From Alphaproteobacteria bacterium SS10 (GTDB taxonomy: Bacteria; Pseudomonadota; Alphaproteobacteria; TMED2): 64,000 bases of DNA. Below are positions 1 to 64,000 of the stretch, in pieces. Both the position numbers and the translations under genes were made by a program. The notes below the pieces were generated by a model. It was not told the origin of the DNA and did no database searches. It worked only from the letters and a program-made list of their open reading frames with translations. The DNA lies in the NCBI GenBank assembly GCA_019192455.1, contig JAHCML010000003.1, positions 683,201 to 747,200 on the forward strand, in the 5' to 3' direction. The first letter of the stretch is position 1, and each line of letters begins with the position of its first letter.

Positions 1-74
1 GCTCTTTACCCAGTCACCCGGCCCATTTCGTGCCAGCGGCCCGTAAAGCCATCTAATCGCTTTCGTAGGCCGCT

Positions 75-1046
75 CTACAGCTCAAGCTGATAGCTATGCG
101 GTGTGTAGCGGAAGCCATTGCCACTTGCCTGCACATAGCCCAGCGATGGGAACGGCATGTGATAGCCGATAAAGGCCATCTCGTCCGTGGCTAGCATGTC
201 GAACACACGACGGCGGGTCGCGGCGGCCTTGCCTGGATCGAAGTCAAACTGGAAGTGCCAATCTGGGCGCTGCAGTGAGAAAACGAAGTGATTGGCGGTA
301 TCAGCGGTTAGCAGCACGCTCTTCCCGCCATTATCAATCCGGAACAGTGTGTGCCCAGGCGTATGGCCATTGGCAGCAACGGCGGTGATGCCGCTGACCA
401 CATCCTGTTCATCATCGATAAACGTCATCTTCTCCGCTAGCGGGGCGACCCGCTCCATGACGAGGGCATGGATGCCCGAGACCTGCTCATTGCTGGCGAG
501 GTCTGTGTTGGTCCAGAAGTTGTACTCTGTGGTTGACGCGACATATCGGGCATTGGGGAATGCTGGTTCACCATCCTCCATCAGGCCGCCGATATGGTCC
601 GGATGCATATGGGTGATAGCGATCACGTCGACCTGCTCCGGCGTGTAGCCGGCAACTGCAAGGCGATCGCGCAGCAGGCCCGCATTTGGGCGTCGTACAT
701 CACCATTGCCAGCATCGAACAGCACCAGCTCTTTGCCCGTATTCACCAGGGTGGGGGTAAAGCCCAGCTTGATCCCATCGGATGGCAGTAAGTTTTCACC
801 GGCGAGGGCATCAACCTCTTCCTTTGCAACATTGCTGCCGAAGAATGGGTGCACCGTTGGCACCGACACAAAGCCATCGGCAATCGTTGTGATCTCGAAA
901 TCGCCCAGGGTGAAGCGATTGAAGATAGCGCTATGCGCCCCAAGCAGTGGGGCCGCCGCTTGCACTGGTGCGGTTAGCATGGCGCCCATGGCAGCGGTTC
1001 CGGCAATGGCCACACGGCGGGTGATCTTGGGGTCAGTGGCGGACAT
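75..1046 (-). CDS. Tat-exported MBL-fold metallo-hydrolase
   Basis: A 323-residue metallo-beta-lactamase-fold hydrolase. The metal site is clear: HMHPDH at residues 146-151, GHTPGH at 227-232, Asp249 and His296, in the order seen in the lactonase / methyl parathion hydrolase-like branch. The N-terminus carries a twin-arginine signal (TRRVAIAG, residues 9-16) followed by a hydrophobic, Ala-rich stretch, so the enzyme is probably folded and metal-loaded in the cytoplasm, then exported to the periplasm. The ATG is preceded by AAGGA at 7 bases. The natural substrate (a lactone, an organophosphate-like ester or something else) cannot be told from sequence. It is followed on the same strand by nothing within the window and is preceded by mtnK, 97 bases upstream. 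Confidence 0.88.
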   Translation of the reverse strand: MSATDPKITRRVAIAGTAAMGAMLTAPVQAAAPLLGAHSAIFNRFTLGDFEITTIADGFVSVPTVHPFFGSNVAKEEVDALAGENLLPSDGIKLGFTPTLVNTGKELVLFDAGNGDVRRPNAGLLRDRLAVAGYTPEQVDVIAITHMHPDHIGGLMEDGEPAFPNARYVASTTEYNFWTNTDLASNEQVSGIHALVMERVAPLAEKMTFIDDEQDVVSGITAVAANGHTPGHTLFRIDNGGKSVLLTADTANHFVFSLQRPDWHFQFDFDPGKAAATRRRVFDMLATDEMAFIGYHMPFPSLGYVQASGNGFRYTPHSYQLEL

Positions 1047-1143
1047 GACTGGTCCTTCTCGCTTCGAAGATTGTGGCCAAGGCTAGAGCATTTGGCTCGG
1101 CGGTACGGGATGATGCGCCTGAAGCGCTAGCACCGCAAGTTGA

Positions 1144-2409
1144 TCACGTAGATGTGGTTGCCGATCCTGTGGCGAGATCGATCAGATCATCAATGCTGCG
1201 CAACCAGCCACGGTTAAGGATCAAGCCACGTGCAGCTTTTAGCACCTGCCGCTCATGAATGGCGCGGGTGGCTGGGTCTTCAATTAGCTCAAGGTCTTCA
1301 ACATGTGAGATACCGATGACCCGGCGCGTCATCTTTGCGCCAGCAAACCCGGCGGTATCCAGGAGTACAGCTGCCAGATACTCATCCAAGAACCTGTCGG
1401 TTAGCTGCTCGTCGAATAAACGCGGCGTAAGAAGGGCACGGTCGCTCATATCGCGCGCTGCATGGGCTAGGCGCCGGAACTCTGCAGTAAAGGTCAGCCA
1501 GAGATCACTGATCATCGTCAGAATATCTTGGGTATAGGCATTGCGGTTCACCGCTTGCCCCTTACGGTTCGTTGCTCCATGTCCGGCTTGCGCGAAATGG
1601 GCGATCAGCAGGTTGCCAATGATCGCACCGATATCGAAACCCATGGGGCCGTGAAAGGCCCATTCATGGTCGATAACCCGTGTGTCGTCTGCCGTGACCA
1701 TTACTGAGCCTGTATGCAGGTCACCATGGATCAACGCCTGGGTCTTGGTGCGGAAGGCATAGTTTAGCTTTGACGCCTCAAAATGCAGGTCACGATCGCC
1801 GTGCCAGGTCTCGACTAATGACTTTAGTTGGTCATTCCAGCGGTTGAGCGGTGCCGACCAATACGGGCCGTTGAAGATCACTTCTTCCGTCGTGGCGCAT
1901 AGTTCAGCATTGCCAGCAAATCGGCTGACCAACGCCTTCTTATCCGTTGTGTCGAGGGCCAGATCGCTTGTGTGGAACAGGCTAAGCGCCAGGAACTGAC
2001 CCATATGCTGGCCAAGCAGGGGTAGGGGCGTTGCATCAATCAGCGCCTGTCGCGCGACCCTATGCTCGCGTAGGTCCTCCAGAACCAGTAGCGGCAGCTG
2101 GTCATCATAGTCCAGGACCGCGGGCACAAAGTTAGGGCAGATGCGTCCATGCTCGATAAGTGCGGCATGTTCAAAGTCGAGGCGGCTTTGCGGGAAGGGC
2201 CAGCCCTCGCCAATGACCCGGATGTAAGGCGGCGCATGCTTGGCGATGACAGAGCCTGATGGCCCCGCCACCCGAAAGACGGAGTTCATGTTGCCGTCGC
2301 TGACCTCTGTCAGCTGCCATTGTCCAGGATCACCAAGCGCGGCCTCGACAGCTGGACGGTTGGACAAGGCCGACCGCATGGCATCGCTGGTGGTCAAAAG
2401 TGAGGGCAT
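1144..2409 (-). CDS. mtnK: S-methyl-5-thioribose kinase
   Basis: A 421-residue kinase of the aminoglycoside-phosphotransferase fold, close to the usual MtnK length of about 400. It would phosphorylate 5-methylthioribose to 5-methylthioribose-1-phosphate in the methionine salvage pathway, in the cytoplasm. The brown-loop HGDLHTGS is at residues 228-235, and the metal-binding DHE at 247-249 (DPE in most MtnK) leads into AFHGPMGFDIGA, a family hallmark. The early SDGNMNSVFRV (residues 37-47) matches the nucleotide-loop region of the family. No other methionine salvage gene (mtnA, mtnB) is adjacent, so the gene stands apart from its pathway here. Confidence 0.88.
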   Translation of the reverse strand: MPSLLTTSDAMRSALSNRPAVEAALGDPGQWQLTEVSDGNMNSVFRVAGPSGSVIAKHAPPYIRVIGEGWPFPQSRLDFEHAALIEHGRICPNFVPAVLDYDDQLPLLVLEDLREHRVARQALIDATPLPLLGQHMGQFLALSLFHTSDLALDTTDKKALVSRFAGNAELCATTEEVIFNGPYWSAPLNRWNDQLKSLVETWHGDRDLHFEASKLNYAFRTKTQALIHGDLHTGSVMVTADDTRVIDHEWAFHGPMGFDIGAIIGNLLIAHFAQAGHGATNRKGQAVNRNAYTQDILTMISDLWLTFTAEFRRLAHAARDMSDRALLTPRLFDEQLTDRFLDEYLAAVLLDTAGFAGAKMTRRVIGISHVEDLELIEDPATRAIHERQVLKAARGLILNRGWLRSIDDLIDLATGSATTST

Positions 2410-2523
2410 GGGCCAGGGCTCAGCATTGTTGCCAGATTAATTGGATGGCCCCGCTTTACCCTGCTGATCATCGAACGGCTAGGCGTTTTGGAGCGATTAG
2501 CCGGATTGTGATGGCCCAGTGCC

Positions 2524-3564
2524 TTAGAACGGCCGGAGCGGTCGTCCGGTCACGCCCTTTGGTTTCATCGGGCGGGCAAAGAGCGGCAGGCCTAACGCCT
2601 CGCAGCGTTGGATCAGACTGACCCGACGTGGATCCATCAGGCGGCTATTGCGGCCAGGGCTTCTCTTCTCTTCCCCGAAGAATTGTGGGTTCTTCCGAAG
2701 TGATGCACCTGTCCGGTTCGCAAGGCGCCGATCCTTATCCAGGTAGTTGCCACCGGCAATGTGCCAGCCCAGCTTCTTCGCGGCGTCGTCCGGAATGTGC
2801 TTATCCGCCTTCATGCCGTCCTGGCGCAGCTCTTTATAGTACTCCGCGAAACCGTCCTTGTAGATCGACACCAGCTTGGTTCGGAAATAGCGTTTAAACG
2901 CGGCTAGCTGGGCCCGGCCGTCAATTGCCGACCCAGGGTCATCCGCGACCGCTCGCTCAAACGCGGCATGGACGGTTCGGTAGTATCGCATCTCACTGGA
3001 ATGCTCTTTGGCCTGTTTGCCCAGCTCCATATGCCCAATTTCGGAGAGGACCTGCGCCTCGGTTGAGGCGGCATCAGCCTCAAGCAGCATGTTCCAGATG
3101 ATGAAGTCCTTACGTTTCAGCCTATCGACCTGATCCGGCTTCATCACCGTCTCATATTGCAGGGCATGGCGGATTTCATGGGCGAGGGTAGAGACCAACT
3201 GTTCCGGCGGTGCATGGCTTGAGAGGTAGATAATCCGATCCTCAGGATCGATAGAGCCATACTCTTCCAGGCTGTCATCAAAAACGACGGTGAATGGCTT
3301 GCGACCGGTATCGCGCATCATGGCAGTGAAGGTTGGGCTTTGGCTCAACGCGTCTAGTGCATGGCTGAGAATGCCTTGCAGCTCTTCCAGTTCGTATTCG
3401 CCGTCATCCTCATCCGCATATTCGACGACGAACCGCTTGTTAAGGTCGATGCGTTGACCCTTTTTGCCGCCGCTGTGCGTGCGTTTTGGGCCGCGCGATG
3501 GTTTTGGGCCGCGCGATGGTTTTGGTCCGCGCGATGGTTTTGGTCCGCGTGGTTGGGGGCTCAT
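2524..3564 (-). CDS. Putative zinc metallopeptidase with RGPKPS repeats
   Basis: A 346-residue protein with a zincin-type motif HEIRH at residues 129-133 and a downstream acidic helix around LLEADAASTEAQ (about 161-172) that could give the third zinc ligand (Glu162). It resembles the uncharacterised alphaproteobacterial putative-metallopeptidase domains of the DUF6782 type, but I cannot confirm that family. No signal peptide is visible, so it is probably cytoplasmic. The N-terminus is a basic, repetitive stretch: RGPKPS three times and then RGPK (residues 6-27). Its ATG overlaps the stop codon of the gene upstream as ATGA (3561-3564), so the two are translationally coupled. Substrate unknown. 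Confidence 0.7.
   Translation of the reverse strand: MSPQPRGPKPSRGPKPSRGPKPSRGPKRTHSGGKKGQRIDLNKRFVVEYADEDDGEYELEELQGILSHALDALSQSPTFTAMMRDTGRKPFTVVFDDSLEEYGSIDPEDRIIYLSSHAPPEQLVSTLAHEIRHALQYETVMKPDQVDRLKRKDFIIWNMLLEADAASTEAQVLSEIGHMELGKQAKEHSSEMRYYRTVHAAFERAVADDPGSAIDGRAQLAAFKRYFRTKLVSIYKDGFAEYYKELRQDGMKADKHIPDDAAKKLGWHIAGGNYLDKDRRLANRTGASLRKNPQFFGEEKRSPGRNSRLMDPRRVSLIQRCEALGLPLFARPMKPKGVTGRPLRPF
3483..3554. repeat. 18-bp tandem repeat, four units
   Basis: Four consecutive 18-bp units of the form gttttgg(g/t)ccgcgcgatg. The first three differ at one base and the fourth is degenerate at its end. The repeat is in frame and encodes the RGPKPS repeats at the N-terminus of the metallopeptidase-like gene, so its copy number could change by slippage without breaking the frame. 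Confidence 0.9.
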
Positions 3565-4202
3565 GAGATGCCCCCTTGCGGGTCATTGGGTTGGATCGTG
3601 CCAAACTCAATAGACCCATCCCCCTGTATCAGGGCGGCAAATGGTTTTGACCTGCCGGCCTCCGACCAACTGCCAGTCACGCGCCAGGCGCCGTTATCAA
3701 TCTGTTTGGCTGTCAGCTCTTCGACGCTGCGCGGCTCGCGCCCATGGGCGGTGAATTGCCAATAGAACTGCAGGTAGTCGGCCAGGGTCTCAGGCGTCAG
3801 CGATAGGGCGTCCAGCCGATTGAGGTCGGCGATTAGGCCCGGGCTGAAGCGGATTAGTAGTGTCGTGTCATCAGATAGAAGAACGGCGTAGCGGGTGCGG
3901 CGGCTGATGCCCTGACCCTGACGAAGGCGGAGTAGACGTCCATTGCCGTGACCAGTCTGGGGGAGAAAGCTGAGTGGTCGTTCGGCAATCCTGGTGCTGC
4001 TTTGCTTGCCGATCCGTTTGCCCAAAGCCTGTGAAAGTCTGGGCCAGATCTCGGCAACCGCATCGGGCGCCAGTGGTGTCCATAAATCTGCTGCGTCTAC
4101 TGCCGGTTTTCCTCCTACCTTGGACGGGGTGTCCAAGTTGCTCAAAGCTCTCTCCCATTTAAACTGAGGGAAAATTAAGCAGCGGAGAGCGCTTTCCTTC
4201 AA
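3561..4202 (-). CDS. Conserved-type hypothetical protein
   Basis: A 213-residue, probably soluble protein that I do not recognise. It has no signal peptide or membrane segment. The middle (about residues 85-145) holds a beta-rich stretch with YAVLLSDDTTLLIRF and then a helix with LTPETLADYLQFYWQFTAHGRE. The C-terminal third reads like an antiparallel beta domain (GAWRVTGSW, FAALIQGDGSIEFG). Its stop codon overlaps the start of the HEIRH metallopeptidase-like gene (ATGA), so the pair is an operon and probably works together; this protein could be a regulator, inhibitor or substrate of the peptidase. The start is not certain because no good ribosome binding site stands out. Confidence 0.6.
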   Translation of the reverse strand: MKESALRCLIFPQFKWERALSNLDTPSKVGGKPAVDAADLWTPLAPDAVAEIWPRLSQALGKRIGKQSSTRIAERPLSFLPQTGHGNGRLLRLRQGQGISRRTRYAVLLSDDTTLLIRFSPGLIADLNRLDALSLTPETLADYLQFYWQFTAHGREPRSVEELTAKQIDNGAWRVTGSWSEAGRSKPFAALIQGDGSIEFGTIQPNDPQGGIS

Positions 4203-4442
4203 GGGAATAAATAGTCATGTGGCGCATGATGAATACGATGCGCATTTTATTGTTACTTGGATCGGTAATTCCTAAGTTTTGGTCACACTGAAGCGGCGTA
4301 AATCGGCAAATATTGGTGGTGATCCTGACGACTATCCGGCGGTTCAATCATGACTTCCGAAGCATAGGGCGTAAGCCTGACCTGTCGCGTCTTGCGCCAA
4401 TCCTTGGCTTTCCTTGTGGACAAGCGTTTCGCCTGCTTGCCG
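4203..4442. other. Intergenic region, divergent promoters expected
   Basis: Divergent gap between the minus-strand hypothetical gene (start 4202) and the liv operon (start 4504). It is AT-richer at 4200-4330 than the coding sequence around it. I see no ORF with family resemblance on either strand. Promoters for both directions should lie here, but I could not pick convincing -35/-10 pairs. Confidence 0.4.
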
Positions 4443-4490
4443 CACCGGGGTTGATCGGGTAAGCAACTTGCCTTGCTTTACCAACCGGTG
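4443..4490 (+). promoter_or_regulatory. Leader hairpin in front of livH
   Basis: A long imperfect stem-loop in the presumed 5' leader of the liv operon. CACCGG (4443-4448) pairs with CCGGTG (4485-4490), TTG (4451-4453) with CAA (4482-4484), and GGTAAGCAA (4458-4466) with TTGCTTTACC (4473-4482, one bulged T; base 4482 can join only one of the two inner stems). The ribosome binding site of livH (GGAG, 4495-4498) starts 5 bases after the stem. No U-tract follows, so it is not a simple terminator. It could affect translation or mRNA stability; the role is inference. Confidence 0.4.
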
Positions 4491-4503
4491 TGATTGGAGC
4501 CCC

Positions 4504-5424
4504 ATGGAGTATTTTCTGCAGCAGCTGGTGAACGGGCTAACGCTCGGCGCCATCTTTGGGCTGATCGCCATTGGCTACACGATGGTCTACGGCATCATTG
4601 GCATGATCAACTTCGCCCATGGCGATATCTACATGGTCGGTGCCTTCATCGCGTTGATGACCTTCCTGCTTCTTGGCTTCGGTGATGTGCCGGTTGTCTC
4701 TATCCCTGTTGCGATTGTGTTGGTGTTGGCGGTCGCCATGGCCTTCACATCGATCTATGGATGGGCCGTTGAGAGGGTGGCGTACAAGCCCCTGCGCGGA
4801 TCGTTCCGCCTGGCACCGCTGATCTCTGCGCTGGGCATGTCGATCTTCCTGCAGAACTACGTCCAGATCTCACAAGGGGCCCGGGTTAAGCCACTGCCGC
4901 CGGTGCTTGAGGGCGGTATCACCCTGGTTAAGGGCGACACCTTCGATGTGACGATCAGCTACCAGCAGATCTTAATCATCGTCCTGACCATCGTTCTGAT
5001 GGCGGCCTTTACCTTCCTGATCCAGAAGACATCGCTCGGTCGTCAGCAGCGCTCTTGTGAGCAGGATCAGAAGATGGCCGCTCTGCTCGGCGTGAATGTG
5101 AACCGCACGATCTCCATGACCTTCCTGATGGGCGCCGCACTGGCCGCCGTCGCGGGCACCATGGCCGTGATGTATTACGGCGTGATCCACTTCTTCATCG
5201 GCTTCCTAGTCGGGATTAAGGCGTTTACCGCCGCTGTGCTTGGCGGCATTGGTTCGCTACCTGGTGCCATGCTTGGTGGTCTGTTGATCGGGCTGATTGA
5301 GGCGTTTTGGTCTGGCTATTTCGATGTGGAATACAAGGATGTGGCCGCGTTCTCGATCCTGATCCTGGTACTGATCTTCCGCCCGAGTGGCCTGCTCGGC
5401 AAACCAGAAGTCGAGAAAGTCTGA
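4504..5424 (+). CDS. livH: Branched-chain amino acid ABC transporter permease LivH
   Basis: A 306-residue inner-membrane permease of the LivH type, hydrophobic throughout with about eight membrane segments. The N-terminal pattern VNGLTLGAIFGLIAIGYTMV followed by MINFAHGD is the family hallmark, and the C-terminal half carries the cytoplasmic loop that contacts the ATPases (GLRQQRSCEQDQKMAALLGV-type region, about residues 175-200). I start it at 4504 because GGAG lies 5 bases upstream and because translation from an earlier in-frame start (4414) would add 30 non-conserved residues. It pairs with LivM to form the channel for leucine, isoleucine, valine or related substrates. Confidence 0.93.
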   Translation: MEYFLQQLVNGLTLGAIFGLIAIGYTMVYGIIGMINFAHGDIYMVGAFIALMTFLLLGFGDVPVVSIPVAIVLVLAVAMAFTSIYGWAVERVAYKPLRGSFRLAPLISALGMSIFLQNYVQISQGARVKPLPPVLEGGITLVKGDTFDVTISYQQILIIVLTIVLMAAFTFLIQKTSLGRQQRSCEQDQKMAALLGVNVNRTISMTFLMGAALAAVAGTMAVMYYGVIHFFIGFLVGIKAFTAAVLGGIGSLPGAMLGGLLIGLIEAFWSGYFDVEYKDVAAFSILILVLIFRPSGLLGKPEVEKV

Positions 5425-5428
5425 TCAC

Positions 5429-7051
5429 ATGGCGGATGCGAAAGCAGAAGCCGAGTTTGATATCGGCGAACTGATTAAAGAGAGCGCCATTGCCGGCCTC
5501 GTCGCCCTGGCTCTAACTGTCACCCTGATTGGTATGGAAACCGCCAGTGTGCAAAGCAAGCTGGTGATTGAATACCGCTGGGCTGAGGTGCTGGTTGCTG
5601 TCCTACTGGTCGGCTTTGCCCGCTTTGGTTTCGGCCTGGTTCGGGCGGGGCGGTCCATGCCTGGGCTGATTGCCGGTGTTACCGCCGTGATCATCGGCGT
5701 TGTTTTGCGCACCAATTTCGCTGAGCTGCAAGCTGAGCGGGTAACCGACCCTTCCCTTGGCTTTATCGCCAGCCGCTTGCCGGCTGTTTTGGGCAGTGGG
5801 GTGGTGCAGGCCATCCTGATTATGGGCGGTGGTGCCCTGGCCGTTGGCGCGGTCATCGATCTCTATAAAAAGCGACGCGCCGCTAAACCGGTGGATCCGA
5901 AACAACAGCTTGGCTTTTCCGCCCCTGGCGTTGGTGGTCACAACTTGCAGGGCATGTTTGCCGGTCGCGGGCTGAAGGTTGTTGGGGCCATCGGCATTCT
6001 GGCCGCTTTTGTCTTCCCATTCTTCTTTGGCGATAATCGTTGGGCGCTCAATATCGGTATCCTGATCCTGACCTACATCATGCTGGGTTGGGGGCTGAAC
6101 ATTGTGGTTGGCCTCGCCGGGTTGCTCGACCTTGGCTATGTCGCCTTCTACGCCGTGGGGGCTTACTCATACGCCCTATTGGCTCTCTATTTTGATTTGA
6201 GCTTCTGGGTTTGCCTGCCATTGGCTGGCGTGCTCGCTGCCCTGGGTGGCTTGATCATGGGCTTCCCGGTCTTGCGATTGCGGGGGGATTACTTTGCCAT
6301 CGTGACCCTTGGCTTTGGTGAGATCATCCGGATCATTTTGATCAACTGGAAGGAATTCACCGGCGGCCCCGATGGCTTGCTGAGCATTCCGCGCCCCAGC
6401 TTCTTTGGTCTTGCTGAGTTCACCCGCCGTCCTAAGGAGGATGGCTTGCCCGCCTTCCATGAGATGTTTGGGTTAGAGTTCAGCACTTTGCACCGGGTGA
6501 TCTTCCTCTACTACCTGATCCTCTTGCTCGCTTTGCTGGTGAACTTTGTCTCGCTGCGCATCCGTAAGCTGCCAATTGGCCGATCCTGGGAAGCGCTGCG
6601 TGAGGATGACATCGCCTGCCAGGCGCTGGGCATTAACCGCCGGAACATTAAGCTGGCGGCCTTCACTATCTCCGCTGGTTTTGGTGGTTTGGCCGGGGCG
6701 TTCTTTGCCACCAACCAGGCCTTCATCAGTCCTGAAAGCTTCACCTTTATCGAGAGTGCGATTGTCCTCGCCATCGTTGTCCTGGGCGGCATGGGCTCCC
6801 AGACCGGTGTTGTTGTGGCGACCTTCTTCGTCATCTTCCTGCCCGAGTATTTCCGGGAGCTGGATGAATATCGGATGCTGATGTTCGGTGCCGCGATGGT
6901 TGTCATCATGGTCTGGAAGCCGCGCGGCCTGCTCTCAAATCGCGAGCCGACTGTTCGCCTGCATGGCCGTAAGCCACCGCCAGGTGCCAGCCCAAGCACG
7001 GACAGCCCACCACCGGCAACGGGCGCGCCAGCCCCGGCAGGTGCGGCATGA
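5429..7051 (+). CDS. livM: Branched-chain amino acid ABC transporter permease LivM
   Basis: A 540-residue permease, longer than a minimal LivM (about 320). The core LivM domain (about residues 195-500) contains the family patterns LNIVVGLAGLLDLGYVAFY, LRGDYFAIVTLGFGEI and GRSWEALREDDIACQALGIN. In front of it are about 190 residues with four to five extra membrane segments, as in the DUF3382-bearing LivM proteins of alphaproteobacteria. The C-terminus is a Pro/Ala-rich cytoplasmic tail. I chose the ATG at 5429, 4 bases after the livH stop, over an in-frame earlier start inside livH. It overlaps livG by ATGA. Confidence 0.92.
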   Translation: MADAKAEAEFDIGELIKESAIAGLVALALTVTLIGMETASVQSKLVIEYRWAEVLVAVLLVGFARFGFGLVRAGRSMPGLIAGVTAVIIGVVLRTNFAELQAERVTDPSLGFIASRLPAVLGSGVVQAILIMGGGALAVGAVIDLYKKRRAAKPVDPKQQLGFSAPGVGGHNLQGMFAGRGLKVVGAIGILAAFVFPFFFGDNRWALNIGILILTYIMLGWGLNIVVGLAGLLDLGYVAFYAVGAYSYALLALYFDLSFWVCLPLAGVLAALGGLIMGFPVLRLRGDYFAIVTLGFGEIIRIILINWKEFTGGPDGLLSIPRPSFFGLAEFTRRPKEDGLPAFHEMFGLEFSTLHRVIFLYYLILLLALLVNFVSLRIRKLPIGRSWEALREDDIACQALGINRRNIKLAAFTISAGFGGLAGAFFATNQAFISPESFTFIESAIVLAIVVLGGMGSQTGVVVATFFVIFLPEYFRELDEYRMLMFGAAMVVIMVWKPRGLLSNREPTVRLHGRKPPPGASPSTDSPPPATGAPAPAGAA

Positions 7052-7938
7052 CCCAGTATTCGAGCCAGCATCCCCGCCTTTTGAGCGTTCAACACCTAAC
7101 CATGCGCTTTGGTGGTTTGATCGCGGTTGATGATGTGTCCTTCGACGCCCATGACCGGGAGATCACCGCCGTGATCGGACCAAACGGTGCGGGCAAGACG
7201 ACGCTGTTCAACTGCCTAACCGGTTTCTACAAGCCCAGCACAGGCATGCTGCAGCTAACCGCGCCCGATAGCCCGGAATACCTTCTGGAGCGGATGGAAG
7301 GCCACGACATCGCGGCCAAGGCACGGGTTGCCCGTACCTTCCAGAATATCCGCCTATTTGACCGGATGAGCGTGCTTGAGAACCTATTGGTGGCCCAGCA
7401 CAACAAGCTGATGAGGGCCTCTGGCTTCAGCTTTGCTGGCCTGTTTGGCCTGCCAGGCTATAAGGCAGCGGAGAAGCAGGCGATTGAGCAGGCCAAATAC
7501 TGGCTAGATAAAACCGGCCTCACCGACCGCGCGGATTGGGAGGCGGGGAACCTTCCCTATGGTGATCAGCGCCGCCTTGAGATTGCCCGGGCCATGTGCA
7601 CTGATCCATGCCTGCTTTGCCTTGATGAACCGGCGGCTGGCCTCAACCCGCGCGAGAGTGCGGATTTGAACGAGCTGCTGACCTTCATCCGTGATGAGCA
7701 CAAGATCGGCGTCCTCTTGATCGAACACGATATGAGCGTGGTGATGAAGATCTCTGACCACATCATCGTGCTGGATTACGGCCGCAAAATCTCTGATGGC
7801 CTGCCTGAGGCGGTGCGCAACGACCCAGCCGTTATCCGCGCCTATCTGGGTGAGGAAGAGGATGAGGAGTTGCCGCCGGAAATCGCGGCCGATGTAAGCA
7901 AGGGCAGCGATAGCAATGGGGAGCAGCCAAATGTCTGA
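7048..7938 (+). CDS. livG: Branched-chain amino acid ABC transporter ATPase LivG
   Basis: A 296-residue ABC ATPase with Walker A GPNGAGKT at residues 44-51, a Q-loop near VARTFQNIRLF, an ABC signature LPYGDQRR (about 168-175; LSYGQ in most LivG), Walker B LCLDEPAAGLNP and the switch His in LIEHDM. The LivG-specific RTFQNIRLF is present. The C-terminal BCA_ABC_TP-type region continues into an acidic tail rich in Glu and Asp. The start codon overlaps the livM stop. It forms the nucleotide-binding pair with LivF on the cytoplasmic face of LivHM. Confidence 0.93.
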   Translation: MTQYSSQHPRLLSVQHLTMRFGGLIAVDDVSFDAHDREITAVIGPNGAGKTTLFNCLTGFYKPSTGMLQLTAPDSPEYLLERMEGHDIAAKARVARTFQNIRLFDRMSVLENLLVAQHNKLMRASGFSFAGLFGLPGYKAAEKQAIEQAKYWLDKTGLTDRADWEAGNLPYGDQRRLEIARAMCTDPCLLCLDEPAAGLNPRESADLNELLTFIRDEHKIGVLLIEHDMSVVMKISDHIIVLDYGRKISDGLPEAVRNDPAVIRAYLGEEEDEELPPEIAADVSKGSDSNGEQPNV

Positions 7939-8656
7939 GGCCCCCATGCTTGAAGTTCGCAATGTCCACACCTTCTACGGCGCGATTGAAGCCCTAAAGG
8001 GCGTCTCGCTTGAGGTGAATAAGGGCGAGATCGCAACCCTGATCGGTGCCAATGGTGCCGGTAAATCAACCCTTCTGATGACCCTCTGCGGTAGCCCACG
8101 GGCCCGTGAAGGGGAGATCATCTTTGAAGGGCGCGACATCGCCTCCATGCCAACCCATGAAATTGTGCGCCTCGGCATCGCCCAATCACCTGAGGGGCGC
8201 CGGGTGTTCCCGCGCATGACGGTGATGGAAAACTTGCAGATGGGCACCCTCGTCACCGATGGGAGCCATTTTGACCGCGACCTAAGCCGCGTGTTTGAGC
8301 TGTTCCCACGCCTGAAAGAGCGGAAGAACCAGCGCGGCGGCACCCTGTCTGGTGGTGAGCAGCAGATGCTGGCCATTGGCCGCGCCCTGATGAGCCGCCC
8401 GCGTTTGCTACTGTTGGATGAGCCATCACTCGGCCTGGCCCCAATGATCGTGAAGCAGATTTTTGAGGTGCTGAAAGAGATCAACGAGCAGGACGGCATG
8501 ACCGTCTTCCTGGTCGAACAAAACGCCTATCACGCGCTTAAGCTGGCCCATCGTGGCTATGTGATGGTAACGGGCGATATCACCATGAGTGGCAGCGGTG
8601 CCGAGCTCCTCGCTAATGAGGAAGTGCGCGCGGCCTATCTCGAAGGTGGGCATTAA
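7931..8656 (+). CDS. livF: Branched-chain amino acid ABC transporter ATPase LivF
   Basis: A 241-residue ABC ATPase: Walker A GANGAGKS at residues 39-46, signature LSGGEQQML, Walker B LLLLDEPSLGLAP and the switch region FLVEQNA. FYGAIEALKGVSLEV and SPEGRRVFPRMTV are LivF hallmarks. I start at 7931, where GGGGAG sits about 7 bases upstream, rather than at the in-frame ATG at 7916. The gene overlaps the end of livG by 8 bases, a normal arrangement for this operon. It pairs with LivG. Confidence 0.93.
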   Translation: MSEAPMLEVRNVHTFYGAIEALKGVSLEVNKGEIATLIGANGAGKSTLLMTLCGSPRAREGEIIFEGRDIASMPTHEIVRLGIAQSPEGRRVFPRMTVMENLQMGTLVTDGSHFDRDLSRVFELFPRLKERKNQRGGTLSGGEQQMLAIGRALMSRPRLLLLDEPSLGLAPMIVKQIFEVLKEINEQDGMTVFLVEQNAYHALKLAHRGYVMVTGDITMSGSGAELLANEEVRAAYLEGGH

Positions 8657-8668
8657 GGAGTAGGGGAT

Positions 8669-9010
8669 ATGACAGAACTTCTCGGCATACCGCTGCTCGG
8701 TTTCGTTATCGTCACGCTGTTCCTGTTTGGCTTTTGTGCCTTCATGACCGGGCAGGCGCTCGCCAATGGTTGGAACCGCGCTTGGAAGCTTGTGCCCTAT
8801 GGCGCGTTGTTGGCTTGCGGTGACCGGTTCCTCGGCTTCGCCCTGGCTGGTGGTGATCTGAATTCGATCAGCGGGTTCGTCATCTCCTGGCTTGTCTTGA
8901 CCGGGATCAGCCTCGCGGCATTCCGCTTTACCCAGGCCCGCAAGATGGTGTCCCAATACCCATGGCTTTATGAGCCTGCGGGCCCGTTTGGCTGGCGTTC
9001 AAAGGCCTAA
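8669..9010 (+). CDS. Small membrane protein of the liv operon (DUF6867-like)
   Basis: A 113-residue protein with three predicted membrane segments (about residues 7-29, 42-60 and 65-86) and a C-terminal tail ending in an aromatic, Pro-rich stretch (YPWLYEPAGPFGW). A good ribosome binding site (AAGGAG) precedes it, and only 12 bases separate it from livF. It resembles the small DUF6867-type proteins found next to liv genes in alphaproteobacteria; I am recalling this family and have not checked it. Location in the operon suggests an accessory role in assembly or regulation of the transporter. No enzymatic motif is visible. Confidence 0.75.
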   Translation: MTELLGIPLLGFVIVTLFLFGFCAFMTGQALANGWNRAWKLVPYGALLACGDRFLGFALAGGDLNSISGFVISWLVLTGISLAAFRFTQARKMVSQYPWLYEPAGPFGWRSKA

Positions 9011-9270
9011 ACTGCCTTGTAAAGTGCGCCATTCGGTCGGTTTGTTTAAACACATCTTGCGGCTGGCCACGGTCATGGTAATGTCGCGTGCCAAGCGGTT
9101 TTCGCAAGCCTGCAATGTCCGAACGACAGGGGTTGTGAGACCGAACAACCGTGATCGCTGGATACCTCTCTCCAAACCGGGTTTCACCCGATTTAACCAG
9201 TGTTTGCGGCCGTGAGAGAAGGAGGCGGGCCATGCAATCTCGCATCGATCCCGGCTCCCCGAACAACTCC

Positions 9271-9277
9271 AAAGGAG
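9271..9277 (+). promoter_or_regulatory. Strong ribosome binding site of the binding-protein gene
   Basis: AAAGGAG, 10 bases before the ATG at 9288. It is stronger than the sites of the permease and ATPase genes, which fits the high level needed for a periplasmic binding protein. The 260 bases between it and the previous gene hold no credible ORF and may contain a separate promoter. Confidence 0.6.
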
Positions 9278-9287
9278 TCTACCAAGC

Positions 9288-10394
9288 ATGACTTTAACCC
9301 GTTTTGCCGTTGCGGCATCCGCGCTCGCCATTGGTTTTAGCGCCGCCGTTGCAAAGGCTGAAATCGTCATTGCCACCGCTGGTCCAATGACCGGCCAATA
9401 CGCTTCATTCGGCGAGCAAATGCGCCAAGGCGCTGAGAAAGCCGTCGCTGACATCAACGCTGCTGGCGGTATCCTCGGCCAACAGGTGGTGTTGAAAGTT
9501 GGCGATGATGCCTGTGACCCACGTCAGGCTGTGTCCGTCGCGAACCAGTTCGTGAATGACGGCGTTGTCTTCGTTGCTGGTCACTTCTGCTCTGGCTCTT
9601 CGATCCCAGCTTCCAAGGTCTACACCGAGGAAGACATTCTGCAGATCTCACCAGCTTCCACCAACCCGAAGCTGACCGATGAGGGCGGCGACAACGTGTT
9701 CCGCGTTTGCGGTCGCGATGACCAACAAGGCGCCATCGCTGGTTCCTTCATCAACGCCACCTATGCCGGTAAGAACGTTGCGATCGTCCACGACCGCACC
9801 GCTTACGGTCAGGGCCTGGCTGAGGAAACCAAGAAGGCACTGAACGCCCTTGGCATGACCGAAGCAATGTTCGAGAGCTACACCCCGGGTGAGAGTGACT
9901 ACTCTGCCCTGGTGACCAAGCTTAACGCTGCTGATATCGATGTTCTCTATGTCGGTGGTTACCACACCGAAGCTGGCCTGATGGTTCGTCAGATGCGCGG
10001 CCAAGGCATGGACACGCAGCTGATCTCTGGCGATGCGCTGGTGACCGATGAGTACTGGTCCATTACCGGTGACGCTGGTGAAGGTACCCTTATGACCTTC
10101 GGTCCAGACCCACGTAACTTCGATGAAGCCGCTAAGGTCGTTAAAGAGATGCGTGCCGCTGGCGCTGAGCCAGAGGGTTACACCCTTTACACCTATGCTG
10201 CGATCCAAGCTTTCGCTGACGCTGCAGAGGCTGCCGGTTCAACCGACACCGCTGCTGTCATCGGCGCCCTGCGCGATGGTGAGTTCGAAACCGTTATCGG
10301 TGAGCTGACCTTCGACGATAAAGGCGACATCGAGCAGCCAGCATACGTCTTCTATGAGTGGAAAGACGGCACCTATGCTGAGGTTGCTAACTAA
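9288..10394 (+). CDS. livJ: Periplasmic branched-chain amino acid binding protein
   Basis: A 368-residue LivJ/LivK-type substrate-binding protein (Peripla_BP_6). A Sec signal peptide covers residues 1-24 and ends AKA before EIVIATAGP. The family patterns GPMTGQYASFGEQMRQGAE, INAAGGILGQ, DDACDPRQAV and ISPASTNP are all present, and two Cys (in DDACDP and HFCSGS) match the usual disulfide pair. The protein captures the ligand in the periplasm and delivers it to LivHMGF. It is the last gene of the operon and is followed by a strong terminator. The exact ligand (branched-chain amino acids, amides or other) cannot be decided from sequence. Confidence 0.92.
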   Translation: MTLTRFAVAASALAIGFSAAVAKAEIVIATAGPMTGQYASFGEQMRQGAEKAVADINAAGGILGQQVVLKVGDDACDPRQAVSVANQFVNDGVVFVAGHFCSGSSIPASKVYTEEDILQISPASTNPKLTDEGGDNVFRVCGRDDQQGAIAGSFINATYAGKNVAIVHDRTAYGQGLAEETKKALNALGMTEAMFESYTPGESDYSALVTKLNAADIDVLYVGGYHTEAGLMVRQMRGQGMDTQLISGDALVTDEYWSITGDAGEGTLMTFGPDPRNFDEAAKVVKEMRAAGAEPEGYTLYTYAAIQAFADAAEAAGSTDTAAVIGALRDGEFETVIGELTFDDKGDIEQPAYVFYEWKDGTYAEVAN

Positions 10395-10421
10395 TCGCCT
10401 TCATTGAGCGTTTTGAGATCA

Positions 10422-10453
10422 GGCCCGGGCATTGTCCCGGGCCTTTTCTTTTG
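10422..10453 (+). terminator. Rho-independent terminator of the liv operon
   Basis: Perfect 8-bp stem GGCCCGGG (10422-10429) / CCCGGGCC (10436-10443) with a 6-base loop, followed by TTTTCTTTT. It starts 27 bases after the binding-protein stop codon. Confidence 0.9.
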
Positions 10454-10469
10454 CTTAATCCTTACTGAT

Positions 10470-10578
10470 GCCGAATAATTCGTTTCAATTTTTATCCAAA
10501 TATATTCAAAAATATTCGAAATAACGTAAAAATATAGAATTGATATATTTTGACGATTACTTTGTTCGGGCGTAGTTT
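10470..10578 (+). promoter_or_regulatory. AT-rich promoter region of the Tad-like genes
   Basis: A sharply AT-rich island between the liv terminator and the Tad-type genes, in otherwise GC-rich DNA. It contains the near-palindrome CGAATAATTCG and two copies of ATATTC(A/G)AAA at about 10502-10521. A possible promoter is TTGACG (10550-10555), 17 bases, TAGTTT (10573-10578), about 37 bases before the first start codon. The -10 is poor, so the exact site is uncertain; the island may act as an UP element or protein-binding region. Confidence 0.35.
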
Positions 10579-10614
10579 TGAGGTCTATTTGGCCTTGAGC
10601 GGTGCCCGATTTCT

Positions 10615-11259
10615 ATGCGTCCAGTATTTGATTTCCGTTGGTTGCGTCCCCCACAGCCCCTGATGCCTTTGGTAGAGGGCTCGGCGGGCGTAGATGCGCC
10701 GCGCTCGTTGCCATCACTTGCCACGGGCAATGATCGCCAGCCGGGTGATCCGTTCCGCCGCATCCGTCGGTTCGGGCGGGCAGAGGACGGGTCCACCACC
10801 ATCGAATTCGCCGTGGTCGTAATCCCGTTTCTGATGGTCACCCTGGGCACGATTGAAATCACCCTCATGTTCTTCACCGCCAATGCGATTGAGGGGGCGA
10901 TGGACCAGGCAACCCGCATGGTGCGAACGGGTCAGCTGCAAGATGCCGCCGATCCGGCCCAAGCCTTCCGCAACGCGCTATGCGATCACACGATCACCGT
11001 GCCTTGTGATGATATCCGCTTTGAGATGGTGGCCGGCGACACGGTTGCCGAGGTCAGCGCGATTGAGCCGTTCTGGGCGGATGAAGAAAATACCGGCGAT
11101 GGTGATGTGGACCTTGGTGCCACCAGCTCCTTCGTCATTGCGCGTGCGGCCTATGACTACACCTTCCTGACGCCAATGATTGGCATGTTGGTAGGCGCGG
11201 ATAGCAGCAATCAAATCGCCATTCAGGCAACCGCGGTGGTGCGTAATGAGCCGTTCTAG
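10615..11259 (+). CDS. TadE-like pseudopilin-type protein
   Basis: A 214-residue protein with one N-proximal membrane helix at about residues 64-88, preceded by the TadE-type motif GSTTIEF (residues 59-65), where the Glu after a small/Thr-rich stretch is the conserved residue. The C-terminal domain would lie outside the membrane and has two Cys (LCDHTITVPCDD). TadE-type proteins are minor pseudopilins of the tight-adherence (Flp) pilus. The 58-residue basic leader is longer than usual, so translation may begin further downstream. It is the first of three overlapping or closely spaced genes; no tadABC ATPase or platform genes are in the window. Confidence 0.72.
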   Translation: MRPVFDFRWLRPPQPLMPLVEGSAGVDAPRSLPSLATGNDRQPGDPFRRIRRFGRAEDGSTTIEFAVVVIPFLMVTLGTIEITLMFFTANAIEGAMDQATRMVRTGQLQDAADPAQAFRNALCDHTITVPCDDIRFEMVAGDTVAEVSAIEPFWADEENTGDGDVDLGATSSFVIARAAYDYTFLTPMIGMLVGADSSNQIAIQATAVVRNEPF

Positions 11260-11836
11260 ACCCCCGCCCGCATCGCGAACCGGTTGGTGGTCTGGCCTGA
11301 AGTCGGCCCTAGACCGTTTTAGGCGTGATCACTCTGGATCCTCGGCCGTGGAGTTTGCCGGGGTGTTCCCGATCATGGTGGCCCTGTTCTTGGGCTCTGT
11401 GGATGCCGGGCGGGCACTCTGGATGGCGCGGAAGTTAAACACCGCGACCCAATCCGTGGCCGATATCCTCGCGCGTGAAACGGTGATTGAACAGGATGCG
11501 TTTCTCGACCTGATTGATGCCGCTGAGATGATCATCGAGCCGTTTAACGCCGACAGCCTAGGCTATGATGTTGGCGGCATCATCTTTGATCCCGATGATG
11601 GCGATCCAGAAGTTGTCTGGCGTGAGACCGATAATATGACCCCGGTGCCTGGGATGGCGCAGCTCGCGACCGGTTTGGGTGCTGCGGGTGAGGGGGTAGT
11701 GCTGGTCACCATGCGGGCCACCTACGACCCCATCTTTGTGACGGTCTTCACTGGGCCCTTAGAGTTTGAGCGGATGGCGGTGTTGCGAGGCCGCCAGAAC
11801 GCCTTTGTCGATTTCAATTCAGAGAACAGTAGCTAA
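11246..11836 (+). CDS. TadE/TadF-like pseudopilin-type protein
   Basis: A 196-residue protein with the same plan as its upstream neighbour: basic leader, GSSAVEF motif (residues 31-37), a membrane helix at about 38-56 and an extracytoplasmic domain. It overlaps the preceding gene by 14 bases, so translation is coupled. The family places it among TadE/TadF minor pseudopilins. I cannot separate TadE from TadF by sequence alone. Confidence 0.72.
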   Translation: MSRSRPPPASRTGWWSGLKSALDRFRRDHSGSSAVEFAGVFPIMVALFLGSVDAGRALWMARKLNTATQSVADILARETVIEQDAFLDLIDAAEMIIEPFNADSLGYDVGGIIFDPDDGDPEVVWRETDNMTPVPGMAQLATGLGAAGEGVVLVTMRATYDPIFVTVFTGPLEFERMAVLRGRQNAFVDFNSENSS

Positions 11837-11926
11837 AGGCGACGGGGCGCCGGGTGCAGGCCGGGGCCTTGAACCGTATGGAACATTGAGCGGGTGCGGG
11901 CGTGAGACTTTGATGGAGTGCCGGTT

Positions 11927-13468
11927 ATGTGCATCAAGCCACAAATCCGAAACGTTAAGCGTCGCCAATCCAGACAACGCCAGGCTGTCGGCCTGACGGG
12001 CCCGCTACGTCGGCCAGAGCGCGGTGGTGTGGGCGTCATGTTTGCGGTCACCCTGGTGCCGTTGCTGGCCTTTGGTGGTCTTGCGGTTGATTTTGGCCGC
12101 GCCTTGATGGTGCGTAACCAGCTCGCCTATGCCCTCGACGCTGCTGCCCTGGCGGTGGGGTCCTCAACGGGGACCCAGACGGAGCTTGAGGCCCGCATGG
12201 CGTCCTTCGTTCAGGCCAATTTCGCTGTTGGTGGGCTGGGCGACACCATTGATATGGATTTGGACGTCAGTGGTGAGACGGTCACCGCCTCCGCCTCGGT
12301 CAGGCTCAACACCACCTTTATGGCTGTGGTTGGTCAGGATTTCTTCGATATCGCCGCCCGGACTGAGGTGCTGCGCGAGATTTCCGGGCTTGAGATTGCC
12401 ATGGTGCTGGATGTTACCGGGTCCATGGCCGGCAGTAAGATTGCCGATCTGCGCGCGGCCTCTCGGGCATTGGTCGATATCGTTTTCGATGATGACCCGA
12501 ACCCTGAGTTCCTTCGCGTTGCTGTGGTGCCTTACTCGGCCGCGGTGAACCTCGGTGATGAGGCTGAGAATGTCGTCGATATGGATTGGATGGAAAGCGT
12601 TAATCCGGAGGATATCGGCCTCGACCCCGATGATCCTGAGCACAACATCACCGAGATTACCTATGACCCCGATGATCCGCTGATGTGGAAGGGCTGCGTT
12701 ATGGCCCGTGGTGATGGCAATGATGTGCTGGATAGCAGCGCCGATGATGGTGGCGATTGGCAGGCCTATTACTGGCCTAGCTCTTTCGACAATGATTGGG
12801 CGACGGCCGGTGTGAACACCAACAATAGCCAGGGCAACAACATGCGTGGCCCCAATATTGGCTGTCCAACGCCGATCCTGCCCCTGACCGACAGCCGCTC
12901 CGATGTCGATGCCGCAATTGATGATCTCGACGCCTGGTCCCGTGGTGGCACCATGGGGAATATGGGCATGGTCTGGGGCTGGCGGGTGCTATCGCCCGAG
13001 GCACCGTTTGATGACAACGTTCTGCCCTATGATGAGCCGCTTTGGCAGAAGGCCATCGTGATGATGACCGATGGCGACAACCTTCCCTACAAATGGCCCA
13101 ACATTAAGGATCACCAAGATCTAGATGAGGATGGCAGCACGACGGACAACGTCTCCAACACCTTCTACACTAGTGATTACGGCAGTTATGACCGGGTAGA
13201 GGAGGGGAACCTCGGCACCACGTCTAAGAGCACCGCTGAAAGCCGCCTCGATGATCGGTTGGAGGATGTTTGTGCCAATATCAAACAGACCGGCATCACC
13301 ATTTTCACCATCACCTTTGGTGGTGGGGTGGGAACCTCAACCCGTGAGATCTATGAGAACTGCGCAACCCAGACGGATTACTACTTCCACGCGCCGAATG
13401 GTGATCAGCTTGAGCAAGTGTTTGAGGCGGTGGGGCAGCGTCTAACCCAACTGCGGATTACCAGTTAA
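11927..13468 (+). CDS. TadG-like pilus-assembly protein with vWA domain
   Basis: A 513-residue protein with a TadG-type N-terminus (RRPERGGVGVMFAVTLVPLL, membrane helix about residues 37-56, then VDFGRALMVRNQLAYALDAAALA) and a von Willebrand A domain. The metal-ion site is DVTGS at residues 162-166 (DxTxS in place of DxSxS), with MTDGDN near 380-385. Acidic DPDDPE repeats near residues 225-250 suggest cation binding. TadG proteins are membrane-anchored and face the periplasm. I prefer ATG 11927, with GGAG 8 bases upstream, to the GTG at 11918. The final gene of the three-gene unit. Confidence 0.78.
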   Translation: MCIKPQIRNVKRRQSRQRQAVGLTGPLRRPERGGVGVMFAVTLVPLLAFGGLAVDFGRALMVRNQLAYALDAAALAVGSSTGTQTELEARMASFVQANFAVGGLGDTIDMDLDVSGETVTASASVRLNTTFMAVVGQDFFDIAARTEVLREISGLEIAMVLDVTGSMAGSKIADLRAASRALVDIVFDDDPNPEFLRVAVVPYSAAVNLGDEAENVVDMDWMESVNPEDIGLDPDDPEHNITEITYDPDDPLMWKGCVMARGDGNDVLDSSADDGGDWQAYYWPSSFDNDWATAGVNTNNSQGNNMRGPNIGCPTPILPLTDSRSDVDAAIDDLDAWSRGGTMGNMGMVWGWRVLSPEAPFDDNVLPYDEPLWQKAIVMMTDGDNLPYKWPNIKDHQDLDEDGSTTDNVSNTFYTSDYGSYDRVEEGNLGTTSKSTAESRLDDRLEDVCANIKQTGITIFTITFGGGVGTSTREIYENCATQTDYYFHAPNGDQLEQVFEAVGQRLTQLRITS

Positions 13469-13475
13469 GCAATCA

Positions 13476-13510
13476 AGGGCGCGGGCCGGTTAGGTGCTGG
13501 CGCCTTTTTT
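13476..13510 (+). terminator. Possible terminator after the TadG-like gene
   Basis: AGGGCGC (13476-13482) can pair with GCGCCTT (13500-13506, one G-U pair) across a 17-base loop, followed by TTTT. It overlaps the last codons of the convergent minus-strand gene. The loop is long, so confidence is moderate. Confidence 0.4.
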
Positions 13511-14101
13511 CGCTGGCTTACCCGCTGGTTTCTTGCTGCGGGTGGCAACTTTGCGCCCGGTTTTGGCGCCTGAGGCGAAGTGATCCTTCGGGATCTCAAC
13601 CGGCCACCATTGATCCCGTGAATTCTGGAACTCCTTGAGGCCACCAAGGCGTCGGTTCCGGATTTGCCACGCCCTGAAGCTAGAGCGGAACGAGGCCGTC
13701 AAAAGGACAGAGAGTGGCCCAAGGCCAAGCACAGCAATGGCAACATCGACGGTGCTTGCTGCGGTTATCAGTAGGTAAATCAGGTAGAGAGCAGCCAGGG
13801 CAGCGATAACCAGAAACAGAATGGCGCCACCACGTTGCCGCTGATAGGCGCTATACAAATCGTCGGGCCCCAAGTTTTGGCGGTTGATTGCCTCTTCAAA
13901 GGTTTCGGTTCGGGCCTTCTGATTACCCTCGACCAGGGCCTCGAACATGTTCTTCGTCATGCCCGCGGTGTCGCTGATCTCCTTTACCGGCAGGAAGGTA
14001 CGTTGGACCCAGCCGCCAAGACCGCCTTTATCCTTCTTCCGCTTCTTCCAGCGTCCGGCCTTTGGCTCTTCGCTCTCAGTTTTATTGCTCTGGTCTGTCA
14101 T
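13490..14101 (-). CDS. IcmV/TraX-like type IVB secretion membrane protein
   Basis: A 203-residue inner-membrane protein. A basic N-terminus (KKRKKDKGG) precedes ETFEEAINRQNLGPDDL (residues 66-82), then two membrane helices (about 92-113 and 117-137), then SFRAWQIRNRRLGGLKEF (about 141-158) and a Lys/Ala-rich tail. This succession, ETFE-Q/E-A...R..L...DL, paired helices, then an F..W/Q-I-R/K-R-LG segment, is how I remember Legionella IcmV (TraX in IncI plasmids), though the present protein is about 50 residues longer. IcmV lies beside icmW and dotA in Legionella, as here. The assignment is from remembered patterns, not an alignment; an unrelated two-helix membrane protein is the alternative. 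Confidence 0.5.
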   Translation of the reverse strand: MTDQSNKTESEEPKAGRWKKRKKDKGGLGGWVQRTFLPVKEISDTAGMTKNMFEALVEGNQKARTETFEEAINRQNLGPDDLYSAYQRQRGGAILFLVIAALAALYLIYLLITAASTVDVAIAVLGLGPLSVLLTASFRSSFRAWQIRNRRLGGLKEFQNSRDQWWPVEIPKDHFASGAKTGRKVATRSKKPAGKPAKKGAST

Positions 14102-14222
14102 GGGTGTTTGGTATCAGGCGACAAAGAAACTCGTTTAAGAACGTATCACTGCCGGGTGATGGCCGGGAACTGAAAAGCCAATCAAATGGCCTCGTGCCTG
14201 TTCCTGCGTGTTGCAATGGACG

Positions 14223-14258
14223 AAAAAGGGCCGTCGCCTAAACATTGGCGAACGGCCC
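14223..14258 (-). terminator. Terminator of the icmW operon
   Basis: Read on the minus strand: GGGCCGTTCGCC, an 8-base loop, GGCGACGGCCC, then TTTTT. The stem is about 11 bp with one bulge, 32 bases beyond the stop codon of the 401-residue exported protein. It ends the five-gene minus-strand unit that begins with icmW and separates it from the IcmV-like gene. Confidence 0.85.
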
Positions 14259-14289
14259 ATATCTCATCATCAGCCGATGGGTTGATGGA

Positions 14290-15495
14290 TTAGAAGTCCA
14301 CCGGCGCGATGGCGCTATCGTTGGTCTTATCAACGAAGAAGGTATTGGTTTCTGCCGCTTGGATGCCGGCGATCAGGCCAGCTTGCATCTGTTGAACCTC
14401 GAAACGCTGCCAACGCAGGAACATGGTCGTTGCGCGGATCGCGGCAATCTGTTGCCAGACAGAGGCGGAATCACCAAGCGCTTGGGTCAGGGTGAACCAG
14501 CGCGGGTTCGTCGCCCGGTAGCTGGCCGCAAAACGAAGCATTTCAAAGAAGCTGCTGCCTTCCGCGCCAGGTGAGCGCTCGCTCAAGTAATCCGGCACAC
14601 CATCGGCGAGGCCGCTGGTAAGGGCGCGCATCCGCTCCGCCCAGGCATTGGTTTCAGCGCTATCGGTCTCTGCCCGGATGCCGGCCATGTATTGGCAGGT
14701 CTGGAACACGAGGGCCATCCGCGCGGTATAGGTTTCACGGTGATGGGCCCGCTGATAACGCTCTGGCGTCATAACCGTGCTCAGCACCTGTGGTGGTGCG
14801 CTGCCAACAACAGAGCGACAGAAGTCGATGGAGGCATCGCGGAAGCGTTCGGTGACAACCGAGTAACCCACAAGGGTTTCGGCGCGGGAATCTGCATCCT
14901 TGAGGCCTTCCTCTGCCACGGTACAGCCAGTGATTTCAGCGAGGCGGTCGCCGCAATACTCATCCTCCGTGCGCTGGTTCTGCCATTGCGCATTGGCGGA
15001 GCGAGTACTGTTGGACGTGTCACGCGTTAGACCACGAAGCCATTCGACATTCTCTTCCAGAATTGCCGCCTGGTGGGTCATCTGATCGGCATCAATCACA
15101 CCAGACACCGAGGCCACGGTGGCTTGGAAGCTGTGGTCAGGGTTTTCTTGCTGGCGGATATTCTGACGATAGGCGAGGGCCTGACGCCGGTTATTGGCAT
15201 AGGCGCTGAGGTGGTGGCTGCCCATCTCAGTATCGGCCTGGGTGTTACCGCTAATCTGCGCGTTTAGGGCAGAGAAGTTGAACGCCAGGAGAATGTAGGT
15301 CCAGGCAATCCAGGCCTGGGTGTAAACGGTGATCGTGGTGCCGGTCAGACGGACCATAGCAGCACTGGCAAAACATGGGCATTTGGCGCTTCGTGCTTCC
15401 CGCATAGCGAGGGTGGCGCCGGCAGCAATGCCGATGCACACAACAATGACCAGCATTGACTGCCAAACTCTGGATCGTCTGGTTTGTATCTGCAT
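14290..15495 (-). CDS. Exported protein, paralogue pair A, member 1
   Basis: A 401-residue protein of unknown function with an N-terminal signal or anchor (about residues 12-35, after a basic start) followed at once by KCPC. It is a paralogue of the gene just upstream (15573-16727). Shared points in order are: C-x-C at the mature N-terminus; F.FSALNAQIS against F.GAINASLS; YCGDRLAEITGC against YCGLRSEMLGRC; FEMLRFAASYRATNPRW against YEVMALQNEFRFKSPDW; and WQRFEVQQ against WKRFELDQ. A membrane-like stretch (WIAWTYILLAFNF) occurs near residues 62-74. It is last in the icmW operon. The position matches icmX/traW of other type IVB systems, but I see no sequence proof of that identity. Confidence 0.75.
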   Translation of the reverse strand: MQIQTRRSRVWQSMLVIVVCIGIAAGATLAMREARSAKCPCFASAAMVRLTGTTITVYTQAWIAWTYILLAFNFSALNAQISGNTQADTEMGSHHLSAYANNRRQALAYRQNIRQQENPDHSFQATVASVSGVIDADQMTHQAAILEENVEWLRGLTRDTSNSTRSANAQWQNQRTEDEYCGDRLAEITGCTVAEEGLKDADSRAETLVGYSVVTERFRDASIDFCRSVVGSAPPQVLSTVMTPERYQRAHHRETYTARMALVFQTCQYMAGIRAETDSAETNAWAERMRALTSGLADGVPDYLSERSPGAEGSSFFEMLRFAASYRATNPRWFTLTQALGDSASVWQQIAAIRATTMFLRWQRFEVQQMQAGLIAGIQAAETNTFFVDKTNDSAIAPVDF

Positions 15496-15572
15496 GATCC
15501 GTTACCCCACAAACTTGGGCTTAAGCGCCCTGTTCTGTCCCTATACTCGTCCGTCTTACCGTGGCTTAGCCC

Positions 15573-16727
15573 TTACTCTGTCCGGACGTAGGATTCTTCA
15601 GCCTTGGTCGCCAGGATTACGGCCAGGTTGCTGGCAATCCGCTGATCCAGCTCAAACCGCTTCCACTCGGTATAGAGGTTGGTGGCTTCCATCACGGCGA
15701 GTTCTTTGAGAATTGGCAGTTCCGATGGGGTGCCGGCCATGATGCCGTTAACCCAGTCGGGTGACTTGAAGCGGAACTCATTCTGCAGCGCCATCACCTC
15801 GTACAGGCTTTGGCTATCAGCGTGCGGGTTACCGCCGTTGATATTTGGGTCGCTTGAGCCGGTGACGTGCTCACGCAGGTTGTCGGCCCAGACGGCATCC
15901 TCTTCGCCCACCTCTTTCTTAAGGCCGGTGAGGTACTCAAAGGTCTCCATCATGGTGTCGACCCGTGCGTCACGGGTTACCCGGTCACGCAGCTTCACTT
16001 GACCCAACGGGGTTGCATAATCCTGCCCAACCGGTGGTGGTGGGGTAGGGCCGGCAACGATCTGGGCGAAATCATTCGCCGCCCGGGCAAGCTGGTCATC
16101 CAGCGTATCATACTGCATCAGCAGCGGCTTGATATGTGCGTCCCGCAGCTCTGGGCGGTCAGACACCTCTGATTCAGCAAAGGTACAGCGGCCCAGCATC
16201 TCAGAACGGAGGCCGCAATACCGGCTCTCCATCTCCTCAAGCGTCGCCGTGGCATTTGCCGCGGCCGTGCCTGAAGTGGTGGTGGTCAGGTTACGCAGAT
16301 GCATGTCGTTGGCTTCACTGAGCTGACGACGAACCTGCAAGGAACCCAAAGATTTTGGACCTGTGCGGGTCGAGGCATCGTAACCGGAGACACAAGCATC
16401 AACACCGGAAGTGAAGTCAGTCACCACCTGGTGGCGTGCTTCCATCCGGGCGAGTTGGGTATACTCACTATTCTGATAGCTGGTCACTTCAGCCATGGTT
16501 GATTGTTGTGCAGACAGGCTGGCATTGATCGCACCAAATGACTGGCTGATCATCAGGGTTAGCATGCCAAAGCCGGCACTAATTGCGCCGGTGGATGTGG
16601 CAACCGTGCTCGCATAAGCCGGTGGCAAGCAACCGCAAGCCTCGGCATCGGCGGGCATGTAGCTGATTGCCACCCCGGCAAACAGCGAAGTAGCCAACAG
16701 TGCTGACTTAAACTTCTTACCCATCAT
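15573..16727 (-). CDS. Exported protein, paralogue pair A, member 2
   Basis: A 384-residue protein with a clear Sec signal (KKFKSALLATSLFAGVAISYMPADAEA) and then ACGC, giving a C-x-C at the mature N-terminus. Further Cys lie in DACVSG and in YCGLRSEMLGRC. A weak hydrophobic stretch (GFGMLTLMISQSFGAI) follows the signal. It is a paralogue of the next gene in the operon (14290-15495). I start at 16727 because GGGGG lies 8 bases upstream; a GTG one codon earlier is also possible. It probably acts in the periplasm or at the cell surface as part of the type IVB machinery. No known domain recognised. Confidence 0.75.
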   Translation of the reverse strand: MMGKKFKSALLATSLFAGVAISYMPADAEACGCLPPAYASTVATSTGAISAGFGMLTLMISQSFGAINASLSAQQSTMAEVTSYQNSEYTQLARMEARHQVVTDFTSGVDACVSGYDASTRTGPKSLGSLQVRRQLSEANDMHLRNLTTTTSGTAAANATATLEEMESRYCGLRSEMLGRCTFAESEVSDRPELRDAHIKPLLMQYDTLDDQLARAANDFAQIVAGPTPPPPVGQDYATPLGQVKLRDRVTRDARVDTMMETFEYLTGLKKEVGEEDAVWADNLREHVTGSSDPNINGGNPHADSQSLYEVMALQNEFRFKSPDWVNGIMAGTPSELPILKELAVMEATNLYTEWKRFELDQRIASNLAVILATKAEESYVRTE

Positions 16728-16893
16728 CACATCTACCCCCTCGTCACACGGCCCAATGCCGCATTGATCGATTACATCCTTTGATCCGCGCTCTATCGTT
16801 CGAGCGGTAGGGGCGAGCCCCTAAACGGACCAACTAAGTCAAAGCCAAACCGAACAAGCTGGTTCGGCATCCATTGCCTATCGCTTCAAACCG

Positions 16894-17436
16894 CTATCGA
16901 AGGATTATCGACTCCGGCCCAATAGGCGAAACCAAGTCCAGATTGATGTTACCACCCGGCACACCATTGCCGCGGGTCACACCGATCTCAAAGCTGCCAC
17001 CAATCCAATCGGTATAGGTGTTACCAAAGATGGTGATCGGAATTTCTGGTAGCTGGAATTGCGCGCTCAGCTGGCTGATGATCGCGTCCCATTTCGACGT
17101 GATCTGTTGGCACAGCCGGTCAATGATCCGGGTCAGTAGGGCGCTGAAGTCAGGCCAGGTCAGAATCAGTCCAATATTCATCGCCAGGCTCATAAGCTGA
17201 TCCAGGCAATCAACGATTTGCTTCACGTGACCTGGGTTCGGCAGGGCATCAATCGCGGATTGAACAAACTCATCCTTCGTGTGCTCAACCAACCGTTCCA
17301 CATAGTCACAGATATCCGGAATACAGGGGTCAAAATCCGCAGCCTCGGCCTGCTGCGTTGGCGTCATGGCGAGTAGGAAGACTGCAAACAGCCCCCCAAT
17401 CATCAGCCGCCAGCTCGATCGCATCATATCGGCCAT
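16894..17436 (-). CDS. Exported small protein, paralogue pair B, member 1
   Basis: A 180-residue protein with a signal peptide (to about residue 32, ending AEAAD) and a strong GAGGGG site before its ATG. The mature protein begins DFDPCIPDICDY, and the core motif PGHVKQIVDCLDQLM (about residues 67-81) is shared almost exactly with the upstream paralogue (17565-18146). The C-terminal part (PEIPITIFGNTYTDWIGGS, then EIGVTRG, then SPIGPESIIL) also matches it. Cys of DPC, VDCL and LCQQ are conserved between the two. It looks like a helical then beta-rich periplasmic or surface protein. Function unknown; operon membership with icmW points to secretion. Confidence 0.75.
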   Translation of the reverse strand: MADMMRSSWRLMIGGLFAVFLLAMTPTQQAEAADFDPCIPDICDYVERLVEHTKDEFVQSAIDALPNPGHVKQIVDCLDQLMSLAMNIGLILTWPDFSALLTRIIDRLCQQITSKWDAIISQLSAQFQLPEIPITIFGNTYTDWIGGSFEIGVTRGNGVPGGNINLDLVSPIGPESIILR

Positions 17437-17525
17437 GTTAATCCCCTCAACTTATGCCCGCAAATCGGGCGCTTTATCGGGTTAAACCCAAAACCATGCC
17501 CATGGAGGGCTCAGTATTACTGTGA

Positions 17526-17555
17526 CAAGCCGCCGACGAAGCTGCCGGCGGCTTG
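17526..17555 (-). other. Intercistronic perfect hairpin
   Basis: A perfect 10-bp stem, CAAGCCGCCG (17526-17535) with CGGCGGCTTG (17546-17555), and a 10-base loop, 9 bases past the stop codon of the 193-residue gene. No U-tract follows on the minus strand. In the middle of an operon this suggests mRNA stabilisation or partial attenuation between paralogue B2 and the later genes. Confidence 0.55.
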
Positions 17556-17564
17556 CTAAATCAC

Positions 17565-18146
17565 TTATTGCAGCGGGTTCAGGATCACCCGGTCCCGACC
17601 AATTGGTGAATTCAGTTGGATATCGATCTGACCCATCGGTGCCCCGCGGGTTAAGCCGCCGGATAGTGAGCCGCCAAACAGCGTCACATTCTCGCCGAGG
17701 ATATCTACTGTAATATCTGGGAACTGAATATTCGCCTGAATCTGGCTCACAACCTCATCCACCGCGCGGGTCGCTGCCTGGCAGGCCCGGTTAATCAGGT
17801 CGGATAGGATGTTCGACAGCAGTGCCTGCCAATTCAGATTGAAGATCGCACTCACCGTGATCCCGATATTCATCAGGTCAGCCAAGCAATCCACCACCTG
17901 CTTCACGTGACCCGGCTCAATGAAGGAGAGCGGAATCATCTCAATATATTTTGCCACCGCGTTGGCAATCCGCTCATCGAGTGAGCGCCGACGGTCGGGC
18001 GGGCAGGGGTCATTGGCGTAGTTATCACCAAAGCCCATAACGAACGAACCCTCGAGGCTGGCGCTAAAATCCGCCTTCGCATCGGAAGGCGCCATTACCG
18101 TCAGTCCCAGGGCCATTACCATCGCAATGAACAGGCCGCGTAACAT
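17565..18146 (-). CDS. Exported small protein, paralogue pair B, member 2
   Basis: A 193-residue protein with a signal peptide (MLRGLFIAMVMALGLTVMAP, cleavage near AKA-D). Its core PGHVKQVVDCLADLM and its end (PDITVDILGENVTLFGGS, GLTRGAP, SPIGRDRVIL) match the 180-residue neighbour. Conserved Cys occur in NDPC, VDCL and RACQ. I start at 18146 because GAGGGGG lies 7 bases upstream and this leaves a 4-base gap to the icmW stop; an in-frame ATG at 18170 would overlap icmW. Function unknown. The two B genes look like a tandem duplication, now quite diverged. Confidence 0.75.
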   Translation of the reverse strand: MLRGLFIAMVMALGLTVMAPSDAKADFSASLEGSFVMGFGDNYANDPCPPDRRRSLDERIANAVAKYIEMIPLSFIEPGHVKQVVDCLADLMNIGITVSAIFNLNWQALLSNILSDLINRACQAATRAVDEVVSQIQANIQFPDITVDILGENVTLFGGSLSGGLTRGAPMGQIDIQLNSPIGRDRVILNPLQ

Positions 18147-18150
18147 GATC

Positions 18151-18618
18151 TTACCCCCTCTTAATCGCATCCTGGATCAGCGCTAACCGCTCAGGTGCAA
18201 AAACCTTATACATCAAATCAAGCCGCGCCAGGTGGCGCAGTGAATCACGAACAACCCTACCGGCCTCAACGGCCGCATCGTCGCCCCCATTGGGCGATAG
18301 CAGATTGGCGGCAAGCGCGGCGCCATCGGCCCGCTCTTCTGCCAACCAAGATAATAAGCGTAATCGAGTAGACGCGCGCATGTAAGCAAAAGAAACGCGT
18401 GCGGCATCCACCAGCGACTGTGTCGCCGCCAGCTGGGCTAAGTCACCCTCTGGGATGGATTCCAGTGTTTCACCGAGTTTTTCGACAGCATCATTGATTT
18501 GGCCGTCGCTCTTCGGCGGCCAGGGCTCTGACTCTTCAATATGGGCGAGGGTGAGCGTCATATTCTCACCCTTATCTTCCCAATATGCCTGGATCGCTTC
18601 CGCGTCCAATTTCGGCAT
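18151..18618 (-). CDS. icmW: IcmW-like type IVB secretion adaptor
   Basis: A 155-residue acidic cytoplasmic protein that matches Legionella IcmW (151 residues) along its whole length as I remember that sequence. Agreeing parts are the start P.L..EA...YW.......T..HIEESEPW (IcmW: FMESVEDW), the helix AVEKLGETLESIPEGDLAQLA (AMKQLGQELDDI...DLGLLA), TRLRLLSWL (RGLRLLQAI), and the closing helix pair with LRHLARLDLMYK.....LALIQDA (LRLLSRVF..YRLKLVLRA). IcmW binds IcmS, and the pair loads effectors onto the DotL C-terminus. It heads a five-gene operon with a strong GAGGGGG site. Divergence from dotA repeats Legionella gene order. Confidence 0.72.
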   Translation of the reverse strand: MPKLDAEAIQAYWEDKGENMTLTLAHIEESEPWPPKSDGQINDAVEKLGETLESIPEGDLAQLAATQSLVDAARVSFAYMRASTRLRLLSWLAEERADGAALAANLLSPNGGDDAAVEAGRVVRDSLRHLARLDLMYKVFAPERLALIQDAIKRG

Positions 18619-19082
18619 GGTGCCCCCTCAATTCGCAACCCGTGCCCAGATATCTGCGCCCGCGCTGTGCGTCAGTACTGATCCGAAGACCCTAACACCT
18701 CAACGATTATGCGCCCACCTATATTAACCAAGGTTAATGTATTTTGCGGCCATCACGCGCTCACACCCTCGTGAGTATGTGCACAAATCACGGCCTAATC
18801 GGCGTCAATCGCAGGTTGGATCGTCGTATCAAATACCCCCAGTTTTTACCCCCACACTTCTCTAATAGGCCTCATGTGGGCTTGCCATTAGATCGTGTAT
18901 GATTTATCTTTAGCACAAATTTTAGATAACTTGAAACCGTCAATGCGTTTTTAAGTTGTCAATTGGGGTGTTAAAGGGGTTAACATATTCATGTCGGGAA
19001 ATGGCTCGGCCGTGAAATTATGTTACGAATTTATGTCAGAAGGGTTTTGTTTCTGACTTAGTGCGAGCTTAGGGGATCTATT
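18619..19082. promoter_or_regulatory. Divergent control region between icmW and the dotA side
   Basis: A 464-base AT-rich gap between icmW (minus) and the 166-residue gene before dotA (plus). It holds no credible ORF. It contains an inverted repeat TTAACC-AA-GGTTAA at 18724-18737, a second pair of TTAA boxes in TTAAAGGGGTTAA near 18971-18983, and AACTT/AAGTT arms near 18929-18955. It must contain the promoters for both sides of the secretion locus. Confidence 0.5.
18724..18737. promoter_or_regulatory. Operator-like inverted repeat
   Basis: TTAACC and GGTTAA as perfect inverted arms around two A bases, 106 bases upstream of icmW. The TTAA spacing is 6, one short of the CtrA consensus (TTAA-N7-TTAA), so it is more likely the site of some other dimeric regulator. 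Binding is inference. Confidence 0.35.
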
Positions 19083-19583
19083 GTGAGCGCAACTGCTGCA
19101 CCGCTATCTGGGGGGATGGCACAATCAACAGATAGGACGCCACGTCCGGGTGATGTGGCCGCCATGCAATCGGGGGTCGATGATGCTTTCGGTAAGCCGA
19201 CTGACCTAGGTGCTATCTTTGCTGGTGGTAAACCACAGCTTCGCCTCGCTGGCATCGATGGCCAGAACGAAGCGCCAGGCCAAGCGCCCGCTGCTAACCA
19301 AGGTCCTCACCACGGGCCAGAGCAAGATTCAGAAGCTGGCCACGTTGCCGGTATGATTCTCACCACGATGCTGCCAGGTGCAGCCGCTATCGGCGCCAAG
19401 GTGATGCACGCTCAGGAATTCTACGAGAAAGAAATGAAGTCAGACGGTGCGCACTCTCATATGGGGCGCAAGGCTGACGGCACCCTCACCGTGAACAACG
19501 ATGAGGTGATCGATATGGGCAGAACTGCTCGCGACAATGCCCTGAAGGCCAAGATGTCTGGGCCGATGGGAATGAGAAGGTAA
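19083..19583 (+). CDS. Hypothetical protein upstream of dotA
   Basis: A 166-residue protein with no recognised family. It starts at a GTG with AGGGGA about 6 bases upstream. The first 90 residues are Gly/Pro/Gln/Ala-rich and look disordered (APGQAPAANQGPHHGPEQD). A short hydrophobic patch (VAGMILTTMLPGAAAIGAKVM, about residues 88-108) could be a weak membrane segment. The end (GTLTVNNDEVIDMGRTARDNALKAKM) looks like a small folded unit. It lies between the divergent control region and dotA, in the same direction as dotA. It could be a small machinery component, a regulator or a secreted substrate; nothing in the sequence decides this. Confidence 0.6.
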   Translation: MSATAAPLSGGMAQSTDRTPRPGDVAAMQSGVDDAFGKPTDLGAIFAGGKPQLRLAGIDGQNEAPGQAPAANQGPHHGPEQDSEAGHVAGMILTTMLPGAAAIGAKVMHAQEFYEKEMKSDGAHSHMGRKADGTLTVNNDEVIDMGRTARDNALKAKMSGPMGMRR

Positions 19584-19593
19584 TAGTTTTTAG

Positions 19594-19616
19594 CGCCGCT
19601 CAATGATTGGGCGGCG
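19594..19616 (+). other. Hairpin after the gene upstream of dotA
   Basis: CGCCGCTCAA pairs with TTGGGCGGCG (one G-U pair) around a 3-base loop, 10 bases after the stop codon. No U-tract follows directly; a T-run appears only near 19676-19682. It may be a weak or factor-dependent terminator or an attenuator before dotA. Confidence 0.45.
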
Positions 19617-19759
19617 TCACTGAGTTTAATGATGGTGATATGGCCAGCATGCTGGCTTTAGACTTTTTGAACTGAGTTTTTTTGGCAGTGGCCGTTCTGT
19701 TCTTATGAGGTGGGGGATTACCTCAGCAGATCTGGTTAGCCAGTTTGGGAGTGGGGGTT

Positions 19760-22654
19760 ATGAATTCTAACCTTTGGATGTTTGTCTGGATGGTTGCGGT
19801 GGCTTTGGTCGCCGTGGTTGTGCCAGGAGTTGCTTGGGCCAGTGGTGCGACGCCACCAGAGGCTGGTTCCGTTGAGGCAATCTGCCAAGGCGGGCTGTTC
19901 TGTGTGACGGCCCATGACGTGTCGGCAGGCTGGATTGCCGCGGCGTTCCCTGATTTGGTCCAATTGGCGACCGATGAGGCGCCAACCGGAACGCCGGTTG
20001 AGATCACGAGCCCGTCCACCACTCTCGCGGCTGCCTTGCAGGTTCTGAACTCTGCAGCCCTGGCGGTTGGTTCCTTGATCCTCACCTATAAGCTGTTGGC
20101 CGGTATCGTGCAGACAGCGAATGACGGTGAAGTGCTTGGTAAGCGCTGGTCGACCCTGTGGGGTCCAGTGCGTGTCGCCATTTCTGCGTCACTCATCGTG
20201 CCGACAGCATCAGGCTATTGCCTGGCGCAGGCGCTCGTGGTCGCGATTGCCCTGTCTGGTGTTGGCTTGGCCAACCGGATCTGGGAGGTCACGGTTGAGC
20301 AGATGATGACTGCCGATGGCATGATTGGCTCTCAAGTGCACCCACCGCACGAGCGAATCACCAAGCAGATCTTTGCGAATAACGTCTGTCTGCACCTGAT
20401 GAACGGCCTATGGCTGTATCACAAAGGTGATAATCCCCGTTCTGCGATTGAAGACGACGCCGCTAGTGCCGGTGGTTGGTCAGTGCACCCAAGCTGGGCT
20501 GGCTGGAACTGGACCGGTGCGGGCAACATCTATGCTGGCTTCCCTGGTGGTGGCCGTGACTTTGGTGGCGTTCAGTTTGCCAATGGTTCGCTGTTCTACC
20601 GTCGCGCTGACTGGCGTGGTGATGGTGATGGCTGGTTCGATCCAAGTGCAACCTACATGGGTTGGACGGTTGTCGATGTTGGCTGGTGGGAAGAGGTGAA
20701 ATCCTTCTTCGGTGCCTCTAAGCGTCCAGACAGCTGTGGTCGGGTTGATGTTCGGGTTCCAGAAGTTGATGCCAGCACTGGCAGCATCTGGACGTCGGTC
20801 ACCAATTTCTTCCGCGATGAAGAAGAAGTGACCGCAGAAGCGTCAGCTGCAGCAGCGCTGTCTGGCCTGGCCTACCGTGTTGCTCTGGTTCATACCGAGC
20901 AGATGGAAACCCTGGCTAAGCGGTTGGATAGAAACGCATGGCAGTTGGTTCAAACCGAACTGATCCAGCATTTAGACAACCCTGATGCTGCGTATCTGCG
21001 GACGCTTGAGCGACCACCAGAGGTGCATGGTGCAGAGATTGCCCAAGCGGCAATTGACTACCGCACAGCTGTGACCAGTCAGGTCAATAATGAGCTGCGC
21101 ACCTTCTTCACCAGTGAGCCATTGGCGCAGCAATATATCCGCGCCGCTAAGGATGGTGGTTGGGCAGTTGCGGGTGAATGGTTCCTGCAGATCATGAAGA
21201 TGAACGCCATGGTTCATCGCATGGTGAGTGCAACGCCGGTAACGACGGCTCAACCTGAGCATGATACGCTTTGCGACAAGATCAATTGCTCCGACGACAA
21301 CGTTGAGGCGATTGTGAATCGTGGCATCGACATCATGCGGAACTTCCATGATGACTCAGTGGCAAGCCACATGCGGGCGATGGCGAGTACGCCAGACCCG
21401 GATCCACAACTTCAGGCTCGCCTGCGGTCGATGTACCGGAGTGTTGGTTCCATCGGCAGCAACCAAATCATGGGTGGCAGCGCTGAAGAGCGGGCAATCC
21501 AGGTGGTGAGCAATCAGATCATGGCAATCGCCGCGGTCTACGCCACTGACATTGGTGCTGGTGTCCTGGCTGGTGACATGGGCTTCTCCGATGTCCTCGG
21601 TGAGGGTGTTGAAGGCCTGTTCATGGGTGGCTTGGTTGCCCTAACCGCTGACGGCTCCGCTGGTGCCGCTGTCGGTTCTGCGACTGCCGCTGCTGGTGAG
21701 GGTTTTGTTAGCCTGACCAATCTGCGGATGGATACCGGTAACAGTAACCCAATCGCTGCTGTGATCACCCTGGGCCGTGCGCTCTGGGCGACCGGCCTTG
21801 GTATCCTGTTCGCGGTTGATGACCGTCAGTTCACGCCGGCAGACGCCGCGACTGTGATGGCTCTAACCTCCATGCAGCAGGGTTCTGGCATCGTTGCCGG
21901 TGTCGGTTCTGAGCTACTGAGCGGTATGAGTGATCGCCTCGCCGGTATCATGGCGTGGATCGGTCGGATCATGCTTCTGCCGGGCTTCCTGCTTGGTTAC
22001 CTGTTCCCATATCTGCCTTGGCTGCTATGGGTTGGTGGCCTGGTCGGTTGGTTCATCCTGGTGATGGAGGCTGTGATCGCCGCACCATTGTGGGCTCTGG
22101 CTCACATGCGGATGGACGGTGAGGGCATCATGGGCCCAGCTGGTAACCAAGGTTACATGCTGGCTCTGGCGTTGCTCCTACGGCCTGCGTTGATGCTGAT
22201 TGGTCTGATCAGTGGCATGGTGTTGATCTATATCTTCGCACCATTCCTCGGGGTTAGCCTGATGGCGGTCAGTGAGTTGAACCGCGGTGCTGGTTCGGCC
22301 CTGGATCTGATGTCAGTGCTGATGTCGATCGGTCTCCTTGCCTTCGTGATGGTCACGACCTGCTACAAGGCCTTCGGGATGATCAACCAGGTGCCTGATC
22401 GGGTGCTTCGTTGGATCGGCTCCGGTGGCAGCAGTGATGGCCGCGAGGATGAGTTCCGCTCCGGTGCCTTCGCTCTGGTCAACGCGGCCTCCCTGACCGC
22501 TGGTGTCAGTGCCGCAGCCGGTGTCGGTGAAGAGCAAGGCAACAACGGTGCTGGGTCCGGTGAACAAGCCGGCGCCGATGGTGGCCGAGGCGGCTCCGGT
22601 CAGCGGATGTCCTCACGGGCAAGCCGGGCCAATGAGAACCTGCCAAGGCCGTAA
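19760..22654 (+). CDS. dotA: Type IVB secretion inner-membrane protein DotA
   Basis: A 964-residue polytopic membrane protein of the DotA/TraY family, about the size of Legionella DotA (1048). A signal-like N-terminus (MNSNLWMFVWMVAVALVAVV) precedes a periplasmic part. The family core follows: a helix with LTYKLLAGIVQTANDGEVLGKRW (split over about residues 115-135), then WGPVRVAISASLIVPTASGYCLAQ, the most conserved stretch. A long periplasmic loop separates the helices at about 90-180 from a C-terminal bundle of five to six helices (about 640-880), ending in a Gly-rich cytoplasmic tail. I start at ATG 19760 with GGGAG 8 bases upstream. DotA sits in the inner membrane of the Dot/Icm apparatus; its mechanistic role is not settled. 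Confidence 0.85.
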   Translation: MNSNLWMFVWMVAVALVAVVVPGVAWASGATPPEAGSVEAICQGGLFCVTAHDVSAGWIAAAFPDLVQLATDEAPTGTPVEITSPSTTLAAALQVLNSAALAVGSLILTYKLLAGIVQTANDGEVLGKRWSTLWGPVRVAISASLIVPTASGYCLAQALVVAIALSGVGLANRIWEVTVEQMMTADGMIGSQVHPPHERITKQIFANNVCLHLMNGLWLYHKGDNPRSAIEDDAASAGGWSVHPSWAGWNWTGAGNIYAGFPGGGRDFGGVQFANGSLFYRRADWRGDGDGWFDPSATYMGWTVVDVGWWEEVKSFFGASKRPDSCGRVDVRVPEVDASTGSIWTSVTNFFRDEEEVTAEASAAAALSGLAYRVALVHTEQMETLAKRLDRNAWQLVQTELIQHLDNPDAAYLRTLERPPEVHGAEIAQAAIDYRTAVTSQVNNELRTFFTSEPLAQQYIRAAKDGGWAVAGEWFLQIMKMNAMVHRMVSATPVTTAQPEHDTLCDKINCSDDNVEAIVNRGIDIMRNFHDDSVASHMRAMASTPDPDPQLQARLRSMYRSVGSIGSNQIMGGSAEERAIQVVSNQIMAIAAVYATDIGAGVLAGDMGFSDVLGEGVEGLFMGGLVALTADGSAGAAVGSATAAAGEGFVSLTNLRMDTGNSNPIAAVITLGRALWATGLGILFAVDDRQFTPADAATVMALTSMQQGSGIVAGVGSELLSGMSDRLAGIMAWIGRIMLLPGFLLGYLFPYLPWLLWVGGLVGWFILVMEAVIAAPLWALAHMRMDGEGIMGPAGNQGYMLALALLLRPALMLIGLISGMVLIYIFAPFLGVSLMAVSELNRGAGSALDLMSVLMSIGLLAFVMVTTCYKAFGMINQVPDRVLRWIGSGGSSDGREDEFRSGAFALVNAASLTAGVSAAAGVGEEQGNNGAGSGEQAGADGGRGGSGQRMSSRASRANENLPRP

Positions 22655-22725
22655 CAGCCAAGGCAGGGGATCATCGGGAGAGCTGGTTAGCCCCAGCCCC
22701 CGGATCGCCAAAACAGAGATTGAGA

Positions 22726-22757
22726 AGCGGCGGGGTTTCCCGCCGCTTTTTCTTTTC
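22726..22757 (+). terminator. Rho-independent terminator after dotA
   Basis: Perfect 10-bp stem AAGCGGCGGG (22726-22735) / CCCGCCGCTT (22740-22749), 4-base loop GTTT, then TTTCTTTTC. It lies 72 bases beyond the dotA stop codon. Confidence 0.92.
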
Positions 22758-22917
22758 GGCGCATCCTGCTAACCCCTGTCCACTAAAGGGCTACACAAAA
22801 TCGCTGGCTTTGGCCGTGGCATGGCCCAATCTTGAGGTTAGATTTGAGTGATGGGCACAGGTTCAGAATCTGGCCCTGCCCTGTCCAAATAATGATGCCG
22901 TTGAACGGTTAGGTGTG

Positions 22918-23319
22918 ATGAACGAGACGATACTGATTTTAGCAGCGCTGTTAGCAGCTGGAGGGCTCTTGTACTGGGCCCTTATCGGTCGACGTCAGAA
23001 AACCACGCCAGACGATAAACCCGTTGCCACAGAGCCCGATGACCAATGGGACGCCTTCCGCCTGGTGGCCCCAAAGTCCAAGCGCCTGCGCTGGATGAAG
23101 AGCGAGAGCAGTGGCAGTAGCGGCAAGGGCTATTCTGAGATTGGTAAAGGCCCAGACCGTCCAGCACGGTCACGGCCTGCTGGTAAGGTGGGCTTGGTCA
23201 ATCAGAGCAACCGGGTCTTTAGTGATTGGAAGACGGACCACATTCAGAACCGCTCTGCAGGGCGCAAGGATGCCCATAAGGTGAAGTCCCGCCCCTCACG
23301 TAAGCCAAAGCCGAAATAA
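22918..23319 (+). CDS. Small single-pass membrane protein, unknown
   Basis: A 133-residue protein with one N-terminal membrane helix (ETILILAALLAAGGLLYWAL, residues 3-22) and a basic, Ser/Lys/Arg-rich cytoplasmic tail ending SRPSRKPKPK. The tail has no recognised domain and looks disordered. It has its own transcription unit, since the dotA terminator lies upstream, and it converges on dotL. Either the GTG at 22915 or the ATG at 22918 could be the start. The place between dotA and dotL suggests a link to the secretion locus, nothing more. Confidence 0.6.
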   Translation: MNETILILAALLAAGGLLYWALIGRRQKTTPDDKPVATEPDDQWDAFRLVAPKSKRLRWMKSESSGSSGKGYSEIGKGPDRPARSRPAGKVGLVNQSNRVFSDWKTDHIQNRSAGRKDAHKVKSRPSRKPKPK

Positions 23320-23588
23320 GCCTTGGATGGGCGCCTGGTTGGCAGGGCTGTCGCTTTACCAATCATCGGGCTGCTTGTCGTAGCCATCTGGCTCTAGGTG
23401 AACAGCACTCTTCTATCTCTAAGCATTAAAGCGTCGGCAGGCACATGGACCATGTCTGCCTGTAAAGGGATATGCTTGCCCAGAGGCCTGGGCAACGGGT
23501 TAAGTAGCGACGGCCATTGATTGGCGCCAATAATGGGCCCCACGTCATGAATGATGGGTGTCGAGGAAGGGGCTAAGCGGCCGCTAGC

Positions 23589-25985
23589 TTATGCTGTTGC
23601 CAGTTCTGCTGACTGCTCTTCACGCAGGGCTTTGATGAGGGCCTCAATCGTCTCGGGCACGTCATCACGCTTCGGCAGCACTGGCATATCGTCGCTTGGA
23701 TAATCGAGAGCTGCGGTCGCGGCATCCTCGATGGCGTCCAGGGCTTCCTGGGTTGCGATATCGTCGTCGAGCCAGGCTTCCTGAACCGCCCGAATACCGT
23801 CGATGACACCTGCTGCCTCGCTGCCCCAAATCTTGGCGCAGAGATCTTCGAAATCGTCGGCGCCAGCGGTGCCAGTGCTCGGCATAACCGGCATCTGTGC
23901 CACCGGTGCGCTGGCCTGCTTCGGTGCAGGCATGAAGGCAACTGGTTGGTCCGAACGCTCGCCCGCATCCTTCTTGCTGCCATCTTCGATTGGCGCAATC
24001 TCTTGGTCCGGCACTTCCATGGAGAAGGCGGTCGCACCAATGGCGGTTGTTGAGGCATCAAACAGGCTAACACCACGGTTCTTTGACGCTTCCATCGCCT
24101 GAACCGCCATGGCCAGCTCTTCCTCGAGCTTCGGCGCTTCCTGGGCGGCATTCATGGCCGTCCATTGCTCATCGCGCAGGCGCTCAAGCACGGGTTCCAC
24201 ATTACCGGCGCCAGTCATGGCTGGGTCTGGGAAGCGAACCGCGATAAAGCGGTTGAACCGTAGGCGGTTCGCGCTCTTCGGATTGGCGTAATACATCTTC
24301 ACCCGGGTCATCTTACCGCCGAAGAAGGTGTGGGATTCACCACTCTCTTGCAGGCGCAGATCGATGAACTCTGAGCGACGACGCTCACGAACCGAGGCGT
24401 TACGGATGTCGTTATAGTTGTTGAAGGTGGCGTTCGGATCCATGGTGAAGCCAGACACCTCAGCGGCGTAGAACGTGCCAGCGGTGGCATCGAACAGCTT
24501 GTTGGTGTGCTCCGGATCCTCTAGCTTCATGAAGGTCTTGATGTTGCAGTTAGCGATGATGGACTCAGCCTCTTTTTCAGAGCGCTTCTTCATCGCGCTA
24601 ACGTCCTGAGCGGCGAAGACCATCGAGAAACCGAGTGAGCGCGCCTGCGCTGCCATCACGGCCATGCCCGGCACGGTGTAGTAACCAACCTCATCCAGGA
24701 TCGATAGGAAGGGTGAGGAGGCGTTGGTTGGCTTGGTTGAGATGACGTTTGACCAGTCACCCTCAAGCTTGGCCCCCAGGGTGGCGGACATCATGCCCTT
24801 TAGGGAGGCAACAACGATCTTACCGATGTTTGCCAATTCATCCTCGGACTTCTCCAAGGCGGGCAGCAGGACCAGCAGGATCCGGCGGTTCACAACCACA
24901 TCGTACACATCGATATCGCCCAATTCGTGGTCGAAGATGTGGCCATAGGTACCGGATAGCGAGGTCAGGATCCTGGTGAACTGCATCTGCAGGTAACCAT
25001 GCTGATCGTTGGCGGTGGCGGCCTGTGGGCGCCCGGCGCGGGCCTCGTTCCAATCGAAGCCAGGCAAGCTATCCAGATAGTTCTTAAGCTGTGAGCGGGT
25101 CTTGGCGGGCAGCTCATAGGTGCCGTGCTTGTCGAGGTAGAGGTCGACAATTTTAGGCAGGTTGAGGAAGTCGCCCAGCGCTTCAATGTTCAAAAGCAGC
25201 TTGCCACGGTCACGTAGCTCACAAACCGCCATCATGATTGCGGTGAGGAGCGAGATCGCACGGCCTTTCCACATGTCACCTTCTTTACCGGGGTCATCCA
25301 TCAAGGAGACCAGCATCTCGGTAAGTGACCCTGCAGAGCCGCGAGAGAACGGGTTGAACGTATTACTCTCACCGCCGCCATCGCTGTTACCGGTCATGAA
25401 GTTCAGAATTAGAACGTCATCATCGCGGCCAAAGCGGCGGGCGAGGGAGTAAACCTTACCCCACAGGCTGGTATCACCCTTACCATCGCAGTACAGGAAG
25501 CCGGAGCCCCAGCTGAGTGCGTTGGAGGACATGGAGACCAGCGTCTCGGTCTTACCGGAACCGGTGGTGCCAAGGATTAGGAAGTGGGTACGGGCGTCAC
25601 TGTTGGAAAACCACAGCTCATCCCCGCCATTATCCAAATCATTGCCATAGAACAGAATGCCATCGGCGGTCTGGGCCTTACCCGTACCGGGATGCCGATC
25701 ATTGGGATCGGGCAGCATTGTTTGCGCAGGCAGCTTATAGGGCAGCTTCGCTGGCAGTTTGATCAGGTAGTAGAAATAGCCAGCGCCGATCATCATCGCG
25801 ATGTCAGACAGGGCCGGGAAGATCACACAGACGGCGATCAGGCTGGTCATGCCGATCGCGGCTAGGCTTGGGTCTTTGGCCCCTTCGAAGAACTGTTGGC
25901 CAAGGGTTCGGGTATCACGAAGGAAGGCAAGCGGTGAGTACTGAAACCGCTTTGTATCGACATACGGATTATTAGCCTTAGCCAT
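23589..25985 (-). CDS. dotL: Type IV coupling protein DotL/IcmO
   Basis: A 798-residue VirD4-class ATPase of the DotL (IcmO/TrbC) branch, against 783 in Legionella. Two membrane helices lie at about residues 42-75. Walker A is GTTGSGKT at 139-146, and Walker B is in LSILDEVGYY at about 425-434, followed by the QARSLGFSMVFAAQD motif. After the ATPase core (to about 590) comes a Glu/Ala-rich tail of about 200 residues. In Legionella that tail binds DotN, IcmS and IcmW, and since IcmS- and IcmW-like genes are present here it probably does the same. It selects substrates and passes them to the transporter at the inner membrane. It is the last gene of icmS - dotM - 233 aa - dotL. Confidence 0.92.
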   Translation of the reverse strand: MAKANNPYVDTKRFQYSPLAFLRDTRTLGQQFFEGAKDPSLAAIGMTSLIAVCVIFPALSDIAMMIGAGYFYYLIKLPAKLPYKLPAQTMLPDPNDRHPGTGKAQTADGILFYGNDLDNGGDELWFSNSDARTHFLILGTTGSGKTETLVSMSSNALSWGSGFLYCDGKGDTSLWGKVYSLARRFGRDDDVLILNFMTGNSDGGGESNTFNPFSRGSAGSLTEMLVSLMDDPGKEGDMWKGRAISLLTAIMMAVCELRDRGKLLLNIEALGDFLNLPKIVDLYLDKHGTYELPAKTRSQLKNYLDSLPGFDWNEARAGRPQAATANDQHGYLQMQFTRILTSLSGTYGHIFDHELGDIDVYDVVVNRRILLVLLPALEKSEDELANIGKIVVASLKGMMSATLGAKLEGDWSNVISTKPTNASSPFLSILDEVGYYTVPGMAVMAAQARSLGFSMVFAAQDVSAMKKRSEKEAESIIANCNIKTFMKLEDPEHTNKLFDATAGTFYAAEVSGFTMDPNATFNNYNDIRNASVRERRRSEFIDLRLQESGESHTFFGGKMTRVKMYYANPKSANRLRFNRFIAVRFPDPAMTGAGNVEPVLERLRDEQWTAMNAAQEAPKLEEELAMAVQAMEASKNRGVSLFDASTTAIGATAFSMEVPDQEIAPIEDGSKKDAGERSDQPVAFMPAPKQASAPVAQMPVMPSTGTAGADDFEDLCAKIWGSEAAGVIDGIRAVQEAWLDDDIATQEALDAIEDAATAALDYPSDDMPVLPKRDDVPETIEALIKALREEQSAELATA

Positions 25986-26138
25986 ACCCAGTTCTGTCCC
26001 TTGTTAACCCCGGCAAATCCCCAGATCAGTTGGATGTGGTTGGCAGGTCGACATATCGCCCATCAAGCCCATCCCACTGATTGGGTATCATGCCATGAAT
26101 CCGCCGTTTGCCCAACCGCTGACCGGGCCAAAAGGCAG

Positions 26139-26840
26139 TTAATTACCGTTATCCAGATTGAACAACGGGTTCTCTTGATTAGCGCCACCTGGTGGGCTGC
26201 GATCGTCTAGGCCAAATGCGCTGAGACCACCCGGTTGTTGCGGACGCTGAACTTGGGCATCCCCGCCGCCAAGTGAGGCACCTGGCGCTGGGCCGGATGG
26301 CAGTGAGCCATAGCCACCGGTAAACGGCGCGGCCGCTGCTTGGTTACTAGGGGCAGGACCCGCGGTCCCGCCAAAGCTGGTGCCTGGGAGTGAGGAGGCG
26401 CCAACGCCACCAACACCACCGGGAACGGCGGCAAAACTGCTACCGCTTGAGCTGACGGCAGCACCATCAGCCATCAGATCCTCTGGGCTGACGGTCGCGA
26501 AGTAGATTTCCATCGCTGCGATAACGCCGAGCAGCAGGAGAACTGCGCTCCACCGGGCATACCACCAAGAGTCCTTGGGCTTATGGCCAGCGAGGATCAT
26601 AGCGGTGCGGGTCATGGCGTCATTCGCCGCCGCTTCATCATCATAGATCGCGACAGGATCTTCAGCCTTGCCGCCATCGGTCGCCATGAAGATGCCCCAG
26701 CCATCATCAAGCTTGCTGAGGGTCATTTCCACATCACTCTCACCGGAGAAGCTGCGTAAAGCAGGCTGCCGGGCGTCAGGGAAATAGACAGAGACACGCT
26801 CGCCACGAGCGTAGATTTCAGCTCTTTCGGTCTTCGACAC
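26139..26840 (-). CDS. Bitopic membrane protein between dotM and dotL
   Basis: A 233-residue protein with a soluble N-terminal domain (residues 1-90, small alpha/beta, with DDGWGIFMATDGGKAEDPVA), one membrane helix (WSAVLLLLGVIAAMEIYFA, about 97-115) and a C-terminal half rich in Gly, Pro, Ser and Ala (for example GGVGGVGASSLPGTSFGG). The charge pattern suggests a cytoplasmic N-domain and a periplasmic flexible tail. I know no family like it, and no gene occupies this place between icmP and icmO in Legionella. It is a good candidate for an extra subunit of the coupling complex in this lineage. It lies 204 bases after dotM and 153 bases before dotL. Confidence 0.7.
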   Translation of the reverse strand: MSKTERAEIYARGERVSVYFPDARQPALRSFSGESDVEMTLSKLDDGWGIFMATDGGKAEDPVAIYDDEAAANDAMTRTAMILAGHKPKDSWWYARWSAVLLLLGVIAAMEIYFATVSPEDLMADGAAVSSSGSSFAAVPGGVGGVGASSLPGTSFGGTAGPAPSNQAAAAPFTGGYGSLPSGPAPGASLGGGDAQVQRPQQPGGLSAFGLDDRSPPGGANQENPLFNLDNGN

Positions 26841-27044
26841 GGGTTATCGATCCTATTCTCAAAAGCATTATGGAGGGCGGCCTAAGCCCGATCCGGTTGG
26901 ATCGTTCTGGCCTTGGTTAGATTATCCGCGCGGCCCGTTGTTTTACCCGCCCCCGTATTTCACCATCAAACTATACCTCATCATGAGGCGGGCGCCTATG
27001 AAATCGGCGCTACAGTGGCGACAAAATCCCCTAAATTCCGGGCG

Positions 27045-28169
27045 TTAAGCGTGATTTGTGGCGATAAACTCTTCGAGACCGAAGACTGCCTCATCCACAT
27101 CGGGTTCCGGCATGGGGCGTCGGGTGACGATCTCCGCACGCCAATGGGCAATCGCGCCGGCGGACTCAATCAGCGCGGTTGGGCGGCCAACGGCGTTCAA
27201 AACGTACCACATGGCCCGATCTTCAAGCTTCAACCACAGGAAGTCAGATGATGCCATCACACCGCCATTGATCCGTGACCAGTCGAGAATGGCCGCCATG
27301 GAGGTCTCAACCCAAGCATGCTGACGCGCAACTTTGGTTGGTTCGGCCATCATCTTCATATCGCGAAGGACCTTGTTCACCATCTTGGTCAGCTTGGCAT
27401 CCTTGGACAGCGCCTTCTCAGCAGAGCCGAAATTGGCTGCGCCCCGGGAAAGGCGGCGCAGGATCTCTTCGCAATCATCGCCCTTCTTGTTGCCGCGTAA
27501 GACAAGGGCCGCAACCAAGGCCTGGAGATAGGGTGGGAGCTCAGAAACTGCTGTCCATGGGCGTCGCAGCTGCCTGGATAACGCAGCCCGTGCCGCCTCA
27601 CGATCCGGTGCGCCATCTTCGATCTGGACGCCGTGGCGATCAGCCCATTCCTTCGGGTCTAGCGCCTCAAGCCAGGCGCCTTCCTTGTCGTCGAGCGGGT
27701 TGTTTTTCACGATCGGGCTAATCGCGAACCATTTCTGGCTTTGGTACTTAATTAACCGGCCCAGATCGTAGAACTTCCGCAGCACCGAGTTCGGGTGCTT
27801 GAACATCAGAAACCATGTGAAAAACATGATGATGAAGATGGAAGGCCAGGCGATATAGGGGCCGACATAGCCGGAGATGTTGGCAATATCAGACCATTGG
27901 TACTGTCCTGGTGGTACTGCCATCATGGCCCGCCGATAGGCCTCCATGCTCGCCGCTTCGTCCTGAAGCCCCGGCCAGACAAAGCCGACGAGCCAAAAAA
28001 ACGTGCTGATCAACCACATTTCAATGCTGCGGAGATGTAGGACAGCCGAGTGAATAATGTCCTTGTTGTAGAGATACAGCAGGTAGAGCATGCCGAGGCC
28101 AAAGCCCATCAGCATGACAATGCCCATCAGCGGATCTGATTGATTGTTGTTACCGCCGCCCTGTGCCAT
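27045..28169 (-). CDS. dotM: Type IVB coupling-complex protein DotM/IcmP
   Basis: A 374-residue inner-membrane protein, the length of Legionella DotM (about 376). Three membrane helices (about residues 14-34, 48-66, 108-126) precede a cytoplasmic domain. The C-terminal third carries the family hallmarks: RQHAWVETSMAAILDWSR, GVMASSDFLWLKLEDRAMWY and LNAVGR...LIESAGAIAHW, which are very like the DotM pattern of LASAEFLWLK..DR.LWY.LN.VGR. Basic patches on this domain recruit effectors with acidic Glu-rich signals in Legionella. DotM works with DotL at the inner membrane. The ATG has AGAGG upstream. It is 121 bases downstream of the icmS-like gene. Confidence 0.9.
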   Translation of the reverse strand: MAQGGGNNNQSDPLMGIVMLMGFGLGMLYLLYLYNKDIIHSAVLHLRSIEMWLISTFFWLVGFVWPGLQDEAASMEAYRRAMMAVPPGQYQWSDIANISGYVGPYIAWPSIFIIMFFTWFLMFKHPNSVLRKFYDLGRLIKYQSQKWFAISPIVKNNPLDDKEGAWLEALDPKEWADRHGVQIEDGAPDREAARAALSRQLRRPWTAVSELPPYLQALVAALVLRGNKKGDDCEEILRRLSRGAANFGSAEKALSKDAKLTKMVNKVLRDMKMMAEPTKVARQHAWVETSMAAILDWSRINGGVMASSDFLWLKLEDRAMWYVLNAVGRPTALIESAGAIAHWRAEIVTRRPMPEPDVDEAVFGLEEFIATNHA

Positions 28170-28290
28170 GGCCGCCCGCCTCTAACATCACCAAGGTTCC
28201 CCAATTTTGACCGGGAACCGACAAATTTCTGAACACTATAGCTTTTTCGGTCTTTGCTGCCTACGCTTTGCAGGTGGTTAGGTCACCTTG

Positions 28291-28704
28291 TTAGCCCCCG
28301 GCACCGGCCGTGCCAGCGGAGCGAATCTGGGTAATCTGCCGCGACCAGCGTGAAAGCAGCGCATCGGTTACAATCGCATCGTTTCTGAGGACCGAAAAGG
28401 CAGACTCGGTCATGCATGCGAGGATGACGGTGGCTGGTAAGTCGGGCATATCGGCAACGCGGACCCCCATCAAGGCGTCCGGATCGTAGCCGATCGGCGC
28501 TTCTACTGGATTTCCTGATATCGTCTCCCAGACGGAGCAGGCATCAAGCATGAAGGCTGGTAACAATCCATCTAAGGCAGCCGCCTCATCTGGGGTTAAG
28601 TTCTCCCCTGCGAGCAAGATAGGCGTTGCCAAGGATGATAAGACATTGGCAAAAACGCGGGAGAGCTTGTCCGCCTGATCTGTATTTGGGCCGAAGTCCT
28701 GCAT
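28291..28704 (-). CDS. icmS: IcmS-like type IVB secretion adaptor
   Basis: A 137-residue acidic cytoplasmic protein that fits Legionella IcmS (114 residues) from memory. Agreement is clearest in GLLPAFMLDAC (IcmS: GLLPAIAKRAD), YDPDALMGVRV (YDESEGALLGIRV) and ILACMTESAF.VL (RLLCMTDVMNEL), in the same order and spacing, with a similar N-terminal helix. About 15 extra residues sit at each end. IcmS pairs with IcmW to present effectors to DotL. It stands first in the icmS-dotM-(233 aa)-dotL unit, as icmS precedes icmP and icmO in Legionella, though icmR and icmQ are not here. An unrelated acidic chaperone is the alternative. Confidence 0.68.
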   Translation of the reverse strand: MQDFGPNTDQADKLSRVFANVLSSLATPILLAGENLTPDEAAALDGLLPAFMLDACSVWETISGNPVEAPIGYDPDALMGVRVADMPDLPATVILACMTESAFSVLRNDAIVTDALLSRWSRQITQIRSAGTAGAGG

Positions 28705-28731
28705 GATAAGCGTATTAAGGTAAAAGAGCGG

Positions 28732-29307
28732 ATGTCCCGCGGAGCGACCAATCAGTCGGTGGTTGAAGAGTCAATGTTCTTGCGTTGGCTGGCGAACCAT
28801 TCTGGTAACGGTCTGGTCAAAATTGGCCGGGCCGGGGATACGCTCGCGCTCAAAGTCTCCATGGTTGTGGCCCGCCGATTTGCCATTGGTGACATCGATG
28901 CGTCCCCATTCCTCGGTTTACAGCAACCAGAGCTGGTTGCCTTTAACGAGGTGGAGTGGACCCATATCGAACTCTGCCCCAATGTCACTCCAGCAACATT
29001 GACCCTGTCATCAGAGGGGTTGAGCGACCAAGACCGGCCACCGCCCGAACAATTGCCTGTGCGGATCATCATTCCGGCCAAAGTGCAGTCGATCAAGCAG
29101 TTCCGTCTCAACAAACGTGAGTTTCTTGATCTCCGTCGCATTGTGGTCAGTGATGATGGCAAGGTTGAACGGGTTGCGCGCCTGGCGGTGAAGCGTTTGC
29201 CGCTTAAGATGGTGCGGGCAGAACCCAAGGGTGGCCAGGGGGGCGCCGGCGGGCAGCAGCGTGGCAAGCGCCGTCCGGCTAGGACGGAACGCCAAAGAGC
29301 TGAGTAA
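28732..29307 (+). CDS. Unknown protein divergent from icmS
   Basis: A 191-residue soluble protein of no family known to me, with a beta-rich body (VKIGRAGDTLALKVSMVVARRF, split by turns; PVRIIIPAKVQSIKQFRLNKREFLDLRRIVVSDDG) and a basic, Gly/Gln/Arg-rich tail (about residues 160-191) that could bind nucleic acid or a membrane surface. It diverges from icmS with only 27 bases between the two start codons, so both promoters would have to overlap the coding starts. If translation starts at the ATG at 28774, which has GAAGAG upstream, the gap is 69 bases. Its place at the edge of the secretion locus makes it a possible regulator or component. Confidence 0.6.
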   Translation: MSRGATNQSVVEESMFLRWLANHSGNGLVKIGRAGDTLALKVSMVVARRFAIGDIDASPFLGLQQPELVAFNEVEWTHIELCPNVTPATLTLSSEGLSDQDRPPPEQLPVRIIIPAKVQSIKQFRLNKREFLDLRRIVVSDDGKVERVARLAVKRLPLKMVRAEPKGGQGGAGGQQRGKRRPARTERQRAE

Positions 29308-29577
29308 TCAGCCTTAAGAATCCGTCGTCAGATGCCTGTTTTTGGGCGTACCTGCCTGTATGTGAAGCCCTAAACTCTCGCTTTATGCGTCGCCATTCAT
29401 TCATTCTTTCCGGAATTATGCCCGAATATCACAGGCTTGCTTGGCTCTGGCTTGACAAGGAAGGGCCTGCCGAGGCCCCCTCGACGCCCAATGATAGGGT
29501 TCTAGGTAGTTTGCAGGTGTATGTTGCGGATGTTGGCCGCAACGTGATGGCGACCTGCTGAGTTTGAGATCACCTGA

Positions 29578-32160
29578 ATGAGCAATCAGGCGCAGTTACC
29601 ATTCATCTTGTCGACCGGTGCGGCGAAAGCCACCGGCTATGATGAAGCGTTCCTGCCTGATGGCCGCCCGCGTGGGCACTGGGCCGCCCTGATGGCCCAA
29701 TATCAAATGTTGTCTGCCTCCGGCCTGCAAGAGCGGGTTGAGCGCGCGCGCCAGCTTGCTGCTGATGCCGGTATCTCACTCGGCTATCACAGCGGTGATC
29801 CGGCCGGGCAAGAATGGCTGTTCGACCTATTGCCGCTAATCATCCCAGCTGATGAGTGGCAGTACATTGAAGCCGCGGTGGGCCAACGCGCCCGTGTGTT
29901 GAGCCATCTGCTCGACGACCTCTACGGGCCGCAAGAAACCCTGAATCAGGGGATTTTTCCCCCTTATTTGGTCTTCGGTAACCCGGATTATCTGCGCCCT
30001 GTTCGGGTTGCTGGCGATAAGAAGCCGGGCAGTCACCTGCAGGTCTATGCCGCCGATCTGGTGCGTCGCCCCGATGGCACCTGGACCATCGTTGCCGACC
30101 GCACCCAGGTTCCGACGGGCGCGGGCTTTGCCCTCGCTAACCGCCGAATTTTGGCCAGGACCCTGCCAGAGGTCTTCACCAACCAGGCGGTGCGCAGCTG
30201 CCGTCAGTTCTTTGATGGCTGGGCGGCGAGCTTACGGGGTGCGGCCAAGGCCAATGGGGCAAATTCACCACGTATGGCGCTCCTAACCCCGGGTCCATTC
30301 GCCCCGGGTTATTTTGAGCATGTCTATCTGGCGCGTGAGATGGACCTGACCTTGGTTGAGGGGGCTGACCTCACCATTCGCGGTGACCGCTTGCTTTTGA
30401 AAGAGCTAGGCGGTCTGCAGCCTATTGACCTGCTGCTGCGTCGTCTTGATGGCGATTACTGTGATCCACTTGAGCTACGGCCAGAGAGTTTGTTGGGCGT
30501 GTCTGGCTTGGCACAGCTGCAGCGGGCGGGCCGGGTCATGATGGCCAACCCAATTGGTAGCGGTGCGGTGCAGACGCCCGCGCTGTTCCCATTCCTGCCG
30601 CGCCTAACGCAAGAGCTGCTGGATGAAACCCAGAAGGCCGCCAGTGCCGAGACCTGGTGGTGTGGTCAGCCAGAAATCCTGCGTCAGGTGATCGAGCGGC
30701 TTGATGACTACATCATCCTCCCTGCCTTCTATGGCCAGGGGTATCCGGTTGATCCGCTGGAATTGAGCCCACTGAACCGTGCGGCGTTAATCGATAAAAT
30801 GCGCCACTCGCCAGAAAACTACGTGGCGCAGGAGCGGTTGATCCCCTCCAACGCACCGATGTTGAGTGGTGCCAGCCTACAGTCCCACCCGGTCGTTCTG
30901 CGGATTTTCGCTGTCGCGGATGATGAGGGGAACTTCCAGGTCATGCCAGGTGGGTTTGCCCGCATGCCAGTGGGTGGCAGCCCGTTTAGCGGTATCCTGG
31001 CCGATGGCTCGATCACCAAAGATGTTTGGGTTCTAAGCGACGCTGAGACCGAAACCGTCAGCTACCCGCTGCCGATAACCATTAAGAGCGTTGAGATTGT
31101 TCGCTCCACCGGTGGCCTACAAAGCCGGGTCGCTGACAACCTGTTCTGGCTGGGCCGCCACATGGCCCGGATTGAGGGGAGCCTACGCCTCTGCCGTACG
31201 GTTTATAGCCGCCTGCTTAACGCCACCGATGGCTCTCGGGAGATGGCGGAGATCAACCAGCTTGAAACCGCGTTTTGGCGCCATGGGCTGGTTAAATGGG
31301 AGAAGAAGATCACGCCAGAGCAGCGCGGTGTACTGCCAAAAACGTTGCTTACCGCCACCTCTGCCGATGGCCCAATCAGTAATGACTTCAAGCAGGCAAA
31401 CCGCCTGATGCTCGGCCTCCGCGATCGTTGCTCAAACGATATGTGGGACATCTTGAGCCATCTGACCGGGCCACTTCATGACCGGCTGCAGCATGCCGCC
31501 GGTGACATTGATCTCAGCCTGTCTGTCTTCGACGAGCTTCTACACAACACTACTGCCTTTGCCGGGCTTGCCGCTGAGGGGATGGTGCGCGGTACCGCCT
31601 GGCGTTTCCTCGATTTTGGTCGCCGGTTGGAGACGGCATTGTTCGGTTTGCGGGTTGCCGCGGCCTGTTGTGGCACCGGGCTTGAGCCAGAGCGGATGCA
31701 TCTACGCCTAGCCTTAGAGCTAGGTGATGCCTTGATCACCTATCGCAGCCGGTATCTAAGCTTGGTTCAGCCGCGCCCGGTTCTGGACCTAATCCTGACT
31801 GATGAGACCAACCCGAAGGCTGTGCTGTTCCAGATTGAGAGAATGATTGAGCATGCGGGCGCCTTCCCATATCGGCGCAGTATCAATCCCGCAGCCAAGC
31901 TAAAGCAGATCCGCGATGACTTAGATCAGGCCGTGACGCTGTTTGCCGGGCTGGAACCTGGCAATGCCCTTTCGCCTGACCCGGCCGGTGGTGACCTAAG
32001 CCTGCATCTGGATCGCTTCCTGTTTGAGGCTGAGCGGGAGTTGCATGCGGTCGCCGGTGAGTTAAGCAGTGCCTTCTTCCTGCACCGGGAGGGCGAACGC
32101 CTGCTTGACGCCGACTGGCGCCCCGATAGCCCCGTTCGGGGTGAGGGGGACCAGTCATGA
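29578..32160 (+). CDS. Fused circularly permuted ATP-grasp and alpha-E protein
   Basis: An 860-residue protein with two domains. Residues about 1-505 are a circularly permuted ATP-grasp of the DUF404/407 type, with the family stretches QTGAGFALANRRI-like TQVPTGAGFALANR, GYFEHVYLAREMDLTLVEG and LLLRRLDGDYCDPLELR. Residues about 512-835 are an alpha-E (DUF403) helical domain beginning SRVADNLFWLGRHMARIEG. ATP-grasp enzymes join a carboxylate to an amine using ATP; the substrate of this family is not known. Its stop overlaps the transglutaminase-like gene (ATGA). A split version of the same two domains follows at 33206-35682. No signal peptide, so cytoplasmic. Confidence 0.85.
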   Translation: MSNQAQLPFILSTGAAKATGYDEAFLPDGRPRGHWAALMAQYQMLSASGLQERVERARQLAADAGISLGYHSGDPAGQEWLFDLLPLIIPADEWQYIEAAVGQRARVLSHLLDDLYGPQETLNQGIFPPYLVFGNPDYLRPVRVAGDKKPGSHLQVYAADLVRRPDGTWTIVADRTQVPTGAGFALANRRILARTLPEVFTNQAVRSCRQFFDGWAASLRGAAKANGANSPRMALLTPGPFAPGYFEHVYLAREMDLTLVEGADLTIRGDRLLLKELGGLQPIDLLLRRLDGDYCDPLELRPESLLGVSGLAQLQRAGRVMMANPIGSGAVQTPALFPFLPRLTQELLDETQKAASAETWWCGQPEILRQVIERLDDYIILPAFYGQGYPVDPLELSPLNRAALIDKMRHSPENYVAQERLIPSNAPMLSGASLQSHPVVLRIFAVADDEGNFQVMPGGFARMPVGGSPFSGILADGSITKDVWVLSDAETETVSYPLPITIKSVEIVRSTGGLQSRVADNLFWLGRHMARIEGSLRLCRTVYSRLLNATDGSREMAEINQLETAFWRHGLVKWEKKITPEQRGVLPKTLLTATSADGPISNDFKQANRLMLGLRDRCSNDMWDILSHLTGPLHDRLQHAAGDIDLSLSVFDELLHNTTAFAGLAAEGMVRGTAWRFLDFGRRLETALFGLRVAAACCGTGLEPERMHLRLALELGDALITYRSRYLSLVQPRPVLDLILTDETNPKAVLFQIERMIEHAGAFPYRRSINPAAKLKQIRDDLDQAVTLFAGLEPGNALSPDPAGGDLSLHLDRFLFEAERELHAVAGELSSAFFLHREGERLLDADWRPDSPVRGEGDQS

Positions 32161-33161
32161 CCGATCATCCCACCAGCAATAACCCGCCGGTTAGCCGCCG
32201 CTATCACCTGCGCCATGTCACAACCTATGACTATGCGGATGCAGTGGCCTTGGCCCACCACGATCTGTGCCTGCAGCTGCGTGATCTGCCGTATCAGGAT
32301 GTGAAGAATGCCAGTGTGCGGGTTGAGCCAACGCCGGATATGACCGCTGAGCGTCAGGATGGCTTTGGCAATATCCATCATTTCGTAGCGATTGAGAGCA
32401 ATCACGACGCCCTTAATGTGGTGGCGGAGGCAACCATTGATGTGCGGGACCGTGAGGTGCCGATGCCGCTCAACACCCCGGCCTGGGAGCAGGTGCGGGC
32501 CCTGGTTAGCGGTGATGGCTTCCCAGATACGTTGGAGCCGCTGGAATGCAGCTTGGCTTCCCCCGGTGTTTCAATCGTGTCGGAAGTTACTGATTACGCA
32601 CGTAAATCCTTCGCGCCTGGGCGCCCTATCTTGGAGGCGGTGCAGGATTTCAATCATCGCATCTTCACTGATTTTAAGTATGAGCCAGGAGCCACGGCGG
32701 TAACCACGCCGGTGGATACTGCGTTCAAAGCAAGGGCAGGGGTCTGCCAAGACTTCGCGCAGATCGCGATTGCCGGGCTAAGGGGGCTAGGCCTCGCGGC
32801 ACGCTATGTATCCGGCTACATCCGCACCACCAATGCCACCCAATCTGTCGCTGATCCTGAGAGCAGTGATGATGAGGGCAAGGCCAAGGCTAAAACCGAA
32901 CTCACCACCACCTTGCCGATTAACGAGACTGAGCTTCGCGGCGCCGATGCTAGCCATGCGTGGTTTGCGATCTGGTGTGGGCCCGAAATTGACTGGGTTG
33001 ATCTAGACCCAACCAATGATTTGATCGTGGGTACCGACCATGTGGTGATTGGTTGGGGGCGCGATTACCTGGATATCAGCCCGGTTAAGGGGGTGATTTT
33101 GGGCGGCGGGAAACAAGAATTGTCCGTAGCCGTTGACTTGGTGCCCGACGACGCGGCATGA
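32157..33161 (+). CDS. Transglutaminase-like cysteine protease-fold protein
   Basis: A 334-residue transglutaminase-core protein with the N-terminal beta domain typical of this gene neighbourhood (Bact_transglu_N; RRYHLRHVTTYDYADAVALAHHD at the start, split here for length). The catalytic triad is visible: Cys200 in GVCQDFAQ, His267 in SHAWF and Asp284 in DLDPTND. It would cleave or form amide bonds, possibly removing or transferring what the ATP-grasp proteins make. It overlaps the upstream fused gene by ATGA and is 44 bases from the next gene. An insertion rich in charged residues (SSDDEGKAKAKTE) lies between the Cys and His motifs. Confidence 0.88.
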   Translation: MTDHPTSNNPPVSRRYHLRHVTTYDYADAVALAHHDLCLQLRDLPYQDVKNASVRVEPTPDMTAERQDGFGNIHHFVAIESNHDALNVVAEATIDVRDREVPMPLNTPAWEQVRALVSGDGFPDTLEPLECSLASPGVSIVSEVTDYARKSFAPGRPILEAVQDFNHRIFTDFKYEPGATAVTTPVDTAFKARAGVCQDFAQIAIAGLRGLGLAARYVSGYIRTTNATQSVADPESSDDEGKAKAKTELTTTLPINETELRGADASHAWFAIWCGPEIDWVDLDPTNDLIVGTDHVVIGWGRDYLDISPVKGVILGGGKQELSVAVDLVPDDAA

Positions 33162-33205
33162 CTACGTCTTGGGTTTCAACCTTTTAGGCACCTTTATCCA
33201 CAAAC

Positions 33206-34660
33206 ATGTCCCCAACGAATGACGCGCTGATGGGTGGCTATCAGCCGGGCACCAGCTATTGCGAGATGACCGCGCAGAACCGCGCCGGCGATGCCGGCAT
33301 GGCGGCGCTAATGGCTCGCCTGCAGAACCTCTCAATTGAAGAGCTTCAGACCCGCGCTGGCCGTGTGGATCGGGAGTTCTACAATCTGGGCATTACCTTC
33401 ACGGTTTACTCCGAAGCGGACGCCATTGACCGGGTGCTGCCCTTCGATGTGGTGCCACGGGTTCTGACGGCGAAGGAATGGGATGTGCTGGAGGCTGGCG
33501 TGGTCCAGCGGGTCGCCGCTATCAATGCCTTCCTCACCGATATTTATAGTGATCGCAAGATCTTAGCTGATGGTGTGGTGCCGTCGGACCTGGTCCTGCA
33601 AAACAAGAATTACCGCCCCGCGGCGGAAGGCGTGAAGGTACCCCACAACGCCTATGTGAACATCTGCGGTATTGATTTGATCCGCGATGCTGACGGTATC
33701 TTCCGCGTGCTTGAGGACAATGCCCGCACGCCGTCCGGTGTCTCATACGTTATTGAGAACCGGCACATGATGTTGCGGGTCTTCGCCGACCTGTTTGGCG
33801 ATACCGGTGTACGTGCGGTTGATGACTACGGCATGCAGCTGCACCGGGCGATGACTGAGATGGTGCCAGCCGAGACTGTCGACCCCTCCGTCGTACTTCT
33901 ATCCCCAGGCATCTATAACTCCGCGTTTTTCGAGCATGTGTTCCTGGCCCGCGAAATGGGTGTCGCCCTGGTTGAAGGGCGCGATCTGTTCGTTGCGGAA
34001 GATGATTGTGTCTACATGAACACCATCGGCGGTGCCGAGCGCGTACACGCTATCTATCGACGGGTTGATGATGACTTCCTCGACCCAGAGGTCTTCCGGG
34101 AAGACAGCCTACTGGGCGTGCCCGGCTTGGTTCGCGCCTGGCGGGCGGGCAAGGTTGCCATTGCCAATGCAATCGGGACCGGCGTCGCGGATGATAAGGC
34201 GATCTACGCCTATATGCCCCGGATCATTAAGTACTACCTGGACCAAGACGCGATCCTGCCGAATGTAGAAACCCACCTTTGTCGTGAGGTTGAGGGGCTG
34301 CAATACACCCTCGATAATCTCGCGGATTTGGTTGTTAAGCCGGTGGGCGAGAGCGGCGGCTACGGCATGTTGATCGGGCCTAAATCAACCGCCGAAGAGG
34401 TTGAGGAATTCCGCGCTAAGCTGCAGGCGGACCCCGCCAATTACATCAGCCAGCCAACCATTGACCTATCGGTGTCACCAACCGTGACCCAGGATGGCCT
34501 GCGTCCGCGCCATGTGGATCTGCGGCCCTTCGCGATTACGGGGGAGAGCACCTGGGTGCTGCCTGGCGGCCTAACCCGCGTTGCGTTGAAAGAGGGCTCA
34601 CTGGTGGTGAATTCCAGCCAGGGCGGCGGGTCAAAAGACACGTGGGTGCTGAACCAATGA
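33206..34660 (+). CDS. Stand-alone circularly permuted ATP-grasp protein
   Basis: A 484-residue member of the circularly permuted ATP-grasp (DUF404/407) family. Typical stretches are VDREFYNLGITFTVYSE, LEDNARTPSGVSYVIENR, SAFFEHVFLAREMGVALVEG, VAIANAIGTGVADDKAIYAY and VVKPVGESGGYGMLIGP, the last a Gly-rich nucleotide-loop. It is a paralogue of the ATP-grasp half of the 29578-32160 protein, but without the attached alpha-E domain. It overlaps the alpha-E gene that follows by ATGA. Predicted to be cytoplasmic; substrate unknown. Confidence 0.9.
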   Translation: MSPTNDALMGGYQPGTSYCEMTAQNRAGDAGMAALMARLQNLSIEELQTRAGRVDREFYNLGITFTVYSEADAIDRVLPFDVVPRVLTAKEWDVLEAGVVQRVAAINAFLTDIYSDRKILADGVVPSDLVLQNKNYRPAAEGVKVPHNAYVNICGIDLIRDADGIFRVLEDNARTPSGVSYVIENRHMMLRVFADLFGDTGVRAVDDYGMQLHRAMTEMVPAETVDPSVVLLSPGIYNSAFFEHVFLAREMGVALVEGRDLFVAEDDCVYMNTIGGAERVHAIYRRVDDDFLDPEVFREDSLLGVPGLVRAWRAGKVAIANAIGTGVADDKAIYAYMPRIIKYYLDQDAILPNVETHLCREVEGLQYTLDNLADLVVKPVGESGGYGMLIGPKSTAEEVEEFRAKLQADPANYISQPTIDLSVSPTVTQDGLRPRHVDLRPFAITGESTWVLPGGLTRVALKEGSLVVNSSQGGGSKDTWVLNQ

Positions 34661-35682
34661 ACCAGCATCAGGCGTACATAACCGAGGCGAACGCCTCACC
34701 GATTGAGGCCGGAAACCGCAACCGCTTCCTGCTTGCCCGCTATGCTGAGGCCCTGCTGTGGCTCGGCCGGTATGTTGAGCGGGCCGAGAGCACGGCACGC
34801 CTGCTGTCGGTTACCCATACCTTCAGCCAGCACAATTCCAGCAATACCAGCTGGCAATCGGTGGTCAGCCTGAACGCGGATGATGAGCGGTTTAAGGCTA
34901 CCCACCCGGTCCTAACCCAGGAGGCGGTGAAGCACTTCTACCTGCTGGATAGTGAGAACCCATCCTCCATCCTCTCCACGGTGCGTAACGCGCGGGAGAA
35001 TGCACGGACCCTGCGCCCGGTCTTGTCTAGTGAGGTTTGGACTCAGCTGAACGTCTTCTACAACCGGATGGCGGTGCTGCGCCCCCTCGATATCGCTGAC
35101 AACAATGTCGTCAGCATCTGCAACTTTGTTCGGGAGAGCTGCCAAAGCCATACCGGCATCGCCGATGGCACCTTCCCGCGCGATCAGGGCTGGTCGTTCT
35201 ATCGGCTCGGCAAGTTTTTGGAGCGGGCGGATCAGATTACCCGCCTCGTGGACATCAAGTATCACATCCTGCTGCCCCGGGTTGAGGATGTGGGCACCGC
35301 TGTCGATGTCTCACAATGGCAGGCATTGCTGCGCGCGGCCGCTGGATACCACGCCTTCCGTCGGGCCCATCCACGTGGCATTGATCCGCTGACCGTCGCT
35401 GGTTTCTTGTTGGTTAACAACAGCTTCCCGCGCTCGCTTAGCTTCTGCACGACGCGGCTTGATAACCTGTTGAACGATCTTCGCATGCAGTACGGCCTGC
35501 GTGGTGGTGGTAAGGCGCTTGAGGTCATTGATGAGATGCGCGCTGCCATTGCGTCCCGCGGGATCGATGTGATCGTCGCCGATGGCCTGCATGAGTATCT
35601 GGACTGGGTGCAGTCCCGGCTGATCGACATCACCGATAGCCTCTATGACGATTTCTTCCGTCCAACCCCGCAGCAGGCCTGA
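34657..35682 (+). CDS. Stand-alone alpha-E domain protein
   Basis: A 341-residue all-helical alpha-E (DUF403) protein, starting LLARYAEALLWLGRYVERAEST, the family signature. I start at ATG 34657, which overlaps the stop of the ATP-grasp gene, rather than an in-frame start at 34642. Alpha-E proteins are always found with permuted ATP-grasp genes and are thought to help them, but their activity is not known. Here the pair ATP-grasp + alpha-E repeats, as separate chains, what the 860-residue protein carries in one. Confidence 0.9.
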   Translation: MNQHQAYITEANASPIEAGNRNRFLLARYAEALLWLGRYVERAESTARLLSVTHTFSQHNSSNTSWQSVVSLNADDERFKATHPVLTQEAVKHFYLLDSENPSSILSTVRNARENARTLRPVLSSEVWTQLNVFYNRMAVLRPLDIADNNVVSICNFVRESCQSHTGIADGTFPRDQGWSFYRLGKFLERADQITRLVDIKYHILLPRVEDVGTAVDVSQWQALLRAAAGYHAFRRAHPRGIDPLTVAGFLLVNNSFPRSLSFCTTRLDNLLNDLRMQYGLRGGGKALEVIDEMRAAIASRGIDVIVADGLHEYLDWVQSRLIDITDSLYDDFFRPTPQQA

Positions 35683-35689
35683 TCAAGCC

Positions 35690-37585
35690 ATGCTCGCCTT
35701 GCGCCATGCCTGTATCGGCCTGATTGGGCTGTTGCTGCTGTTCTCACCCATGGCAGCCTGGGCGCTGGATTATGAGTTGCGGGTAACCGGCCTCGACCAG
35801 CTCGCCGCTGATGATCTCCACGCACTTCAAGATGGTGCGGCACAAGATCCAGGGGCGCTCGCCGACAGCATCTCACAGCTAATCCTTGATGCTGTTCTGC
35901 TCGAACAATTGCGCGGTGAGGGGGCGCCCAGCCTCTTCGCCCTAAACCGGCGCGCTGAGAATGATGTCGACCGCGTGCAGGCGGTAATGCGTTCCCAGGG
36001 CTTCTACAGCGCCCGTGTCGCCATTGAGGTGTTGAGCGGCGAGCCCACCGATGGCGAAGAAGCGCCCTTGCCGGTAGCGGAGATTGAGGTAACGCCCGGG
36101 CCACAATACAGCATCGCCGCCGTTCTGATTGAGAACCCAGACGGGACCCTGCTCAACTTGGTTGAGGCCGATAGCCTGCCGTTAAAACCTGGCCAGCCCG
36201 CGTTATCGGCATCGGTCTTGGCGGCGGAGCCTCTCGGTGTGCAGCAGTTGCGGGCGCAGGGCCATGCGCTCGCCACCAGCACCAAACGCCGGGTAACGGT
36301 AAATCGTGAAACCCAGGCGCTAACGGTGCGTTATCGCTATCGCCCTGGCCCGCTGGTTCGCTTTGGTGAGGTCACCGTCAAAGGTTTGGAAGAGGTTGGG
36401 GAAGCCGCGGTTCGTAAGCGAATCACCGTTGAAACGGGCGCTCTGTTCAACCCGACGGTGCTCGGCAAAACTCGTTCTGGCGTGAGCGGTCTTGGCACCT
36501 TCGATAGTGTGACTGCGCGCCTGGTTGGAATGGACGCCGTTGATCCAGAGGCCGATGAAGTGACCCTGCCGGTTGAGGTAGTGGTTGAGGAGCGGGCCTT
36601 CCGCACCATTGGTGGTGCGGTCACCCTATCGACCGATGAGGGTTTTGGCGCCGAGGCGCGATGGTCGCATCGCAATATCCTGGGTGAGGCCGAGCGGTTG
36701 GAGGTTATCACCAATGTTGGTCGCATTGGGGCGCCGGATGCCCGGGGCATCGATTACGGCATCGCCACCGATCTGCGGAAACCAGATTTTCTGATGGTTG
36801 ATCAGGATCTAATCGTGGGGGCCACGGCCGAAGTTGAGGCGCCGGATGCGTTTGAGCGCCAAGCCATCGAACTACGGGCTTCGATTGAGCGGCCGCTGTT
36901 TGAGGTCGCTGATTTCAGCACCGGCGTGACCCTGGCGTTTGAGGATGTGAAGGATAATGATGATGAGGATGGTGAGCAGTTCGTCACGCTCGCTTTTCCC
37001 AACACGCTTAGCTTCGACCGGACCGATGACCTTTTGGACCCAACCGAGGGTTATGCCGTCGATTTCACGCTTGAGCCGGTGCTGACCGTCAATGATGTGG
37101 GGTCGTCCTACTTCATCATGGGGACGACAGGCCGAACCTTCTGGAGCCCATTTGAGAGCAATCGCCTGATCCTTGCCGGTCGTGCCGGGCTGGGCGCCAT
37201 AGCTGGCGCTGATGTGGATGATATCCCCGCCAACCGCCGCTTTTTCTCAGGTGGTGATGGATCGGTTCGGGGCTATGCATTTCAGGCGGTTGGTCCCCGG
37301 GATGATGACAATGACCCAAGCGGCGGCCGCTCGGTCTTTGAGATTGGAACCGAGGCACGCATCCGCATTACCGACACAATCGGTGTGGTACCGTTCATTG
37401 ATGCTGGGATCGTAACGGAGGAGAGCTTCGTTGATTTCAGTGAGGATATGCGGGTTGGTACGGGCCTTGGCCTTCGTTACTTCACCGGTTTTGGGCCCTT
37501 GCGGGTTGATGTCGGTGTCCCGGTTAATCCAGATGATGACGATGACGCCTTCCAGGTCTATTTCAGTCTGGGTCAGGCATTCTAG
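35690..37585 (+). CDS. tamA: Outer-membrane translocation and assembly protein TamA
   Basis: A 631-residue BamA-superfamily protein. A signal peptide (residues 1-25: LRHACIGLIGLLLLFSPMAAW, ending AL-D) precedes three POTRA-like repeats (to about 270; for example VRFGEVTVKGLEEVGEAAVRKR) and a C-terminal 16-strand barrel (about 280-631) ending in Phe. It contains the VRGY motif (GGDGSVRGYAFQ) and the final beta-signal. I start at 35690, at the signal peptide and 7 bases after the alpha-E stop. With TamB, encoded next, it forms the TAM complex that spans the periplasm and inserts outer-membrane proteins or moves lipids. Tight spacing suggests it is transcribed with the ATP-grasp cluster. Confidence 0.85.
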   Translation: MLALRHACIGLIGLLLLFSPMAAWALDYELRVTGLDQLAADDLHALQDGAAQDPGALADSISQLILDAVLLEQLRGEGAPSLFALNRRAENDVDRVQAVMRSQGFYSARVAIEVLSGEPTDGEEAPLPVAEIEVTPGPQYSIAAVLIENPDGTLLNLVEADSLPLKPGQPALSASVLAAEPLGVQQLRAQGHALATSTKRRVTVNRETQALTVRYRYRPGPLVRFGEVTVKGLEEVGEAAVRKRITVETGALFNPTVLGKTRSGVSGLGTFDSVTARLVGMDAVDPEADEVTLPVEVVVEERAFRTIGGAVTLSTDEGFGAEARWSHRNILGEAERLEVITNVGRIGAPDARGIDYGIATDLRKPDFLMVDQDLIVGATAEVEAPDAFERQAIELRASIERPLFEVADFSTGVTLAFEDVKDNDDEDGEQFVTLAFPNTLSFDRTDDLLDPTEGYAVDFTLEPVLTVNDVGSSYFIMGTTGRTFWSPFESNRLILAGRAGLGAIAGADVDDIPANRRFFSGGDGSVRGYAFQAVGPRDDDNDPSGGRSVFEIGTEARIRITDTIGVVPFIDAGIVTEESFVDFSEDMRVGTGLGLRYFTGFGPLRVDVGVPVNPDDDDDAFQVYFSLGQAF

Positions 37586-37652
37586 GGCAGGCAGTTGATA
37601 GGCCGATCCATTCGCCGTGACCGCGAATGACCGGCCTTATGTGACCAAACCA

Positions 37653-40600
37653 ATGACAGACACGACCTCTCAATCCGCCAAACCAAAGCGGCGCTGGCTA
37701 CGCGCGCTGATCGCCTTGCTGATGCTCGCGATTGCCTTGCCGGTGCTGATACTGGCCTGGCTGGCGACCGATCATGGCCGGGACACAGCAATTGGTTGGG
37801 GCGTGACCACAGCCGCAGAAGCGGGCCTGACGATCGAGCTGGCGGGTGTTGAAGGCGGCCTGTTCGACCGGCTGGAGATCGGGTCGGTAACCGTTGAAAA
37901 CGGTGTTGAGCCGTTGTTTCAAGGGCAAGCCCTCATCCTTGATTGGCGCCCGTCAGCTCTGCTGCTCGGTAGCCTCTCCGTTCAGGAGTTAGCAGCAGCT
38001 AGTCTGTCCTTGGCCCTGCCTGACAGGGACGGCGCACCCAAAGAGCCCAAAAGCTTAGCTGAACAGCTAGGGGCTCTGGATAAGCTAGCCGGTGGCGACT
38101 TGCTGCCGATCGATATCCGGCTGGAGCGGTTGGGCCTGAAGCAGGTTGATCTCCTGGCCGCGGGTGAACGGGTGGTTGCCATATCGGCATCTGGTAGCGC
38201 CTCAATCGCAGGTGACCTATCCCAGCCATCGACCATCCGCCTTGAGGCGGTGGAGGTAGATGGCCCGGCGACGGCTTCAATCGATGTCGCCCTTGATCCA
38301 TCGGCAGCAGAGTTTCATGCCGCCATACAGGCAAGTTTCCCCAATGGTCGGTTGCTCGGGGCCTTCTTAGGTTCACCGCAGCCGCTCGACCTGTCTCTGG
38401 AAGGTACGGGCGATCTGAATAGCTGGGCCGGACAGCTTCGCGCCGACGCGCCCGGACTGGTGACAGTATCCAGCCCAATTGCCGTGACGCGTCAGGATGG
38501 GCAGGTCGGTTTGCGGCTTGAGCCTAAGGTGAGCGGCCTCGCCGTGGCCGATGATCGTGTGGCTGCCCTCTTGGGCCCAGAACCCTCAGCGGTTCTATCC
38601 ATGGCTTTTGCCGATGATGCCCTGATCCTTGATGAGCTTTCGGCCTCGACCTCTGCATTCAAGCTTGAGGGGCGTGGGCAGCTCAACACCGATGCATTGG
38701 AGGCGAGTGAGCTATCCGTGACCCTGACCGGTCAGCCGAGCGGTAACGGTTATGGCTTTGCCCCTGGAGTTTCCTGGGCCTCTCTCGGCGCTGAACTTTT
38801 GCTGCAGGAAAAGGCCCTAAACATCGCTTTGAACGCCGTTCAACTTCGGGCTGATGAGGTAGGGCAGGGTAACGCCTCATTCGCCATCACCGCCGATTTG
38901 GAGCAGGCGGATTTGACCGCGGGTATTGTGCCTGCTGACTGGGTCCTGTCACTGGCTGAGATCGACCTAATCAATGACGCCGTTGAGGTGCCCGACCAGG
39001 TGATCGTGGAAGGTGATCTTCAGCTGGGCCCCAGCATCGATACGGTCCGCCTGTCTATCGATCCCATCGATCTATTTGGTGGTGCCTTGGTTGCCTCAGC
39101 AGCGGTGGAGAATGGTGTTCCAACCCAAGCTAACATCCAGGCTGACGGCGTTGATCTTGCGGATGTCGGCGCGGTGGTTCCTGGCGGCTTACCACTTACT
39201 GGGCAGATCGGTTTATCGGTTGCCTTGGGGCTAACCGACACCGCCCCTGGATTGCTCGCCGATATCTCGGTGTCAGATGCCGTTTATGAGAGCGAACAGC
39301 TGGCCGCGCTATTGGGTTCCCATCCGATTTTGACAGTTGATTGGCCAGATGCGGTACAGGTTAAAAATTTAAATAATATCAGCAAGTTGCGCGCCCATTT
39401 TGAGGCGGAAAAACTAGCCGCAACGATCTTGCCAAGGGCGTTGGGTGGCGATGGGCAACGGGTGGATGTCAGCCTGACAATTGACGACCTCGCCATCCTC
39501 TCCGAAAGCCTAAATGGCGCCCTGACCATGGCCGGGGAGATCGGCCATCAAAATGGCGATCTAAGCATTGAGATGGGCCAGCCTGTTGGGGAGGCGATCA
39601 CCGCAGCCGGGCGTAGGATCACCGATCAAGTGCTCTCGATTTCTGCGAATCTCGACTCGCAAGCTATTGAAAACGCCTCGTTCTCAGCCATGGTTTCCGA
39701 GGTGCCGGTTGTGCTGGCCGCTGAGGATATCACCCTTGCTAATGGTGCTTTGACACTCCCTGATGTTTCTCTCTCTGTTGAGAGTCTCGTCGCGCAAGCT
39801 TCTGGTTTGATTGAGTTTTCTGGTCCGCTTGCTGTTGATGTGAATGTCCGGGGCGATACGCTGAAACCGCTCGGGCGTTTGGCCGGGGTTGAGGGGTTAG
39901 ATGGGCGCCTCGACCTGGTGGCGTCGGTTGGCGGTAACGCGCAGGCGCCATCGGTTCAGATTGAGTTGCGGGATAACGATGTCTTGCTCAACGGGCAGGG
40001 CCTGGAACGCTTGCGTGGCCAGGTCTCAGCCAGCGCGGATGGGGGCGGGAATTCCCTGCAGCTGAATATCGAAGCTGGCGGTGTCGGCATCGGTCCGCGC
40101 TTTGATCAACTAGCCCTCGCCATGGTGGCTAATCAACGTCAGGCGGGCGCGGATAGTTTGATCGAGATTACCTCGCTCGATGCCCAGCTTGGTGACCTGC
40201 CATTGGGGCTGGCGGCTGCAACCTCGATCACCCTTGCCGGGGCCAATATCACGCTGGCACCGACAACCATTTCCGTCGCTCAGGTGCCGATCAATCTGGA
40301 TGGTCAGTACGGCCCCGAGGCGGTTAGGGCTTCGCTGACAATGCCCGATACCGACATCGAGTTGTTGGCAGAGCATCTAGGCCTGCCGGATGTGCTTGGC
40401 ACAATCGGGTTTGAGACTGCTCTGGAGGTCACCAGAAGCAACGCCTCGGCCAGCAGCTCGCTTCGTTTGGACGGGGTTTCGCTAACTGGGGAGGTTGGTG
40501 ATGTGCTGGCGCCCTACAGCTTTAGTGCCGATATGGGCTGGGACGGATCTGATATCACCATCGCGGCGAGTGGCCAGGATACCAATGGCGCCCTGCCGTT

Positions 40601-41945
40601 AATGGTATCGGCGAACCTGCCCGCCCAGCTTAAGCGCAGCGCCCAGGCGGTAATGGCGGGGATTGAGCTGCCGGACCCGTTACCACTTGATGCATCGGTG
40701 ACGGGGCAGTTCGCGCTCAATCTGCTGAACCAGATTGCCGAGGCTGATGGGCATCGCCTGGATGGTCAGCTGGGCATTGATCTGACCGTTGGTGGCGATT
40801 TGGCTTCCCCTGTTTTCGGTGGCGGTATCCAGTTGGATCAGGCCTCCTATCTGAACCTGATCCACGGTGTTCGCTTGGATCAGATCAACGGCTCAATCAG
40901 CGGATCAGAGCGCGGGCTGATTATCGACAACCTGACGGCACAGGCCGGCGGTGGTGGTGATTTGGCGGGTGAGGGGCGCCTCGGCTTTGATGAGGAGAGC
41001 GCGCTTGAGTTCAGCCTGGACTTTAACCAGGCCAAGCTGCTCGAGAGTGATTTGGCTGACGCCACCCTGGATGGTGAGCTCAACCTCAATGGCACGCTGA
41101 CCGACCATAGGTTGGCGGGCACCCTCAACATCACCGAGGCAGAGATACGTATCCCGAAGCGCCTGCCAAGCAGCGTTGCAACCATTGAGGTTGAGGAAGA
41201 GGTCACCGAGCAAACGCCGGTACCGGAGGAAGAGGTAAGCCCAATCAATACCGAGCTTGATCTGGCTATCCGCGCGCCGGGCCGGGTCTATATCCGTGGG
41301 CTTGGCCTGGACTTAGAGGTTGGCGGTGGCGTCGATATTGGCGGCACGGCTGCCGAACCGGTGGTTGAGGGGCGGTTTGACCTCTTGCAAGGGCGGCTCG
41401 ATGTGGCCGGTCAGAACTGGAGCTTTGATGAGGGCGGGTTAAGCCTCAACGCCGATGGTTCACCGCCGGAGTTGGATGTGGTTGCATCCCGCCCAGCCGG
41501 GGAGATTACGGCCAAGATCACCGTCTCTGGCTCGGTGGCCCAACCATCGATTGAGCTAACATCAGAGCCGGTGCTGCCCCAGGGGGAGATTGCGTCACGC
41601 ATCTTGTTTGGCACCGACAGTGCCAATCTGAGTGCGGTTCAGGCGGTACAGGCGACCGAGCTGATCGCCAGCTTGCGCGGCAATAGCGGGCAAGGGGTGC
41701 TGGGCACCACACGCGACCTTCTCGGCATTGATGAGCTAAGCGTGGATCAGACCGAGAATGGCGCCAGCGTTCGGGCCGGTCGCTATATCAGCGACGGGGT
41801 CTTCGTCGGCGTTAATCAGGGCGTAGGCGATGCCACCAGTGAGGTGGAGGTTGAGGTCGATATCACCGACACAATCAAGTTCGAGGGTAAGACCGGCAAC
41901 CGCAATAACAACAGCGTTGGCGTCAGCATTGAGTGGGATTATTAA
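37653..41945 (+). CDS. tamB: Translocation and assembly module protein TamB
   Basis: A 1430-residue AsmA-like / TamB protein. A basic start (KPKRRWLR) and one membrane helix (ALIALLMLAIALPVLILAWLA, about residues 18-38) anchor it in the inner membrane. The rest is a very long beta-rich periplasmic stretch, and the conserved TamB domain (DUF490) occupies the last 350 residues, with PVVEGRFDLLQGRLDVAGQNW, IASRILFG and the end SVGVSIEWDY. It bridges to TamA in the outer membrane. The start is uncertain: a GTG at 37617 is in frame and neither has a good ribosome binding site. The 3' end overlaps the convergent HD gene by 4 bases, with no terminator in between. Confidence 0.88.
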   Translation: MTDTTSQSAKPKRRWLRALIALLMLAIALPVLILAWLATDHGRDTAIGWGVTTAAEAGLTIELAGVEGGLFDRLEIGSVTVENGVEPLFQGQALILDWRPSALLLGSLSVQELAAASLSLALPDRDGAPKEPKSLAEQLGALDKLAGGDLLPIDIRLERLGLKQVDLLAAGERVVAISASGSASIAGDLSQPSTIRLEAVEVDGPATASIDVALDPSAAEFHAAIQASFPNGRLLGAFLGSPQPLDLSLEGTGDLNSWAGQLRADAPGLVTVSSPIAVTRQDGQVGLRLEPKVSGLAVADDRVAALLGPEPSAVLSMAFADDALILDELSASTSAFKLEGRGQLNTDALEASELSVTLTGQPSGNGYGFAPGVSWASLGAELLLQEKALNIALNAVQLRADEVGQGNASFAITADLEQADLTAGIVPADWVLSLAEIDLINDAVEVPDQVIVEGDLQLGPSIDTVRLSIDPIDLFGGALVASAAVENGVPTQANIQADGVDLADVGAVVPGGLPLTGQIGLSVALGLTDTAPGLLADISVSDAVYESEQLAALLGSHPILTVDWPDAVQVKNLNNISKLRAHFEAEKLAATILPRALGGDGQRVDVSLTIDDLAILSESLNGALTMAGEIGHQNGDLSIEMGQPVGEAITAAGRRITDQVLSISANLDSQAIENASFSAMVSEVPVVLAAEDITLANGALTLPDVSLSVESLVAQASGLIEFSGPLAVDVNVRGDTLKPLGRLAGVEGLDGRLDLVASVGGNAQAPSVQIELRDNDVLLNGQGLERLRGQVSASADGGGNSLQLNIEAGGVGIGPRFDQLALAMVANQRQAGADSLIEITSLDAQLGDLPLGLAAATSITLAGANITLAPTTISVAQVPINLDGQYGPEAVRASLTMPDTDIELLAEHLGLPDVLGTIGFETALEVTRSNASASSSLRLDGVSLTGEVGDVLAPYSFSADMGWDGSDITIAASGQDTNGALPLMVSANLPAQLKRSAQAVMAGIELPDPLPLDASVTGQFALNLLNQIAEADGHRLDGQLGIDLTVGGDLASPVFGGGIQLDQASYLNLIHGVRLDQINGSISGSERGLIIDNLTAQAGGGGDLAGEGRLGFDEESALEFSLDFNQAKLLESDLADATLDGELNLNGTLTDHRLAGTLNITEAEIRIPKRLPSSVATIEVEEEVTEQTPVPEEEVSPINTELDLAIRAPGRVYIRGLGLDLEVGGGVDIGGTAAEPVVEGRFDLLQGRLDVAGQNWSFDEGGLSLNADGSPPELDVVASRPAGEITAKITVSGSVAQPSIELTSEPVLPQGEIASRILFGTDSANLSAVQAVQATELIASLRGNSGQGVLGTTRDLLGIDELSVDQTENGASVRAGRYISDGVFVGVNQGVGDATSEVEVEVDITDTIKFEGKTGNRNNNSVGVSIEWDY

Positions 41946-42535
41946 CTTACAAAGAAGCGATTAAACGCTTTGATAAAACTAGATTTTATAGATTCGGCTG
42001 GCGCTGGCTCTAGGTCGGCGAAAAACCCGTCTTGCGGCTTGCCAAAGAACTTCTCAGCTTCTTCGGCGCTGAATCCGGCCAGCTCCGTCGCTTCAAGATA
42101 GGCGGCGATTTGGTCGGCGCGCTTGATCGCCTTTGTCACCCGTTCCGGCAGGAGGGCGGGCAGGCCAAAGCGCAGATGGATCGCCTGTAAAAGTCGCTCT
42201 TCAAACTGTTTGTAGTCGATGCCAACGGCCCGCTTAAACGGGCTGATCAAATCGCCCACCACGTATTCCGGCGCATCGTGCAGCAGGGCGGCCAGGCGGT
42301 CCGCATCGCTCGCTTTGGGGTGGATATGCGGCAGGATATCAACGACCAGCAGGCTGTGTTGCGCCACCGTGAAGGCGTGGTCGCCTGAGGTTTGCCCATT
42401 CCAGCGGGCAACCCGCGCCAGACCATGGGCAATATCCTCAATCTCAATATCAACCGGTGAGGGGTCGATTAGGTCCAGGCGACGGCCGCTTAGCATCCGC
42501 TGCCAGGCCCGTTTGTTATCGACCCCACCGGCCAT
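41942..42535 (-). CDS. HD-domain phosphohydrolase, YfbR-like
   Basis: A 197-residue cytoplasmic HD-superfamily protein. His60, His86-Asp87 (LLHDAPE) and a later Asp in KRADQIA form the metal site, and PEYVVGDLISPFK after the HD pair is typical of the YfbR / 5'-deoxynucleotidase-like group. The start SGRRLDLIDPSP is shared by many alphaproteobacterial members. Likely a nucleotide phosphohydrolase. It begins 2 bases after the purB stop codon, so it is cotranscribed with a purine-synthesis gene, which fits a role in nucleotide metabolism. Confidence 0.82.
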   Translation of the reverse strand: MAGGVDNKRAWQRMLSGRRLDLIDPSPVDIEIEDIAHGLARVARWNGQTSGDHAFTVAQHSLLVVDILPHIHPKASDADRLAALLHDAPEYVVGDLISPFKRAVGIDYKQFEERLLQAIHLRFGLPALLPERVTKAIKRADQIAAYLEATELAGFSAEEAEKFFGKPQDGFFADLEPAPAESIKSSFIKAFNRFFVS

Positions 42536-42537
42536 GG

Positions 42538-43851
42538 TTAGGCAGCCTCGCCAAACACCCGGGCGAAGATCGTATCCACATGCTTGGTGTGATAGCCGAG
42601 ATCAAACAGTGCGGTGAGGGCGTCCATTTCCAGTGCCGCCAGCACCTCATCATCGCCTTTGAGGGCATTGAGGAAGGCACCGGTGCGGTCGCCCTCAATC
42701 GCCCAAACGGCCATCGCATTGCGCTGGACCAGGCGGTAGGCATCTTCCCGGCTTACACCAGCCTGGGTTAGGGCCAGCAAAACGCGTTGTGAGAAGACCA
42801 GACCGCCAAGGCTGTCCATGGTTTTGCGCATCTGCTCTGGGTAGACGAGCAGCTTCTCAATCACCATGGCCATCCGGTGGAGGGCAAAATCCAGGGTCAC
42901 GGTCGCATCGGGGCCGATCATCCGCTCAACCGATGAGTGGGAGATATCCCGCTCATGCCAGAGGGCGACATTCTCCAGGGCGGGGACAACCATCCCGCGC
43001 ACCAGACGTGCGAGGCCGGTCAGGTTCTCGGTCAGGATTGGGTTCCGCTTATGCGGCATCGCGGAGGAACCCTTTTGGCCTTTGGCAAAATACTCCTCAG
43101 CTTCACGCACTTCCGTGCGCTGCAGGTGGCGAATTTCGGTGGCCAGGTTCTCAACCGAGCCGGCAATGCCACCCAGTACGGAGAAGAAATAGGCATGGCG
43201 ATCGCGCGGGATCACCTGGGTTGAGACGGGCTCAATGGTAAGGCCCATTTTCTCAGCCACATGGGCCTCAACTGCTGGGTCGATATTGGCGAAGGTGCCA
43301 ACCGCACCTGAGATCGCGCAGGTGGCAATCTCCTCACGGGCGCGGAGTAGGCGGGTACGCTGCCGGTCGAAGGCGGCGTAATGCCCGGCGAGCTTCAGCC
43401 CAAAGGTATTTGGCTCGGCATGAATGCCGTGGCTACGGCCGATGCAGATCGTGTCTTTGTGCTCATACGCCCGGTCTTTAAGGGCAGCGAGCAGGCGGTC
43501 CATGCCCACGAGCAGTAGGTCGCTCGCCTGCTTCAGCTGCACCGATAGGGTGGTGTCGAGCACGTCGGAGGAGGTCATGCCCTGGTGAACAAAGCGTGCC
43601 TGCGGGCCGACATACTCAGCGAGGTTGGTCAGAAAGGCGATGACGTCATGCTTGGTCTCCGCCTCAATCTCATCAATGCGTGAGACTTCGAACTTCCCAT
43701 GCTCCCAAACCGCCTGGGCGGCGTCTTTTGGAATAACGCCAAGCTCAGCCTGGGCATCGCAGGCATGGGCCTCAATCTCGAGCCAGATTTGAAACTTGTT
43801 CTCAGGTTCCCAGATGGCGGCCATCTCAGGGCGGGTATAGCGAGGGATCAT
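42538..43851 (-). CDS. purB: Adenylosuccinate lyase
   Basis: A 437-residue lyase of the fumarase/aspartase superfamily. The superfamily signature GSSAMPHKRNP is present at about residues 265-275, and MTSSDVLDT, GRSHGIHAEP and ISGAVGTFANIDP mark the adenylosuccinate lyase branch. It removes fumarate from SAICAR and from adenylosuccinate in purine synthesis. Length is normal for PurB. The gene is followed at 2 bases by the HD phosphohydrolase. Confidence 0.95.
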   Translation of the reverse strand: MIPRYTRPEMAAIWEPENKFQIWLEIEAHACDAQAELGVIPKDAAQAVWEHGKFEVSRIDEIEAETKHDVIAFLTNLAEYVGPQARFVHQGMTSSDVLDTTLSVQLKQASDLLLVGMDRLLAALKDRAYEHKDTICIGRSHGIHAEPNTFGLKLAGHYAAFDRQRTRLLRAREEIATCAISGAVGTFANIDPAVEAHVAEKMGLTIEPVSTQVIPRDRHAYFFSVLGGIAGSVENLATEIRHLQRTEVREAEEYFAKGQKGSSAMPHKRNPILTENLTGLARLVRGMVVPALENVALWHERDISHSSVERMIGPDATVTLDFALHRMAMVIEKLLVYPEQMRKTMDSLGGLVFSQRVLLALTQAGVSREDAYRLVQRNAMAVWAIEGDRTGAFLNALKGDDEVLAALEMDALTALFDLGYHTKHVDTIFARVFGEAA

Positions 43852-43902
43852 TGTGACGTTGTGCCTAGTTACGGGTCTTAGAAGTGCCGTCGCGCCGAAA
43901 AA

Positions 43903-44094
43903 CTATTCGGGTTCAATGGCTTCGAGGTCGATTTGAAAGCGGTCGATCACCACCTTGCCGCGGTGCTCGAAGTTGATGGTGATGCGGTTATCGATGACGC
44001 TTTGGATCTGGCCATTGCCCCAATCAGGCTGGCCGGGGTGCTTAACCCAGCCACCGGGCACCAAAAATCCAACCTCATCATCACCGGCCATCAT
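43903..44094 (-). CDS. Small DUF3553 protein
   Basis: A 63-residue protein with the DUF3553 pattern: F.VPGGWVKHP..PDWGNGQIQS...NRITINFEHRGKVVID. The same fold is found at the C-terminus of some UvrD/PcrA-type helicases, where it is a small beta-barrel that contacts partner proteins. As a stand-alone protein it is widespread in alphaproteobacteria with no assigned job. It lies 51 bases upstream of purB on the same strand and could be cotranscribed. Start at 44094 or one codon later. Confidence 0.8.
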   Translation of the reverse strand: MMAGDDEVGFLVPGGWVKHPGQPDWGNGQIQSVIDNRITINFEHRGKVVIDRFQIDLEAIEPE

Positions 44095-44357
44095 GGTCCA
44101 ACTTCATATCGTTTCGCGCCAGGTTACGGCTCTGACGCGGTTGCTTTCTCAGTCGGCGGCGGTTTTAGCGTGATTATCGATGAATGTCTTGGGCTCATTA
44201 AGACTGCGTCAACGCAATCCGGTCATGGTCAATTTGGGCGTCGGGATGGTACCGTTCCGTCCCCGCAAAGTTTGAACAACAACAATAACATTCAACTGTA
44301 TTCCTGATCGGCTCGCGGTTCGTCCAGCTGAGCGACCAGGTCGGAGGTAGATGGCTT

Positions 44358-45023
44358 ATGTCGCAGCCCTTAGCGGAACAGGCGACCGAACCATTGGCAG
44401 AGATCAGTCCCCAGCTGTTGAGCGAGGTGCTGACGACAAAGCTTTGCCATGATCTGGTGAGCCCGGTGGGCGCCGTGAATAACGGCATCGAACTTATCCA
44501 AGAGATGGGTGATGACGTGCGCGATGAGGCGATGGAGCTGATCGCGGGCTCCGCCTTGGCCGCAGCGCGACGCCTGACCTATTACCGCCTCGCCTTCGGG
44601 ATGACCTCTCAGCGGTCAAAGGTATCGGTCGCCGATGCACGGCAGGTTGCAACGTCGCTGTTTGAGAACAGCCGGATCGAATTGGATTGGCCACGATATC
44701 TGATCATTCCTTTCGAGGGTGGCGCCCTGCCTAAGGCGGTGTTGAATGTCCTGCTCTTAGCTGAGGAGGCCCTACAGCGCGGCAAAATTGAGCTCGCCAG
44801 CCAAGAGGGGCGTGGGCGCCTAACTTTTAGATTGATGGGCAGTGAGCCGGGTTTGTCTGATGAGAGCCGTGCTGCTTTTGACGGGAATGTTGCGGCGGCT
44901 GACCTTACGCCACGCACCATCCAGGTCTGTTTGACCGGCTTGGTCCTGCGTGAGCACGGGTTCTTTTTAACCTTTGATCCGGTCGGCACGGACCGGCTCG
45001 ATCTTCATATGGGGCGCCGTTGA
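44358..45023 (+). CDS. chpT: Histidine phosphotransferase ChpT
   Basis: A 221-residue ChpT-type phosphotransferase. The phosphorylated His31 is in KLCHDLVSPVGAVNNGIEL, followed by a four-helix dimer region and a degenerate kinase-like ATPase domain (about residues 95-221) without the nucleotide-binding boxes. ChpT carries phosphate from the hybrid kinase CckA to CtrA and CpdR. A good GGAGGT site precedes the start. It is divergent from the DUF3553 gene and 290 bases in front of cheA. Its target ctrA is 6 kb away in the same window. Confidence 0.85.
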   Translation: MSQPLAEQATEPLAEISPQLLSEVLTTKLCHDLVSPVGAVNNGIELIQEMGDDVRDEAMELIAGSALAAARRLTYYRLAFGMTSQRSKVSVADARQVATSLFENSRIELDWPRYLIIPFEGGALPKAVLNVLLLAEEALQRGKIELASQEGRGRLTFRLMGSEPGLSDESRAAFDGNVAAADLTPRTIQVCLTGLVLREHGFFLTFDPVGTDRLDLHMGRR

Positions 45024-45312
45024 GGTGGGTTGATATCGCTTCAACGGCCGCTGGTATTGGGCAGAAGTAGGAAAAAGGGGCTGTTGCGGGCATGCATCCG
45101 CTGGGTCGGGCCCTCGGGTAAGTTCACAAAAACGGAGCGCATCGCCGGGTTATTTAGCGTTTAATAGGAAAATTACGGTGCTCTTGATGGTGCGCGGGTG
45201 GCCCCCGTGATCAACACCAACAAAGGGCGCTGGCGGCAACGACTATCCAGCCCGTCTAATTTGTTGAATGCGGGATGGATATAGATGACGGCCGATACGG
45301 GGCGGTAAAGTG

Positions 45313-48099
45313 ATGGATGATCTACTTAGCGAATTTCTGACCGAAACCAATGAGAGCATGGACACGCTCGACGTGGAGTTGGTGAATCTTGAAAAGAATC
45401 CCAACGACCCCGAGTTGCTCTCAAACATTTTCCGGTTGGTTCACACCATTAAGGGCACCTGCGGCTTCCTTGGTCTGCCACGGCTAGAGGCGGTTGCCCA
45501 CTCTGCTGAGAACGTGCTCGGCAAGTTCCGTAGTGGTGAAATGTCGGTCACGCCGGTGGCAGTGTCCCTGATCCTAGAAAGCCTGGATCAGATTAAGGTC
45601 ATCCTTCAAACCTTGGCTGAGACGGAAGCTGAGCCTGCCGGCGATGATGCCGACCTGATCGCCCGCCTTGATGCCATGGCTGATGGTGAGCCGGTGCCAG
45701 AGGCTGGCAGTGCTGCGCCACCGGCCGCGCCAGAAGCGCCGGCTGAGCCAGAGATTCCAGCTGATCTGCCAGATGAGCTGACCGAAGACGAAATCCATCA
45801 ACTCTTCCCAGATTTGAGTGCTGAGGGCGCGGACACGCCGCTTGGTGCCCGTGGTCTGGTGGAAGAGGTGGCCCAACGCCTAGCCGAAGATGCTGCACCG
45901 GCGGCAGAGCCGGCGCCCGAGCCGCAAGCCGAAGCGCCAGCCGAGCCGCCAGCGGCCGCACCACCTGCAGCTGAAGCGGCACCTGCCCCGGCCGGCGGTG
46001 GCGGTGGTCGCGACAACGCCATCGTGAACCAGTCAATCCGCGTGAATGTGGAAGTGCTGGAAAACCTAATGACCATGGTCAGTGAACTTGTCCTGACCCG
46101 GAACCAGCTGCTGCAGATCCTGCGCCAGCAGAAGGATAGTGAGTTTAACTCCCCACTCCAGCGCCTAAACCATGTGGTGTCTGAGCTGCAGGAAGGGGTG
46201 ATGAAGACCCGGATGCAGCCGATTGGCTCTGCCTGGGCCAAGCTGCCCCGGATCGTTCGCGATCTTAGCCATGAACTAGGCAAGAAGATCGAACTGGTCA
46301 TGAACGGCGCGGAGACTGAGCTTGACCGCCAAGTGCTTGAGCTAATCCGCGATCCGTTAACCCATATGGTTCGCAACAGTGCCGATCATGGCATTGAGAC
46401 GCCGAGCGATCGCGCCGCGACCGGTAAGGTTGAGACCGGCACGATTAACCTGAACGCCTATCATGAAGGCGGGCATATCATCATTGAGATCTCTGATGAT
46501 GGCCGTGGCCTTGCGCTCGATAAGATTAAGTCGAAGGCGGTTGCCAACCGTCTGGTCTCGGAAACTGAGCTGGAGGCGATGACCTCCCAGCAGATCCAGC
46601 AACTGATCTTCCGCCCTGGCTTCTCCACCGCTGAGAAGGTGACCTCAGTCTCCGGCCGTGGTGTGGGCATGGATGTTGTGCGCAACAATATTGAGCGCAT
46701 TGGCGGCACGATTGAGATGCGGTCGGAAGCGGGGCAGGGCTCCGTCTTCACGATTAAGATCCCACTGACCCTGGCGATTGTCTCCGCACTGATTGTTGAG
46801 TGTGCCAAAGAGCGCTTCGCCATTCCGCAGATTAGTGTGCTTGAGCTGGTTCGTACCTCAACGAAGAGCGACCACAAGATTGAGAAGATTAAGGGCACGC
46901 CGGTCTTACGACTGCGCAACCGTTTGCTGCCGCTGGTCTCACTCAACGAGCTTTTGGAGCTGGATAGCAGCGCCATTCCATTGGAAGAGCGGGACGACCC
47001 ACTCCGCGATATGGAGACGGATCGCTATATCGTGGTTACCCAGGTCGGCAATTACGTGTTCGGCATCATCGTCGACCAAGTGTTCGACACCGAAGAGATC
47101 GTGGTGAAGCCGGTGGCGCCGATCCTGCGCCACATTGAGATCTTCTCGGGCAACACCATTCTCGGCGACGGTAATGTGATCATGATCCTCGATCCAAACG
47201 GCATTGCCAGCACCACGGGTGAGATTTCCGTTTCTCGCAGCGACATGCAGGCAGCCGAGGCTCAGCAATCGCGTCAGGCCAATGATGTTGTCTCGCTGCT
47301 TATGTTTAAGGCGGGCAATGAAACGCCAAAGGCCGTCCCACTGGCGCTCGTCGCGCGGCTTGAGGATGTGGAGACAACCCGCATTGAGTACTCAAGCGAC
47401 GCACCGGTCATTCAGTACCGTGGCCAGCTGATGCCGCTTATCCCATATGCCAAGGATCATGATTTCTCAGGTAAAGAGCGGCATCCGGTGCTGGTCTTCA
47501 CCGATGGTGATAAGTCCATGGGCCTCGTCGTTGATGAGATCGTCGACATTGTTGAAGACGATATCCGCGTCCAACTGGCCCCAGATCAGGATGGCATGGT
47601 GGGTAGTGCCATTATCGCCGGTCAGGCAACCGAGGTTATCGATGTTGGCTACTTCCTGAGCCAGGCCTTCGCGGATTGGTTCTCAGCGCAACCACGAGTG
47701 ATGACAGAGGTTGAGTCTGAGAAGCGCATCCTGCTGGTCGATGACAGCCCATTCTTCCGCAATCTGATGCGTCCATTGCTGGTGGCGGCTGGATATTCTG
47801 TCACCACGGTTGATAGCGCCGGTGAGGCCCTGCATGTCTGTAACAGCGGTGAGGCCTTCGATGCGATTGTCAGCGATATCGAGATGCCGGGTATGAGCGG
47901 CTTTGAGCTTGCCCATAAGCTGAAGCAAGATAGCCGCTGGAGTGATACACCGCTGGTTGCCTTATCTGCCCACGCAAGTGAGCGGGATCTAGACCGCGGC
48001 CGCCAGGCTGGCTTCACCGACTATGTGGCGAAGTTCGACCGCGAAGGGCTGCTACAGACCCTGGCCGAGACCTTCGCAGAGAATAAAGGGGCCGCGTAA
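45313..48099 (+). CDS. cheA: Chemotaxis histidine kinase CheA with C-terminal receiver
   Basis: A 928-residue hybrid CheA. The domains are: Hpt (residues 1-105) with phosphorylated His44 in LVHTIKGTCGFLG; a Pro/Ala/Glu-rich linker (about 125-235) with no clear P2 domain; dimerisation (about 240-300); kinase (about 300-470; N box MVRNSADHGIE, G boxes DDGRGLALD and GRGVGMDVV); a CheW-like domain (about 475-610); a second CheW-like region (about 640-780); and a receiver (about 800-925) with Asp855 in VSDIEMPG. Most CheA proteins lack the last two. The receiver may act as a phosphate sink. First gene of cheAWYBR. Start at ATG 45313; a GTG one codon earlier is possible. Confidence 0.93.
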   Translation: MDDLLSEFLTETNESMDTLDVELVNLEKNPNDPELLSNIFRLVHTIKGTCGFLGLPRLEAVAHSAENVLGKFRSGEMSVTPVAVSLILESLDQIKVILQTLAETEAEPAGDDADLIARLDAMADGEPVPEAGSAAPPAAPEAPAEPEIPADLPDELTEDEIHQLFPDLSAEGADTPLGARGLVEEVAQRLAEDAAPAAEPAPEPQAEAPAEPPAAAPPAAEAAPAPAGGGGGRDNAIVNQSIRVNVEVLENLMTMVSELVLTRNQLLQILRQQKDSEFNSPLQRLNHVVSELQEGVMKTRMQPIGSAWAKLPRIVRDLSHELGKKIELVMNGAETELDRQVLELIRDPLTHMVRNSADHGIETPSDRAATGKVETGTINLNAYHEGGHIIIEISDDGRGLALDKIKSKAVANRLVSETELEAMTSQQIQQLIFRPGFSTAEKVTSVSGRGVGMDVVRNNIERIGGTIEMRSEAGQGSVFTIKIPLTLAIVSALIVECAKERFAIPQISVLELVRTSTKSDHKIEKIKGTPVLRLRNRLLPLVSLNELLELDSSAIPLEERDDPLRDMETDRYIVVTQVGNYVFGIIVDQVFDTEEIVVKPVAPILRHIEIFSGNTILGDGNVIMILDPNGIASTTGEISVSRSDMQAAEAQQSRQANDVVSLLMFKAGNETPKAVPLALVARLEDVETTRIEYSSDAPVIQYRGQLMPLIPYAKDHDFSGKERHPVLVFTDGDKSMGLVVDEIVDIVEDDIRVQLAPDQDGMVGSAIIAGQATEVIDVGYFLSQAFADWFSAQPRVMTEVESEKRILLVDDSPFFRNLMRPLLVAAGYSVTTVDSAGEALHVCNSGEAFDAIVSDIEMPGMSGFELAHKLKQDSRWSDTPLVALSAHASERDLDRGRQAGFTDYVAKFDREGLLQTLAETFAENKGAA

Positions 48100-48103
48100 G
48101 ATA

Positions 48104-48592
48104 ATGGCAGTGACAGACCGAAATGGCTCATCTGGCAACGCCCAGGGTGAGGCTGAGCTTTGGGACTATGTGACCATGCGGATTGCCGGTCAGTTATTCG
48201 GCATCCCTGTGCTCCAGGTGCAAGATGTGCTCGGTCCCCAACGGATTACCAAGATCCCACTGGCGCCGTCTGAGGTTGCGGGATCGCTTAATCTTCGTGG
48301 TCGGATTGTGACCGCTATCGATGTCCGGCTGCGTCTAGACTTGGAAAGCCGGTCGCAAAACCTTAAGGAAATGAGCATCGTCGTCGAACATGAGCATGAG
48401 CTTTACAGCCTCATCGTTGATGAAGTTGGCGAGGTGTTGAACTTGGAAGAGAGCACCTTTGAGAAGAACCCAGCGACCATGGATCGGCGCTGGCGGGACG
48501 TTTCATCGGGCATTCATCGGCTTGATGGAGAGCTGCTCGTAATTTTGGATATTGGTAGATTGTTGAGTTTTGCAGACTTAACTGCAGCTTAG
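48104..48592 (+). CDS. cheW: Chemotaxis adaptor CheW
   Basis: A 162-residue CheW-domain protein linking CheA to chemoreceptors. Characteristic stretches are IAGQLFGIPVLQVQDVLG, VAGSLNLRGRIVTAIDVR and LIVDEVGEVLNLEES. I start at 48104, 4 bases after the cheA stop; the longer reading frame would run into cheA. Overall length and pattern are normal for the family. Confidence 0.93.
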   Translation: MAVTDRNGSSGNAQGEAELWDYVTMRIAGQLFGIPVLQVQDVLGPQRITKIPLAPSEVAGSLNLRGRIVTAIDVRLRLDLESRSQNLKEMSIVVEHEHELYSLIVDEVGEVLNLEESTFEKNPATMDRRWRDVSSGIHRLDGELLVILDIGRLLSFADLTAA

Positions 48593-48642
48593 CGCTACAC
48601 TGCCAGCGGGGTGCATGTTTTGTCTGAAGTATACTCGGCGCT

Positions 48643-49008
48643 ATGAAGACCTGTTTGGTGGTCGACGACAGCCGCATTGTCCGGCGTGTCGCGCGTAAAA
48701 TCCTAGAAGAACTCTCGTTTAAGTGTGTAGAGGCTGCCGATGGGCAAGAAGCCTTAAAGCTTTGCCGTGAGGAATTGCCGGAGGTGATCCTGCTCGACTG
48801 GAATATGCCAGTCATGACCGGGATCGACTTCCTACGTGAATTGGGGGAGCTGGCTGGCGCCTCAATGCCAAAGGTTGTGTTCTGCACGACCGAGAATGAC
48901 CTCGACAACATTCGAGAGGCATTGGAAGCGGGGGCGAGCGAATACATCTTCAAACCATTTGATAGCGAGATCTTGCAGAGCAAGTTTCGCCAAATTGGCA
49001 TGATCTGA
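48643..49008 (+). CDS. cheY: Single-domain response regulator CheY
   Basis: A 121-residue stand-alone receiver. The acid pocket is DD at residues 8-9, the phosphorylated residue Asp52 in LLDWNMPVM, Thr at FCTTEN and Lys in FKPFDSE. With no output domain and its place between cheW and cheB it is the flagellar-motor CheY, which would bind FliM and FliN. LDWNMP is typical of CheY in alphaproteobacterial che operons. Confidence 0.93.
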   Translation: MKTCLVVDDSRIVRRVARKILEELSFKCVEAADGQEALKLCREELPEVILLDWNMPVMTGIDFLRELGELAGASMPKVVFCTTENDLDNIREALEAGASEYIFKPFDSEILQSKFRQIGMI

Positions 49009-49106
49009 GGGGGCATCGGGGTGGTGATCCAACTCGTCATGGCTGCTGGTTTCCGTGCTCAAGCCCAGGGACGCTTGGCCGGTTCGCAGACCGGAGATGA
49101 TGCGGC

Positions 49107-50327
49107 ATGGCCATGACCAGCGAGAAGACAAGCCCACAGACCGGTAAGGATGCCAGCGATTACCCGAGCGGTTCGCTGAGCCTGGATCCGTGCCGTGTCA
49201 TGCTTGTCGATGACAGCGCGGTAACCCGTGGTCTGATCTCTCGTTTCTTGGAATCTGACCCGCAGATTGAGGTTATCGCCTCGGTTAATGATGGCCAGAT
49301 GGCGATTAACTCGCTCAAACGCACACCGGTTGATGTGGTGGTGCTTGATGTTGAGATGCCGGTGATGGACGGTCTTACGGCACTGCCTCTCCTGATGGAG
49401 GTGGACCCGGCGGTTAAGATTATCGTCCTGTCTACGCTGACCGGTGCCAATGCGGTTACGACCATCCGGGCGCTTGAGATTGGTGCAGCTGATTGCATGC
49501 AAAAGCCATCCTCAAGCCGAGAGCTGACCAGTGCGAACAACTTCAAAGCTGAGCTGATCCGCAAGGTAAAAGCATTGGCCATTAGTGCCAGAACTAAGGG
49601 GGTTCGCCCCTCAGATCCGACCCGCCGTCGACCAAGACCGGCTACCGCCGATAAATCGGGTCGTGATGCCGATGCAGCAGCAGTCGCGGATGCTGGCGCC
49701 AGGCATTCCAAGAAGAAGATTTTGCTGCGCGCGGGCACAATTCCGGTGCCGGATGCCATTGCTATTGGCAGCTCTACCGGCGGACCACAGGCCTTGTTTG
49801 AGGTGTTGAAGCCGTTCAAGGAAGGGGCTCGCCAGCCAATCTTCATCACCCAGCATATGCCAGGAACCTTCACCAGCATTCTGGCCGCCCATATTGCGCG
49901 CCAATGCGGTGTTGATTGCCTTGAGGCGAGTGATGGCCAGCCGGTTCTGAACGGTCATGTCTATATCGCGCCCGGTGGTTTCCATATGACGGTGGAAAGC
50001 CGGGATGGTGAGCAGGTCATCGTATTGAACGAGGACCCGCCAGAGAATTTCTGTCGCCCAGCGGTTGATCCAATGATGCGCAGCCTGATCCGTGTCTATG
50101 GGCGCCGGTTGCTGACCGTGATCCTGACCGGCATGGGTCAAGATGGCCTCAAAGGCTGTGAGATGGCGGCCGAGGCTGGCGGTGGCATCATTGCCCAGGA
50201 TGAGGAAACCAGTGTTGTTTGGGGCATGCCGGGGGCGGTTGCCAATGCGGGTATCTGTAACCAGGTACTGCCGCTGCCAGAGATTGGCCCCAAGATCTAT
50301 AAATTAGCCACGCGTTTGGTGAGTTAG
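49107..50327 (+). CDS. cheB: Chemotaxis methylesterase/glutaminase CheB
   Basis: A 406-residue CheB: receiver at residues about 28-150 with Asp81 in VVLDVEMPVMDG, a charged linker (about 155-205), and the methylesterase domain. The catalytic Ser is in GSSTGGPQAL (about residue 222), with the His in TQHMPGTF and the Asp in TGMGQDGLKG. It removes methyl groups from receptors and deamidates glutamines, opposing CheR, which is encoded 8 bases downstream. The linker is longer than usual for CheB. Confidence 0.94.
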   Translation: MAMTSEKTSPQTGKDASDYPSGSLSLDPCRVMLVDDSAVTRGLISRFLESDPQIEVIASVNDGQMAINSLKRTPVDVVVLDVEMPVMDGLTALPLLMEVDPAVKIIVLSTLTGANAVTTIRALEIGAADCMQKPSSSRELTSANNFKAELIRKVKALAISARTKGVRPSDPTRRRPRPATADKSGRDADAAAVADAGARHSKKKILLRAGTIPVPDAIAIGSSTGGPQALFEVLKPFKEGARQPIFITQHMPGTFTSILAAHIARQCGVDCLEASDGQPVLNGHVYIAPGGFHMTVESRDGEQVIVLNEDPPENFCRPAVDPMMRSLIRVYGRRLLTVILTGMGQDGLKGCEMAAEAGGGIIAQDEETSVVWGMPGAVANAGICNQVLPLPEIGPKIYKLATRLVS

Positions 50328-50334
50328 GTGGACC

Positions 50335-51201
50335 ATGCGCGCAGGTGATTTTTCCCTTTTTGCAGATTTGGTGAAGAAACAGTCGGGCATCCACCTGACT
50401 GAGGATAAGGCCTATTTGCTTGAATCCCGTTTGATGACGGTGGCCCGTAAGCACAACCTCGAGAACCTCGAGGACCTGGCCGATAGCTTGCGGCGCAATG
50501 ATAATCGTGAGCTGGGTAAAGACATCACAGAGGCGATGACGACGAATGAGTCATCCTTCTTCCGGGATCAGCGGCCGTTTGATCAGTTCCGCAACTTTGT
50601 ACTGCCACGACTGCTAACGGCACGTCGGGATAAGCGCTTGATCCGCATTTGGTCGGCCGCCTGCTCAAGTGGGCAAGAGCCCTATTCACTCGCCATGATC
50701 TTGAAGGAAGAGCAGGCGAAGCTGGCTGGTTGGCGCGTGGATATCGTGGCCACCGACATCTCTGACGAGATGATCGAGAAGGCCAAGCACGGCGAATACA
50801 CCCAGTTTGAGGTACAGCGCGGCCTACCGATCCAGATGCTGGTGAAGTATTTCGATCAGGTTGGTGACAAATGGGTGGTTAAAGAGGACCTCCGCAAGGC
50901 AGTGACCTTTAAGCCGTTCAACCTGATGGAAGAGATGGGACAGCTGGGCATCTTTGATGTCATCTTCTGCCGCAACGTTCTGATCTATTTTGATGCACCG
51001 ACCAAGACGACGGTGCTCGAGAAGTTGAGCCGTCGCCTTCCAGAAGATGGCCTCTTATTCCTCGGTGGTGCTGAAACGATCATTGGGGTCTCCGACCGGT
51101 TTAAGGCGATCCCCGATCAGCGTGGCGTCTTTGATGTGGTGGCCAATGGCCCGCCAGGTTCAAACGTTCTGCTGAAGCAGCATGCAGAAGTGATGGCCTA
51201 A
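50335..51201 (+). CDS. cheR: Chemotaxis receptor methyltransferase CheR
   Basis: A 288-residue S-adenosylmethionine-dependent methyltransferase. The N-terminal helical domain is at about residues 1-75, followed by TTNESSFFRD, which marks the start of the catalytic domain. The SAM site includes IWSAACSSGQEPYSLAM and ATDISDEMIEKA, and IFCRNVLIYFD is the CheR signature. It methylates receptor glutamates. It is the last gene of the che operon, followed by a strong bidirectional terminator. Confidence 0.95.
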   Translation: MRAGDFSLFADLVKKQSGIHLTEDKAYLLESRLMTVARKHNLENLEDLADSLRRNDNRELGKDITEAMTTNESSFFRDQRPFDQFRNFVLPRLLTARRDKRLIRIWSAACSSGQEPYSLAMILKEEQAKLAGWRVDIVATDISDEMIEKAKHGEYTQFEVQRGLPIQMLVKYFDQVGDKWVVKEDLRKAVTFKPFNLMEEMGQLGIFDVIFCRNVLIYFDAPTKTTVLEKLSRRLPEDGLLFLGGAETIIGVSDRFKAIPDQRGVFDVVANGPPGSNVLLKQHAEVMA

Positions 51202-51230
51202 GCCTTTAACTCTCTGACATTTAGACAAAA

Positions 51231-51258
51231 AAAAGAGGCGGTCATAACCGCCTCTTTT
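51231..51258. terminator. Bidirectional terminator between cheR and ctrA
   Basis: A perfect 12-bp stem, AAAAGAGGCGGT (51231-51242) with ACCGCCTCTTTT (51247-51258), and a 4-base loop CATA. A-run before and T-run after make it work in both directions, which suits the convergent cheR and ctrA. It almost touches the ctrA stop codon. Confidence 0.93.
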
Positions 51259-51261
51259 GCC

Positions 51262-51975
51262 TCATACCGCCTCTTGTAGCTCTTCAAGCTGTGGCTCTGG
51301 CTCCGGGTCTCTTAAGACATAGCCACGGCCCCAGACGGTCTCGATATAGTTGTCGCCGCCGGTTGCCTTGTTCAGCTTCTTGCGCAGCTTACAGATAAAG
51401 ACGTCGATGATCTTCAGCTCAGGCTCATCGATGCCGCCATAGAGGTGATTTAGAAACATCTCTTTGGTAAGGGTGGAGCCCTTGCGGAGGGCGAGCAGTT
51501 CGAGAATCGCGTACTCTTTTCCGGTCAAATGCACCTGTTTGCCGTCGACCATCGCGGTTCGGTTGTCCAGGTTCACATCCATCACGCCAGTGGTGATGAT
51601 GCTTTGCGCGTGGCCTTGGCTGCGGCGAATGATGGCTTGGATCCGGGCGATCAGCTCACGCTTATCAAATGGCTTGGTGATGTAATCATCGGCACCAATG
51701 CCGAAGCCTTTGATTTTATTATCAGGTTCACTGAGGCCAGAGAGAATAAGGATCGGTGTGTCGACCCGTGCAGCTCGCAACCGGCGTAGCACCTCGTACC
51801 CATCAATGTCGGGTAGCATCAAATCAAGGACGATGATGTCGTAATCGTAGAGCTTCGCAATCTCCAACCCATCTTCCCCAAGATCGGTTTGATCAACGAT
51901 ATATCCCTCTGAGCGAAGCATGAGTGATATGCTTCTCGAAGTATTAGTGTCGTCCTCAACCAGTAATGCTCGCAT
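51262..51975 (-). CDS. ctrA: Cell-cycle response regulator CtrA
   Basis: A 237-residue OmpR-family regulator that is CtrA by its sequence: MRALLVEDD, Asp51 in [43 protein letters not shown] in the receiver, and the winged-helix domain with [18 protein letters not shown] and [14 protein letters not shown]. It controls flagellar, chemotaxis and, in Caulobacter, cell-cycle genes after phosphorylation by the CckA-ChpT relay. I start at 51975, as in other CtrA proteins; the longer frame adds 15 non-conserved residues. It diverges from fliI, which is a frequent arrangement in Rhodospirillales. Confidence 0.94.
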
Positions 51976-52130
51976 GTGCCGCGCCTCCCAAATCGGGTTG
52001 TTCCGTGCCAGTGCGACCAATATAGGACCTAAAAGTTAACAAACATTACCCGCAAATTTATCCCTGATTTCTGGCTCGATGGGATGTCTATGTGGGGCTT
52101 CAAAGACCACGCATATGCATGCGGAAAAAA

Positions 52131-53651
52131 ATGTCAGATCCCTTAATCGATAGCTTCAAACACGCTCTTGAGAACGCCGATGCAGTCCGTGAGTACGGTC
52201 GCGTCACGGCGATTTTGGGCATGGTGGTTGAGGTGGCGGGCATCCAGCATGCCCTCGCCATCGGTAGCCGTTGCGATATTGAGGCGAGAGATGGCCGTAT
52301 CGTCCCCGCTGAGGTGGTCGGCTTCCGCGAGCGCAAGGCCCTGATGCTGGCCTATGGTGCGTTGGAGGGGATTGGCCTCGGCTGTCAGGTTGAGGTTAGC
52401 CACGATGTGCCGCTGATCTATCCGTCTGATCAATGGCTAGGCCGGATCATTAACGCCATGGGGCAGCCGGTCGATGGTGCTGGTGCACTGCCTGAGGGCG
52501 TGGTCGGCATCCCATTCCGAAACAACCCACCACCAGCCCATGCCCGTCAACGCATTGGCGATAAGATCGATGTGGGTGTGCGTGGGATCAACACCTTCCT
52601 GACCTGCTGCCGTGGGCAGCGGATGGGCATCTTCTCCGGTTCCGGTGTTGGTAAGTCGACCCTGCTATCCATGATGGCCCGGGAGACCAATGCCGATGTC
52701 ATCGTTATCGGCCTGGTCGGTGAGCGTGGCCGCGAGGTGCAGGAGTTTATTGAGGATGATTTGGGCCCAGAGGGCTTGAAGCGTGCGGTTGTTGTGGTCG
52801 CCACCTCCGATGAACCAGCGGTAATGCGCCGTCAGGCGGCCTATACCACCCTTTCGGTGTGTGAGTATTTTCGCGATCAGGGCCTCGACGTTTTGTGCCT
52901 GATGGATAGTGTTACCCGCTTTGCCATGGCCCAGCGTGAGATTGGTTTGTCGGCTGGCGAGCCACCAACCTCCAAAGGCTATCCACCCACCACCTTCTCA
53001 GAGCTGGCCAAGCTGCTAGAGCGGGCAGGGCCAGGCGAGAGTGACGGTAGTATCACCGGCCTATTCTCCGTCCTGGTTGAGGGGGACGACCATAACGAAC
53101 CGATTGCCGACGCCGTGCGCGGCATTATCGATGGTCACATCATGCTCGACCGTGAGATTGCTGAACGTGGTCGTTATCCAGCGATTAACGTCCTTCGCTC
53201 GGTCTCACGGACCATGCCGGATTGTAATACCCCGGCGCAGAATGACCTGGTCTCCAATGCTAAGCGCCTTGTCTCATCCTATGAGAATATGGCTGAGCTG
53301 ATCCGCCTTGGTGCCTATCGTAAGGGCAGTGACCCCGAGGTAGATCTGGCGATTGACCTCTACCCCGGTATTGAGGATTTCATCCGCCAGAATAAGGGTG
53401 ACCCAACCGATCTTGAGCGTGGGTATGAGCTGCTCGCCGGCGTGCTTGGCACCACCTATGGCGAGGGGGCTGGCAGGGCCGTTTTGGATGGCGAAGCCCC
53501 AGCCACAGAACTCACGCCTGAGGGCTTAGAGCCGCCACAGCCTGGGCAGGGTGAGGCTATACCCGCCGATCCAGTGGCCGATATCCGCGCCACGCGGATG
53601 CAGCGCCGCCAGGTGGCCGCGATGGCCCAGCAAGATCCCGCTAGCAACTGA
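52131..53651 (+). CDS. fliI: Flagellar export ATPase FliI
   Basis: A 506-residue ATPase of the flagellar/type III family. Walker A is in FSGSGVGKSTLLSM (about residue 165), with GLVGERGREVQEF, the Walker B region VLCLMDSVTRFAMAQREIGLSAGEPP and ERAGPGESDGSITG. These distinguish FliI from F1 ATPase. The C-terminus extends about 50 residues beyond the usual end as an Ala/Pro/Glu-rich tail and then a basic MQRRQVAAMAQQ helix. It powers export with FliH and FliJ. I start at ATG 52131; the upstream in-frame ATGs (52119, 52092) add non-conserved residues. Confidence 0.94.
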   Translation: MSDPLIDSFKHALENADAVREYGRVTAILGMVVEVAGIQHALAIGSRCDIEARDGRIVPAEVVGFRERKALMLAYGALEGIGLGCQVEVSHDVPLIYPSDQWLGRIINAMGQPVDGAGALPEGVVGIPFRNNPPPAHARQRIGDKIDVGVRGINTFLTCCRGQRMGIFSGSGVGKSTLLSMMARETNADVIVIGLVGERGREVQEFIEDDLGPEGLKRAVVVVATSDEPAVMRRQAAYTTLSVCEYFRDQGLDVLCLMDSVTRFAMAQREIGLSAGEPPTSKGYPPTTFSELAKLLERAGPGESDGSITGLFSVLVEGDDHNEPIADAVRGIIDGHIMLDREIAERGRYPAINVLRSVSRTMPDCNTPAQNDLVSNAKRLVSSYENMAELIRLGAYRKGSDPEVDLAIDLYPGIEDFIRQNKGDPTDLERGYELLAGVLGTTYGEGAGRAVLDGEAPATELTPEGLEPPQPGQGEAIPADPVADIRATRMQRRQVAAMAQQDPASN

Positions 53652-53667
53652 TCCCTAGGCGTTCATC

Positions 53668-54093
53668 ATGGCCGATTACAAAGCCCTGATCCGCATTCGC
53701 AAATGGGCGCTGGATGAACAGCGGCGGCAGCTCGGCCAGCTAAACGCCGCCCTCAACCGAATTGATGAGGAACTCGCACGCCTTGCAGCGGAGTATGAGC
53801 GTGAACAGGAGGCGATCGAAGAAACCGACTTCATCGCCGCTGCCGGTTTCGGCAATTACACCGAGGGCATGATTATTAAGCGCCAGGAATACAGCGCAGC
53901 CCGTGCCTCGGTCGAACAGCAGATAGAAGCTAAGACCGAAGAGGTTCGCCTCGCCTTCCAAGAGTTAAAGAAATTCGAGTTAGCCCAGGAAGAGCTGGAA
54001 GCCGCCGAAGAAGCAGAACAGCAGCGGCTTGAGACAATTGAGCTCGATGATATCGCAATTGAGGGGTTTGCCCGCCGTAAGGGCGATGGTTAA
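53668..54093 (+). CDS. fliJ: Flagellar export chaperone FliJ
   Basis: A 141-residue, highly charged protein predicted to be almost wholly coiled coil (two long helices, about residues 10-60 and 65-125), as expected for FliJ, the stalk that couples FliI to FlhA. The start YKALIRIRKWALDEQRR is typical of alphaproteobacterial FliJ. It lies 16 bases after fliI. Sequence conservation in this family is low, so the call leans on position, length and coiled-coil pattern. Confidence 0.82.
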   Translation: MADYKALIRIRKWALDEQRRQLGQLNAALNRIDEELARLAAEYEREQEAIEETDFIAAAGFGNYTEGMIIKRQEYSAARASVEQQIEAKTEEVRLAFQELKKFELAQEELEAAEEAEQQRLETIELDDIAIEGFARRKGDG

Positions 54094-54097
54094 GGCT

Positions 54098-54547
54098 TTA
54101 GAAGGTCACTGGTGAGATGCGGGCTAGCATCTGCTGGTTGTGCCAACCGGGCTGCTTATCCTCAATCGTGACCATCGAACCTTCCTGATAGTCGCTGGTC
54201 AGTGGGTCGCGCAGCTGCACCTGAAGCCAACGTGGGATCATCTCGTTATTCAGATCCTCAAGCACACTAATGGCGAGGGCCGGCAGCGAGGGCCATTCCG
54301 CCGCCTCAATAAAGCGCCAATACTCACGCATCTCTTGATCATCTAGCAGGTCACGATCTGGGACATAGCGGATCGTCAGGTGATACGGGCTGGACCGATC
54401 ATGGGCCTGCAGCTTTACCTTTAGATCGACAAGGTAATCATGGCCTGTCGCTGGTGATGTGCGGCAGTTGATTAGGGCTCGACGACTGCGGACGGTCTCA
54501 GAATTGAGATAGGCGGGTTGGGGCGTATCGCTGTTCATCATGGTCAC
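54098..54547 (-). CDS. Unknown protein, possibly QueF-like T-fold
   Basis: A 149-residue soluble protein, convergent with fliJ with only 4 bases between them. The middle, LTIRYVPDRDLL, and the end, IPRWLQVQL, look like the corresponding parts of QueF (IRYVPD..LVESKS and the C-terminal strand), and INCRTSPATGHDYLVDL resembles FTCP.TGQPDF-type stretches. The known QueF catalytic motif is not intact and the SKSLKLY signature is replaced by DDQEMREYW. It may be a diverged T-fold protein that has lost or changed activity; it could equally be an unrelated flagellar-locus protein. No signal or membrane helix. Confidence 0.5.
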   Translation of the reverse strand: MTMMNSDTPQPAYLNSETVRSRRALINCRTSPATGHDYLVDLKVKLQAHDRSSPYHLTIRYVPDRDLLDDQEMREYWRFIEAAEWPSLPALAISVLEDLNNEMIPRWLQVQLRDPLTSDYQEGSMVTIEDKQPGWHNQQMLARISPVTF

Positions 54548-54589
54548 TATGTGGGGTGCGCTGGACGGCCAACCAAGTGTTGGTTGGGG

Positions 54590-56602
54590 TTAGGCGACGA
54601 CGGGCTTCCCGCCATCACCGCCAGCCCCACGAAAACCGGCAATTCCCAGCGCATCAAGGTTTGGGATGCTTGATGGTTTGCCATGTTGGGCCAGTTTGAT
54701 CCAGCCCTCACCATTGTGGCGGAAGGTAACGCCACCCTCGAGGCTGCGCGCATCGAGCACATCCCGGAACAAACCCTGCAACTCCTGCCGCATATCGGTG
54801 GGGAAGGTGGTTTGGGAGCGGAGGATGACATCGATACGCCCCGATTGTGCCAGGCCATCAATCTGCATCCGGCCTAGCTGCGACATATCCATATCGATCA
54901 GGAAGCGGGTGCCACCGGTGTTCTGGCCATCACCGGGGGCATCGTCACCGGTGTCCTCCTGATCCCGGCCGCCATCCGGATCAATTGGCCGGAAATAGAA
55001 ATCGATCAGCCCAACCTGGCCCTGATGGGCGAGGGGAACGGTCATCGGCCGCCAGTTGCCTGGTAGGACTTCTTCCGACCTGCCAGCGAGGCGGCCAAAT
55101 TCATCACTGATTTTGCCCATCAGCTCCTTATTGCCGAACCGTTCCAGGCTGCGCATCGTGCCTTCGCCAAGCCAGGCACGAACATCACCAAGGCGGAGGG
55201 CGGCCATAAAGAACACTAAGGTAGTACCCAGATTGGCTGCACCAATCTGCGGAACCACTGTGTTAAGCGCCTGGGCCGCTGTTGGGTTTACGGTTTGCAG
55301 GAAGGTGCTGGCCTGCTCCAATGATTGCCAACGACCACCGGCGACAAATGGGTCCCGTGGCACCCCAATATCCAGCTGTGGCGGCCCGCCCGGCAGGGCC
55401 AGGGTAACCCGACTACCCACTGGTAACTCTCCGCGTGCCTGCAGCAGCAGAACTTGCTGGCCAAGCCGTAGCAGGGTTGGGCCGTCCGCACTGCTCTGCA
55501 GAACACTTGCACTAAAGATACTGCCGCTGCTGCTGCCGGTCGGTGCTGGTGGTGCGACCTCACCAGGGCGGGTGATCGATAGAATTCGGATATCGCCCAG
55601 ATTATTTGCCTGCGGGAAGGCGGGTGGCGCCGTCGAAGGCGCCGGTGCTGCTTGAGCGCTTGCCGTCGTGGCACTCGCTGGCGCCGCGGTCGATGATGCC
55701 GACGCATTAGCCGATGGCGACGGGGCGGTGTTGCTTGCCGAGCCAGTCTGGGGCGCATTGCTCGGCACATTGGTTGTTGGTTGGGCCGTCGGCGTCGTCG
55801 GTGCACCGCCAAGGGCCCGGGCTGTTGGGCTGTTGGGGTTGGCGTCACTCAACAGGCTCGCCAGCAAGGTGGTGGCAATATTGTTCGGCAGCGCGGCACT
55901 GGGCGCCGGTGCTGGCGGCGCGGCTGATGCCGAAGCTGACGGTTGTGCCGTTGGGGCCGTAGTTGGCTGTGGCGCTGGGGCTGTGCCTTGTCCCGGTGGC
56001 AGGGCCTGGGCCGTGGTGCTTGGGGTGCCGACATTGGCACCCGGTAAAACCTGGGCCGTGGTGGTCAAACCAGCTTGCAGCGGCGGCAGTGGCGTAACCG
56101 ACGGCAATGTTGGTGCCGCCGGTGCCACGGGCGCGGTCGCCGCAGGTGGTGCGGCAGTGGCACCGCCAGAAGCACCTGTGGCGCCTGGTTGGTTGCCAGC
56201 GGTCAGCAGCACCGCGCCACGCGGTGGATTACCTGCCGGCACTTGTAGAAGGAAATTCTGTCCGGGGCGAAGGCCTAGGCTACTGCGGATCAGTACATCA
56301 CCAGAGGAGGTCGCAAGGCGGAATAGCGTGCCCGCATCACCATCGCCATCAACGGGTACCCCACCTGCGGCACCTGTTGTTGCTCCAGTGGCGGCGTTCG
56401 TGCCCTGTCCCTGGCCACTTGGTGTGTTCGTTGGCTGAAGCTGACCTGAGAGTAGGACTTGCCGGTTCAGAGACTGCAGATTGCTTGGTAGCTGTTCAAT
56501 CGTCACCGTGCCCAACACGATGGGCTGACCAGGCTGTGCGCCCGTGCCAGTGCCCCGGGCACCGGTCGGTACTAAGCCTGAAATTGGTAACGCATCGGAC
56601 AT
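54590..56602 (-). CDS. FliK-like flagellar hook-length control protein
   Basis: A 670-residue protein. About residues 50-330 are extremely rich in Ala, Pro, Thr, Gly and Ser with few charged residues (disordered ruler-like region). The C-terminal part (about 400-640) is folded and contains FLIDMDMSQLGRMQIDGLAQ, RIDVILRSQT and DMRQELQGLFRDVLD, a pattern like the Flg_hook domain of FliK (acidic/hydrophobic, L..LG.v.v...). Long disordered N-half plus this C-domain is the FliK plan, and it sits among flagellar genes upstream of nothing but downstream of flhF. Family recognition is by plan rather than strong motif. Confidence 0.62.
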   Translation of the reverse strand: MSDALPISGLVPTGARGTGTGAQPGQPIVLGTVTIEQLPSNLQSLNRQVLLSGQLQPTNTPSGQGQGTNAATGATTGAAGGVPVDGDGDAGTLFRLATSSGDVLIRSSLGLRPGQNFLLQVPAGNPPRGAVLLTAGNQPGATGASGGATAAPPAATAPVAPAAPTLPSVTPLPPLQAGLTTTAQVLPGANVGTPSTTAQALPPGQGTAPAPQPTTAPTAQPSASASAAPPAPAPSAALPNNIATTLLASLLSDANPNSPTARALGGAPTTPTAQPTTNVPSNAPQTGSASNTAPSPSANASASSTAAPASATTASAQAAPAPSTAPPAFPQANNLGDIRILSITRPGEVAPPAPTGSSSGSIFSASVLQSSADGPTLLRLGQQVLLLQARGELPVGSRVTLALPGGPPQLDIGVPRDPFVAGGRWQSLEQASTFLQTVNPTAAQALNTVVPQIGAANLGTTLVFFMAALRLGDVRAWLGEGTMRSLERFGNKELMGKISDEFGRLAGRSEEVLPGNWRPMTVPLAHQGQVGLIDFYFRPIDPDGGRDQEDTGDDAPGDGQNTGGTRFLIDMDMSQLGRMQIDGLAQSGRIDVILRSQTTFPTDMRQELQGLFRDVLDARSLEGGVTFRHNGEGWIKLAQHGKPSSIPNLDALGIAGFRGAGGDGGKPVVA

Positions 56603-56714
56603 GGCAACCCAACACTCCTTAAAACCCTGATTAAAGGGCCAATTAACGCGAGCAATCGTTGCCGTACATGTGGCCTAGGCGGTGGTTTTCTGCCACCCAC
56701 GGCCCGTTTCATCA

Positions 56715-57920
56715 CTATCGGGACAGGCCGCCCTTGGCCGCTAGCAATTCCGCCAGCGTTTCCGGCTGTGCTTCCTGCAAGCCGGCCGTGACGCTCGTTG
56801 AGCGCCCCAGATACGAAAAGTGTAACCTGCCAAGGTCCGCAGCGGCAAGCAAACTGCCGAATCTTGTCGCAGCATCAAGCCGCGTCGCAATCAAATGGCG
56901 GGCCCCAATCGCCCGTAATGAGGTGGCAATCGTTCCCGCTTCAACCGCATCGGTACCGGCCGCCAGCACAATAAGTGGTTCAGCCTTTGCCTGGCTTACC
57001 ATCTCGCCCAGCAGGTCGACGGCTTCCTGGTCAAACGGGTTAACAGCGGCGGTATCAATCAAGACCTGGTGACGCCCCTCGGGTAACTCATCGATCAGTT
57101 GATGCAGGCTATGGGGTTCATCGGCGGTTTTAAGCTCGATATCCATAATCCGGGTAAAGGCGGCTAACTGCTCAATGGCCCCAGCTCGCACAACATCGGT
57201 GGTGATCACCACTGGCTTCACGCCGCGTAGCACAGCCCGTGCGGCCATCTTGGCGAGTGCTAGGGTTTTGCCACTGCCATGGGGCCCGACCATTAGTAGG
57301 GGGCGTTCAGTCCAAAGCTCAGCTGGGGTCTGGAACGAGAATTGGCGGCGAATACCATGGGCTAGCGCCTCAAGGATGCCAGGCTCCATCTCCTGCCGGT
57401 CGCGGACCAGGCCAAGCTCTTCATCGATATGATCGCCAATCGCATGGGCCAGGCGACGCGGCGTGCCATGGTCGATTAGGAGTGAGTAGCTGCTATCGGC
57501 CAGCTGGTGGACAAACTCAGGCTCACCCTGCGGTTTGGCCCAATCGGGGACCGGGCGGCTCTCCGCTACATCGCGGCGTGGCTCTGCTTCCTCGTCGTCA
57601 TCATCGCCATAGGCTGCCTCATCATCGGTATCCGGCAGGCTATCTGGTGTCAGCAGCATATTGTCGAGGTCGACGGTTTCCTCGTCATCTTCCTCGTCTT
57701 CGTAATCTGCCAGTTCTTCGGCATCACGCAGGGCGCCAGGGTCAGACAGATCAGGCCCAACCTCATAACCGTCATCGCCGCCATCATCGAGGGCGGCCGT
57801 AACCCGGAACGCCCCCTCCTGCTCACGGGTGGAGACAATGATCGCATCCTCACCCAGCGCCTCTTTCACAAGGACCATGGCTTCGGCCATCGAGGGCGCG
57901 GTGAAGGACTTAATGCGCAT
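56715..57920 (-). CDS. flhF: Flagellar SRP-like GTPase FlhF
   Basis: A 401-residue SRP-family GTPase that sets the position and number of polar flagella. The N-terminal MRIKSFTAPSMAEAMVLVKEALGEDAIIVSTRE is a hallmark (B domain), followed by an acidic linker (about residues 60-130) rich in Asp and Glu. The NG domain has G1 VGPHGSGKTLALAKM (about 212-226), RAGAIEQLAAF, DTAAVNPFD (G3, Ala in place of Gly) and TRLDAATRFG (G4, TRLD). Its target organisation flhF-flhA is reversed from many gammaproteobacteria; here flhA is transcribed first. Confidence 0.92.
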   Translation of the reverse strand: MRIKSFTAPSMAEAMVLVKEALGEDAIIVSTREQEGAFRVTAALDDGGDDGYEVGPDLSDPGALRDAEELADYEDEEDDEETVDLDNMLLTPDSLPDTDDEAAYGDDDDEEAEPRRDVAESRPVPDWAKPQGEPEFVHQLADSSYSLLIDHGTPRRLAHAIGDHIDEELGLVRDRQEMEPGILEALAHGIRRQFSFQTPAELWTERPLLMVGPHGSGKTLALAKMAARAVLRGVKPVVITTDVVRAGAIEQLAAFTRIMDIELKTADEPHSLHQLIDELPEGRHQVLIDTAAVNPFDQEAVDLLGEMVSQAKAEPLIVLAAGTDAVEAGTIATSLRAIGARHLIATRLDAATRFGSLLAAADLGRLHFSYLGRSTSVTAGLQEAQPETLAELLAAKGGLSR

Positions 57921-57948
57921 AGGTTAGCGGTGCTGAGTTTTGGTGCCG

Positions 57949-60084
57949 TTAGATTTGGCCAAGGGTTTTGATCTTGGCTTTCGGGTGCACTTCGTTTTGG
58001 GACATCACGACGGTTGCCGGGCGGAACCGCTCAACAATCGATCGGACATAGGGGCGAACCTGTGGGCTGGTAAGCAGCACCGGGGTTTCGCCCATCATGG
58101 CATGCCGCTCATAGGCTTCACGCACCGCAGAGATGAACTCTTGCAGCTTGGTTGGCGCCATGGACAGCTGCTTCTCATCATCCTGACCGATTAAGCTCTC
58201 TTGGAACGCCTGTTCCCATTCAGGGGACAGGGTGACCAGCGGCAGAACGCCCTGCATGTTGCTGTTCACTTCAGACAGCTGACGGGAGAGGCGGGTACGC
58301 ACATGCTCGGTAATCATCGTCAGGTTGCGGGTAAAGGCGCTCGCCTCGGCCACACCCTCTAGGATGCCCGGCATATCGCGGACCGAGATACGCTCTCCAA
58401 TCAGGTTCTGCAGAACCCGTTGCAGTCCACCAATGGTGATCTGAGTTGGCACAACATCTGCGACCAGCTTCTGGTGTTCGCGTGGCATCTCATCCAGCAG
58501 CTTCTGCGTCTCAGCGTAGGACAGAAGCTCGGACATGTTGTCCTTCACCACCTCGGTCAGGTGGGTGGTGATCACGGTGGATGGATCAACGACGGTATAG
58601 CCCTTGAACATCGCTTCTTCGCGGTGCTGCTGGTCAATCCACATGGCCGGCAAGCCGAAGGTAGGCTCGGTCGTTTCTTGACCAGGCAGGGCAATCTTAT
58701 CGCCCTTTGGATCCATACAAAGCAGCATGTTCGGCATGATTTCACCGCTGCCGCCATCGATCTCCTTCACCCGGATAACGTAGCCTGTTGCTGGCAGCTG
58801 CAGGTTATCCTGAATACGCACCGGGGGTAGGACGAAACCCATTTCACTCGCCAACTGGCGGCGCAGACCCCGGATTTGGTCGGTTAGGCGGCTGCCTTCG
58901 GCCTGGTTCATCAGGGTTAGCAGGCCATAGCCAAGCTCCAGGCGGATGCTATCAATTGCCAGGGTTGCCGAGATGGGCTCTTCAGCAATAGGTGCGGCTG
59001 CGGCCGCTTCTTGTGCCTCTATCTCTTGTTCGGTTTCGACGGTTACCTGTCGCCTACTTATCATATAGGCCGCACCGCCGGTTGCAGCAGCCAGGCCCAG
59101 GAATGGCGCCATTGGAATGCCAGGCAGCAGTGCCATGGAGACCATGAGAATGGAGCTTAGCCCAAGGGCATTTGGATAGGCGCTAAGCTGGCCAAAGACT
59201 GCCTTGTCAGCTGAACCACTGACACCAGCTTTAGAGACCAGCATACCAGCAGCAACAGAGACGATCAGCGATGGGATCTGGCTAACCAGGCCATCACCAA
59301 CGGTGAGCAGGGTGTAGTTGTTGCCAGCCTCACCAAAGGTCATGTCCTGCTGGGCAACACCAATAATGATACCGCCGATGATGTTGATGAAGACAATCAG
59401 CAGGCCGGCAATCGCATCACCGCGAACGAACTTCGCAGCACCGTCCATGGCGCCGAAGAAGGTGCTCTCATCTTCCAGTTCTTTCCGGCGGGTGCGGGCG
59501 GTGTCTTCATCGATAAGGCCAGCAGACAGATCGGCGTCGATGGCCATCTGCTTGCCAGGCATTGCATCAAGGGTGAAGCGGGCCGCGACCTCTGCGATAC
59601 GGCCTGAACCCTTGGTGATAACGATAAAGTTCACCAGTACCAGGATGCCAAAAACGATAATCCCGATGACGAAATTACCGCCCATCACAAACTGGCCGAA
59701 GGCTTCAATCACCTGTCCCGCGGCGTCAGTTCCCTCGTGACCATTAGCCAAAATAAGCCTTGTAGAGGCTAGGTTTAGCGATAATCGCAACATAGTTGCG
59801 ATCAGCAAGATCGACGGGAATGAGCTGAATTCCAGCGGCTTCTCAATGAACAGAACGGTCATCAAGATCAGCACTGAAAAGGTGATGGAAAGCGCCAGGC
59901 TTGCATCCATCAACCATTTCGGCATCGGCAAGATCAGCACCACGAGGATGCAGACAACACCGAGTGCCAGGGCGATATCGCCCCGCATATAGCCGCGAAC
60001 GGACTTATTGATGTCGGCCAGGCTTGGCAGATTGGCGGGCAAGCCACCACCGCCCGGAGGCGCCTGGTTACTTTGGTCCGTCAT
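57949..60084 (-). CDS. flhA: Flagellar export gate protein FlhA
   Basis: A 711-residue export-gate component with eight membrane helices in the first 330 residues and a cytoplasmic domain thereafter. Family stretches include LNLASTRLILANGHEGTDAAG, FTLDAMPGKQMAIDADLSAGLI, RRKELEDESTFFGAMDGAAKFVRGDA and TVVDPSTVITTHLTEVV. The protein forms the nonameric ring that receives export substrates from FliH-FliI-FliJ and chaperones. Between flbD (30 bases upstream) and flhF (28 bases downstream). Confidence 0.95.
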   Translation of the reverse strand: MTDQSNQAPPGGGGLPANLPSLADINKSVRGYMRGDIALALGVVCILVVLILPMPKWLMDASLALSITFSVLILMTVLFIEKPLEFSSFPSILLIATMLRLSLNLASTRLILANGHEGTDAAGQVIEAFGQFVMGGNFVIGIIVFGILVLVNFIVITKGSGRIAEVAARFTLDAMPGKQMAIDADLSAGLIDEDTARTRRKELEDESTFFGAMDGAAKFVRGDAIAGLLIVFINIIGGIIIGVAQQDMTFGEAGNNYTLLTVGDGLVSQIPSLIVSVAAGMLVSKAGVSGSADKAVFGQLSAYPNALGLSSILMVSMALLPGIPMAPFLGLAAATGGAAYMISRRQVTVETEQEIEAQEAAAAAPIAEEPISATLAIDSIRLELGYGLLTLMNQAEGSRLTDQIRGLRRQLASEMGFVLPPVRIQDNLQLPATGYVIRVKEIDGGSGEIMPNMLLCMDPKGDKIALPGQETTEPTFGLPAMWIDQQHREEAMFKGYTVVDPSTVITTHLTEVVKDNMSELLSYAETQKLLDEMPREHQKLVADVVPTQITIGGLQRVLQNLIGERISVRDMPGILEGVAEASAFTRNLTMITEHVRTRLSRQLSEVNSNMQGVLPLVTLSPEWEQAFQESLIGQDDEKQLSMAPTKLQEFISAVREAYERHAMMGETPVLLTSPQVRPYVRSIVERFRPATVVMSQNEVHPKAKIKTLGQI

Positions 60085-60114
60085 GCTGTTCTCTTACTCC
60101 AGCTCGCGCTCATC

Positions 60115-61548
60115 TTAGCCTGCCACCTGATCTGCATCGCCGGGTGCCGGGATGTTGACCCCATCATCGGCATATTGCTTCAGCTTGTTACGTAGCGTCC
60201 GGATTGAGATGCCCAAGATGTTAGCGGCATGAGTTCTGTTCCCAAGTGTGTGACTGAGCGTGTCTAAGATTAGGTCACGTTCAACCTCGGCAACGGTACG
60301 GCCGACCAAACCACCGGTGCCGCTGGCCGCGTCGCCCCCCTCATCGGTGGTGGCGGGGGCAGTGCTAGGTGTATCCGCAGCTGACTTTGCGGCAACGCTC
60401 GCGGCACTTTGGCCGAGGGCGGTTGCTTGGGTATCGGCCGGGGCCAAGATGCTGCTGCTTAGCATGACAGCCTCTGGACCAATCTCGTCACCGGTGGTCA
60501 GCAACACCGCACGGTGCATGGTGTTTTCCAGCTCGCGTACATTGCCGCGCCAGTGATGGGCCTCAAGCTGCGCCTTGGCGGCAGCGCTGATCGGTTTTAC
60601 CGGAAGGCCATTTGCTTCGCTGTACTTCGCAACGAAATGCTCCGCGATGAGCATAATGTCCTGTGGCCGTTCACGAAGTGAGGGCAGGGCGAGGTTTAAG
60701 ACATTCAGACGGAAGTAGAGATCTTCCCGGAAATCACCGTCACGGACGGATTGCTCCATATTCCGGTTACTGGTGGCAACGATCCGGATATCAACTGGGA
60801 TTGGTTTATTGCCACCAACCCGGTCAATTACCCGTTCCTGAATAGCGCGCAGCAGCTTGGCCTGGAGGCGCAGATCCATCTCGGAAATCTCATCCAGGAA
60901 CAGTGTGCCGCCATCGGCCTCTTCAAACTTACCAATCCGCCGGGCCACAGCACCGGTAAAGGCACCCTTCTCATGGCCAAATAGCTCAGATTCCAAGAGG
61001 TTATCAGGGATCGCTGCACAGTTCAGAGATACGAAGGTTTTGTCCTTCCGCTTTGACTTGCGGTGGACATAGCGGGCCATCAGCTCTTTACCCGTTCCAC
61101 TCTCACCGGTGATCAGGACGCTCGCATCTGAGGGGGCAACCTGATCGGCAAGTTTCAGAACTGCGGCCATGGCTGGGTCACGGCTGACAATCTGATGATC
61201 CTCAGCCACTGCAGCTTCAAGTATAGCGGCGATTAGGTCGGCATTCGGGGGCAGCGGAACGTATTCCTGCGCACCGGCGCGGATTGCCCGTACGGCGGCC
61301 TGGGCATCAGTGCCAACACCGCACGCAACCACGGTGGTGCTGATCCGCTCAGTCTCCAAGCTTTTGACCAGCCGTGCCACTTCCAGGTCCACATCGACCA
61401 TGACTAGATCTGCGCTTTGCTTACCGCGAAGAGCGGCCAGGGCCTGATCAACCGTGTCGGTTTGCGCCACCTTTGCCCCACGCTTCATCGCCATCTGCGC
61501 GGCTTCGCTGATGGGACCTTCCAATTTGGCGACGATCAATAGGCGCAT
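60115..61548 (-). CDS. flbD: Sigma-54-dependent flagellar regulator FlbD
   Basis: A 477-residue NtrC-family activator. The receiver (residues 1-115) lacks the N-terminal acidic pair that binds Mg2+ (it reads LLIVAKLEGP), although Asp52/Asp54 are present; this degenerate receiver is typical of FlbD. The AAA+ domain has Walker A GESGTGKE, GAFTGA (sigma-54 contact) in HEKGAFTGAVARR and FLDEISEM for Walker B. The C-terminal Fis-type helix-turn-helix is NRTHAANILGISIRTLRNKLKQY. It activates late flagellar genes; in Caulobacter the trans-acting factor FliX controls it. A Ser/Ala/Thr-rich linker lies before the HTH. Confidence 0.93.
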   Translation of the reverse strand: MRLLIVAKLEGPISEAAQMAMKRGAKVAQTDTVDQALAALRGKQSADLVMVDVDLEVARLVKSLETERISTTVVACGVGTDAQAAVRAIRAGAQEYVPLPPNADLIAAILEAAVAEDHQIVSRDPAMAAVLKLADQVAPSDASVLITGESGTGKELMARYVHRKSKRKDKTFVSLNCAAIPDNLLESELFGHEKGAFTGAVARRIGKFEEADGGTLFLDEISEMDLRLQAKLLRAIQERVIDRVGGNKPIPVDIRIVATSNRNMEQSVRDGDFREDLYFRLNVLNLALPSLRERPQDIMLIAEHFVAKYSEANGLPVKPISAAAKAQLEAHHWRGNVRELENTMHRAVLLTTGDEIGPEAVMLSSSILAPADTQATALGQSAASVAAKSAADTPSTAPATTDEGGDAASGTGGLVGRTVAEVERDLILDTLSHTLGNRTHAANILGISIRTLRNKLKQYADDGVNIPAPGDADQVAG

Positions 61549-61595
61549 GGGTATTCCGCTAGCTTCCCCGGCTCACCAGCCAGGTCTGGTTCCGA

Positions 61596-62381
61596 TTACT
61601 CGAAGTAGTTGATGCGTTTTTCAGGTGGCAGGATGGTGTTGAGCAGCATCTCCAACCGGCGTGGGTTTTCCTGCCGGGCGATGGAGGCGGCACCAACAGC
61701 GTAAATCCGCTTGGTTAAGTTCTCTTCATTGGCATTGCGCTCAAGCTTCCCGGCGAGTGGGGTCAGCATCATGGTGCCGAGGACCGCGCCATAGAAGGTG
61801 GTCAACAACGCAACCGCCATCGCCGGGCCAATGGTTGAGGGATCTTCCAGGTTCGCAAGCATCTGCACCAGACCAACCAGCGTACCGATTAGGCCCATGG
61901 CGGGCGCCACCTCGGCTGAGCGTTTGATGATCGAAATAGCCCGTTGGTTACGGGCGAAATCAGCGCTGATCTCACTGCTGAGGACTTGCTCAATATCGTC
62001 ACCGGGGATGCCATCGACGATGAGGCCGATTGCCTTGAACAGGAAACGATTGCCCTGAAGTTCGGGTAGACGCTGTTCCAACGCAAGGGGGCCGTTACGG
62101 CGCGCCAACTCTGACAGTTCAATCATCTGGGTGCCGATCACAACCGGGTCGCTGATCGTGCGGAACACCGCGTTGTTGACCAGTGTCGGCGTGACCTTGA
62201 GTTCGCTACCCGCAAAGGAAACGGCGGTCACGGCCATGGTGCCCAGCACCACGATCAGCACCGATGGCAGGTTGAAGAACGAGCCAAGAGAGCCGCCAAC
62301 CATGATTGCAGCCAGGATCAAGCCAAAGGCAATCACCAAGCCTAAGACCGTTGTTAGGTCGATTGTTCTACGTTCGGTCAT
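61596..62381 (-). CDS. motA: Flagellar stator protein MotA (PomA type)
   Basis: A 261-residue inner-membrane stator protein of the MotA/PomA class. Four membrane helices (about residues 12-30, 36-55, 150-170, 182-202) with a long cytoplasmic loop in between. Typical stretches are LIVVLGTMAVTAVSFA, IVDGIPGDDIEQVLSSE, APAMGLIGTLVGLVQMLANL and GPAMAVALLTTFYGAVLGTMM. It forms the ion channel with a MotB-type partner that is not in this window. Whether protons or sodium are used cannot be told here. It lies in a run of flagellar genes, 179 bases downstream of fliN. Confidence 0.87.
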   Translation of the reverse strand: MTERRTIDLTTVLGLVIAFGLILAAIMVGGSLGSFFNLPSVLIVVLGTMAVTAVSFAGSELKVTPTLVNNAVFRTISDPVVIGTQMIELSELARRNGPLALEQRLPELQGNRFLFKAIGLIVDGIPGDDIEQVLSSEISADFARNQRAISIIKRSAEVAPAMGLIGTLVGLVQMLANLEDPSTIGPAMAVALLTTFYGAVLGTMMLTPLAGKLERNANEENLTKRIYAVGAASIARQENPRRLEMLLNTILPPEKRINYFE

Positions 62382-62413
62382 AGAAGACCAATGCCCCCAG
62401 ATTGTCCTTAAAT

Positions 62414-62455
62414 CCCTGCCACGGAAAGCCAGCTGAATTCGGGCTTATGGCAGGG
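62414..62455 (-). other. Imperfect hairpin between fliN and motA
   Basis: CCCTGCCA (62414-62421) pairs with TGGCAGGG (62448-62455), with an inner AAGCC/GGCTT stem. On the minus strand it is followed by ATTTAAGG, too poor in T for a strong terminator. It could be a weak terminator after fliN or a leader structure for motA. Confidence 0.45.
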
Positions 62456-62560
62456 CGATAGATGCTTCGATGATCGTCCCACACGATCAGTATTGTCGCG
62501 CTAGTAACCGGCGGCCGCTTCTCGGGCGCTGGCGAGAGAGGTGGTCACGCACTCCCCAGC

Positions 62561-62911
62561 TCAGGAGGAGGCGCGATCCGATTTGATGATCTCTGTCATG
62601 GTTACGCCGAGGCGGTCTTCCACCACCACAACTTCACCACGGGCAACCAGGCGGTTGTTCACATAGATGTCGATTGGTTCACCGACCTTCCGGTCCAGTT
62701 CCACAACCGCGCCACGGCCTAGTTTCAACAGCTGGCTAACCTGCATGGATGACTTACCCAGCACGGCAGAGATCTGCACCGGGATGTCATAGATTGCATC
62801 AAGCTCTTTGGCTTGCTGCTCATCCATGCTGCTGCCGCTACCCATATGCTCGTCGAGTGCCTGGGTTACGGTCTCCAAATCCTGGAGTGCCAAATCATTT
62901 TCATCAGACAT
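62561..62911 (-). CDS. fliN: Flagellar motor switch protein FliN
   Basis: A 116-residue protein with the SpoA (surface presentation) fold of FliN. DIPVQISAVLGKSSMQVSQLLKLGRGAVVELDRKVGEPIDIYVNNRLVARGEVVVVEDRLGVTMTEI is the family core (shown in parts here only by its start DIPVQISAVLG and its end GVTMTEI). The N-terminal 40 residues are acidic and variable. It belongs to the C-ring with FliG and FliM and receives CheY. It starts 6 bases after the fliH stop. Confidence 0.93.
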   Translation of the reverse strand: MSDENDLALQDLETVTQALDEHMGSGSSMDEQQAKELDAIYDIPVQISAVLGKSSMQVSQLLKLGRGAVVELDRKVGEPIDIYVNNRLVARGEVVVVEDRLGVTMTEIIKSDRASS

Positions 62912-62917
62912 CGTCTT

Positions 62918-63994
62918 CTACTCCTTGGTGCCTTCATCCTCAGGCTGAGGATCGGCATCCGTTACAACAGCATCAGTTTGGTTAGTTTCATCAATGGTTT
63001 GTTCTACGACGGTAGCCTCCTCAATCGCTTGATCAGCGATGGGATCGGCTGGCTGTGCCGCATCTGGTTCAGTCACGGCCGCCTCGTGCTCAGCTGGGGG
63101 CGCACTCGCGTCTTCATCGACTGTAGGGGCAGTTGGGTCGAAGCCTAACTCCCGCACGATATGGGATGGCTCGGCCGCGATTGCCTGTTCCAGCCAGTCG
63201 GGCAGGGCCTCAAACGCTGGTGGTGCCGGCGTCGGTGTTGGTTCGGGATCAATAAATCCAGCAGGTGCGGGGCCGGGATCAGCTAGCTGGCCTTCCGCAT
63301 CGCCCTCATGGTCAGCCCCAACCTTTGGTGTGCCAATTCCCTGTGCGGCAAGCGCTTGGCCAGCGGCATTTTCAACGGCACTCCAGATACGATCCAACAT
63401 ACGGTTGGCACCGCCATCAGCCCAATTCATGCGGCAGTCAGCCGGGCCTAAGCTCTCATCCTCAACGATTTTAACCCGGTCGGTGAGGCCGCGGGATTCC
63501 ATCACTGACCGCAGCTCACTCTTAATCCGTGGCGCGGTGCCTGTAGGCACAGCAATCAGCAGCTCGCGTTCATCGGCATGGGCCTGCAAGGTCTCCCGTG
63601 CAAAACGGCCAATCTCCTTAATTCGGCCATCCTCATGAAGCATGGGGGCCAGCTTCTCAGCCACGGCCATAACGCCATCGATAATCTGCCGTTCAGCACT
63701 GGCTTGCGCTAGCTGGTCCGTGGCGAGTAGGTGGTCGGCGATCTTGGCGATGTGCTGCAAGGCGAGTGCGGCGCGGTCCTGGCCGTCGGTCTCGGCATGG
63801 GCCAATCCAGCTGCCATGCCTTCGGCGAACGCTTCCTGGCGTGCGCGCTGCAGTTCTTCCCGGGTGATACCTGGTGGTGGCGGTGGCGGTGGCGGTTCGT
63901 CGCTCTTGGCCTCGGCCGCGGCGAGTTCTTCTGCCGTTGGTGGGATCGGCGGATCGAAGATCGCGTTGTCGAACATGAACTTCTGGATCGGCAC
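62918..63994 (-). CDS. fliH: Flagellar export protein FliH
   Basis: A 358-residue protein, larger than usual (FliH about 230-300). It begins PIQKFMFDNAIFDPP, typical of FliH in alphaproteobacteria, followed by a Pro-rich stretch and a helical body (about residues 45-215) with ARQEAFAEGMAAGLAHAE, LLIAVPTGTAPRI and CRMNWADGG, as in the FliH/HrpE family. The C-terminal 120 residues are acidic and disordered (Pro/Glu/Thr-rich). It binds FliI. A GTG at 63994 is 7 bases from the window edge; the frame stays open to the edge, so the true start could lie outside. fliG is expected next. Confidence 0.82.
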   Translation of the reverse strand: MPIQKFMFDNAIFDPPIPPTAEELAAAEAKSDEPPPPPPPPGITREELQRARQEAFAEGMAAGLAHAETDGQDRAALALQHIAKIADHLLATDQLAQASAERQIIDGVMAVAEKLAPMLHEDGRIKEIGRFARETLQAHADERELLIAVPTGTAPRIKSELRSVMESRGLTDRVKIVEDESLGPADCRMNWADGGANRMLDRIWSAVENAAGQALAAQGIGTPKVGADHEGDAEGQLADPGPAPAGFIDPEPTPTPAPPAFEALPDWLEQAIAAEPSHIVRELGFDPTAPTVDEDASAPPAEHEAAVTEPDAAQPADPIADQAIEEATVVEQTIDETNQTDAVVTDADPQPEDEGTKE

Positions 63995-64000
63995 ACCAAG

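Follow-up and report, generated by a model that had tools for sequence, protein, structure and literature searches.

Two adjacent genes of Alphaproteobacteria bacterium SS10, here called CxC-A and CxC-B, are very probably diverged, lineage-specific duplicates of TraW/IcmX that stand in the VirB5 place of a type IVB secretion machine, and would provide alternative or mixed tip subunits on DotA. They lie in a window of 64,000 nucleotides (contig JAHCML010000003.1, positions 683,201 to 747,200), which is the whole stretch of DNA analysed here. Judged by their sequences, the two are clear paralogues, and their assignment to the TraW family as distant homologues, reached by way of intermediate relatives, is well supported. 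The TraW/IcmX slot is itself known. Its multi-copy form, with a cell-wall-domain fusion, is a variant, and this amplification is the less expected part.

The operon reads IcmW, two small exported Cys proteins, CxC-A, CxC-B and IcmV, with DotA divergent, followed by a TrbC/DotL-like gene and DotM (Table 1). An alternative GTG start for CxC-A is possible at 16730. A scan for promoters and terminators returned no more than expected by chance.

Table 1 Type IVB genes around the CxC-A/CxC-B pair, with positions in the window.
Feature	Position	Strand	Length	Remarks
IcmV/TraX-like protein	13490..14101	-		NF038219 E 3.8e-12, below cut-off
CxC-B	14290..15495	-	401 aa	tandem paralogue of CxC-A; nearest to C5 paralogue in tree
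C-x-C (CPC) of CxC-B	15373..15381	-		presumed mature N-terminus; sequence and alignment
CxC-A	15573..16727	-	384 aa from ATG	predicted exported TraW/IcmX-like protein, VirB5 slot
C-x-C (CGC) of CxC-A	16629..16637	-		presumed mature N-terminus; sequence and alignment
Small 3-Cys protein, copy 2, predicted exported	16894..17436	-		family immediately precedes TraW in related loci
Small 3-Cys protein, copy 1, predicted exported	17565..18170	-		tandem paralogue of copy 2
IcmW-like protein	18151..18618	-		PF23130 E 5.2e-16; NF038222 3.6e-16, below cut-off
DotA/TraY, VirB6 slot	19745..22654	+		TIGR04346 E 2.7e-91; only DotA found in genome
Coupling ATPase, TrbC/DotL-like	23589..25985	-		NF041447 E 3.5e-121, below cut-off; PF12696
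DotM/IcmP-like	27045..28169	-		PF23127 E 9.6e-46

Inspection of the translations and their hydropathy finds, in both proteins, a signal-like hydrophobic N-terminal segment that is followed directly by C-x-C. The translations also give a YCG...C motif (YCGLRSEMLGRC in CxC-A, YCGDRLAEITGC in CxC-B), FGAINA against FSALNA, a (Y/F)E(M/V) block (YEVMALQNEFRFKSPDW and FEMLRFAASYRATNPRW, respectively), and near the C-terminus WKRFE in CxC-A and WQRFE in CxC-B. The open reading frames, N-termini and motifs described in the initial annotation are thus all present. The signal segment was judged by eye and by hydropathy, and the N-termini have no consistent lipobox. A reading as lipoproteins was rejected: the residues leading up to the Cys are AEAC, SAKC and GHWC in the three copies of this genome.

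BLASTP aligns CxC-A and CxC-B over nearly their full length, with 26.7% identity over 389 columns (E 4.9e-27), and two further searches also match the pair at E 5e-29 and 5e-28. For the mature parts, the local score is 267, compared to 39 (sd 6) for 500 shuffles, of which the highest reached 61. The earlier description of strongly diverged tandem duplicates holds, at about 26-27% identity. Together with a third copy elsewhere in the genome, the pair forms a single clade (support 100/100), which marks the duplications as lineage-specific.

The link to TraW needs intermediates. Searched directly against Pfam, NCBIfam and PHROGs, the window pair gave nothing usable; a YccS match to CxC-B at 0.002 was discarded, as it is fragmentary and scores 16 bits where the cut-off is 470. 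Relatives that share these motifs were found directly upstream of DotA in another alphaproteobacterial genome, G287 (class survey), and, in plasmid searches, in conjugation gene clusters of Sinorhizobium, Aminobacter and a P. aeruginosa MPF_I plasmid. For the Aminobacter cluster, the listed gene table has no DotA gene. A family HMM built from 27 relatives, with TraW left out, recovers the TraW of plasmid R64 (E 2e-11). The next-best R64 ORF scores 0.095, and the best of 2000 shuffled TraW sequences 0.07. The initial annotation could not tie the pair firmly to any named family, a view that this match supersedes. Its statement that the pair occupies the place of icmX/traW is borne out by the position in the operon, and also by homology to TraW itself.

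Comparison with TraW profiles came out positive for the family HMM, but the window proteins do not match NF033888, the curated conj_TraW model, at E 1. NF033888 alone matches 7 of 25 aligned sequences, with R64 TraW among the 7. It gives E 1.2e-8 for the Pseudomonas plasmid member and 3.1e-5 for the G287 member. It is an equivalog model with a curated cut-off of 100 bits, of which these two relatives reach 34.5 and 23.3. The pair is not filed in this equivalog because the cut-off is not reached. In the alignment, the mid-protein YC...C pair is common to the window proteins and R64 TraW. C-x-C is a lineage feature; several family members lack it, so it does not define the family. According to a published table, TraW corresponds to VirB5/IcmX, TraY to VirB6/DotA and TraR to VirB2 (PMC12624023).

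Searches of PDB sequences with the family profile matched no type IV secretion chain, although the PDB set contains DotA (entries 9ngy and 9nh0), and a search with TraW had no match. Scans of viral contigs for the family found nothing. AlphaFold, given 10 sequences, modelled full-length CxC-A at a pLDDT of 38.5; its C-terminal part reached 49.2, and the models are all helical. With these low-confidence models, a PDB fold search returned no significant match; what it listed were generic helical proteins, BAR domains among them. Given such poor models and so uninformative a fold search, no VirB5/IcmX fold is claimed.

The cassette IcmW - small exported - TraW - IcmV - DotA recurs, whole or in part, on plasmids of Rhizobiales and Pseudomonas. 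The fullest cassettes have a small exported Cys protein upstream of the TraW-like gene and IcmV/TraX downstream, and the TraW-like gene is found beside traX/icmV and traY/dotA. On the P. aeruginosa plasmid the order is IcmW (PF23130 9.9e-18), small exported, CxC, CxC.

Further genes of the machine are found at a second locus, about 0.8 Mb away. It holds DotB (above cut-off), DotC/TraI, DotD, DotN/IcmJ, TraQ and the TraU/DotO ATPase, as well as IcmT, DotH, three tandem TraR-like DUF6750 genes and type IVB pilus genes. The DUF6750 genes, of the R64 TraR family and in the VirB2 slot, are at L064:13922-15270 (contig C3). With this gene set, IcmT and DotH included, the type IVB machine looks near complete and chromosomal.

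An independently run DotA scan of GTDB genome contigs yielded 25 loci. In 13 of these, the homologue lies upstream of DotA, about 1.8 kb away and in the same orientation. One of the 13 is broken: in Brucella oryzae (L062:8212-9328), the TraW-like gene upstream of DotA is split into three reading frames; intact relatives are present in other loci. Across 337 alphaproteobacterial genomes the family occurs in 7 and DotA in 15, and all 7 family-positive genomes also have DotA (P 7e-11 for the overlap, with shared ancestry not corrected for). A phylum sample of 398 adds three further positives, each with DotA beside the gene. These surveys support a restriction of the family to type IVB genomes, and no homologue was seen in a genome without type IVB genes, either in the 337 alphaproteobacterial genomes or in the phylum sample of 398.

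A genome search turned up the third paralogue, a protein of 920 aa on contig C5 of the same genome (L005:11545-14307). Its first 320 and last 85 residues are a TraW-like domain, with about 500 residues inserted between them. The insert contains an M23 peptidase domain (PF01551 E 3.4e-21, residues 653-758) and a far weaker phage-lysozyme-like stretch (PF18013 E 0.02, below cut-off). HxxxD is kept in the M23 domain as PHKAVD. The HxH position reads HLD, which makes M23 activity of this copy doubtful as far as its sequence can tell. The nearest neighbours of the C5 gene include peptide-transporter genes and no type IV genes.

TraW-like copies were counted with a wider family profile in the DotA-positive alphaproteobacteria. 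G136 has five, G101 has four in tandem, and G318, G236, G089 and the window genome, sole representative of its order in the genome set, have three each. G287 has one and G045 at least one; in the other seven DotA-positive alphaproteobacterial genomes the wider profile detected no TraW-like copy. The Pseudomonas plasmid has two in tandem. In the tree, where the window genome's three copies are joined at 100/100, CxC-B groups with the C5 copy at 98/94. Two G101 copies, and likewise copies of G136, G236 and G318, fall in separate clades of their own, from which it follows that amplification happened repeatedly. The deeper nodes are weak, and R64 TraW sits on a long branch. Some G318 and G136 copies carry long N-terminal extensions.

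Mechanistically, the published DotA-IcmX and VirB6-VirB5 assemblies offer a template. The DotA-IcmX pentameric protochannel opens into a trans-envelope channel (PMC12857230, PMC12981334). On this model each CxC protein would be exported by Sec, after which C-x-C would become the mature N-terminus and form a disulfide. A ring, probably of five copies, would be assembled on periplasmic DotA, and would be the top of a stalk or protochannel, which on firing of the machine would extend to or through the outer membrane. The genome has three TraW-like and three TraR-like genes but one DotA, which suggests exchangeable or mixed tips. The paralogues may then be alternative or mixed tips on one DotA platform and serve to vary or adjust how the machine contacts its target cell, a role that has been proposed for Bartonella Trw. 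With the C5 paralogue, a cell-wall-binding or cell-wall-cutting module would be brought to the tip position.

Known systems resemble parts of this arrangement. R64 TraW (IncI1; NF033888) shares with the window proteins a signal-like N-terminus, a length of about 400 aa, the YC...C pair and the C-terminal block, and traW is likewise followed by traX and then traY. Unlike the window proteins, it has no C-x-C, and it is single-copy in the transfer region read. IcmX of Dot/Icm shares the slot according to the published table, and the window genes adjoin IcmV/IcmW and DotA; this likeness is one of slot and position. In Bartonella Trw, genes for VirB5 and VirB2 (TrwJ and TrwL) were amplified and diversified, and neighbours were co-duplicated (PMC2883598). 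The likeness to the window genome is one of gene content. Trw is however a type IVA system without a coupling protein, whereas the window genome has a type IVB system with coupling-complex genes (DotL-like, DotM, DotN). VirB1-type cell-wall enzymes (general knowledge and PMC12624023) resemble the C5 copy in having a peptidoglycan-hydrolase-like domain with a possible role in a type IV machine. These are separate enzymes, while the M23-like domain of C5 is inserted inside a VirB5-slot protein and has a changed zinc-ligand position.

Within the reading as TraW/IcmX duplicates, CxC-A and CxC-B might form an obligate heteromer and divide the roles between them, one perhaps as a structural stalk subunit and the other as an exported tip or adhesin, each with its own small exported Cys partner. 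The initial annotation had also thought of a heterodimer or a surface fibre, and of disulfides or a metal at the paired Cys. The small exported and TraW-like genes are both tandem-duplicated in the same operon, 2:2, the two CxC proteins are at about 26% identity yet keep all key motifs, and tandem copies occur in several separate lineages. The Pseudomonas plasmid, however, combines two TraW-like genes with one small exported gene, and B groups with the C5 copy rather than A, so A and B are no long-standing fixed pair. This sub-model has an appreciable chance of being right, short of even. Tandem duplication is frequent in genomes, and both A and B sit in one operon; the amplified copies could be redundant or neutral, retained through gene dosage or drift, and lack any specialised role. 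This is unlikely: despite long branches, the frames are intact and the Cys and C-terminal motifs are conserved in all three copies, one copy gained a domain, and the same gene was amplified repeatedly in other genomes.

The conserved C-x-C and second Cys pair, and the missing direct database family for the window pair, would also suit a cysteine-based surface fibre or metal-binding protein that is unrelated to TraW and merely in its place. The profile homology to R64 TraW, which takes in the YC...C pair and the C-terminal block, largely refutes this, and several family members lack C-x-C, which leaves the proposal very improbable. It is hardly to be expected either that the proteins are translocated substrates, effectors encoded next to system genes. 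A shortened form of IcmX itself has been reported from culture supernatant (PMC12981334), but the Sec-type signal-like N-termini, the fixed position inside an apparatus operon and the presence on conjugative plasmids speak against it.

A broader proposal goes beyond the preferred reading of A and B as TraW/IcmX duplicates. In the chromosomal type IVB systems of several alphaproteobacterial lineages, the VirB5/IcmX tip could now be a multigene family of 3-5 copies that gives alternative tips on DotA platforms, one of them with a cell-wall-hydrolase-like insert that helps the channel pass its own or the target wall. This is put forward tentatively, and is rather improbable in its full form. DotA-IcmX has only recently been described as the type IVB protochannel. 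An IcmX slot that is amplified, diversified and once fused to a cell-wall domain provides natural variants with which to ask whether the tip acts as pore, drill, adhesin or gate. The family also gives annotators a means of identifying TraW/IcmX among the genes of alphaproteobacteria and plasmids that are now called hypothetical.

Some further observations concern the other genomes and the small proteins. Arrays of three to five TraW-like genes are at L075:6430-11195, L076:7004-12984 and G136 C6:69412-78750, with extended members of, for example, 1063 aa. A 608-aa TraW-like protein of G136 (L097:745-2571) has an N-terminal part that looks lytic-transglycosylase-like by eye; neither Pfam nor the PDB supports this. 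Several genomes have multiple DotA genes in tandem (G136 C6:298640-306110; G318 C3:200507-208274; G236 C16; G218 C14; G307 C36), and the window genome has a single one. The two small 3-Cys proteins of the window are 32.5% identical (E 3e-29). In loci of Rhizobiales, Burkholderiales and Pseudomonas, a member of their family immediately precedes TraW, and the family HMM matches a 115-aa ORF of R64 (L016:31209-31556) at 1e-7.

Follow-up and report, generated by a model that had tools for sequence, protein, structure and literature searches.

The window, a stretch of 64,000 nucleotides from a contig of Alphaproteobacteria bacterium SS10, carries two adjacent genes on its minus strand for small, exported-looking proteins, here called B1 (17565-18146, 193 aa) and B2 (16894-17436, 180 aa). 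The start of B1 was taken as the ATG at 18146; a longer frame of 201 aa begins at 18170. The original prediction had described the two as paralogues with a PGHVKQ(I/V)VDCL core, three conserved cysteines and icmW as a neighbour, and all of this was borne out. B1 and B2 are about 38% identical over most of their length, and their local BLOSUM62 score was 245, compared with 30.5 ± 4.6 for shuffled sequences (n=500, maximum 52). The motifs PGHVKQ(V/I)VDCL..LM, a C-terminal GGS..G.TRG and SPIG are common to both. B1 has cysteines at positions 48, 87 and 122; B2 has four (38, 43, 77 and 109), three of which align with those of B1. B1 combines a helical core with a predicted beta tail, and both N termini, as read from the sequence, look like signal peptides, with no lipobox seen. 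Neither protein matched a Pfam or NCBIfam family, and nothing credible was found in PHROGs. The structural model of B1 had a pLDDT of 60.0 and gave no Foldseek match at E <= 0.001, adhesin folds included; profile matches in the PDB to spike, gp120 and others were rejected as chance or low-complexity hits. Directly 3' of the B1 stop lies a perfect 10-bp inverted repeat (17526-17555). It lacks a T run and is therefore not a canonical terminator; it could set the ratio of B1 to B2 expression.

The neighbouring icmW gene (18151-18618, minus strand), encoding the type IVB coupling complex adaptor, was identified by PF23130 (59.5 bits, cut-off 27) but stayed under the stricter NCBIfam equivalog cut-off (59.6 vs 100). 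On the other side of the B genes, also on the minus strand, lie genes for two larger exported-looking proteins, A1 (15573-16730, 385 aa) and its paralogue A2 (14290-15495, 401 aa), and for a TraX-like membrane protein of 203 aa (13490-14101). The last was recognised with a profile of rhizobial homologues (E 1.8e-8), which also ranks ColIb-P9 TraX first (E 5.5e-4). With the B genes read as traL and the A genes as traW, as argued below, the operon order is icmW-traL1-traL2-traW1-traW2-traX, divergent from dotA/traY; the TraX-like gene gives it the traW-traX order of IncI1. The VirB6-like dotA/traY is on the plus strand (19745-22654; TIGR04346 307 bits, PDB 9ngy DotA 1.1e-34). Further along, on the minus strand, are a TrbC/DotL-like coupling ATPase (23589-25985; NF041447 406 bits, under the equivalog cut-off of 800) and dotM/icmP (27045-28169; PF23127 156.6 bits, cut-off 27). 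A 166-aa open reading frame between icmW and dotA (19083-19583) has no family match.

Direct searches with B1 or with a B1-B2 alignment returned only the window itself, whether in 95 related genomes, 84,980 species genomes, viral contigs or plasmids, and B homologues were reached only through the neighbouring A genes. A1 matched hypothetical proteins on plasmids of Sinorhizobium, Aminobacter, Roseomonas and Acetobacter, and in all four loci that were read a small exported protein with the cysteine pattern of B was encoded directly upstream of the A homologue. Searches with these upstream proteins yielded 13 and 53 plasmid records and 63 loci from the genome collection. We assembled a neighbourhood set of 80 alphaproteobacterial loci (63 from genomes, 17 from plasmids), with hosts in Acetobacterales, Hyphomicrobiales and others, and with Thalassospira among the plasmids. 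B stood directly before A in 80 of 80 loci, the retrieved sequence also included DotA in 77 and, upstream, an IcmW-like gene in 66, although the genome scan started from a Roseomonas-type B and the set is therefore not a sample of all T4BSSs. IcmW was confirmed by Pfam in the Roseomonas and Thalassospira loci. No locus among the 80 held two B or two A genes. The expectation that the pairs would accompany dotA and icmW elsewhere was thus correct for the families, but not for B as a pair.

The arrangement icmW-B-A-A', divergent from dotA as in the window, was found on MPF_I plasmids of Xanthomonas and Pseudomonas and on a Teredinibacter plasmid. The IcmW proteins of these three gammaproteobacterial plasmids scored 65-88 bits in Pfam, and their B proteins matched the B profile with E values of 5e-10, 1.6e-5 and 1.3e-6. 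Another alphaproteobacterial assembly contains a very divergent locus (5845-9685) with a single B, a single A and a DotA-like gene, all on one strand.

Pair A is very probably TraW, judging from profile comparisons. A1 and A2 form a true paralogous pair (local score 281, shuffles 39 ± 6.7), and a window-free A profile recovered both (E 5.6e-25 for A1, 9.3e-13 for A2). ColIb-P9 TraW scored 35 bits against the A profile and reached 96% in global hhalign. The A homologues of Xanthomonas, Pseudomonas and Roseomonas matched NF033888 (conj_TraW) with E values of 1e-8 to 1e-10, under the equivalog cut-off, while the window copies gave no direct match to this family. The A1 model was mostly helical with a pLDDT of 57.4, and a Foldseek search with this low-confidence model returned nothing at E <= 0.001, and no VirB5 or IcmX at that level. 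Pair A thus differs from TraW, IcmX and VirB5 in its two copies, in homologues that stay below the equivalog cut-off and in having no solved-fold match. An icmX neighbourhood was sought in two plasmid T4BSS loci and was not found there. A published nomenclature table puts TraW in line with IcmX and VirB5, and likewise groups TraY with DotA and VirB6 (PMC12624023).

B1 and B2 are almost certainly members of the TraL family, a component of IncI/MPF_I-type (type IVB) T4SSs, to go by profile searches in both directions. The target sets were 379 open reading frames from the window and a second locus of the same genome, and 156 open reading frames for the ColIb-P9 search. A window-free B profile found B2 (E 7.2e-10) and B1 (E 2.2e-7) as the only good matches among the 379, and in ColIb-P9 its best match of 156 was TraL (E 1.3e-5). 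The full alpha- and gammaproteobacterial B profile also placed TraL first of the 156 (E 1e-8, 28.6 bits). The reverse search is the stronger test. A TraL-only profile, made from six enterobacterial TraL proteins of which two are nearly identical, ranked B2 first (E 0.0016) and B1 second (E 0.0024) among the 379 open reading frames, the three gammaproteobacterial B proteins first to third of 274, and alphaproteobacterial plasmid B proteins first of 758. In profile-profile comparison, a match with TraL had a probability of 96% when all B proteins were included and of 93.5% when those of the window were left out, whereas unrelated TraW and IcmW controls gave 0.4-1.8%. A B profile from the window alone matched TraL weakly (hhalign 39.8%), so the link between B and TraL rests on the wider family. 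Two of the cysteine columns show no variation across 16 of 16 aligned rows; the first cysteine of the family is present too, but its alignment varies and Teredinibacter lacks it. The IncI1 protein TraV, encoded in the same place before traW, was considered as a counterpart of B and rejected, as it has no signal peptide and no profile match.

The proteins are short and the B proteins share only about 11-24% identity with ColIb-P9 TraL, which leaves room for the suspicion that a signal peptide and a chance spacing of cysteines produced the match and that B is an unrelated exported protein. We regard this as very improbable: the TraL-only profile put B on top in three independent sets of open reading frames, shuffles of TraL that kept the signal peptide and permuted the mature part only (n=2000) reached at most 9.6 bits as against 28.6, and the aligned core falls outside the signal peptide. 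The idea that B is a new structure exclusive to this type IVB branch, as first proposed, is barely credible. In its favour, a direct search of 84,980 genomes turned up no close relatives and neither Pfam nor NCBIfam gave a match, but the profiles tie B to TraL and to many plasmid B proteins, and the reciprocal searches contradict the idea.

Like TraL of IncI1 (R64/ColIb-P9) and IncM pCTX-M3, B1 and B2 are small, apparently exported proteins of an MPF_I system, with three cysteines in the same order (C25, C63 and C92 in TraL) and a helix-like SCL...P.f....L....C core. Machinery of the TraM/TraN/TraO/TraU/TraY kind is encoded with them: dotA, dotM and a TrbC-like gene in the window, dotC, dotH and a VirB10-like gene in the second locus. 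TraL itself, however, has 115 aa (170 in IncL/M), a short or different tail, a single copy and a position beside traM, in contrast to the 180-193 aa, paired genes and icmW and traW neighbours of B1 and B2. More similar in setting is an unannotated TraL-like protein encoded on MPF_I plasmids of alphaproteobacteria such as Acetobacter, Roseomonas, Komagataeibacter, Sinorhizobium and Methylosinus. Its gene immediately precedes traW and in most cases follows icmW, and the protein has the same three cysteines and a signal peptide, but it is single-copy, and many of these plasmid proteins carry two further cysteines in a Gly-rich tail (QCG...CP.LSFGGGGP) that are absent from the window and from TraL.

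A TraL query alone returned 3332 plasmid records, and with pair A read as TraW this overturns the original claim that the proteins are specific to this type IVB branch. Thousands of common plasmids of the IncI1 and IncL/M groups carry its gene, and we found no function assigned to TraL in the literature. In IncM pCTX-M3, all tra/trb deletions except those of orf35, orf36 and orf46 reduced or abolished transfer (PMC6112013), and TraL of this plasmid is among the proteins whose function the literature leaves unassigned. TraL is not among the entries in the available part of the T4SS nomenclature table (PMC12624023).

Phylogenetic trees support a lineage-specific tandem duplication as the probable origin of each pair in the window, in line with the two duplications proposed earlier. 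B1 was joined to B2 with an SH-aLRT of 99 and A1 to A2 with 97 (99/98 with gammaproteobacterial rows added). Between the two pairs there is no relationship (A1-B1 local score 33, shuffles 32 ± 4.5). The gammaproteobacterial TraW pairs grouped apart from A1/A2, and orthology of A1/A2 with those pairs was rejected by the AU test (p ~1e-4 to 7e-4), so the TraW doublings look independent. TraW would then have doubled at least three times, although the trees have long branches, and gene conversion could leave a similar pattern. The Teredinibacter purpureus plasmid has three tandem TraW-like genes (4057-5190, 5187-6383 and 6383-7534). Doubling of TraL was seen in the window only, all other loci having a single B. 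TraL as such is an old, widely distributed part of the machine; the novelty lies in its two copies here.

The remainder of the machine is encoded 0.8 Mb away on the same contig, where DotH and DotC were identified by Pfam together with a TrbI/VirB10-like protein, and where DotI, a DotO-like protein and others were recognised by reading. This second T4BSS locus also encodes three tandem TraR-like proteins (5921-6328, 6399-6800 and 6868-7269 within the contig stretch 1506001-1526000) of DUF6750, the family of ColIb-P9 TraR and TraQ, which share 98-118 identical residues of about 133. TraR/DUF6750 is placed in the VirB2 family by the literature. Relaxases of the families PF03432, PF08751, PF03389 and PF07514 were absent from the 100%-complete, 16-contig genome; the search covered these four families, a further one with PF01076 being uninformative. 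For this reason, the system in this genome is likely to serve protein secretion rather than conjugation. Dot/Icm-type parts are present in the window in the form of the IcmW adaptor and DotM. IcmW, usually regarded as an adaptor for Dot/Icm effectors, is also encoded on MPF_I plasmids from several genera, so its presence fits secretion and is not decisive.

Where might TraL act? Between icmW and traW in alpha- and gammaproteobacteria, it appears as a widespread type IVB component, and this placement makes the stalk the place to look. According to reviews, DotA and IcmX form a pentameric central protochannel, and TraW and DotA/TraY would take the IcmX and DotA positions in it. In our proposal, TraL would be helical, stabilised by disulfides and located in the periplasm, where its partner on the DotA/TraY stalk would be the VirB5-like TraW/IcmX subunit. 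Taken as a whole, this reading (two TraL copies in a chromosomal, seemingly relaxase-free T4BSS, with a role at the stalk) has a probability of roughly 0.5. Its parts are of different strength. Gene order ties B/TraL to TraW in most systems seen, and to TraM in IncI1. A partnership between TraL and TraW has, in our view, slightly less than an even chance: traL of IncI1 adjoins traM (DotI/VirB8) and not traW, so gene order there does not force it, and the gammaproteobacterial plasmids double TraW without TraL, so a fixed stoichiometry between the two is not required. With TraL and TraW both doubled, the stalk or tip may be a hetero-oligomer and not a homo-oligomer; that B1 and B2 form hetero-oligomers, as originally suggested, can be put forward tentatively, with the odds somewhat against it. 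Unlikely, at the far end of this proposal, is that type IVB machines have in TraL a conserved stalk or tip subunit that has escaped notice, and that two TraL, two TraW and three pilin-like TraR forms together make up a mixed stalk in this system. Such a structure would be unlike the pentameric DotA-IcmX stalk of single subunit types.

As a possible but somewhat unlikely alternative, B/TraL could help to assemble the machine from the periplasm, as a factor or chaperone acting on, for instance, DotI/TraM or the outer-membrane core without being part of the stalk; its doubling would then tune dosage or client choice. The small size, the cysteines and the variable tail would suit such a protein; several related clusters contain disulfide-handling genes, and traL adjoins traM in IncI1 and IncL/M-like plasmids. 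In the 80 alphaproteobacterial loci and the three gammaproteobacterial plasmids, however, B lies beside traW and not traM. Less probable still would be a place for B and A at the tip, exposed on the surface or secreted, with their doubling serving to diversify target recognition, by analogy with Bartonella Trw, in which VirB2- and VirB5-like genes are amplified in tandem. Trw is type IVA, whereas the system here is type IVB with three TraR-like, two TraW-like and two TraL-like proteins. That the three tandem TraR-like copies accompany two TraW and two TraL in one genome, that TraW doubling arose repeatedly and that, according to a review, shortened IcmX occurs outside the cell are all in keeping with a tip function, but Foldseek with the low-confidence model matched no adhesin fold.

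Reading B as TraL gives an orphan component a place, and the window adds a doubled TraL/TraW set in a relaxase-free system. Repeated independent doubling of TraW, set beside a single doubling of TraL, makes the idea of a mixed stalk testable. As a separate observation, on the Pseudomonas plasmid the type IV CRISPR genes csf1 and csf2 (1774-3608) adjoin the T4BSS operon.
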